A DNA stretch of 34,872 nt from positions 1-34,872 of IMG/VR virus record IMGVR_UViG_3300030388_001086; one strand, given 5' to 3'. The first letter of the stretch is position 1. The number at the start of each line of letters is the position of its first letter. Positions 1 through 34,872 of this stretch are shown here, one piece after another. The stretch comes from a virus. A program made the position numbers and the translations under genes. The notes below the pieces were generated by a model. That model was not told the origin of the DNA and ran no database searches. It was given only the letters and a program-made list of their open reading frames with translations.

Positions 1-2
1 TT

Positions 3-30
3 CACCCCTTCTTCGGAGGGGGTGTTTTTT
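3..30 (+). terminator. Intrinsic terminator with C(UUCG)G tetraloop
   Basis: A nine-pair stem (3-11 with 16-24, one G-T wobble) closes on a TTCG loop flanked by C and G, the unusually stable UUCG tetraloop, and is followed by six T (25-30). This is a textbook rho-independent terminator and should end or weaken the transcript of the gene upstream of the window (probably the capsid block, by inference). No promoter-like box is visible between it and the ATG at 54, so downstream genes may depend on readthrough. Confidence 0.9.
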
Positions 31-53
31 AACTAACAATAAAAAAAGCAAGC

Positions 54-731
54 ATGGAGATTACAAAAAACCTTATTATTTACAAACACTCAAAGTTTGG
101 AAGAATATCAAATTTTAATTTTGGTGGACAGTATAAAGACAATACTGGAAGAATACATCAATTAAAAGATATTAATGGATTAGAAACAGTATTTGTTACA
201 AATCAAGCATCTTTTATTTTAAATAAAGATTTAGAAGGAGATATGTTAACAGATACATGGTTATCAAAACATCCAGAAATTGTAACTCATTGGATTAGAA
301 CTGATGTAGAACAAAAAGAACAAATTGAAACTAAAGAAACTTTAGATTCTGCACAAGCAATTATAGAAGCTGCTAAAATGAATGTAGAAGATGTTATTAC
401 TTTTGCTAAACTAAGCAAAATGAATATTAAATCTAATACAGATGTTCTAAGAGCTAAAATTATTAAAATGGCACAGGACAACCCTCAAAAGTTTATGGAA
501 GCTCATTTTGACCCAGAGAAAGACTATAGAGTATTCATTATAGATGCTTTAAAGTCAAAAAATCTGTCTTATAAAAACAGTACCTTTATGTACAACAAAG
601 AGGCAATAGGTACTAACGAAGAACAAGTAATTGTTTGGCTAAAAGAGAACAAAGATATTTTTGCTTTAATCAAGCACGAATTAAGAGGTGACAAGCCAAC
701 AACAAAGAAAAAAACAACAGTAAAACAATAG
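54..731 (+). CDS. Hypothetical protein in structural-gene block (225 aa)
   Basis: I do not recognise this protein. It has a beta-rich N-terminus (about residues 1-80), a helical middle with several Lys/Glu-rich stretches (about 85-205), and a basic Lys/Thr-rich tail ending KKKTTVKQ. No signal peptide or membrane segment is seen. It starts 24 nt after the UUCG terminator and its TAG stop lies 3 nt before the next ATG, so it is co-transcribed with the connector genes. Its place between the presumed capsid region and the connector genes suggests a head or head-tail accessory protein. That role is inferred from position only. Confidence 0.6.
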   Translation: MEITKNLIIYKHSKFGRISNFNFGGQYKDNTGRIHQLKDINGLETVFVTNQASFILNKDLEGDMLTDTWLSKHPEIVTHWIRTDVEQKEQIETKETLDSAQAIIEAAKMNVEDVITFAKLSKMNIKSNTDVLRAKIIKMAQDNPQKFMEAHFDPEKDYRVFIIDALKSKNLSYKNSTFMYNKEAIGTNEEQVIVWLKENKDIFALIKHELRGDKPTTKKKTTVKQ

Positions 732-734
732 TAA

Positions 735-1355
735 ATGGCTCTAATTACCAATTCTTCTACAATGTATGCGCGTATAAGACAAATAGTCGACAGAGAAGAT
801 GTCGCTTATTTTGTTGACGATCAATTACTAATGTATACTGAAATGGCTACTGATGAGTATATACAACAACACTATAATATATTTGAGACTAGCCAAGATG
901 CTAGAGATAAATTACAAAAGTTAGTTGTAGAAGATACTATTGATATAAAAGACGGAACAGCTGAGTCTATAAATGATATGGATGGTGACGTAATATATTA
1001 CAGACTTCTCTCTGCATATGTTACAGCTTCTCCAAATGTTAATGTAAAGGTTATTCAAATATCAGATATAAATGCTTATTTGAACGACCCTTTTAATAAA
1101 GCTGACTCTAGTAATCCTGTTATATATATGGCAGGTGGTAATATTAATTCTATAGGTTTAGGTACTACTGATATTAATGTAACTGTAAAATACTTAAAGT
1201 ATACAGTAACATTTACAGATTTAGATGGACACACTTATGAAGAGATAGCCCAAATTGCATCTAGAAGACTTTTAGCTACGCTAGGAGACCCAAGATACCA
1301 ATTTTTACAAGCAGAGTTAATGGAAAGATTAACCCAACTTGGAGGTGGAAAATAA
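735..1355 (+). CDS. Connector/ring-like tail protein (206 aa)
   Basis: The protein has a helical N-terminus (about 1-70, with MATDEYIQQHY around 37-47), a beta-rich middle (about 90-150) and a helical C-terminus with AQIASRRLLATLGDPRYQFL (about 172-191). This pattern and the position directly ahead of two other ring-like genes resemble the first ring/connector proteins of crAss-like podoviruses, which sit between portal and tail. No catalytic motif is present. The start ATG lies 3 nt after the preceding stop. The stop is a tandem TAA TAA TAG, giving firm termination before the intergenic hairpin. The family assignment is by resemblance and position and is moderate; an unrelated head-completion protein is possible. 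Confidence 0.55.
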   Translation: MALITNSSTMYARIRQIVDREDVAYFVDDQLLMYTEMATDEYIQQHYNIFETSQDARDKLQKLVVEDTIDIKDGTAESINDMDGDVIYYRLLSAYVTASPNVNVKVIQISDINAYLNDPFNKADSSNPVIYMAGGNINSIGLGTTDINVTVKYLKYTVTFTDLDGHTYEEIAQIASRRLLATLGDPRYQFLQAELMERLTQLGGGK

Positions 1356-1366
1356 TAATAGCATAT

Positions 1367-1398
1367 AAGGCGCTTTTTGCTCCCTTGCTTTGAAAGGG
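1367..1398 (+). promoter_or_regulatory. Possible alternative RNA pairings upstream of terminator
   Basis: Four mutually compatible segments can be drawn: AAGG (1367-1370), CCCTT (1382-1386), AAGGG (1394-1398) and CCCTT (1420-1424). Segment 2 can pair with 1 or with 3, while 3 with 4 is the core of the terminator stem. This is the layout of an attenuator or anti-terminator, but pairing 2:3 has only five pairs and the terminator is far more stable, so regulation is speculative. Confidence 0.2.
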
Positions 1399-1433
1399 TA
1401 GACGTAGGAAACTGCTCTACCCTTTCTATTTTT
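1392..1433 (+). terminator. Strong intrinsic terminator with GAAA-capped stem
   Basis: A perfect 11-bp stem (1392-1402 with 1416-1426) encloses a second four-pair helix (1404-1407 with 1412-1415, one T-G wobble) capped by a GAAA tetraloop, with one bulged C (1403). It is followed by the T-rich run 1427-1433. The intergenic interval (1356-1444) is the largest gap in the window. The hairpin ends only 11 nt before the ATG at 1445, so the tail genes beyond must be transcribed through it unless a promoter lies inside the element. Confidence 0.88.
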
Positions 1434-1444
1434 AAAAAAGAATT

Positions 1445-2101
1445 ATGGCAACATTAAACGAGATAGCTTACAATATTAAAAACATCGTAGAAGGTGGAGT
1501 AGGTACAGACGACTCCAACTTGTCTATGAGGCAAATAAAGTTTCTTATACACACTACACGAGCTAGTTTATTGTTAAAGTACACAGGAAATGGAAGACAA
1601 ACTTCTGAGTCTGTATATCAAATTGATGTATTGAATCCAAAATCTACAGGCGTTACATATAAACCTGTAGTAGGATTTAATGATAATAAAGCAATAAGAA
1701 GTTTAGCTTTTAAATCTTCTACAGCTATAGATGAAGAATACGAAGCTCTTGCTATAATACAAAATCACGATAGGATGTTTGTTTCGTCATCAAAATTTAT
1801 GGTTTCGAACTCATCTAAGTACGCTACGTTAGCTGGAGATAAAATATTAATATTTGAAGGTAGTTCTATTCTCGGTTCTGGGAAAGTAGAAATGAAAGCA
1901 ATCTTTTTAGACCCAACTACTGTAAGTAGCTACGTAAGTGACGATACAACAACGTATCCTATACCAGCAGAGCTTATTCCTACGTTAAACGAAGAGATTA
2001 TAGGTAAAACATTAAATATGATGTATACTTTAGGTCAAGAACAAAAACAACCTAACAATCAAACTGATGAGCGAACTGAGTCTAAAAAAGTACAAAAATA
2101 A
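1445..2101 (+). CDS. Tail tubular/ring-like connector protein (218 aa)
   Basis: The N-terminus MATLNEIAYNIKNIVEGG is followed by a helix with DSNLSMRQIKFLIHTTRA (24-40) and a central beta-rich part. Near the C-terminus lies YPIPAELIPTLNEEIIGK (171-188), a pattern I associate with a small conserved structural protein in crAss-like and related Bacteroidota phage tail blocks. The last 25 residues are polar and probably disordered. The gene follows the strong terminator at 1392-1433 and overlaps the next gene by 35 nt. It most likely forms a ring in the short tail. The general structural role is fairly safe; the precise ring is not assignable from sequence alone. Confidence 0.6.
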   Translation: MATLNEIAYNIKNIVEGGVGTDDSNLSMRQIKFLIHTTRASLLLKYTGNGRQTSESVYQIDVLNPKSTGVTYKPVVGFNDNKAIRSLAFKSSTAIDEEYEALAIIQNHDRMFVSSSKFMVSNSSKYATLAGDKILIFEGSSILGSGKVEMKAIFLDPTTVSSYVSDDTTTYPIPAELIPTLNEEIIGKTLNMMYTLGQEQKQPNNQTDERTESKKVQK

Positions 2102-2486
2102 ATATATTAGTTTAAAACAAATTTACAGAACAATAAGAAAAGAATTAATATTTGGCAAACAACTTTCTTATTCGATGTACTACAAAATAATAACGACATA
2201 TTTAACTGAAGTAATAAAACAAGTAGCTGTAGATAAAGAAAAATTTGTCTTACCTAAAAGTTTAGGTAAACTATACATAAAAAAAATGGAACACAAAAGA
2301 CCATTTCATGTACAGATAGATATAAACGAGTCTGAAAGAACTGGAAAGATAATAAGAACAAAAATACCTATATTAACTGATTATTATAACAAGTTAGTAT
2401 GGGAAAGACCAGTAAAGTATAAAACATATAAAGTATTACCTTTACGAAGGTTTAAATCTTTAATAAACGCAGTAAACGAATACTAA
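2067..2486 (+). CDS. Small basic protein in tail-morphogenesis block (139 aa)
   Basis: This is a strongly basic protein: an N-terminal helical half with KQLSYSMYYKIITTYLTEVI (about 31-50), then FVLPKSLGKLYIKKMEHKR (about 59-77), then a beta/coil part containing YYNKLVWERP. The helix, short turn and beta arm weakly recall HU/IHF proteins, which are reported in crAss-like tail blocks, but I cannot support homology. The ATG at 2067 lies inside the preceding gene. The next in-frame Met (about residue 37) would remove much of the helical region, so the 35-nt overlap is probably genuine. The stop is 1 nt before the next ATG. Confidence 0.6.
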   Translation: MSELSLKKYKNKYISLKQIYRTIRKELIFGKQLSYSMYYKIITTYLTEVIKQVAVDKEKFVLPKSLGKLYIKKMEHKRPFHVQIDINESERTGKIIRTKIPILTDYYNKLVWERPVKYKTYKVLPLRRFKSLINAVNEY

Positions 2487-2487
2487 T

Positions 2488-3129
2488 ATGCAGCCAAGAA
2501 TAAGTGTTAAACAGGTAGTCTCTTCCGTTATAAGAAATCTTGGTGTACAAGATGCAGCAAGAGAATTTCATAACTTTGTAGAATGGGCATTTGAAGCAGA
2601 AAAAAAAATAGGTTCATTTAAAACTTTTTTAATAAAAGAAGCTACACTTACTATTTCTAACAAACAAGCTACACTACCGACAGATTTTATATCTATTATA
2701 GATGTTAAAAATAGTAGTAATATATACTACGAACCTCAGAACAAACCTTTTAAGACAACAAATACAAGTGATGTACACTATAGATATTACATGGCTAATG
2801 GGTTTATGAGATTTTCTATTACTACTGATACTAAACTTACAATATCTTACAAATCTTTAGATATAGATGAAGAAGGGTTTCCTACGATAGAGGCGAATCA
2901 CGAAGATGCAGTTTCTGCTTATATTATGTATAAATATAAAGCTAGAGATTATTACAATCAAAATTTACCACGATACATTTATGTAGATTTAAAAAGTGAA
3001 TGGACACGTTTGTGTGGTCAAGCTAGAGGACATGATAACATGCCTTCTAGAAATGAATTACGTGCTATCTCAAAGTATTGGAATAGTTTGATACCAATAT
3101 CCCCTGACCTTTCTAAATACGACATATAA
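2488..3129 (+). CDS. crAss-like tail tubular/ring protein (213 aa)
   Basis: This is the best-recognised connector gene. It has an N-terminal helical region with FVEWAFEAEKKIGS (30-43), then a strand with LPTDFISIIDV (63-73), then ISYKSLDIDEEGFPTI (119-134). That ISYK...DEeGFP signature followed by a helix (AVSAYIMYKYK, 141-151) is characteristic of a family found in crAss-like and other podovirus tail blocks. The C-terminus has a Trp (172), CGQARG (176-181) and MPSRNE (185-190). It probably forms a ring of the short tail next to the muzzle, whose gene follows with a 1-nt TAATG overlap. Confidence 0.68.
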   Translation: MQPRISVKQVVSSVIRNLGVQDAAREFHNFVEWAFEAEKKIGSFKTFLIKEATLTISNKQATLPTDFISIIDVKNSSNIYYEPQNKPFKTTNTSDVHYRYYMANGFMRFSITTDTKLTISYKSLDIDEEGFPTIEANHEDAVSAYIMYKYKARDYYNQNLPRYIYVDLKSEWTRLCGQARGHDNMPSRNELRAISKYWNSLIPISPDLSKYDI

Positions 3130-6100
3130 TGGCTAAAAAAACTATAAAAGAAGAATTAAAAGGTTTATTTAGTGGAGGAAAAAAACCTAATTTATTTTAT
3201 AAAGGTTTAAACACTGATACAGATGGACACGCTATAGGTAATGACCAGTATGTAAGTGCTATAAATGCTAGACTTACAAATACTGAACAAGACTCTGTTA
3301 CTTTACAAAACATAAAATCAGATAATACTGCAAACCTTTTATTGTTTGTAACAAACAAATTATCTTTTGACCAAGATTTTGCTGCTACGTATCCTTATGG
3401 GGCTATAGGTCATAATTCTTTTGTAGGTGGTTCAGCTACTGTAAGTTTTATAAAAATTACTTGCACTCATGTAAACGGTTCTACCTCTGTAGCTGGTATA
3501 AAATTAAACAGGCCATCATCGCCTTTTTACGATTTAGTATACCCTAACGCTCATCAAGCAAAACATAAAGATTTAGTAAGCCATATATTATATGAAATTT
3601 CTGAAGGTTTAGCAGACACTACAAGTGGTTTTAACGCAAATATTAAAACTACTATAAATCCTGGAATATTTCCTGGTGACACAGGTAGTCTTAATTTTCA
3701 ATCTTTAACAAGTAGTTCACTTGGTGATTCTACAACTCTGCAATTTTCTACAACTGCTACAGAAACGTATGCAAATGCAACTTTTAGTAATTCAGCTGGC
3801 GGTTCTTTTAGTTCTGAACAAGTAACTAATACTGTAGAACCATTAGCTGCAGAAAATTTTGGTGATTTCGTTGCTGTAGTAGGTAGTACAAGAAGCGGTG
3901 CAACGTCTGGCACTCGCTTTTCTGACCAAGTAGTGAAACTTTTTTTTAACCAAGACGGTTCTATTTCACGTACAGAGTTGGTTGTAGAAACTGATTTTGG
4001 TTATAGACCTTCGAACTCAGATTACGGTTATCAACCTATTAAGTTAATCAAAGTAGATGAAAACAATAAATACAGAAGACTCTATTTTACTGATGGTATA
4101 CAACCTGTAAAAACAGTAAATCTAGAAGCATCTGCAAGTTTTTATAGTGGATTTGAATCACTAGATGATTTTAATTTATTTTCTAAATCTTCATTATTAC
4201 CTGTAGAAATTACTTCAGTAAATAATTCTGGTAATGTAAATTGTGGAACGTGGTCATATTGTTATAAGTTAGTATCAGGAAATGGTTCAGGGTCAGTAAT
4301 TTCACCAATATCAAACCCTATACCTTTATTCCCTACATCTTTAGATTCTACATATTCTAATACTGTAGGTGCTGACGTAGGAGATAACTCTAATAAATCA
4401 GTTTCAATAAAAATACCAGGAGTAGATACTTCGTATGCAAAAATACAACTTATCGGAATACATTATTTAGATAATTTAGGTTCAGCAGCGTTTTATTTAT
4501 TAAAAGAAGAAAAAATAGCAGGTAGTGAAGCAGAAATAACATTAATTCATAATGGTAATGAAACTACAACACCTATAACGGCTTTTGAAACTTTAGTAGA
4601 CGCTAATACATGGGATGTAGCACAAGATATAGCGGTAAAAGATAATAGGTTGTTTGCTTCTAACTTAACTAATAGCTCATTTAATATACCTAATGGCTCT
4701 TCGTTGTTTAGAGTAAAACAATACAAACATACAGGGGCTGCGTCTAGGACTGCAGATACTTTTGATGGAGTACCTAATGATGGAGGAGCTTTTGCTCAAC
4801 ATGCTGGATTAAATAATCCTGATTTGAATGACCCATTGTTATATATTTATGATTATGATAATGCTGCAAAATATAGATACGCAGAAGGGCCTGACGCTAC
4901 AAGTATTCCTTACTATGGAGCTAGTACTCCTTCTTTTTTTACCGCTGATACAGGTATACAGGTTACTTTTAAACAAAAACAATTTACACTAGACGATAGA
5001 GTTTCAGCTAGAGATGGAGGAGATTTAAACAATGTAGGTGAGATGTCTGGTATTGTTGATTGGTGGAGTGGTAATAATGAAAAGGTAAATGATGATTACT
5101 TTATAACTGCTCCTTTTTATGGACCTGAAGCTAAAGATGGAGAAGCTGGATATTTTGATAATTATCAAAACCCAGTATTTTCACAAAAATATACAGGTTA
5201 CATGCGGGGTGAAGTGTATAGATTTGCTATACAGTTTTATGACAAGCAAGGAAATAATACTTTTTCATACCCTATAGGTGATATTAGAATGCCTGAAGTT
5301 ATGTCTGATTATAGATATAACACTAATCCTGGAAACCCTGATGCTGGTTCTCATATTGCTGGGGGATTTGCAGATGGAGGAGTAATTCAGCCAGCTCAGT
5401 TTGGATTATGTTCTGATGAAGGAAAAGGTCAAGTTTTATACCCACATTTTGTAGTAAAATTAAGTGAAACAATAAGAAATCAAATTTCTGGATTTAATAT
5501 AGTAAGAGCAGAAATAAACGATGGAGATGAAACTGTGCGTTTAGCTGGTATCTTAAATCACACAGTAAGGCATGTAAATAATGTAGACCAAAAAGAATGT
5601 AAAAACAGATTTGGTTTACACACAGCACAACTTTTTGACCCAGATTTAGCTAATACAGCTGGCTCGTTTGGCTCAACTGCAGGTACAGCTGTAAAGCATG
5701 AAATGTATACTATTGACAGTCCTGACATTACATTAGGAAAGAAAAGTTTTAATGCTTCTGGTAGTAAATTAATGGTAGTAGGGCAATTAAAGCCTTATAG
5801 ATTTAAAGATAGTACACACCCTAATGATAACAATACTCAATATGTTATAAAACAAGGTAGTGATAGCGTAGTAAATTATGGAAAAGCTTCTATGACAACT
5901 CCTACTTCAGGAAATTGGCATTTTAATGCTTCTGTATATCCTACGGTAACTGTTACACCTAATGCAGAGCATTTACACGAACAATCACATTTTAGTAAAT
6001 ATTATAGCGATACAAAAAATATTATACTAAATAATTCTTCTTTAGCTGAAGGAACGGCTGCAACTAAATATTTACATAGTATACATTACAGTCAAAATGT

Positions 6101-7994
6101 TGCACCACGAGAAGTAGTATCTCCATCTCTTTTAGTTGATGTAGCGTCAGACAATGATGGATTTGTTAATTCGGGTATACAATTTCAATCAACTAGTAAT
6201 ACTTGGTCTCATACACCTGCAAATCAAACTGCTACACAACTTCGTATGGGGAATGGCTCTAGTAAAACAAATTTATTTTGGGGAAATACTTGTCACTTTG
6301 TAAATTTAATATCGGGTGCTTTTATAAATGGAGCTAGTATAAGTAAAAAAAGCCATACAGGGGCTTCAGGGAATGCACAAAATTTCAGAAGTGTAGGGCA
6401 TACAGGTCAAAAATATTTTATTACATCTAAATTGTATGTAAAAATTCTTCGACATAATAACATAGGAAGATATGGAGGGACTAGTAAAACTGTTTTTGAA
6501 AAACAAAGATGGATTAATACAGGAACTTCTTTACATGGTAGTAATGTATTGCCAGGTAACAATGATGTACCTGTTTTTGGTGGCGATACTTATGTAAATT
6601 ACCATTCAGTAAATAAAAAGTTTGACGGAGGTAGTGCAGGTGCTTATACAGACGCTGCAGTAAAAGCCGTACAAGGTATAATATTTCCTGTAGAGTCAAA
6701 AGTAAATGTAGACATGCGTAGAGGTCGTTATTTTGGTAAGGATAGACCACATCTTAACTTAGAAGACGAACTTTTATATTCAAAATCTTATTCTTCTGAA
6801 AACAATATAAAAAGTTTTCCTTCTAAAGATAGTTCTGTACCAGACGTAGATAGACTTCCTCAAACAATAGCTGTATCTAATATAAAAATAGCAGGACAAA
6901 CCTCTGATTCTTTTGCAAGATTTGATGCAAACGAAACTTATGATTTAGATGCTAACTATGGTGCAATAAATAACCTTACTGTATTTAGAAACGATTTATT
7001 TGCTTTACAAAACAAAGGGGTAGCTAAATTAGATGTAAATACAAAAGCACTTATTAAAGACGAATTAGGTCAACAAATTACAATAGCATCAGGTACAGGT
7101 CAAGTTATATCTGATGATAGTTACGTATCTACTACTTACGGAAGTCAAAACAGGATGAATGCTTTATCTACGGAAAAAAGTATTTATTGGGTAGACCATG
7201 ATAACTCTACTTTATGTAGGCTAGGTGCTGCTGGAAATAATGTAGTAGCTCAAGATTTATTACTAGCTAAATCATGCAAAAATTTACTTAATAATTTTAG
7301 AAAATATAATCTTAATAACAATCCTTTAAGAAAAATTGCTTCTAGTCTTGATTTAAACAAAGAAGGTGGTATACATATTTATAATGATGTATCACATGGA
7401 GAAATTGGATTTAGTATAAATTACGCTGTTGCAGGTTCTTCTGTAACTGTTATAACTAAACATATAGTTTTTAGTGAAATACTAGATACTTTTATAACAG
7501 AACGGCAACACTATGTAGGTATGTCTTTTTCTAACCAAGGTAGATTGTATTATAATGGTGCTTTCAATACTGCTGCTTTTAGTTTACCTAATAGGGCTAG
7601 GATATACACTTGTAATAGAGAAGCAACAGGAAGTAATTCAGTTGGTACATACGTAGGTTCGTCTAACCCTTTATTTTCTGTAGGTTTTATAAACAACGAA
7701 GACGTATCATCTATTAAAGTATTTGATAAATTAGTTGCTAGTTATGATGGGACTTCAAGTACAGGAGTTTTTACTAAATTTACATTCACAACAAATCACC
7801 AATCAGTTACCTTAACTAACCCTGGTAGTTTTGTAAAAACAATAGTAAGTAAAGATATATTTCCTATTATTAGTAATTCAACCTCTGGAAGGGTTAAAGG
7901 AAATTATTTAAAAGTTATTGCAGAAAGTATTACAACAAGTAAAGATATTAATATTTGGTCTTACGTTACACACTATAGAAAAACACTTATATAA
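3129..7994 (+). CDS. Tail stabilisation/muzzle-like protein (1621 aa)
   Basis: This is a very large protein rich in Ser, Thr, Asn and Gly. After a basic start it has NLFYKGLNTDTD (21-32) followed by a segment listing residues needed for a propeller-like beta fold. Around 315-333 lies YRRLYFTDGIQPVKTVNLE, the YxTDGxxPxxxxN pattern I associate with crAss-like tail stabilisation (muzzle) proteins. Size, position after the ring genes and before the cargo genes all fit that family, which forms the distal tail and gates ejection. No signal peptide, membrane segment or enzyme motif is seen. It is joined to both neighbours by TAATG overlaps (3127-3131 and 7992-7996), implying coupled translation. Moderately confident on family, high on being structural. 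Confidence 0.65.
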   Translation: MAKKTIKEELKGLFSGGKKPNLFYKGLNTDTDGHAIGNDQYVSAINARLTNTEQDSVTLQNIKSDNTANLLLFVTNKLSFDQDFAATYPYGAIGHNSFVGGSATVSFIKITCTHVNGSTSVAGIKLNRPSSPFYDLVYPNAHQAKHKDLVSHILYEISEGLADTTSGFNANIKTTINPGIFPGDTGSLNFQSLTSSSLGDSTTLQFSTTATETYANATFSNSAGGSFSSEQVTNTVEPLAAENFGDFVAVVGSTRSGATSGTRFSDQVVKLFFNQDGSISRTELVVETDFGYRPSNSDYGYQPIKLIKVDENNKYRRLYFTDGIQPVKTVNLEASASFYSGFESLDDFNLFSKSSLLPVEITSVNNSGNVNCGTWSYCYKLVSGNGSGSVISPISNPIPLFPTSLDSTYSNTVGADVGDNSNKSVSIKIPGVDTSYAKIQLIGIHYLDNLGSAAFYLLKEEKIAGSEAEITLIHNGNETTTPITAFETLVDANTWDVAQDIAVKDNRLFASNLTNSSFNIPNGSSLFRVKQYKHTGAASRTADTFDGVPNDGGAFAQHAGLNNPDLNDPLLYIYDYDNAAKYRYAEGPDATSIPYYGASTPSFFTADTGIQVTFKQKQFTLDDRVSARDGGDLNNVGEMSGIVDWWSGNNEKVNDDYFITAPFYGPEAKDGEAGYFDNYQNPVFSQKYTGYMRGEVYRFAIQFYDKQGNNTFSYPIGDIRMPEVMSDYRYNTNPGNPDAGSHIAGGFADGGVIQPAQFGLCSDEGKGQVLYPHFVVKLSETIRNQISGFNIVRAEINDGDETVRLAGILNHTVRHVNNVDQKECKNRFGLHTAQLFDPDLANTAGSFGSTAGTAVKHEMYTIDSPDITLGKKSFNASGSKLMVVGQLKPYRFKDSTHPNDNNTQYVIKQGSDSVVNYGKASMTTPTSGNWHFNASVYPTVTVTPNAEHLHEQSHFSKYYSDTKNIILNNSSLAEGTAATKYLHSIHYSQNVAPREVVSPSLLVDVASDNDGFVNSGIQFQSTSNTWSHTPANQTATQLRMGNGSSKTNLFWGNTCHFVNLISGAFINGASISKKSHTGASGNAQNFRSVGHTGQKYFITSKLYVKILRHNNIGRYGGTSKTVFEKQRWINTGTSLHGSNVLPGNNDVPVFGGDTYVNYHSVNKKFDGGSAGAYTDAAVKAVQGIIFPVESKVNVDMRRGRYFGKDRPHLNLEDELLYSKSYSSENNIKSFPSKDSSVPDVDRLPQTIAVSNIKIAGQTSDSFARFDANETYDLDANYGAINNLTVFRNDLFALQNKGVAKLDVNTKALIKDELGQQITIASGTGQVISDDSYVSTTYGSQNRMNALSTEKSIYWVDHDNSTLCRLGAAGNNVVAQDLLLAKSCKNLLNNFRKYNLNNNPLRKIASSLDLNKEGGIHIYNDVSHGEIGFSINYAVAGSSVTVITKHIVFSEILDTFITERQHYVGMSFSNQGRLYYNGAFNTAAFSLPNRARIYTCNREATGSNSVGTYVGSSNPLFSVGFINNEDVSSIKVFDKLVASYDGTSSTGVFTKFTFTTNHQSVTLTNPGSFVKTIVSKDIFPIISNSTSGRVKGNYLKVIAESITTSKDINIWSYVTHYRKTLI

Positions 7995-9565
7995 TGGCTT
8001 ATTTTTCAAAAGATACATACGATAAATACAAGAACCCTACGATAGTTGAACCACCTGTACAAGGAGCTCAACCTATGTATAATCCTTCAGATGTTACACA
8101 AAAAAATCCATACTTAGATGTAGATTCTAATCAATTACAAAATATGTATAATCATGAACTAAATATTTTAGAATCAGATAATACAAGAGTTGCACCATCT
8201 CAAGATATAGGACCAGACGGTCAATTTATAAAGTATAGAGGAGGTAAAGAAAGTGATTATGGTGACTCTTTTTGGATGGGAACTTTGGAACAAGACAAGG
8301 CAGACTATGCTAAAACTTATAAGAACGGAGGTACTTTAAACTCGTACCATGATGGTGGTGAAGTCGAAGAGCATCCACACGTATTTCGTAATGGAAAAAA
8401 AGTAGATAAGAGTGTAGTAGATATGATTGAAACAGGTGATGAAACTAATTTAAGTTTTTTACCACCAGATTTAAAATCTAAACATCCTGAAGTTTATGAA
8501 AAACTAATGAACATGGATGAAGGTACTAAATCTTCAATGAGTAACTATTTTTCACAGACCGTAGATTCTGCTAGGGAAAATGTAAAAGGAGTTTCTAGTG
8601 GTATGGCTTGGTTTGCTGAATTAGATGTAGACCCTGTAAAGGATATTTTAACTAAAGCAAAAATTGAAAAGTCAGATTTTAGAAATGTAGTAAAAGATTA
8701 CGCTGAATCAAAAGCTAATAATGCAGGAGAAGATTTTGGTTTGATAGCTAAGACAGCCCTAACAAGTGCAATGGCATTAAAAGGACTTAAAAGAGGTGGA
8801 GAACTTCCAAAAAAGTTAGAAGGCGGTGACTTAACAGAAGGACAGCAAAGTACTGTCAACTGGGCAAATATGGCTTCTACAGTAGCTAACACAGCAGTTG
8901 AAGTTACAACACCATCAGCTGTGTTCGGAAAAGCTGACCCATACTCAACGGCTACACGTAAAGAAACAAGAAGAGCTGGAATGGGAGAAAGAGCTAAAAA
9001 AGGAGCTTCAATAGGTGGTACAGCAGGTGCAGCAATAGGTTCTGTTATCCCAGTAGTAGGAACAGCGGTAGGTGCAGCTGTTGGTACAGCAATAGGAACA
9101 GTAGTTGGAAGTATTTCGGGATTCTTTGGTGGTAATAAACAATACGAAAAAAACGAAGCAGCTGTTGATAAAAGAGAAGGCGAAGAACTTGTAAATACAA
9201 TAGGTTTAGGAAATCAAATATCAGAAGGCATATCTCAGAAAAATTCCATGGCGTCGACAACAGATTATCTAGAAGAATTATCTGGAAATACAACAGGCCC
9301 TTACAGCTCTCATAAGCGTGGAGGTATGGTATACGGTCCAAGACATGAAAGCGGTGGTGTAATGGCTGTTAAAAACGGAAAGCCAATAGCTGAGGTAGAA
9401 GGAGACGAGTACATCATAAACAACGACATTATAAAAGACAAAAAAGAGTCTAAACAAAGATTTAAAGTAGAAGGAACTCCTGCTCAGATAGCATCTGCTT
9501 TAAACTCATACAAAGGGTACGGTGACAATACAAACCCAGGTGGTAACATATATAAAATAGGTTAA
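7994..9565 (+). CDS. Glycine-zipper virion cargo-like protein (523 aa)
   Basis: A polar N-terminus (1-200) leads to helical stretches and then a 44-residue glycine zipper (337-380) made of small residues with GxxxG spacing, able to insert in a membrane. Short x-x-Gly-Gly motifs recur at 81-84, 110-113, 119-122, 267-270, 275-278, 441-444 and 452-455, three of them Lys-Arg/Asn-Gly-Gly. The C-terminal segment GPRHESGGV...AEVEGDEYIINN (448-477) matches a motif I have seen in phage ejection or tape-measure-like proteins of Bacteroidota phages; its function is unknown. Placement ahead of the glucosaminidase and RNAP-like genes suggests an ejected internal virion protein that helps form a membrane path. 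This role is inferred. Confidence 0.55.
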   Translation: MAYFSKDTYDKYKNPTIVEPPVQGAQPMYNPSDVTQKNPYLDVDSNQLQNMYNHELNILESDNTRVAPSQDIGPDGQFIKYRGGKESDYGDSFWMGTLEQDKADYAKTYKNGGTLNSYHDGGEVEEHPHVFRNGKKVDKSVVDMIETGDETNLSFLPPDLKSKHPEVYEKLMNMDEGTKSSMSNYFSQTVDSARENVKGVSSGMAWFAELDVDPVKDILTKAKIEKSDFRNVVKDYAESKANNAGEDFGLIAKTALTSAMALKGLKRGGELPKKLEGGDLTEGQQSTVNWANMASTVANTAVEVTTPSAVFGKADPYSTATRKETRRAGMGERAKKGASIGGTAGAAIGSVIPVVGTAVGAAVGTAIGTVVGSISGFFGGNKQYEKNEAAVDKREGEELVNTIGLGNQISEGISQKNSMASTTDYLEELSGNTTGPYSSHKRGGMVYGPRHESGGVMAVKNGKPIAEVEGDEYIINNDIIKDKKESKQRFKVEGTPAQIASALNSYKGYGDNTNPGGNIYKIG

Positions 9566-9566
9566 G

Positions 9567-11738
9567 ATGGATAAGAAAAAATTAGCTGAACTAAAAAAAT
9601 TCGTAGAAAAATATACCGAAGGAACAGGTCTTTTTCCTGAAGTAATGATGGCCCAAATTCTGTTAGAGTCAGGAAACTTAGAATCGGGGCTAACAACTTT
9701 GCATAACAATCTTTCTGGGCAAAAAATAGCACATAAAGATAAAGCAGGAAAAACAGTAGGCGTTGATTATGTCTTAATGGCAACAAATGAGGGATTCAAA
9801 ACTGAAGCATTAGCTAAAGCATATCAAAAGAAAAAGTTAGGACAAAAATATGTTGTTAATTCATTAAAACAGAATCCTAAAACAAAAGAATGGATAGTCA
9901 ACTATGACGGTCCTTTCAAAAAGTTTGAAACTTTCGAAAAAGGAGTAGAAGCTCATATAGATTTTCTAACAGGTAAGAATTCTAAAATTCAAAAAGCTAG
10001 ATACGCAAAAGTACGAGAAGCTAAGACTCCTGAAGCTCAAATTAAAGCATTAAAAGCTTCTGGATACGCTACTCACGGAGCATACATTGAAGATATAACC
10101 ACCAAATTAGATACAATAGTTTATAAAGAATATCCTGATTTTGAAGGTTTAACAAAATTAGATAAAGAAATTCGTGTTGCAATTAATAAAGATGTAAGTG
10201 AAATATACGACCCACAGATTCAACGTCTTAGAGATAAAGGGTTTAATGAAGAAGCAGATGAGTTAGAGAAAGAAGGTGAGGCTAGGATTAAACAACTTAA
10301 AGAACAACTTAAAGGCAAGACTGAGAAGGAAGTAACTAAAAGTTTAGAAAACGAAAAAAAGAGATTTCTAAATAGCGATGACCAAAATAGAGCGTCAAGT
10401 GTTGGAAGAAATACTGGAGTAGAGAAAACTGAATTACAAAAAGCTGGTATAGACTTAAGCCCTCAAGATGGTTATAATGACGTTCTTAATACGCAAAGCA
10501 AAGTAGAAAACCAACAAGACGTTGTAGATTCTATAACTAAACTAGAAGAAATTGTCGCAAACGAAAATGAGCAATATACTTTTAGTCAAATACGAACAGC
10601 AAGAGAAAGTTTAGAAGAATTACAAGACTTTAATGAAAATAATAAAAAGAAGTTAGGTCTTATAGATGACCCTAACGTTGATACCTCAACAATAGTTTTT
10701 AAGGAAACAATAGACTCAAGAGCTGAAATTCAAGGTAAGGTAGATAAAGTTTTAAATGATATATATACAGTAAAGGAAGCAGAAGCTAAAGAAGTTGCCA
10801 GAGTAGAATTAGAAGGAGAAGAAGAAGAACCTTACGACTCAACAGAAGGAGGTAAGTACGTAGATGTTCCTAATATACCAGGAGCTGAGTATAAAGAAGA
10901 AACTACAACAGATGGTTTACTATCTGAAGGTCAAGGCAGTGAAGTATCATTAGACCCAAGCAAAGGTTTAAGTATTTTAGAACAAGAAGAGGAAATGTTC
11001 GAAGTTCCTCCTGGAGATACCCCTGAAGAAATAGCCGCAGCAGAGGCAGCTAGGAAAGCAGCACGAAAAGAAAAAATAGCCAAACTAGGAGACGTTTTAA
11101 CTCAAGCTGGTAAAACAGCAGGTGTAGCATTAATGGCAGGGGCTGGTATAAAATCTATGTTTGAAGCTACTAAACTTAGTAAGACAAATAAAATTAGAGT
11201 ATCCCCTCTTATGCAGGAAGCTTTTCAAAAAGCAAAAGCATTATCTACACAAGGAATGACTTATGAAGAAAGGACAGCAGCTATGTCTGATATGAATAAT
11301 GCATACGCTGGGGCTATGAAAAATGTAATGGCTATCTCTGGTGGGCAACGCTCTACTGCTCTTGCTAACATGGGGGTTGTTGACGCTTCTAGAGTAAATG
11401 CACTTGTAGACCTTGCTGGGAAAGATGCAGCCCTTAGACAGGGTAATATGAAGATTTACCAACAACAAGCTACAAGCCTTGGTAACATGACTCTTACTGC
11501 AGACTCTACTAACGAACAGTTAAAAGCTAAACTAGAAGAAGGTCGAAAAAATAGACTAACTAAAATAGGAGAAAGTTTATATACTGAATCTTTAGAGTTA
11601 GCAAGGAATTTTGCTGACCAGCGTAATAATAAAGATTTAGTAAGTACATTTGCTGAACTGCAATCACAAATAAATAGTTCAAATGAAGAACTGGACTTTG
11701 TAAAAAATCAATTGGGTTCATTATACGTAAAAGAATAA
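9567..11738 (+). CDS. Virion protein with N-terminal GH73-like glucosaminidase domain (723 aa)
   Basis: Residues 1-170 match the FlgJ/GH73 endo-beta-N-acetylglucosaminidase pattern: AQILLESGNLESG (29-41) with E34 as candidate catalytic acid, NNLSGQK (47-53), a basic insertion, a KKFETFEKGVEAHIDFL strand-helix (about 115-131), and a Tyr-containing final helix (SGYATHGAYIEDI). Such domains cleave the glycan of peptidoglycan. The remainder is a long charged, coiled-coil-prone region (about 190-460), an acidic linker, then an Ala-rich helical C-terminus with a short hydrophobic patch (GKTAGVALMAGAGI). The gene starts 1 nt after the preceding stop and sits within the cargo block. The architecture recalls ejected lytic internal proteins such as T7 gp16, with a glucosaminidase instead of a transglycosylase. 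Confidence 0.72.
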   Translation: MDKKKLAELKKFVEKYTEGTGLFPEVMMAQILLESGNLESGLTTLHNNLSGQKIAHKDKAGKTVGVDYVLMATNEGFKTEALAKAYQKKKLGQKYVVNSLKQNPKTKEWIVNYDGPFKKFETFEKGVEAHIDFLTGKNSKIQKARYAKVREAKTPEAQIKALKASGYATHGAYIEDITTKLDTIVYKEYPDFEGLTKLDKEIRVAINKDVSEIYDPQIQRLRDKGFNEEADELEKEGEARIKQLKEQLKGKTEKEVTKSLENEKKRFLNSDDQNRASSVGRNTGVEKTELQKAGIDLSPQDGYNDVLNTQSKVENQQDVVDSITKLEEIVANENEQYTFSQIRTARESLEELQDFNENNKKKLGLIDDPNVDTSTIVFKETIDSRAEIQGKVDKVLNDIYTVKEAEAKEVARVELEGEEEEPYDSTEGGKYVDVPNIPGAEYKEETTTDGLLSEGQGSEVSLDPSKGLSILEQEEEMFEVPPGDTPEEIAAAEAARKAARKEKIAKLGDVLTQAGKTAGVALMAGAGIKSMFEATKLSKTNKIRVSPLMQEAFQKAKALSTQGMTYEERTAAMSDMNNAYAGAMKNVMAISGGQRSTALANMGVVDASRVNALVDLAGKDAALRQGNMKIYQQQATSLGNMTLTADSTNEQLKAKLEEGRKNRLTKIGESLYTESLELARNFADQRNNKDLVSTFAELQSQINSSNEELDFVKNQLGSLYVKE

Positions 11739-11742
11739 TACT

Positions 11743-13608
11743 ATGGGTTTAGATTTATCAAAAGTTTCTCAACAGCTTACTACATTTAGTAAGTCTCCTG
11801 CTGCAAGAAGAGCTAATGAATACTCTCTTAAGAATGCATTTATGTATCAAGAGATGGAAGCTGAAGAGCAGAAAAAAGCTGATGCAGCGTTTATAAATAC
11901 TACTAATGCAATACAAAATGTAGAAAAAACAGCTAAGACGATGGCTTGGCGTGCGAAAGACAAAGCAGTTTTAAATGAAAATTATAAAGAACATGCAGAT
12001 ATTTTAAAACAAACTATACTAGAAGATTTTGGTGGAGATATAACTAGATTTTATCAACAAGGAGGTCAAAGACATTTACAAATGTTTGCTATGAATGTGC
12101 TGAACAATGATAAAGCACAAGTTATGGCTCAGAACACTGCTGAATATAAAAAGTACGTAGATGTAATGAATAGTGGGGGTGGAGATAAAATATTTAACTC
12201 TGTACATAAAAAGTCTGAACAATATCAAGCAGGATATACAGACGAGTTTTCTTATGGAGTTGATATGATTCCATACTCTAAACCTAATAAAGATGAATTA
12301 AATTCATTTCCTCCAAACATGTCTAAAGCCGAAGTGTATTTAAATACAGGTGCTAACTATAATGCTGCAGTAGTAAATTATAGAAATGAATTTAATAAAT
12401 CTCAAGAAGAGATGGATGAATTAGCTCCCGAAGAATTAATAAGCTATGTTGCAACGTATGTAGGAGGTAATGGTACAACAAATAGAATAAGTAATACTGC
12501 TCCTAAGTTGTCAAATGAGATTAGTACTATTATGACATCTATGGGTAATGTAAACGCTTCTGATGTTATGTCACTTGAAAATCTAGATACTAATTATAGA
12601 AAACAATTAAGTGCATTAAATGAATATGCTTTCTATAACCCTGAACAAGAAATGGAAGGTAATGTATATGGTAAAGAAATATTTGGTGATTACTTAGTTG
12701 AATTAGCAGGAGCATTTATAGATTCTGATTTTACTAGAGCAAATGGATATACTGAAGAAGGTACTGTTACCTTAAGAGATGTTGACCATTCTAGTGGAAC
12801 AATGTATGACGGTGTTGGTAACAAACTAGAATCAGGAACTGCTTTTGGTCAAGGATATTTTAACTCAGACCAATTTGAAATTATGGGTGCTATGATGGGG
12901 TACAAGACATTGGGTGACGGTGATGAAAGAATATTGACTTATGATGAAATGCAAGAGATTAACAAAAACGGAAAAGATATTAAAGTAAAACCTGTTATGT
13001 TAATGGCTATGCAAGAAGAATCTACTAATGTGTTTGGATTTGGAGATGCAGATGTAGTATATAAAGAGCTTGCTTTTGATAACGTAGTTAAAGCTGATGC
13101 ATTTAATAAAGCGGTAAAAGCAGATTCTAAACTTTTAGCTGCAAAAGTTCAAGAAAATGCAGATGCATACAATCAACGGATAGATGATGTGCCTGTATTT
13201 GATGGACTAAAAATTACTTCTGCTCCTAAAAAACTGTACAACTACGCCCTACACTACGATAGAGCGTTAACTGATAAGTTAGGTAATCTTGGAATACAAA
13301 AGTCAGATATAAATACAAAATCACTACTTTTGTCTTTTGCTCATACTATAGCAGCTAATAACGATGATGTAACACACGATATTGTTATAGACAATTTAGA
13401 TAAAATATTTTCTTTATCAACGAACCCTGATATGAATGATGCTTTGCAGACAAATGATATGCAAGTATTCTTAGAAACATATATGAATCAAAGAAGACAA
13501 GAAGACCCAACAATAACTCAAGAAGAACAACAAGAAATGTTTGCTGAAATTACAGAATTAGCATCTTCTATCAGAAATTCTATTATAGAAACTCAAAAAA
13601 TTAAATAA
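11743..13608 (+). CDS. Unrecognised cargo-block protein (621 aa)
   Basis: I do not recognise a domain. The protein is mostly helical, with a charged N-terminal coil (about 20-90), a Gly-rich break near 140-150 (NSGGGDK), and a Gln/Glu-rich C-terminal helix (QEDPTITQEEQQEMFAEI). No signal peptide, membrane segment or enzyme motif is visible. It starts 4 nt after the glucosaminidase gene and ends in a TAATG overlap with the giant gene, so it should be made in step with it. By position it is probably another internal (ejected) virion protein or a chaperone/scaffold for the giant protein. Only the gene call is firm. Confidence 0.55.
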   Translation: MGLDLSKVSQQLTTFSKSPAARRANEYSLKNAFMYQEMEAEEQKKADAAFINTTNAIQNVEKTAKTMAWRAKDKAVLNENYKEHADILKQTILEDFGGDITRFYQQGGQRHLQMFAMNVLNNDKAQVMAQNTAEYKKYVDVMNSGGGDKIFNSVHKKSEQYQAGYTDEFSYGVDMIPYSKPNKDELNSFPPNMSKAEVYLNTGANYNAAVVNYRNEFNKSQEEMDELAPEELISYVATYVGGNGTTNRISNTAPKLSNEISTIMTSMGNVNASDVMSLENLDTNYRKQLSALNEYAFYNPEQEMEGNVYGKEIFGDYLVELAGAFIDSDFTRANGYTEEGTVTLRDVDHSSGTMYDGVGNKLESGTAFGQGYFNSDQFEIMGAMMGYKTLGDGDERILTYDEMQEINKNGKDIKVKPVMLMAMQEESTNVFGFGDADVVYKELAFDNVVKADAFNKAVKADSKLLAAKVQENADAYNQRIDDVPVFDGLKITSAPKKLYNYALHYDRALTDKLGNLGIQKSDINTKSLLLSFAHTIAANNDDVTHDIVIDNLDKIFSLSTNPDMNDALQTNDMQVFLETYMNQRRQEDPTITQEEQQEMFAEITELASSIRNSIIETQKIK

Positions 13609-16600
13609 TGCCTGAAAATATAGATAAGCCCTCAGTTGCAATTAATAAACTATACGATGCTAGTTTTTTAAAACCTACAGCAACAGATGCTTCCACTGGC
13701 ATAGAGGTTGGTGAAAACATGACCATAGGTAATTCTCAAGATAACTATGGATTATCTTTTTCAGATAAACAAAAAGAATATAGTCAAGCTATATTAGCTC
13801 AAGATGAACAAAATAATCCAAAGAAAGACTTACAAATGGGTGGCTTTGAAAGAACAGGTCGTTCTTTTGTAGCTGGTATTGGAGATTTAGTAGATGGTAT
13901 TGGAGATACTATAGATTTTTTATCGGGTACTCCTGCTACAAAAAGCATGCTTGGAGGTCCATTAGTAGGTTTATCACAAGAATTATATGGTATTGACTTG
14001 AATAAACCTATGTCTGATTTCTTTCATGGGTTAGGGGAAAAGATACAATCAGTAGGAGATGAAGTTCCAGGTTTAACAGACTTTTCGGATATGACTTTCT
14101 CAGATGCATTTACTTTAGACTTCTGGGCAACTCACGGAGCTAGAGCTATCCCTTTTACAATTTCGTTTTTAATACCTGGTGCAGGTGGTGCAAAAGCAGC
14201 CTCTATGGGTATATCTGCGTTAAGTAAAGCTGGTAAGCTTTCTAAGGTAGGTTTAAAAGCAGCAAAGAAAATGAAAAAAGCTGGGCTTGCTCCAGACCTT
14301 TTAACTGCATCTAAAAGAATGAAAAACTTAGCAGTTGGTTCTGGTGGGGCTATAGCAGGTAACCTTACTGAAGGATTATTTATTGCAGGTCAAACTTTAA
14401 ATGATGGTATTGAACAAGGACTTTCATTAGAGCAAGCGCAAGTAGCGGCAAGAGATGTATACTTAGACAACATGAAGTGGATGGGGGTTGATGGATTTCA
14501 ATTAGCTTTATTTATGGGTGGTGGTAAAGTTCTTAAGACGGCTCGCCAAATAGCAAAAGGAAAAGGAGCTAAGACTCTAATCCGTAAGCCTGGAATGAAA
14601 GGGTTTTTGGCTAGTATGGGTGCAGTTTCTGGTGCAGCATTAACAGATGGAATGTTAGAGCAGTATCAAGAAGTGTATCAAGATTGGACTCAAAAAAGAA
14701 GAATAGCAGAACAGAAAGGAGAAGAGTTCATGAGCTACATGGATTACTTTGAGAGCGATGAGGCAATGGCAACAAGAGTGATTTCATTCGCCTCTGCAGG
14801 TTCTATGACAACAGTAAAGTCTTCTATTAATCAAGCAGCAGAAAGAAAAGCTATATTAACAGAAAAACTATCTAAAGATGGTCTTGTTAAAGAAAACTTA
14901 GATTTATTTAATGAGGAAATAGAAGAGTTTGATGTAAAAGATTCAGGCGTACAGCAAGAGGATACAGATGCATTAGAATCATCTACTGAGCAACGTAAAG
15001 CTATGGAGTACAACCAACTTGAAGCTTTAATGGTAAGGTTAGGTTTAGAAGGTAAATCAGAATACTTTAACGATTTTGTTCAATCTCAAGTAGAAAATAA
15101 AAAACTAACACAAGAGGAAGCAGATTCATGGACTAGCACTATGGATAATGTCCAGACACAAATACAAAACTCTCCAAATAATAATTTAAACTTTAACGAA
15201 AAAGTAGGAATTGTAAGGTCTTATATAGACTTAGGCAATGTTCAGAAAACTTTAGATTCAAAGAATAAGTTTTATGAAGAAGAGAAAGCTGGTATTGAAA
15301 ACGATAACATTATAACCGACAAGCAAAAGAAAGAGGAGCTTAAGGCTTTAGAACAAAATAGAAAAGATGAGCTTGCATCGGTAGAAGAGTTAAAGAAACA
15401 AACAAAAGCTGATATACGAAGTATAATAGACACAAGTCAAATTCGTAGAGAAGAAGAGCGTGTACAAAAAGAAGTTGTACCAGAGTTAAGAAGAGTAATA
15501 GCTAAAGAAAATTCACAAGAAGAATTAACTCCAGGAGAAGTTAAAGTTAAAGCTGATAATCAAAAGCTGTACGAGACTGAGTTAGAAAAAATTCGTCTAG
15601 AAGCAGCTCAAGAAAAAGTCGGTAATGATTTTACTTATAAACAAAACGAAGATAAAGACAATACAGACCTTTTGTTTACCAAAGAAGGTAAGGATGGGGA
15701 TATTATTGAAAAAAGAGTTAACGACAAAGGTATAGTAAGTGAACGTGTATTAGATAAGCCTGCTGCTGTAGAAGACGCTAACGCAAAACAAGAAGAAGAA
15801 TCGAAAGAAATATCTGCAGAAGAGTTAGCAAAAGAGACTAGTACTACAGAACCTGCTGAAGAAAAAGAATCTGAAGAAGATAAACCTAAAGATAACGAGC
15901 AAGTAGAAAAAGAATCTTTAACAAGAAGGTTTGTAAATAAGTTTAAGAAGAACAAGAAAAAAGGTAAAACAATAAATGCTAAAAATATATCTGAGCAGCA
16001 AGTTAAATTAACTAGAGGGCAAAGATATGTATGGGCTGAGAATATGATGGCAGAAGACCCATCTACAAGTTACTACTTTGCTAGAACAGTTGATGAATTA
16101 GGGCAACAATCTTCTGGTCAAGCAGTTGGGTTAGCTGTATTCATAAACCCTGGTACAATGACTCAGGAAGTATTCCACCATGAAAGCTGGCATATTTATC
16201 AAAAGATGTATGATAACACACCAGAAATGGCTGCTATCAAAAAAGAAATAACTAGAAAGCGTAACGGCAAATACGTACACCCTATATATTATAAAACTTT
16301 CTTACAGTATTTGTCATTTACTAAATGGCAAAAAGAAGGTAAAACGTCTACACTTAAAGGGTTAGTTAAAGGTCTTGGTTTGGATAGTTATGTTAAGTGG
16401 ATGAAAACCAATGACATAGCTCAGTCATCTCTTAATTCTGACCAAAACTACTTTAACTATGTTAATGAAGAATTAAACAAAAAAGGTTATAAAGTAGCAC
16501 CAGACACTAAGCAAGACTTAATTACTAATGAGGCTATTGCACAAGCAGGTGGTAAAACAAATGCTAACGACAGCACATTCTTTTCTTCTTATGAAAAGGA

Positions 16601-19600
16601 CAAAAAAGTTATGTCAGAAAAGATTGGTGCAGTTTGGTCTAAAATTAAAAGCAAAGTAAGCCCTAATCAAGCTAAAGACATTATACAAGCAGCAGCTCCT
16701 GGATTATATGACTCAGACTTAGGAGAGATGCTTCGTAAAGCTAGGGTAGAATTTGCTAAACCAAACAACAAAAGACGATACGCTAATCAATTCTCTAAAG
16801 AAGGTCCGTTTCACCAAAAGAAACAAATAGATTTAGAGAGAATGAACATGGAGTCGGCTATTGAAAATTCTTTATCTGATAGATATAGTAGTGGGTTAAT
16901 TAATAAAGTTGTAAACAATGCTATAAATAATGCTGATGATACTAATCAAGCTGAGTTTTTAAATGACCTTGTTAAGTTAAATAAACATGAAATACTAACA
17001 CAAACTGTACTTAATCTAGGTAGAACTCTTGGTGCAGATGAAGTAGCAAAAATAGAATCTTTTGTAACAGACCCTAAAAACGCTAAGTATTTAGATAGAG
17101 TTATTAGAAATTCAGCATTTAGTAAGCTTATACAAATGCGAAAAGAAGAACAAGAAGGCGCACAGCTTTCTATGTTTGATGAAATTATAGAAGCAAGCCT
17201 TGAGTCTGAAGTAGAGGCTATGTTTGGTGAGCAAATACAAGAGGAATTTAGTAGACAACTGAACCCAAGAGCAACAAAGCTTATTAATGAATTTGTAAAA
17301 CTAAACAATAAGACTGGAGACCCTATAAAGACCTATACTGTATATGCAGGATTATCTAAAGCATTAGAAGGTAATCGTAATAATAAAGATAGGTTTGAAC
17401 AAGAGGTATTATCCTTAATGGATATTTCAAAAGACCTTACACTTAAGGACACATTATCAGCATCACAACTAGCTTTTGTTGGTTTTATGAATTATGCAAA
17501 AGGTAATATGTTGAACTCTAAAAACGCAGAGGATTCTATATGGCATTATTTCCGTTCATTTAAGTTGGAGAAAGGATTTCAATTTACAATAAAAGAAGAT
17601 GGTACGGTAGAAGCTGAGAATCAATTACCTAAGTTTAATCAAAGATTAATTAACGGTAAGGTAGCTTCTCTAATGGAGAACTTATTTGGAGAGAGTCAGT
17701 ATTCGTTTAGTAAAGCTATTCAACTTGAAAAGATGCGTAGCACTAACAATGAAAACAAAAACAAAGCAATACTACAGTTTGTAAAAACTATTGCTAAAGA
17801 TAGCTTTGACTACACTACTTTGACTGAGGAAGATATGGACAATATATCTATAGATGGTATACCTTTATCTCAATATTTTACTGACGCAAGAATAGACAAT
17901 TTACAGTTAGAATTTTTTAATCCTAATTTGAAATATTACTATGACGTAGCTGCTACGCAAACTCAAGATGGTTTTCCTACTAATCCGTTACAACAATACG
18001 AACGAGCTACTAGTTCTATAGTATCATATTATACAAAAAGTATAGTTGACTCTAAAACAAGAGGTAGAGTTACTAATCTTGTAACTTCTATAACAAATAG
18101 AGCTTGGGCTAACTACAATGAAAGAACAGATAATGGTAGGGCTAACGATGAGTTGTCAAACGGAACTTTAGTCTATAAAGGTGGTGTAGCTTATTTTTCT
18201 AGAAAGAATTCTTCTTTAGTAATAAAAGATGTATTTAATAAGTTACACAACTCTCTTTACTACCATATACAAGACAGTAGCATTGGTGGTATAACATTTA
18301 ACCCAGAGGGTGAGTCTGTGTCTTTATATAACAAATCAGCGTATATATACGAAAACATAGAAAACTTATCAGACTTTATATCTGACCTTAAAGAGCAAGA
18401 ACAAGGAATAAATAGATATGCTAGTTTATTTCCTGGTAATTACATAGCTTTTGATATGTATGAAGAAGGATATAAACCTGAGATTTCTTATGGTTTAGGT
18501 ATTTACGAAGAAGGTGGTAGAGGTTATAAAAACTCTAATGTAACTCCAGAGCTTGCTTTAAAGGCTAGAGTCTTACATTTTATTTCACGATATAAAAATG
18601 GCTCTACTGAATACAAGCAATTCTTAGGTCAATTGGGAGATAGCTCTCGTCAGTATTATTTAGATAATACTAATTTGTTTACTAAGCCAGGTGAAATAAG
18701 CACTGGGTTTAAAACAATAGAAACATTAACAGGAAAAAAAGTAGACCATACTTCTAATTCAGAAGAACTTTATCAAACTCTTTTAAAAGCTGGGTATATA
18801 ACTGAAAGCGATAAGTTATCAATAAAATTGTTTTACGCTAACAACTATATAAACAAGTACTTTGCACAGGATTTATTTTTCAATAAGTCTACTTCACAAA
18901 GGGATAGTGCTTTACAAGCTGACTTACCTAAAAGACTAAAAGGTATATCATCTCCTCGTATTAATATTACAGGTAAAAGAATAGAGCCGTTAGTAATTAA
19001 GGATATGAAGACTGAGTTTGGTGCTCCGTTGGCTGATTCAGCTTCGTTTATGCTACCAGAAACAGCAAGAATGTTGCAAAACCAATATGGCGAACTAGAA
19101 AACATTGGTAACAACCTTAAGACGTTACACTATGGACAAAATTTAGACAACACTACTTTCGAAGGTAAGTTTGGTAAACGAGTACCTATATACTTAAAGA
19201 GCCATACACACATATTAACACCTAGCATGACTGCTAACAACCCAGCGTTGAAGGCTATAGAAAAAGTGTTAAGAACAAGAATGCATAAACTTAAAGGAAC
19301 TAATGCAATACCTATTGTGTATTTTGATAGTTCTATTAAGGGTGGTCTTACTAAAGACCAGATAGGTGGTATTGATACTAGTAAGATGACTAAGGAAGAG
19401 ATTGAAAAACTGACTAATATACAAAAAAATGGTCTTGGTTATTCTATGGAGGAAATTATGGAGTGGTCTAAAGACTATGACTATATTACTATGTTAGAAA
19501 AATCTGGCAACAGGTTAACTCTAGAAAATAAAAACAAGCTAGAGACATTAAGCATACACCAAAGACAAGACGAAAGATACAGATACGAAGATGTTAACGG

Positions 19601-22600
19601 TAATACACTTTATGGTTTTGATGGTCAAAACTTTGGTATACAAAACACATTAGACAATACAAACAAACAAGCTGTAGTTGCTAAACAAGCCTTAGCTAAC
19701 TTGAACGTAATAAATACTGTATCTAAGTTTAAGAACGGTAAGTCTGGATTAAATGTATTAACAGAGATAAAAGAAACTTTAGCTCAAATATTAGACGAAC
19801 AATACAAACAGGCATTCCCAGAAGATTTTGACTTGAGTTCTGTTGTTGAAGAGTCAGTAGAAGATGTGTTTGGTTTCTTAGACGCTTCCATGCAAGAAGA
19901 TATGGGTGGTGATTTTGTTGGAAACCACAACATTAGAAATAAAGTACTTGCTGCAAGGTTTAGAAGACAAGCAATGAGTATTAAGACTAATGGTACGCTT
20001 TCTACTGAAATGTCCGATATAGGGTATAGCTTTCAAAGCGAAAACTTTAAAACATCAGACAAGCTTAAGACTTATGAGGTTTTACCTGACGGAACAGTTC
20101 AATTACCTGAAATAATAATATCTAAACACGCAGCCAAAGTTCTTGGAATTACAAAAGAAGACATTAAAAAAGGTGAAGGAAAAGTATTTGCAACTCGTAT
20201 TCCTCACTCTAAAATAGGAGACCAAAAAGCATACGTTGTTAAAGAAATTATATCAGATTCTAGTGCTGGAAATATGGTTATCATACCAGCTGAGTCAGCT
20301 TTTGATATGGGTTCTGATAAGGATGGTGACCAACTACACATTAACGGTATTAAGAAGGGTAAAGACTTGTCTGAAACAGATAAGTTAAAGAATGTATTTT
20401 TAGAGCAATTATTTGATTTATACAACCAACCAGAAATGGTTTCTATGGTGAATAAGGTTATAGAGTTTGAAGAGTCTATTACTACACCTGGTATATCACA
20501 TATAGAAAACAACTTAGAACAAGGTCAAGGTAGAGTACTAGATGACCTTAACCCATTAGATGAAGTAAAAATACAAGATAGATTTGTAGGTAACCAAAAA
20601 ATACTTGGTATAGCTGCGTCATTAAATAGAAGTTTTAATTATTTCGCAGGTGCTAGAACACAATTTATGCTTGCTGGTAATAAAACTAACATTATAGTAA
20701 ACAACGTCAACGCTACTAATTTGATGCATGTCAAAGAGGGTAAAGAATTATGGTTTGAATTTGCAAAGCTACTTAACTTTATTATTGATGATGGTAAGAA
20801 TGGTGATAGAGCTAAGTTTAAGATGATAGAATCTACTGCTGCTCACTTTGCTATTTTACACAGAACAGGAGTTCCTTTAGAGGGTATACTAGATATAATG
20901 CATAATGCTAATTATCAAGAGTATTTAAAAGAAGTAGTGTTTGGAGAAAAAACTAAAAAAGATTTTTTTGGTGAGTATAAAGTATATGAAATAGCACAAC
21001 AAGGTGTTACTATAAATACAAAAAATGGTATAACTAAAAATGAAGTAAGAAATTTAGTAGTAACTCTAGATAATATAAAAAATGATTTAAAAGTGTTTTC
21101 TAGAATGGCTTCTTTAGATTCTAAAGCACCTTCTAATATGTTTGAGTTAGTTGCTTTACAACAGCAATTTATTAAAGCTAAAGAAAACCAACCATATTTA
21201 GCATCGGCATATAATAATGATGCTTACTTAAGAAAACAAGCTGAGTTACTTGAAAAGTATAAAGGTTTATTAGCAAAAGAAACATTTTTGTCAGAGAATG
21301 AAGCTAAAGTTATTTTAAAGTCGTTTAACGATACTTTAGACTTTATAAATCCAGAGGCATCAAAAGTTATATATGACTCATTAGGGTTTCATAAACTTGC
21401 TGTATATGCAAAAGCAAAAACTATAGAGCTAGACGGAAACAAGTTTAGTTTTAATGATTTGTTACTAAACTCTATGAATAGTTTAGATAGAAAAAACTTT
21501 GAGATTAATTTTAAAGAAGGTGGTATTTTAGCTAATGCTACATACGAAACACAAATAGAAAGTTTGCTCTCGTCTATAGATAACAGTATAGAAAAGCTTA
21601 TTACAGAGAATATAGATAACGACTTCTTAAGTTATGTAACTAAAATTAAAGTAAAACATTTAAATAGTAAAAATGATTTTTCTTTATACTCTAAGTACGA
21701 ATTAAGTCCTTCTATTAAAAGTGCTATAAATACTAAAACTCAACTAAATAATATAAGAAAGTCGTTTGCTAGTCTACCAGTAGAATTACAAAGTTATTTT
21801 ATAGCTATGGAATTTTTCCAAAACACATTTGGGCTAGGAGATTCAAATCAAACTTTCTTACCATTCTTACCTAAAAGCGTAAGGTCTACTTTAAAAGCGT
21901 CATCTAAGAAAATGATGACAGAAAAAGACACTACAAGTATAGATGCGGAGTTAGATTTATTAAACGAAAACTTAGGTGCAAACAAAGGAATTTCTCTTTC
22001 TTCTAGAGTAGATGAATTGTTAGCTACAGACGAAGACTTTATTGCAGAACAATCTGAACTAAGAGCTATAAAACTAGTAGAACTTATGGCAAGTTTTGCT
22101 CCTAATACTTTGAAAAAAGCTTTACGAACTTCTACAAAAGAAAACGTAAGGACATACGGAACGAATTTTAGAATAACCAATCTATTACAAGAAGAGACAG
22201 AAGAAAGTTATCAAAATGCTAAAAACATTATAAATAAAAATGGTTTAGTAATTTCTGATAAACAAATGTTTAGTATTTCATACGAAAAAGGGCAAGACAT
22301 AAAGAAATATGTATTAAATCCTAGTCGTAAGTTGCCTCTTATGAACATACACAAGCTGTATTCTCCTATTATATCTGCAGAAAACCAATTACAAAAAGGT
22401 AAAGATGAAAATGGTAATCCTGTAATGCATATGAAGAATAGACCATCTAACAATTTTATGTTTGGTTTAGAATCTCAGATGACTAAAGATGCTTTTGGTA
22501 GAGTAGGAGAAGTTTATTTAAAATGGAATCAAGATTTAAAAGGTTTAGAACAAGCAGAACCAGCTAAATACAAGAAACTATCAGAAGAGTATTCACATTA

Positions 22601-25385
22601 CTTATCATCGTTAAATGAAGTAAGTGCAATTAGAGACCAATTAGACTCTGACAATCAACTACGACCACAAGGTTCGTATAATAAAGAATACTTCGATAGT
22701 ATATATGCTCGTTTAGATTATTATCATAATCGTACACATAATTTACATCCTACAGCTAAAGAAAATATACTACAAGAACTAAACTATAGGTTTGGTGAAG
22801 TTATAACTGCAGCTCAACAACAATTTTGGGGCAGAACTGAAGAAGGAGAAAGACTTTTAAATATGGTGTCTGACGAAGCTAGGTCTAAAGACATATCTGT
22901 AGGTGATATGATGTTTAGTCCTGGAGATTTTGGACAAAACCATCCTACATTAGCTGCCGTACGAAGACAAATAGAAACAGGAAACCAAAAAATGCACTCT
23001 AACCTTAAGAAGGTTACGGATGAATTAAACGAAGCGTATAGCGCTTTGTATAAAGAGAAGTATGGTTTAATGAGATATGCTACTAAAGTTATTAGTAACG
23101 TACCATTATTAAGGTTTGCTTACTCTAAAGAAAAGATAGCTGAACAGTTGTTTGATAAACTGCAAATACAGAAGTCAGAGCTTTTATCTGTTTACGATGA
23201 AAAGACTAAGAAAAACATTAATAAACTTATTAACAAAACAGAGCTAAATAGTAAGTATTTTACTGATGAAGGTATATTAAAGAAGAATCTTAACAAACTA
23301 CCAGAGTCAGAAAAGTTGTCAGAAGCAGAGCTAAATTACGCAAACCTTGTATCACGCTATACAGTATTTTACCAAAAACTTCTTGAATCAAAAGGATTGT
23401 TTGGAGATAAAGGTAAGCGTAGTAGATACGTTCCTCTTATGAAAGCTAGTAAATACGAAATTTACAGAAGAAGAGGTATATACGGATTGTACTATTTAAT
23501 GCATAGTAACAAAGACAATATGTATGATGGTATGATTGTTACTGCATACAATCCAATGACGGGTAAAAATGAAACTAAAACTTACTCTGAGTTTAAAGCT
23601 ATATATTCTACATCTAAAGAAGAGGTGTTAGAATACCAAAAACAATTTAAAGGTAGGTTACCAAATAGTCAACTCAAAGCTATAGATTTAAATGCTTTTG
23701 GAAACATTACAAGAGCTAGAAATTTAAAATCTTTAAGAAATAATGCAAAAGCATTGTTTAGAACAGGTAAAGATGTGTTAGGTAATCCTATAACGCCAGT
23801 AGAAGGTGCTACAGATGTAATAGACGCAGAGAACAGTAAGACGTTTAACAGATACTTAAGTACTAGAAGTAGTAAGTCTGCTTACACAGCTACATTCAAC
23901 TTACATCAAGGTATGTACAACTATCTAAAAACGATGGTGTTTCAATACGGAACAGAATACTTAAGTGAGGATGGTAATTTTAAGAGTATACAGTTCAAGA
24001 ATACAGATAGAGGGAAAGAGTCAATGATAGTGAGTGGTAAGAAAAACCACGTTCAAAACTTTAATGGCTTTGAGAACTATAAATTTATGGTAGATGGAGC
24101 GATGCAATTTTTAAGAGGTGCGTCAGATGACAATTCTAACTCTGTACAGTATCTTAAGGACGTTGTAATGGATAGGTTTATAATGGGTACTCCTAAACAG
24201 ACAATTACAGGACTTGACTCTGAAAGAAAAGCAGTAGAGACTCTTACTCGATGGACAATGATGATTGGTTTGGGGCTTAACTTTACCGCAGCAGGATTTA
24301 ACATAGCTATAGGTAAGTATAACGGATGGCGTTCATTGGGTACTGCTAAGTTTGTAAAGTCTCATATGCGTGTGTTTGGTATTGGAGAGAATGGACTTTG
24401 GGATTCTAGAAGAGCTAAGAAAGCTCAATTAATACTAGAGGAGTATGGAATATTAACATACAGACCTGAAGACCAACTAGAAGATGCTGGACACGATACT
24501 TTAATAGATAAGATATTATTCTTTCCTATGACTCAAGCAGAGAAGTGGATACAACGAACTCAGTTTGTTGGAGAGCTATCAGATGCACAATGGAATTCTT
24601 ATGACATAGATTCTAATGGAAAGTTAATGATTGTAGACCAAGCTAATGCTCTTAATCCAGACCAAGTAGCACGTAAGGTTAGGTCTGTACAAAACGTACA
24701 GGGTAGAGGTTATTCTGATGCTGACCAAAGACTTATTCAGACTTACGCTCTAGGTAGTATGGTTATGCAGTTCAAAAGATGGTTTCCTACTTATATAGCT
24801 GATAGAATAGGTAAGGTTGGTTATCAAGAACACATAGATGACTTTGGAAAAACATACGCAGGTTCTGTTACAGTATTTAAAAAACATGCAATTGACCATT
24901 TAGGTAACCCTATATCATATATAAAAGATATGAGTAAGTTATCTAAAGCAGAACAACAAGCTCTTGGTAGATTCCATAGAGGACAAATGGGTATACTACT
25001 TACTGGGTTACTATTCTTAATGTCTGGAGGAGCTGAAGGTGGAGAAAGTGATGAAGATGAGGCTATTAATTCAGCATTAGAGAAATTTCTTGGTGATGCT
25101 ATGTTAGCAGTCAACCTACCTAAACTAGGATATATGGCAACTGTCCCAGCCGTAAATACACTAAACAGTATATTGTATTTAACTTATCATGGACTAGGTG
25201 GTGCAGAATATACAAGAGATAGTAAGTATGGATATAGAGGGGAGAAGAAAAGCCGTAGATACTTAGCTGCATTATTACCTGCTCCTTTAAGAAGTCAATT
25301 AGTAAGAGAGTCTAAGACTCCTGAAAAAATAAGGAAAGCACGTAGGGCTAAGAAAAGAAGAATAGAAAAACGAAGAGGTAATTAA
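13608..25385 (+). CDS. Giant polyvalent virion protein with RNAP-like core and HExxH protease motif (3925 aa)
   Basis: Order of parts: residues 165-352 are Gly/Ala-rich hydrophobic stretches with a LTEGLFIAGQTL...ARDVYLDN pattern typical of large polyvalent phage proteins; 430-640 charged coils; 640-800 acidic, then a Lys-rich patch (about 775-795). H858-E859-S-W-H862 is an HExxH zinc-peptidase motif, with E975 (NEAIAQAGG) a possible third ligand. YLKSHTHILTP (K1864) and SSIKGG (K1911) resemble the beta-like barrel of phage two-barrel RNA polymerases. RIPHS (2197-2201), GNMVIIP and D2237-K-D2239-G-D2241-QLHI resemble the beta'-like barrel with the Mg-binding DxDGD loop. The C-terminus has YALGSMVMQFKRWFPTYIADR (about 3711-3732), a hydrophobic helix (about 3793-3808) and a basic tail. 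It probably acts as the crAss-type virion RNA polymerase fused to other cargo functions; crAss-like phi14:2 gp66 is the known precedent for the polymerase. RNAP activity is inferred from motifs, not proven. Confidence 0.75.
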   Translation: MPENIDKPSVAINKLYDASFLKPTATDASTGIEVGENMTIGNSQDNYGLSFSDKQKEYSQAILAQDEQNNPKKDLQMGGFERTGRSFVAGIGDLVDGIGDTIDFLSGTPATKSMLGGPLVGLSQELYGIDLNKPMSDFFHGLGEKIQSVGDEVPGLTDFSDMTFSDAFTLDFWATHGARAIPFTISFLIPGAGGAKAASMGISALSKAGKLSKVGLKAAKKMKKAGLAPDLLTASKRMKNLAVGSGGAIAGNLTEGLFIAGQTLNDGIEQGLSLEQAQVAARDVYLDNMKWMGVDGFQLALFMGGGKVLKTARQIAKGKGAKTLIRKPGMKGFLASMGAVSGAALTDGMLEQYQEVYQDWTQKRRIAEQKGEEFMSYMDYFESDEAMATRVISFASAGSMTTVKSSINQAAERKAILTEKLSKDGLVKENLDLFNEEIEEFDVKDSGVQQEDTDALESSTEQRKAMEYNQLEALMVRLGLEGKSEYFNDFVQSQVENKKLTQEEADSWTSTMDNVQTQIQNSPNNNLNFNEKVGIVRSYIDLGNVQKTLDSKNKFYEEEKAGIENDNIITDKQKKEELKALEQNRKDELASVEELKKQTKADIRSIIDTSQIRREEERVQKEVVPELRRVIAKENSQEELTPGEVKVKADNQKLYETELEKIRLEAAQEKVGNDFTYKQNEDKDNTDLLFTKEGKDGDIIEKRVNDKGIVSERVLDKPAAVEDANAKQEEESKEISAEELAKETSTTEPAEEKESEEDKPKDNEQVEKESLTRRFVNKFKKNKKKGKTINAKNISEQQVKLTRGQRYVWAENMMAEDPSTSYYFARTVDELGQQSSGQAVGLAVFINPGTMTQEVFHHESWHIYQKMYDNTPEMAAIKKEITRKRNGKYVHPIYYKTFLQYLSFTKWQKEGKTSTLKGLVKGLGLDSYVKWMKTNDIAQSSLNSDQNYFNYVNEELNKKGYKVAPDTKQDLITNEAIAQAGGKTNANDSTFFSSYEKDKKVMSEKIGAVWSKIKSKVSPNQAKDIIQAAAPGLYDSDLGEMLRKARVEFAKPNNKRRYANQFSKEGPFHQKKQIDLERMNMESAIENSLSDRYSSGLINKVVNNAINNADDTNQAEFLNDLVKLNKHEILTQTVLNLGRTLGADEVAKIESFVTDPKNAKYLDRVIRNSAFSKLIQMRKEEQEGAQLSMFDEIIEASLESEVEAMFGEQIQEEFSRQLNPRATKLINEFVKLNNKTGDPIKTYTVYAGLSKALEGNRNNKDRFEQEVLSLMDISKDLTLKDTLSASQLAFVGFMNYAKGNMLNSKNAEDSIWHYFRSFKLEKGFQFTIKEDGTVEAENQLPKFNQRLINGKVASLMENLFGESQYSFSKAIQLEKMRSTNNENKNKAILQFVKTIAKDSFDYTTLTEEDMDNISIDGIPLSQYFTDARIDNLQLEFFNPNLKYYYDVAATQTQDGFPTNPLQQYERATSSIVSYYTKSIVDSKTRGRVTNLVTSITNRAWANYNERTDNGRANDELSNGTLVYKGGVAYFSRKNSSLVIKDVFNKLHNSLYYHIQDSSIGGITFNPEGESVSLYNKSAYIYENIENLSDFISDLKEQEQGINRYASLFPGNYIAFDMYEEGYKPEISYGLGIYEEGGRGYKNSNVTPELALKARVLHFISRYKNGSTEYKQFLGQLGDSSRQYYLDNTNLFTKPGEISTGFKTIETLTGKKVDHTSNSEELYQTLLKAGYITESDKLSIKLFYANNYINKYFAQDLFFNKSTSQRDSALQADLPKRLKGISSPRINITGKRIEPLVIKDMKTEFGAPLADSASFMLPETARMLQNQYGELENIGNNLKTLHYGQNLDNTTFEGKFGKRVPIYLKSHTHILTPSMTANNPALKAIEKVLRTRMHKLKGTNAIPIVYFDSSIKGGLTKDQIGGIDTSKMTKEEIEKLTNIQKNGLGYSMEEIMEWSKDYDYITMLEKSGNRLTLENKNKLETLSIHQRQDERYRYEDVNGNTLYGFDGQNFGIQNTLDNTNKQAVVAKQALANLNVINTVSKFKNGKSGLNVLTEIKETLAQILDEQYKQAFPEDFDLSSVVEESVEDVFGFLDASMQEDMGGDFVGNHNIRNKVLAARFRRQAMSIKTNGTLSTEMSDIGYSFQSENFKTSDKLKTYEVLPDGTVQLPEIIISKHAAKVLGITKEDIKKGEGKVFATRIPHSKIGDQKAYVVKEIISDSSAGNMVIIPAESAFDMGSDKDGDQLHINGIKKGKDLSETDKLKNVFLEQLFDLYNQPEMVSMVNKVIEFEESITTPGISHIENNLEQGQGRVLDDLNPLDEVKIQDRFVGNQKILGIAASLNRSFNYFAGARTQFMLAGNKTNIIVNNVNATNLMHVKEGKELWFEFAKLLNFIIDDGKNGDRAKFKMIESTAAHFAILHRTGVPLEGILDIMHNANYQEYLKEVVFGEKTKKDFFGEYKVYEIAQQGVTINTKNGITKNEVRNLVVTLDNIKNDLKVFSRMASLDSKAPSNMFELVALQQQFIKAKENQPYLASAYNNDAYLRKQAELLEKYKGLLAKETFLSENEAKVILKSFNDTLDFINPEASKVIYDSLGFHKLAVYAKAKTIELDGNKFSFNDLLLNSMNSLDRKNFEINFKEGGILANATYETQIESLLSSIDNSIEKLITENIDNDFLSYVTKIKVKHLNSKNDFSLYSKYELSPSIKSAINTKTQLNNIRKSFASLPVELQSYFIAMEFFQNTFGLGDSNQTFLPFLPKSVRSTLKASSKKMMTEKDTTSIDAELDLLNENLGANKGISLSSRVDELLATDEDFIAEQSELRAIKLVELMASFAPNTLKKALRTSTKENVRTYGTNFRITNLLQEETEESYQNAKNIINKNGLVISDKQMFSISYEKGQDIKKYVLNPSRKLPLMNIHKLYSPIISAENQLQKGKDENGNPVMHMKNRPSNNFMFGLESQMTKDAFGRVGEVYLKWNQDLKGLEQAEPAKYKKLSEEYSHYLSSLNEVSAIRDQLDSDNQLRPQGSYNKEYFDSIYARLDYYHNRTHNLHPTAKENILQELNYRFGEVITAAQQQFWGRTEEGERLLNMVSDEARSKDISVGDMMFSPGDFGQNHPTLAAVRRQIETGNQKMHSNLKKVTDELNEAYSALYKEKYGLMRYATKVISNVPLLRFAYSKEKIAEQLFDKLQIQKSELLSVYDEKTKKNINKLINKTELNSKYFTDEGILKKNLNKLPESEKLSEAELNYANLVSRYTVFYQKLLESKGLFGDKGKRSRYVPLMKASKYEIYRRRGIYGLYYLMHSNKDNMYDGMIVTAYNPMTGKNETKTYSEFKAIYSTSKEEVLEYQKQFKGRLPNSQLKAIDLNAFGNITRARNLKSLRNNAKALFRTGKDVLGNPITPVEGATDVIDAENSKTFNRYLSTRSSKSAYTATFNLHQGMYNYLKTMVFQYGTEYLSEDGNFKSIQFKNTDRGKESMIVSGKKNHVQNFNGFENYKFMVDGAMQFLRGASDDNSNSVQYLKDVVMDRFIMGTPKQTITGLDSERKAVETLTRWTMMIGLGLNFTAAGFNIAIGKYNGWRSLGTAKFVKSHMRVFGIGENGLWDSRRAKKAQLILEEYGILTYRPEDQLEDAGHDTLIDKILFFPMTQAEKWIQRTQFVGELSDAQWNSYDIDSNGKLMIVDQANALNPDQVARKVRSVQNVQGRGYSDADQRLIQTYALGSMVMQFKRWFPTYIADRIGKVGYQEHIDDFGKTYAGSVTVFKKHAIDHLGNPISYIKDMSKLSKAEQQALGRFHRGQMGILLTGLLFLMSGGAEGGESDEDEAINSALEKFLGDAMLAVNLPKLGYMATVPAVNTLNSILYLTYHGLGGAEYTRDSKYGYRGEKKSRRYLAALLPAPLRSQLVRESKTPEKIRKARRAKKRRIEKRRGN

Positions 25386-25389
25386 TTAG

Positions 25390-25397
25390 TATATTTG
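25390..25397 (+). promoter_or_regulatory. Candidate Bacteroidota-type promoter, -7 box TATATTTG
   Basis: An exact match to the Bacteroidota -7 consensus TAnnTTTG lies in the 27-nt gap after the giant gene and ends 15 nt before the ATG at 25413. With the box centred at -7, transcription would start near 25401, giving a leader of about 12 nt. No TTG -33 element is seen at the usual distance. It would start the adhesion-gene transcript. Confidence 0.5.
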
Positions 25398-25412
25398 TGT
25401 AAATTCAGATAA

Positions 25413-26003
25413 ATGGCAATTCAAACAATAAATACAGACATTGCAGCAGAGGTAAATATTTCTGCTAGAAGGAACGATACTTTTACTTTTAAGTTTTCTG
25501 TAGCTAACCCTACAAATACAAGTCAAGGTCTTCCTTTAAATACTGCACAATCAGATGCAGCTACAAACCCACAATATCAAGCTAAAATGTCTATAGTAGA
25601 TTCTTCTACAGGAGACGTAAAGTTAAGCTTGTATACTGCTTTTTATCAAAAATCTAATGGTACTATAAGCCATCAAGCATCAGGTTCAGGTACTACTGCT
25701 CCTTTAGCTACACCACCATCAGCAACTACAGCAGGTGAGTATAGTGGACTTACTAATCCTACGGGTAGTGTTCTTACTGGAGGTGCTATAGATTTTAAAT
25801 TAAATACAGCTACTGCAAATACATTAGCGGTAATTAAAGTACCATTTGTATATATGGTTTTTGAGCCTGGAGATTATTCTTACGATTTACAGATTAGATT
25901 GCAAACCGCAGGAGGTACGGGTACAGCTGCACTAGCTTCAATAGAATATACAACGTGGATGTTTGGAACATTTACATTAAACCCAGATATAACGACTGCT
26001 TAA
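25413..26003 (+). CDS. Beta-rich fibre adaptor, BppU-N-terminal-like (196 aa)
   Basis: The N-terminus IAAEVNISARRNDTFTFKFSV (about 10-30) has the acidic/basic ISxRRxDxF pattern seen at the start of Ig-like adaptor domains of phage baseplate upper and fibre proteins (BppU N-terminal type). A low-complexity Ser/Thr/Gly/Ala region (about 85-125) follows, then FEPGDYSYDLQIRLQ, the last strands of such a domain, and a final FGTFTLN strand. It is a clear relative of the protein at 33315-33695. A promoter-like box precedes it and its TAA overlaps the next ATG (TAATG). It probably joins a fibre to the virion (inferred). Confidence 0.55.
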   Translation: MAIQTINTDIAAEVNISARRNDTFTFKFSVANPTNTSQGLPLNTAQSDAATNPQYQAKMSIVDSSTGDVKLSLYTAFYQKSNGTISHQASGSGTTAPLATPPSATTAGEYSGLTNPTGSVLTGGAIDFKLNTATANTLAVIKVPFVYMVFEPGDYSYDLQIRLQTAGGTGTAALASIEYTTWMFGTFTLNPDITTA

Positions 26004-26695
26004 TGTCAGTACCTAAAATTACTATATCACCCCCTACTCATAAGATTGTTATAGAACAAGTTTCTGGGTTTGCGTTTATTCAGCAAAATTTAGCTTATGG
26101 ATTCGAACCCTCTCCTACAAATTCTGCGTTAATAAGTCCTATTAGTGTAAATAATGTTCCTGTATCTACTGTAGTACAGCCAGCTGTTTTGGGTGGTATA
26201 TCTTTACAGCCTGATATAAACGTTCAAGTTGGTGCTGCTACAAATTCTATAATACCTCAACTATTAAATAGTTTTGTGTACGATTTTCCAGCATGGACAG
26301 GAAACACAACTACAATAAATACAAGTAATTTTTCATCATCTAATATAATACACATAAAAGATGGAAACTCCAGTAATCCTTATGGATGCACAATGGAGAA
26401 AGCAAATACAAATGATTTAAATAAAGGAGCAAAAACTAATTTATTTTTATATTTGTCTTATGTAGCGGGTAATTTGAAAGTTTTACATAAAGGTTATTAC
26501 GATGTACCTAATGATTTTATAGAGAATTGGTCGGCTGGAAAAACTATATATTTAAACGCGTCAGGTAAATTAGATACCTCACCATCAACAACTTCAGGTC
26601 ATTGGGTAAGGTCTTTAGGTTTTTGCATACCTAACACAGAAAGTAAAAAAAGAGTTTGGTTTGAACCAGACAGTACATATTTAAAAATTATATAA
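26003..26695 (+). CDS. Fibre-like structural protein (230 aa)
   Basis: I place the start at the ATG overlapping the previous stop (26001-26005, TAATG). A Met 16 codons upstream at 25955 is also in frame, but the TAATG coupling is used at four other junctions here and the extra residues read from inside the adaptor gene. The protein is beta-rich with repeated strand-like segments. Its C-terminal 70 residues (KGYYDVP...GKTIYLNASGKL...FEPDSTYLKI) follow a G-Y-x...W...G-x-x-Y-L...G-x-L...F-x-P-x-x-T-x-x-K-I pattern common at the ends of phage fibre and capsid-decoration proteins. A virion surface role is likely; receptor is unknown. Confidence 0.55.
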   Translation: MSVPKITISPPTHKIVIEQVSGFAFIQQNLAYGFEPSPTNSALISPISVNNVPVSTVVQPAVLGGISLQPDINVQVGAATNSIIPQLLNSFVYDFPAWTGNTTTINTSNFSSSNIIHIKDGNSSNPYGCTMEKANTNDLNKGAKTNLFLYLSYVAGNLKVLHKGYYDVPNDFIENWSAGKTIYLNASGKLDTSPSTTSGHWVRSLGFCIPNTESKKRVWFEPDSTYLKII

Positions 26696-26696
26696 A

Positions 26697-29600
26697 ATGG
26701 CTAGTAAATTTCCAATAGTATTTCACGAAGGTCAAGCGGCAGTAAATAAAAATTCAAATTTTTGTTTATACACTGAAGCTAATGTACATAAATACGCAAG
26801 TGATTCAAGTATAGATTTCTACACATTTAAGGAGGAAGCTAATGAAGCAGATTCACCAGAACAGTCTTATGTATTATTAGTTATTAAGAATACAGGTTCT
26901 GCAAATTCATTACTTAATATAGATAATATAGAAATGTTAAGTAATTTAACTAATAATCCTTTTTCATTAGTTACAGCATTTAGTGGTATAGGTAATGTAG
27001 GTACAACAGGTTTAAGTGCAGTAGCAACATTACCTACTGCTATTACTAATGCAGCAGGATATGCTCCTTTAAGCCCAGTACCTTTAGGTTATGTAAGAAT
27101 AAACGCAGGAGCTACAACTGTAGCAAACGTTAATACAGAATCTGATAGCCCACCTTCTAGTTTTGGTGTTAACGGAAGTGAAACTTATATACCTTTTTAT
27201 AATCCTTCTAGTATTACAACGGTAGGACATGAAATTGGAGCAACAAGTACTAACTACGGAGATGGTTTACAAACTTACCCACATTACGCATCAATTCTAG
27301 TTAAATGTGACCCTAATTCTCCTATGGTAATTACGGAAGGAGAAGTAACGCTAAGTATTACACAAAGTACTGGCTTTAACGTATCTATTAATCTAGTGAT
27401 GCAAGCCTTTAATGAAGGAAATTTAGCCTATCAACAAGGGTTTCTAACAGATTCTGGAGATGTTACTTTAAGTAACTCTTGGGGTTATACTCCAAATGCA
27501 GATTTTCCTACATTGACACCTCTTGTTAATTTTGCTGGCGTTGTAGATGCTAATGATTTAGTAGAAGATGTTCAAGATTTTGGATATTTCTTTACCGCAG
27601 CTCCTGATGTTACTACCTCTGCTTTAACACACAATTTTTTTATAGGTTATATGCCTGAAGGGTTTCAATATTTAGTGAACAATGCTTTGTTTGGTGGTTT
27701 AACAAATAAAGATGACACAGAAAGAGTCCCTTGCGTTAAAATATTTGACAATACAGCAACTCAAGGAGGGATTCAATTTTGGAATGATGGAACTTCTTTT
27801 CCAAATGGAGTAGTAAACCCAATTGCAGACGGTGATATGCCTTCTGGATTTATGATGGAAGCATTGTTTACTGATGACCCAGAACTTCCAACAGTTTACA
27901 TTCATTCTAGTACTACGTCTACAATTAATTTTCAATTTGCGACAGGTATTTCTACGGCATCTGCACAAATTTTAACGGCACAGCAAGTTCTTTATCTTGT
28001 GCTAGACCCAAAAGCAATACGTAATTTTAATAGTTATAAATTAGGAGATACAGTTGGAAGAGTACCTTACGTAAACGCTGCTACTTTAAATTCTGGAGGC
28101 CCAGCTTGGAGAGCTCAATTGAACGAATTTAGAGTGCCGCATAAAGATTTCTTTATTAATCAATCTAATAGCGGAGCAACACAAAACGAAAAAATACAAA
28201 TTGTTTCTGGTACATACAACCCTATGGGTATGAACCAACAACACTCTAGCAGGTTATTTGGGAAAGCAATTATTACACAATCTAATGATACGTTAGTTTA
28301 TTCTGTTGCTGATTCAACTACATTATATAATCATAATGAGGGAAATAATGCTACAGAGGGTGCAACAAATCATCATCGTAGTGCCACCTCTATTATAGCT
28401 AGAGATGTCTATCATAAATCTCAGATAAGTAGCCCTTTGACTGGAGCTGTATTAGATAAAATACAAGACATAAGTAAGAAAAATCCTACTAGCAATTCAA
28501 CTTCAAATGGAGCATTTTATATAACTAAACATTTACATATAAAGGATTTATTTAGATTTCCAGAAATATCTGCTAGTGATACAGGAGTTGTAGCCTCCAA
28601 TATACGACCTGTAGTTTGTTGGCAAAATTTCAATAATGAAGATAATTTTTATGCAAAACCTTTTGGTTGGAATTCTAGTGATTATGACGATGAAGTAATC
28701 ACACTCCTTGATGGAATTTCGTTAGGTACTGTAATAAAACCAATAATCGTAAACAATTTACAAGACGCTATATCTCCAATAGGAATAGTAGGTAATTTAA
28801 TAAGACCTAGCGGACATCATGTTGTGGCTACTAGTGGTCAAGAATCAAATACTAACAGCATTACATCAACTGGTACTGATTCCCAAGCTACAAATGTGTT
28901 TCAAAATGCTACAAATTTTGAGAGTTTAACTATTTCAGGCGTACCGTTAAAACAAAAATCTATTGCACTTCACACCGAATTAATTGCAGGTACTCTTCCT
29001 AACACTATAGATGAAGGATTTACTCAAGATAATAATTCTAGTGAAACTTATAAAGAAATGAATTGGAGTAGTAAAGCAGGTGGAGATGAAATTGGTAGGT
29101 ACACTTGTGTTACGTCTTTTTCTATACAACCAAAAGCTTTATTGAACGCTTCTTTTATTTTTGGTAGAATAGACTCATCTAGAGCTGAAAATAGTTTTTT
29201 AACACCTATATCCTTCTTTATGTATGCCCATGTTTATCCTCAATATAGTGGTGACCATTTAACAATATTCGGACCTAACTTAATATCGCCTACTAGTTTA
29301 TACTATACTACTTATGGGGCTGCAACTGATGCTTTAATAGCTGGTACTACTTATGCCGCAGGTGACGCAGTTACATCAGCACATATACTAGCTTTATCTC
29401 AGAGTTTAAGTATTGGAGATTTAGACGCAACTGGAGCAAGTGCTCAAGCGTTTGCATACGCTAGTGGGACAGCAAGCGCTGTTGCATATTACAAGAAGTA
29501 TCCGTTTAATGGTTCGGGTCTTATGAAGTTTGAAAATTATTTTGCAAGCTTTACAGAAATAACTGCTGCTGGTAGTAGTCCTTTTACGTCAGCTTATGGT

Positions 29601-30881
29601 ATTATACCAGGTCCAAGAAGGCAAGGAAGGTATACTGCAGATGGTAAAGCAATAGCAACTGGTTCACAGTTAAATAAAATTTATTCAGCAGATTTAAATT
29701 TAAATACTGCAGCAGCAACTTACGAATCGTTTTTACCAATAGAAGCAAAAATAGACAAAGCTGGTTGTGATTATAGAATACAGCTTGTAAATATTAGTCT
29801 TGATAATGAAATGATTCCTACTAATGGTACTGTTCCAGTATTATCAAATCCATTGTTTGAATGGGATTTTGCAAATCAAGCAAGTTCTGCAACTGAATTT
29901 GGAGTTCCTATAGCAGATGTTGCTACGAATCCTAAAACAGCACCTTTAACTACATTTGTAAGTTCTAGTAATAGAACTTTAGCAACGAGCACAGCTGTAG
30001 TAGATTTAGGAACTAATGCAGCTGCTTTAGGATGTAGAGTAAGTCAATTAGTAACATCTTCTACAGCATCGGCATTAAATAATGGTAGAACAATTGTTGC
30101 TGTATCAGGAAATAATATTACATTAAATGCTGTACCTAACTCAGACCAAAGTGGTAATCAAACATTAACTTTTAATTGGGCTAATAAAAATTACGCTTCT
30201 TGGGCTATTGTTCATGGTTCTAGAGCAGTTAGTGAAAACACTACGTTAAAAATTATTGATAGAACACCAAGCAAAAAACAATATTGGCAAAAATATGCTT
30301 CGTTTTATGTTAGACCGTTTGACTTCAATACTGACCAATCAACGTGGCCACAATCAGCATGGGATTTAACTAATAGAGCAGTTGGAGCTATGAGGTTTAT
30401 GTCGCTTGGTTCATTACGCCCATCAGAAGGTGGTTTAAGCACTTTAGATGGGGTAGCTGCATATTCTCAAAATGAATCTTTAATTGCACAATGGACTGAA
30501 CAACAAGATAATATGAGCGATTTTACAGACTCAGCAAACGGAACTCCTCATATATATTTTGGAATAAATAGAACTATAATTGAAGCAGCAAACCAAACTT
30601 CTGGAGTGTTTTATAACAGAGTAAGAATTCGTTATATTTTACACAATAAATTAGAGAATTATGGAGTTCACCAAGCAGATATAAATGGTTTACAATTTTC
30701 TGAAAATGGTAAAGGTCATAGTTTTCAAACAGGAGCAGGAACAAAAGCACATGTTTATGAGGATTCTTATTTAGTAAAAATGTCCTTTAGTGCTGTAGCA
30801 CCTACTTTAGAAATTTCTGATGTAGAAGGAGATGTAGCATCAGGAAGTACAACTATTGACTTTGGAACTATACACTCATAA
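26697..30881 (+). CDS. Large beta-rich adhesion protein (1394 aa)
   Basis: Ser/Thr/Asn/Ala-rich and mostly beta, without signal peptide or catalytic motif. Residues 36-80 (SDSSIDFYTF...LLVIKNTGSANSLLNIDNIEM) show the IDFGx...IxNTGSAxLxI layout of ASH / choice-of-anchor-D type Ig-like domains. The middle has no recognised family. The last 24 residues begin another such domain (ISDVEGD 1373-1379, then SGSTTIDFGTI) but stop before its second half, which appears at the start of the next gene in the same reading frame. Starts 1 nt after the preceding stop. Probably a tail appendage or receptor-binding protein, by context. Confidence 0.55.
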   Translation: MASKFPIVFHEGQAAVNKNSNFCLYTEANVHKYASDSSIDFYTFKEEANEADSPEQSYVLLVIKNTGSANSLLNIDNIEMLSNLTNNPFSLVTAFSGIGNVGTTGLSAVATLPTAITNAAGYAPLSPVPLGYVRINAGATTVANVNTESDSPPSSFGVNGSETYIPFYNPSSITTVGHEIGATSTNYGDGLQTYPHYASILVKCDPNSPMVITEGEVTLSITQSTGFNVSINLVMQAFNEGNLAYQQGFLTDSGDVTLSNSWGYTPNADFPTLTPLVNFAGVVDANDLVEDVQDFGYFFTAAPDVTTSALTHNFFIGYMPEGFQYLVNNALFGGLTNKDDTERVPCVKIFDNTATQGGIQFWNDGTSFPNGVVNPIADGDMPSGFMMEALFTDDPELPTVYIHSSTTSTINFQFATGISTASAQILTAQQVLYLVLDPKAIRNFNSYKLGDTVGRVPYVNAATLNSGGPAWRAQLNEFRVPHKDFFINQSNSGATQNEKIQIVSGTYNPMGMNQQHSSRLFGKAIITQSNDTLVYSVADSTTLYNHNEGNNATEGATNHHRSATSIIARDVYHKSQISSPLTGAVLDKIQDISKKNPTSNSTSNGAFYITKHLHIKDLFRFPEISASDTGVVASNIRPVVCWQNFNNEDNFYAKPFGWNSSDYDDEVITLLDGISLGTVIKPIIVNNLQDAISPIGIVGNLIRPSGHHVVATSGQESNTNSITSTGTDSQATNVFQNATNFESLTISGVPLKQKSIALHTELIAGTLPNTIDEGFTQDNNSSETYKEMNWSSKAGGDEIGRYTCVTSFSIQPKALLNASFIFGRIDSSRAENSFLTPISFFMYAHVYPQYSGDHLTIFGPNLISPTSLYYTTYGAATDALIAGTTYAAGDAVTSAHILALSQSLSIGDLDATGASAQAFAYASGTASAVAYYKKYPFNGSGLMKFENYFASFTEITAAGSSPFTSAYGIIPGPRRQGRYTADGKAIATGSQLNKIYSADLNLNTAAATYESFLPIEAKIDKAGCDYRIQLVNISLDNEMIPTNGTVPVLSNPLFEWDFANQASSATEFGVPIADVATNPKTAPLTTFVSSSNRTLATSTAVVDLGTNAAALGCRVSQLVTSSTASALNNGRTIVAVSGNNITLNAVPNSDQSGNQTLTFNWANKNYASWAIVHGSRAVSENTTLKIIDRTPSKKQYWQKYASFYVRPFDFNTDQSTWPQSAWDLTNRAVGAMRFMSLGSLRPSEGGLSTLDGVAAYSQNESLIAQWTEQQDNMSDFTDSANGTPHIYFGINRTIIEAANQTSGVFYNRVRIRYILHNKLENYGVHQADINGLQFSENGKGHSFQTGAGTKAHVYEDSYLVKMSFSAVAPTLEISDVEGDVASGSTTIDFGTIHS

Positions 30882-30884
30882 AGA

Positions 30885-31613
30885 ATGGCTTTTGAATCAG
30901 AACATGCCGTAAACGTTATAACTCCGACTGGTATTCCTGGTCGGAGACACGTTATGAAATTTACTGTTAGTAATGGAGGTGCTGTTTTAATAGATAAATT
31001 TTGGATTGATAATGAAAGCTCTAATTTAACTTTAGCAAACACCCCTTATGTAAATACTTCATTTGGTTCAGGTCAATTTCCTATGATGAAATGGTTTCCA
31101 TTTTTTTTAGACCCTACGTATGTTTTAAGTGGGGCTGGCGTTAGTGAGTTAGATTTTTTATATTATGATACTACTGGGCAGGGTGACGCTTTTCCATATC
31201 AGATTCTACCTAATGTAGATAATGGTTCTATTATACATCCTTTAAGTGATTGGAACGCTTTTGGTTTTTTTAATGGTTTTAATACAAGTGGTTATCTTAC
31301 TACTTCAATGCGTGATAATTACAGGTTAAAAAAACGAATATATTTACAAAATTTAGCGGGTACATCAGACACATTGACTATGAATATTTTGTTTTGCACT
31401 AATGTAATAGATAATTATAGTGGTGTATTGCGTATACATTATCAATCTATTAATGGATTAGGTGTATCAGAACAGAGACAAAGAATTATATCTTTAACAG
31501 GAAGTATAAATAAAACTAATATTACTGAAATAGATTACACAAGCTCTTCTATTATTTCAGAAATAGAAGGAGTAAATTTAGAGAGCCCATTTACATCAAT
31601 TGAACTTGGATAA
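30885..31613 (+). CDS. Adhesion-region protein (242 aa), in frame with the upstream gene
   Basis: The ATG lies one codon (AGA) after the TAA of the 1394-residue gene and in the same frame, so a single stop separates them. Residues 20-50 (HVMKFTVSNGGAVLIDKFWID) read as the second half of an ASH-like Ig domain whose first half ends the previous protein. The rest is beta-rich with aromatic residues (MKWFPFFLDP). The C-terminus ISEIEGVNLESPFTSIELG (224-242) repeats the ISDxEGD-type motif. No membrane segment or enzyme motif. Either a separate tail-appendage subunit or the distal part of one protein made by readthrough; the former is the default. Confidence 0.55.
   Translation: MAFESEHAVNVITPTGIPGRRHVMKFTVSNGGAVLIDKFWIDNESSNLTLANTPYVNTSFGSGQFPMMKWFPFFLDPTYVLSGAGVSELDFLYYDTTGQGDAFPYQILPNVDNGSIIHPLSDWNAFGFFNGFNTSGYLTTSMRDNYRLKKRIYLQNLAGTSDTLTMNILFCTNVIDNYSGVLRIHYQSINGLGVSEQRQRIISLTGSINKTNITEIDYTSSSIISEIEGVNLESPFTSIELG
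30922..30946 (+). repeat. GC-rich inverted repeat inside the 242-aa gene
   Basis: CTCCGAC (30922-30928) and GTCGGAG (30940-30946) are perfect inverted repeats with an 11-nt loop, 37 nt after the start codon. The stem is GC-rich against an AT-rich background and has no T-run behind it, so it is not a terminator. Function is unknown; it could affect translation of this gene or of the stop just upstream. Confidence 0.5.
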
Positions 31614-31615
31614 TT

Positions 31616-33145
31616 ATGCCATTAGCATTAATGAGTATTTCAGACTTAGAGGGAGATTTAAACTCTACAGTAAACGTTGGGTTTATAAAAGCTCCTACAC
31701 AATTTGACGGAACTACAACGCAAGTTATAAACCTTTCAGCATCGTGGAATATAATTTCTTTTTATATAGATACAACTTTGTTATCTAACTGGGACTCTTC
31801 TACTTATGATACTGATGTAAGTCAACCATACAAAATAAGCGAAATATTAAAACAATTTTTATTTAAGTTAGATTCTAATAATAATGAATACAATGTTTAT
31901 TCTACAAGCCAAAGTGAATTTATTGCTAACGTAATTATAGTAAAAGATAATTCAGGGTCTGTTTATTTACCTACTTTTGATTTTGACTCTATACATGGTT
32001 TAAGCTTGACTTATCAAAACACGACTATAAATGGTAACTTTCAAGGTCTTCAAATAAAAATGGCTAACCCAGGTTATTACATAAAACTTAGTGGACAAGC
32101 GTTGCAATTTACAACAGCTACAGAAGTTAACTTTCCTTTGCTTAATGGCTGGAATCTTATTAGCTACCCATCTCAAACATCAGTAAACGTAGCAGCATTT
32201 TTTGAAAACTTAACTGCTACAGGTAAATTAGAAATTGCAAAAGACTTTGTGGGGAGTGCTTATATACCTGATTTCTTTTACAATGGTATAGGGAATATGG
32301 TTGCAGGTCAAGGTTATCAATTAAAGGTAAATAATTGGACTGATGGGGATACTTTTTTAGCTAAAGTTGGCTCTTCTGAATTAGTAGATATAGAAGAAGA
32401 AGAAGTTGTTGTTGATAATGATGATGTAGTAATAATAGATGACACTTTTACTAATACAAACGTAAACATGGTTATTAAATTACCACAATCTCCAGTTATA
32501 GAGCTAGTAGATGTAGTAACTACTACATTAACTTTAGACATCAAAATAAAATTATTGCAAGAATTCTTAGACAAATCTATCAAACCAAAAACACTTACGG
32601 ACTTTGCACCTGAGCCTGTGTTTAAAGTAGAAGAATCTTTTGTTGAATCAGAGGGACTTTCTAATTTTACTTTAGAACTTAATCATCTTATATCTCAAAA
32701 TACTACACATTCCGAACCTTCAGGTCGTCATAAGATTGTACAAAATCATATTAACAGAAGTTGGTCGGTACATAAAGAACATGTAGGTTCAGACGGTCTT
32801 TCATTATTAAAAAAATTCCATGGAGAAATATTCAATGAAACTTTAAATTTTAAGTTTATAGCTTTTTCTTCTAATAAATCTCTTATAGTAGGCAGGTGTC
32901 CTGTTACTATTAAAAGACATCAGATATTAAAACAAATAACATTAGCTGTTAAAGGAGATGATACTCTTGTTAGTGGGTTAGATGGTTTAGCTGTAGACGA
33001 AATTTGTAAGATATATTTATTTACAGGTGAACAATATTTATTAATTAGCCCTGTTTTATCAAGTGGAGATTTAAAATTTGCCGATAAAAAAATAATATCT
33101 GTAACAAATTTTACTGTAGGTGAAGAATTATCTACTCCGCTTTAG
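31616..33145 (+). CDS. Surface protein with duplicated GWN-type repeat (509 aa)
   Basis: Starts with SISDLEGD (7-14), the same motif that ends the 1394-residue protein. Two copies of a beta repeat follow. Copy 1 has SWNIISFYID (43-52), KDNSGSVYLPTFDFDSIHGL (110-129) and GYYIKLSG (153-160); copy 2 has GWNLISYP (178-185), KDFVGSAYIPDFFYNGIGNM (209-228) and GQGYQLKV (231-238). This GWNxISxP...KDxxGSxYxP...GIGxM...GxGYQxK repeat is familiar from secreted proteins of marine Flavobacteriia and some marine phages. A Glu/Asp-rich linker (259-276) separates the C-terminal half, which I do not recognise. Probably a tail or capsid appendage. Stop codons are tandem TAG TAG. Confidence 0.55.
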   Translation: MPLALMSISDLEGDLNSTVNVGFIKAPTQFDGTTTQVINLSASWNIISFYIDTTLLSNWDSSTYDTDVSQPYKISEILKQFLFKLDSNNNEYNVYSTSQSEFIANVIIVKDNSGSVYLPTFDFDSIHGLSLTYQNTTINGNFQGLQIKMANPGYYIKLSGQALQFTTATEVNFPLLNGWNLISYPSQTSVNVAAFFENLTATGKLEIAKDFVGSAYIPDFFYNGIGNMVAGQGYQLKVNNWTDGDTFLAKVGSSELVDIEEEEVVVDNDDVVIIDDTFTNTNVNMVIKLPQSPVIELVDVVTTTLTLDIKIKLLQEFLDKSIKPKTLTDFAPEPVFKVEESFVESEGLSNFTLELNHLISQNTTHSEPSGRHKIVQNHINRSWSVHKEHVGSDGLSLLKKFHGEIFNETLNFKFIAFSSNKSLIVGRCPVTIKRHQILKQITLAVKGDDTLVSGLDGLAVDEICKIYLFTGEQYLLISPVLSSGDLKFADKKIISVTNFTVGEELSTPL

Positions 33146-33162
33146 TAGTTAAATATATTTAT

Positions 33163-33170
33163 TAAATTTG
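33163..33170 (+). promoter_or_regulatory. Candidate Bacteroidota-type promoter, -7 box TAAATTTG
   Basis: A second exact TAnnTTTG box lies in the only other sizeable gap of the fibre region (33146-33173). If centred at -7, transcription would start at about 33174, which is the A of the next ATG, so the transcript could be leaderless for the 44-codon frame or carry that frame as a leader for the gene at 33315. No clear -33 element is seen. Confidence 0.45.
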
Positions 33171-33173
33171 TCT

Positions 33174-33308
33174 ATGGAAGAAATTATCGTTACACTAACC
33201 TCTCCGTTATTAACAACAACCATTGTTAAAGGAAATATTACATTAAACGGAACATTAGTTACTACAGCGACAGTAACTCCTACAGGGCTAACAACAAAAA
33301 TAATATAA
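33174..33308 (+). CDS. Small Thr-rich beta protein (44 aa)
   Basis: An open frame from ATG to TAA encodes a 44-residue protein rich in Thr, Val, Ile and Leu with alternating hydrophobic residues (MEEIIVTLTSPLLTTTIVKG at the start). The first strand loosely resembles the start of the fibre at 33695 (LILNITLTSKDSPTVNLTV). It fills the gap between the promoter-like box and the adaptor gene 6 nt later with no wasted bases, which favours a real gene. No recognisable domain, signal or Shine-Dalgarno site. It may be a small fibre-base subunit, or an untranslated leader; the gene call is uncertain. Confidence 0.45.
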   Translation: MEEIIVTLTSPLLTTTIVKGNITLNGTLVTTATVTPTGLTTKII

Positions 33309-33314
33309 AATATC

Positions 33315-33695
33315 ATGGCATTAAAAATATCATCTGACGTATCTACCAATATAGATATAAGTTGCCGAAAAGGAGATAACTTTTTTTTAAACGCTGTTAT
33401 ATCAAATTCTGATGGAACAAGGTTTAATATATCAACTTATAATATTTTACAGCTTATTGTAACTAACGCTAACGACAATACAGTTCGTAAGTTTCATAAC
33501 ACATCTGGTACGGATGGAAATATAGATTTTTTTAGCACTATATCTTCTGCTAATCATGCAACTACAGGAATTTCTATAAATGCTGCAGGTGGTAAAATGA
33601 ATATACCAGCAGGAACTTATAAATACGTATTTAAAATAGCTAGTAACACTAATACACATACTATATTAGACGGTAAATTTAAAGTAATAGATTAA
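33315..33695 (+). CDS. Beta-rich fibre adaptor, BppU-N-terminal-like (126 aa)
   Basis: A shorter relative of the protein at 25413. Shared features are DVSTNIDISCRKGDNFFLNAVI (8-29; compare IAAEVNISARRNDTFTF), the following Asn-Ser-Asp-Gly turn, and PAGTYKYVFKI (98-108) then ILDGKFKVID (117-126) near the end. The pattern matches the small Ig-like domain at the N-terminus of phage baseplate upper proteins. Its stop overlaps the ATG of the downstream fibre (TAATG at 33693-33697), so adaptor and fibre are translationally coupled. It most likely anchors that fibre to the virion (inferred). Confidence 0.6.
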   Translation: MALKISSDVSTNIDISCRKGDNFFLNAVISNSDGTRFNISTYNILQLIVTNANDNTVRKFHNTSGTDGNIDFFSTISSANHATTGISINAAGGKMNIPAGTYKYVFKIASNTNTHTILDGKFKVID

Positions 33696-34872
33696 TGCCT
33701 TTAATTTTAAATATAACCCTTACATCTAAAGATTCTCCTACGGTTAATTTAACTGTTTCAGATGAAGCTCAAGCTATTATATTGGGTTCTACTTCTAACG
33801 CACCTTTAATTACTTCAGTAGTTACTGGTTCGCCTGGAGAAAGAGGTTTATCTGGAACTGCATCAATAGACGATGGTAGCATAACAACTGCAAAATTACA
33901 AAACTCTAGTGTAACAAATAGCAAAATAGCCGACAACGCAGTATTTGGTGCAAAAATAGTAAACAGTTCTATAATCAGTTCAAAAATTGCTAACAATGCA
34001 ATAATATCTAGTAAAATTGCTGACAACGCTATAACTGCTGCTAAAATAGCTCCTGGAGCAATTACATTAGAACTTATAGATATATTCGCAGATGGAGCTA
34101 TTAAGCCTGACAAACTAAAGCCTGGTAGTTTAGTAGAGGCAAACTTTGCAAATTCTTCTGTAACTACATCAAAAATAGCAAACGCTGCTATTACTGCTGT
34201 AAAGTTAGCAGACAGAACTTTAACTGGTTCTAAAATACAACAAAACGTAGTTTTAGATGGAGCAAAAATTAATGGTGCTTTTCAATTACTTGGAAGTAGT
34301 CCTGCTTATTTACTAGGACCAACGGAAGATGACCTTCATATACAATCAGAAGCTGGTTTAGTTTTTAGAATAGATAGCGATAACGACAGTGTAAATAATT
34401 TCTTATTTAAGAATGGAGCAGGTGCAACTATATTTACTTTAGACGAGGCTGGAAACGCAACGTTTACAGGAAATATAATTACTACAGGAAATAGTACGGT
34501 AGATGGGGTAGATGTAAGTACTCTACCTACATCAGACACAAATACTCAGCTACCTTTATTGGATGAAGACAACATGGCTAGTAATAGTTCATCATCTGTA
34601 CCTTCACAACAATCTGTAAAAGCGTATGTAGACGGTAAAACATATATAAGTACATCACAAGCATCTGCTATTACAGCTAACACATCTAAAGCTACAAATG
34701 TAACTACCAATTTAGGTATAACAACAAGCACAACGACAGTGATAGTGACTAGCTCTGATGGTAATAACGCTACTGTACCTGTAGCTACTACTAGCATAGG
34801 TGGTGTTATGTCTAAAGCTATTTTTGACCAACACACTGCTAATGTTGCAAAGAATACAAATGTAGTTACTAA
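33695..34872 (+). CDS. Tail fibre with decapeptide repeats (partial, runs off the window)
   Basis: Open from the TAATG-coupled ATG to the window end (392 complete codons). Parts in order: a short beta N-terminus; a collagen-like GSPGERGLSG (45-54); six decapeptide repeats of the form h-x-x-S/A-K-I-A-x-N-A at 63-122; a spacer; four more at 156-195; a beta region (HIQSEAGLVFRIDSD...); then DEDNMASNSSSSVPSQQSVK...YVDG, a module common in marine phage tail fibres near trimerisation or attachment regions; and a Thr-rich stretch. The repeat rod is predicted to form a trimeric fibre shaft. The receptor-binding tip is beyond the window. Confidence 0.7.
   Translation, partial: MPLILNITLTSKDSPTVNLTVSDEAQAIILGSTSNAPLITSVVTGSPGERGLSGTASIDDGSITTAKLQNSSVTNSKIADNAVFGAKIVNSSIISSKIANNAIISSKIADNAITAAKIAPGAITLELIDIFADGAIKPDKLKPGSLVEANFANSSVTTSKIANAAITAVKLADRTLTGSKIQQNVVLDGAKINGAFQLLGSSPAYLLGPTEDDLHIQSEAGLVFRIDSDNDSVNNFLFKNGAGATIFTLDEAGNATFTGNIITTGNSTVDGVDVSTLPTSDTNTQLPLLDEDNMASNSSSSVPSQQSVKAYVDGKTYISTSQASAITANTSKATNVTTNLGITTSTTTVIVTSSDGNNATVPVATTSIGGVMSKAIFDQHTANVAKNTNVVT
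33881..34060 (+). repeat. Six tandem decapeptide-coding repeats in fibre shaft
   Basis: Six consecutive 30-nt units encode variants of VTNSKIADNA (fibre residues 63-122), each with Lys-Ile/Leu at positions 5-6 and mostly Ala or Ser at position 10. DNA identity between units is loose, showing protein-level rather than recent DNA-level repetition. Four further units follow after a spacer at 34160-34279. Confidence 0.7.

Follow-up and report, generated by a model that had tools for sequence, protein, structure and literature searches.

Crassvirus gp47, gp49, and gp50 have been called RNA polymerase-associated proteins on the basis of genomics and virion proteomics. In crAss001, mass spectrometry detected all three in virions, and they are thought to leave through the tail in a partly unfolded state (PMC10172136). 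Their phi14:2 homologues carry structural annotations based on MS/MS, and the phi14:2 polymerase (6VR4, gp66; gp077 in GenBank) is a packaged protein that enters the cell and there transcribes early genes (summary in PMC7886860). A review puts crassvirus RNA polymerase genes at up to about 6000 aa (PMC10136315). The virion RNA polymerase of N4-like phages (Schitoviridae), ~3500 aa, is one giant ejected chain with an envelope-associated N terminus (PMC12633501, PMC5512222). That of N4 itself has a membrane-associated N terminus, the polymerase, an HExxH domain, and a helical C terminus (PMC12633501).

We analyzed a window of viral DNA (34,872 nucleotides; 34.9 kb of a 41.2-kb virus record) encoding a giant protein. 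In this protein and its relatives (the window clade), a gp47-like N terminus, an HExxH domain, a polymerase (gp50), and a gp49-like C terminus are all in one chain. In the named crassviruses, these modules are spread over two or three genes, and the breakpoints differ. Steigviridae (crAss001, cr111_1, and DAC15) encode gp47, gp50, and gp49 in separate genes, and crAss001 has its HExxH domain at the end of gp47. Intestiviridae (p-crAssphage, crAss002, cr110_1, cr271_1, and others) join the polymerase to the gp49-like part and keep gp47 apart; the gp47-like proteins of p-crAssphage and cr110_1 are annotated as zincin fusions. In p-crAssphage (BK010471), gp45 is annotated as an RNA polymerase-associated protein fused to a zincin protease, and gp44 fuses the polymerase and gp49-like parts. 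The module order is that of the window, but there are two genes, with the break between zincin and polymerase. Suoliviridae (cr1_1, cr118_1, and cr7_1) resemble the window in having the HExxH domain and the polymerase in one frame. However, their gp49-like part has its own gene, their zincin cannot be aligned to that of the window, and their chains are longer (4551 aa for cr1_1 gp76, 4946 aa for cr118_1 gp14, and 5445 aa for cr7_1 with TAG as Gln). Only with TAG decoded as an amino acid is the cr7_1 giant frame (L045:7527-23861) open; for this gene, the window clade keeps to the standard code. In cr108_1, the split falls inside the polymerase, and the HExxH domain is upstream of the polymerase in one frame. 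Wherever the genes are collinear their order is constant throughout, and therefore the all-in-one chain amounts to a known row of genes closed into a single frame.

The phi14:2 polymerase shares with the window protein a two-barrel single-chain core, the DxDxD loop, and the lysines, and its gene is also in a tail-distal block. However, it has 2180 aa, is separate from the gp47- and gp49-like proteins, has no HExxH in its chain, and reads GSDFDID in the catalytic loop where the window protein reads GSDKDGD. The N4-like polymerase, like the window protein, combines an RNA polymerase with an HExxH domain and a large helical C terminus (PMC12633501, PMC5512222), but it is T7-like and single-subunit rather than two-barrel, and its HExxH domain comes after the polymerase. 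Because both the phage group and the polymerase are unrelated, the one-chain design of N4 and the window clade appears to be convergent. Another two-barrel virion polymerase fused to a virion protein is gp96 of Thermus phage P23-45; its partner is the tape measure protein, no zincin is reported for it, and the polymerase is of another clade (PMC10770324). Polyvalent proteins, in the sense of Iyer et al. (2017), are phage-delivered chains that join unrelated enzymatic domains; the window chain combines a polymerase with a probable peptidase and, if delivered, may be one of them.

A first-pass annotation of this DNA had considered a protease-polymerase fusion unusual. That did not hold up, and we rejected such a fusion as new in itself. 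It is already present in single frames of cr1_1, cr118_1, cr108_1, and cr7_1, p-crAssphage gp45 is annotated as a zincin fusion, and the N4 polymerase has an equivalent combination (PMC5512222, PMC12633501). The literature searched, which did not include two key papers from 2018 and 2021, contained no account of the clade or of a four-module chain. As far as we searched in these genomes and this literature, what is new is the complete four-module fusion, always in one chain, and the clade that has it. It is a new arrangement, made up of parts already known, and not a new kind of machine.

Extent, setting, and relatives of the giant frame

The first base of the giant gene is also the last base of the gene before it (621 aa), and 27 bases after its frame there are more genes on the same strand (Table 1). 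The single uninterrupted frame described at first pass is open in the standard code and is repeated in relatives.

Table 1. Features of the window (aa, residues of the giant protein unless a protein length is given)
Feature	Coordinates	Strand	Basis
Tail ring protein 2	1445-2101	+	PF25702/PF24228 ring matches (E 4e-20, E 4e-30 in listed order)
Tail ring protein 1	2488-3129	+	Ring entries listed: PF25702 E 4e-20, PF24228 E 4e-30
Crassvirus muzzle protein, 1621 aa	3129..7994	+	PF25731 E 6e-112
Three genes, muzzle to giant protein	7994..13608	+	Glycine-zipper, glucosaminidase, and 621-aa proteins
Giant fused virion RNA polymerase protein, 3925 aa	13608..25385	+	Single open frame, standard code
N-terminal module, aa 84-419, glycine-rich	13857..14864	+	gp47-like by unmixed profiles and blastp
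Putative zincin-like metallopeptidase domain, aa 801-994	16008..16589	+	Invariant H858, E859, H862, Q969, and E975; no zincin fold match above noise
HExxH motif HESWH, aa 858-862	16179..16193	+	Conservation in relatives
E975 in NEAIAQ, predicted third metal ligand	16530..16532	+	Invariant, 28/28 aligned relatives
Two-barrel RNA polymerase core, aa 1565-2601	18300..21410	+	Model, Foldseek, VIA
K1864, lysine of first (beta-like) barrel region	19197..19199	+	Invariant
GSDKDGD catalytic metal-binding loop, aa 2235-2241	20310..20330	+	Aligned with phi14:2 GSDFDID
C-terminal module, aa 3540-3891	24225..25280	+	crAss001 gp49 C terminus (QGRGY...QFKRWFP)

Neither Pfam nor PHROGs had a model matching the giant protein at E 0.01. 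BLAST-level searches of a phage collection, with the core, the zincin, or the C-terminal part as query, yielded no relative of it, and scanning viral contigs with the single core or muzzle sequence was also unsuccessful. The family was reached by searching viral contigs for the codons of DKDGDQLH in degenerate form, and then with profiles. The codon pattern found five loci with giant frames 34-38% identical to the window protein, and the last profile scan of the viral contigs had 37 loci, some of them near-identical. None of the bacterial genome contigs in the profile-stage scan encodes a relative.

Metagenomic misassembly might have merged adjacent genes into one frame, and named crassviruses do carry the modules as adjacent collinear genes (cr111_1). 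However, all 24 distinct complete clade members (23 contigs and the window) have a single uninterrupted giant frame, of 3510-4637 aa, even where identity to the window in the core is down to ~20%. Therefore, the giant frame is real, and we rejected misassembly as an explanation with almost no probability left to it. Truncated clade members end at contig ends, without internal stops. All four modules were found by HMM in the 24 complete members, except that in L088 the zincin was found by motif only.

In an IQ-TREE phylogeny of the polymerase core with canonical sequences from Steigviridae, Intestiviridae, and Suoliviridae, a long branch (UFBoot 100) parts the clade from the sampled canonical sequences and leaves it outside all three families as sampled. 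The single epsilon crAss genome tried (OR575929) gave no profile match and has no annotated protein above about 2,260 aa, and none of the modules matched the first 50 kb of Azobacteroides phage. These sequence comparisons place the giant protein in a distant crAss-like branch, an environmental clade apart from the named families sampled.

Matches to ring protein 1, ring protein 2, and the muzzle place the window in a crassvirus structural block. A 67.8-kb contig encoding a relative of the giant protein also has a crassvirus major capsid protein (E 8e-29), portal (PHROG E 2e-55), terminase (PHROG E 1e-90), and muzzle (E 3e-120). The identity of this terminase to those of named crassviruses does not exceed about 30%. 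The three genes between the muzzle and the giant protein are probably ejection cargo, judging by their position. Both the glycine-zipper and the glucosaminidase genes have Pfam matches, and the sizes of the last two genes (glucosaminidase and 621-aa) are kept in relatives. The 723-aa glucosaminidase-domain protein (9567-11738; PF01832, E 5e-17) is probably an ejected cell-wall hydrolase.

Some other features of the surroundings were also noted. A 1394-aa protein without a Pfam or PHROG match (26697-30881) follows the giant protein and two small genes, and proteins of 1086-1366 aa have a similar place in several relatives. The sequence TAnnTTTG, the -7 motif of Bacteroidota promoters, is found twice in intergenic DNA on the + strand (25390-25397 and 33163-33170; ~0.3 expected from the window-wide rate). 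The two sites precede the genes after the giant protein and the tail-fibre genes. GC-rich hairpin-like sequences followed by T runs (1-53 and 1356-1444), inside the structural gene block, look like intrinsic terminators. In the early region of a relative, amidoligase and glutamine amidotransferase genes adjoin (L030:8272-9771 and 9899-10975).

Polymerase core and terminal modules

Module HMMs were seeded separately with the crAss001/phi14:2 proteins and with the window protein. To avoid circularity, we compared canonical-only alignments with clade-only alignments (hhalign). With these unmixed profiles, the N-terminal module matched the canonical gp47 kind (probability 95.9%, E 6.4e-9), the polymerase matched canonical polymerases (98.9%, E 3.5e-17), and the C-terminal module matched the gp49 kind (98.9%, E 1.7e-17). 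The last of these agrees with the first-pass proposal of a C-terminal module common to other giant phage proteins. The N-terminal module also matched phi14:2 gp078 (GenBank numbering) by blastp (4.6e-5). These matches indicate that it is homologous to the N terminus of crAss001 gp47 and phi14:2 gp078, and it is probably an ejection or membrane-interacting part. Glycine content is 12.9% at aa 80-420, compared to 6.6% overall. The best 19-residue Kyte-Doolittle mean of the N-terminal region is 1.17, and the whole-protein maximum is 1.40, at 3551-3569. The N-terminal segments are glycine-rich and mildly hydrophobic, without clear transmembrane helices. The first-pass description of this end as hydrophobic and glycine-rich holds for the glycine, the hydrophobicity being mild.

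The polymerase module found by HMM is aa 1745-2441. We modeled aa 1565-2691 with AlphaFold2 and 30 clade sequences (mean pLDDT 81, pTM 0.80). The best PDB match of the core model was 6VR4 (Foldseek E 3e-23; Z 22.3 and rmsd 3.5 A over 900 aligned residues by VIA). The next were RNA-interference polymerases of the QDE-1/RDR2 kind, QDE-1 over ~530 residues. A T7-like single-subunit polymerase fold was not found in the core, which is two-barrel. The clade profile also reached 6VR4 by sequence (E 3e-19), followed by the virion polymerase of Thermus phage P23-45 with a match near the catalytic loop (E 0.02), and it matched the polymerases of phi14:2, cr118_1, p-crAssphage, and crAss001 at 1e-14 to 1e-24. 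With the protein alone as query, a sequence search of the PDB returned only noise.

GSDxDGD is retained in every relative covering the region (DKDGD is aa 2237-2241). In a comparison with 16 canonical sequences, K1864 was present in 16/16 canonical and 36/36 clade rows, and K1838 and K1911 were present in all clade rows and in 94% and 88% of canonical rows, respectively. K1838, K1864, K1911, Q2012, G2129, R2197, P2199, and GSDxDxD are common to the clade and the canonical crassvirus polymerases.

The first-pass annotation had read two RNA polymerase barrels, around aa 1860-2245, and a crAss-like virion polymerase from this region, and both readings were borne out. Two barrels are supported by the structural match of the core, folded as a whole. 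On the identity of the polymerase, sequence, profile, and structure all agree. The giant protein is a divergent crAss-like virion-type RNA polymerase, with its fold and residues pointing to polymerase activity.

The HExxH domain

Either HExxH or DKDGD alone occurs in ~4% of shuffles of the giant protein. It is conservation that makes the two significant here. The HExxH motif noticed at first pass is conserved across relatives: every one covering the region retains it, or HExxxH in one sub-lineage. Among 28 aligned relatives, no residue of the region is invariant except H858, E859, H862, Q969, and E975, a pattern that a zinc site would be expected to give. In the sub-lineage (L079, L082, and L087), HEYTGH, HEFTGH, or HELTGH replaces HExxH, and E975 is retained; an HExxxH variant has been reported for zincins of phage polyvalent proteins (PMC5512222).

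H858/E859/H862 and E975 are on two confidently modeled helices. This matches the described zincin arrangement of an HExxH helix and then a later Glu helix (PMC5512222), in which E975 would be the third metal ligand. The N-terminal sheet was modeled poorly, and neither Foldseek nor VIA found a match to the zincin-domain model above noise in the PDB. A profile search for metallopeptidase families, suggested at first pass, was no more successful, as Pfam gave no consistent match for the zincin region. The clade HExxH domain compared to the canonical crassvirus zincin (four canonical rows) had an hhalign probability of 1%. Its position between the gp47-like and polymerase modules is as in canonical crassviruses. 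We conclude from the conserved residues that this region is probably zincin-like, with predicted peptidase activity.

The region might also be a degenerate or structural metal site with no protease activity. The failure to match a zincin fold and the low model confidence for the expected N-terminal sheet are consistent with that, as are the wide spacing of HExxH and E975 (113 residues) and the sub-lineage with HExxxH. However, hardly any residue outside the motif is invariant among sequences that have 14-37% identity to this domain in the window protein, as is typical of a catalytic site kept by selection. We consider a site without protease activity unlikely.

If the domain is an active zincin, there are two candidates for what it cuts. 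It could cut between the modules of its own chain, in the head or after ejection, to give gp47-, gp50-, and gp49-like proteins, and the fusion would serve only for packaging. This is a possibility that we hold tentatively. The domain is located between the ejection and polymerase modules, the HExxH...E motif is retained in all relatives covering the region, named crassviruses carry stop codons at those junctions, and Iyer et al. propose autoproteolysis for such domains (PMC5512222). However, crAss001, and p-crAssphage by annotation, have an HExxH domain although their gp47 and gp50 come from separate genes, so if these domains are equivalent, freeing the polymerase is not their sole role. Also, the N4 polymerase, with an equivalent domain, is packaged uncut (PMC5512222).

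Alternatively, the chain might stay whole and the zincin-like domain might be a host-directed effector, cleaving a bacterial protein of defence, envelope, or transcription after injection. Zincin is the commonest domain in injected polyvalent phage proteins (PMC5512222), the motif is conserved in all relatives, and the domain is retained whether the junction is fused or not, all of which would suit an effector. Even so, fusion to a polymerase would tether the effector to the site of genome entry, and we regard this role as conceivable but short of probable.

HExxH motifs were also seen elsewhere. There are extra ones in phi14:2 gp076 and gp081 (L003:998-5263 and 20361-22142) and in cr1_1 gp77 (L005:8825-14848), and two clade members have a second one (L057 at aa 3245 and L058 at aa 3275). 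No HExxH is present in the gp47-like protein of phi14:2. It looks as if the motif shifts from one cargo protein to another.

Delivery model and implications

The giant protein had been suggested at first pass to be ejected from the virion, and its modules do correspond to those of ejected cargo proteins, with homology to the gp47 and gp49 kinds and the polymerase. Very probably, a divergent crassvirus makes its transcription and ejection cargo in this form, as a single polypeptide where two or three are usual. It is established that the modules are fused and have homologues in other crassviruses, that the core has the polymerase fold, and that active-site residues are conserved; we infer packaging, ejection order, early-gene transcription, and protease activity as follows. 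By homology, the giant protein would be packed in the capsid, and it would thread out via the tail, behind or with the smaller cargo proteins. The glycine-rich gp47-like N terminus would engage or insert in the host envelope, and the two-barrel core would refold in the cytoplasm and transcribe early phage genes. The gp49-like C-terminal module would be the polymerase-associated part, here covalently attached, which would make for equal copy number and joint delivery. The zincin-like domain, at the boundary of the ejection and polymerase parts, would cut proteins after delivery (its own chain or host targets). The simplest reading is one ejected chain with its N terminus at the envelope and its polymerase in the cytoplasm, much like N4.

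It is more doubtful that, throughout the crassvirus clade, the early transcription apparatus enters the host as a single polyprotein of ~440 kDa that processes itself. After ejection, the zincin would then divide the chain into a channel anchored in the envelope, the polymerase, and a part associated with the polymerase, which we likewise think improbable. If true, self-processing would be a polyprotein strategy inside a tailed phage virion. Whether the giant protein is full length or cleaved in virions and infected cells would be a direct test of the role of the HExxH domain.

A similar one-chain design was reached by the N4 virion polymerase with an unrelated enzyme. In the window clade, the set is compact, at 3.9k residues, so that conserved modules stand out from clade-specific extras. 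Furthermore, that the gp47-, gp49-, and gp50-like modules are always joined is independent evidence that crassvirus gp47, gp49, and gp50 act as one complex, with a fixed order and equal copy number.
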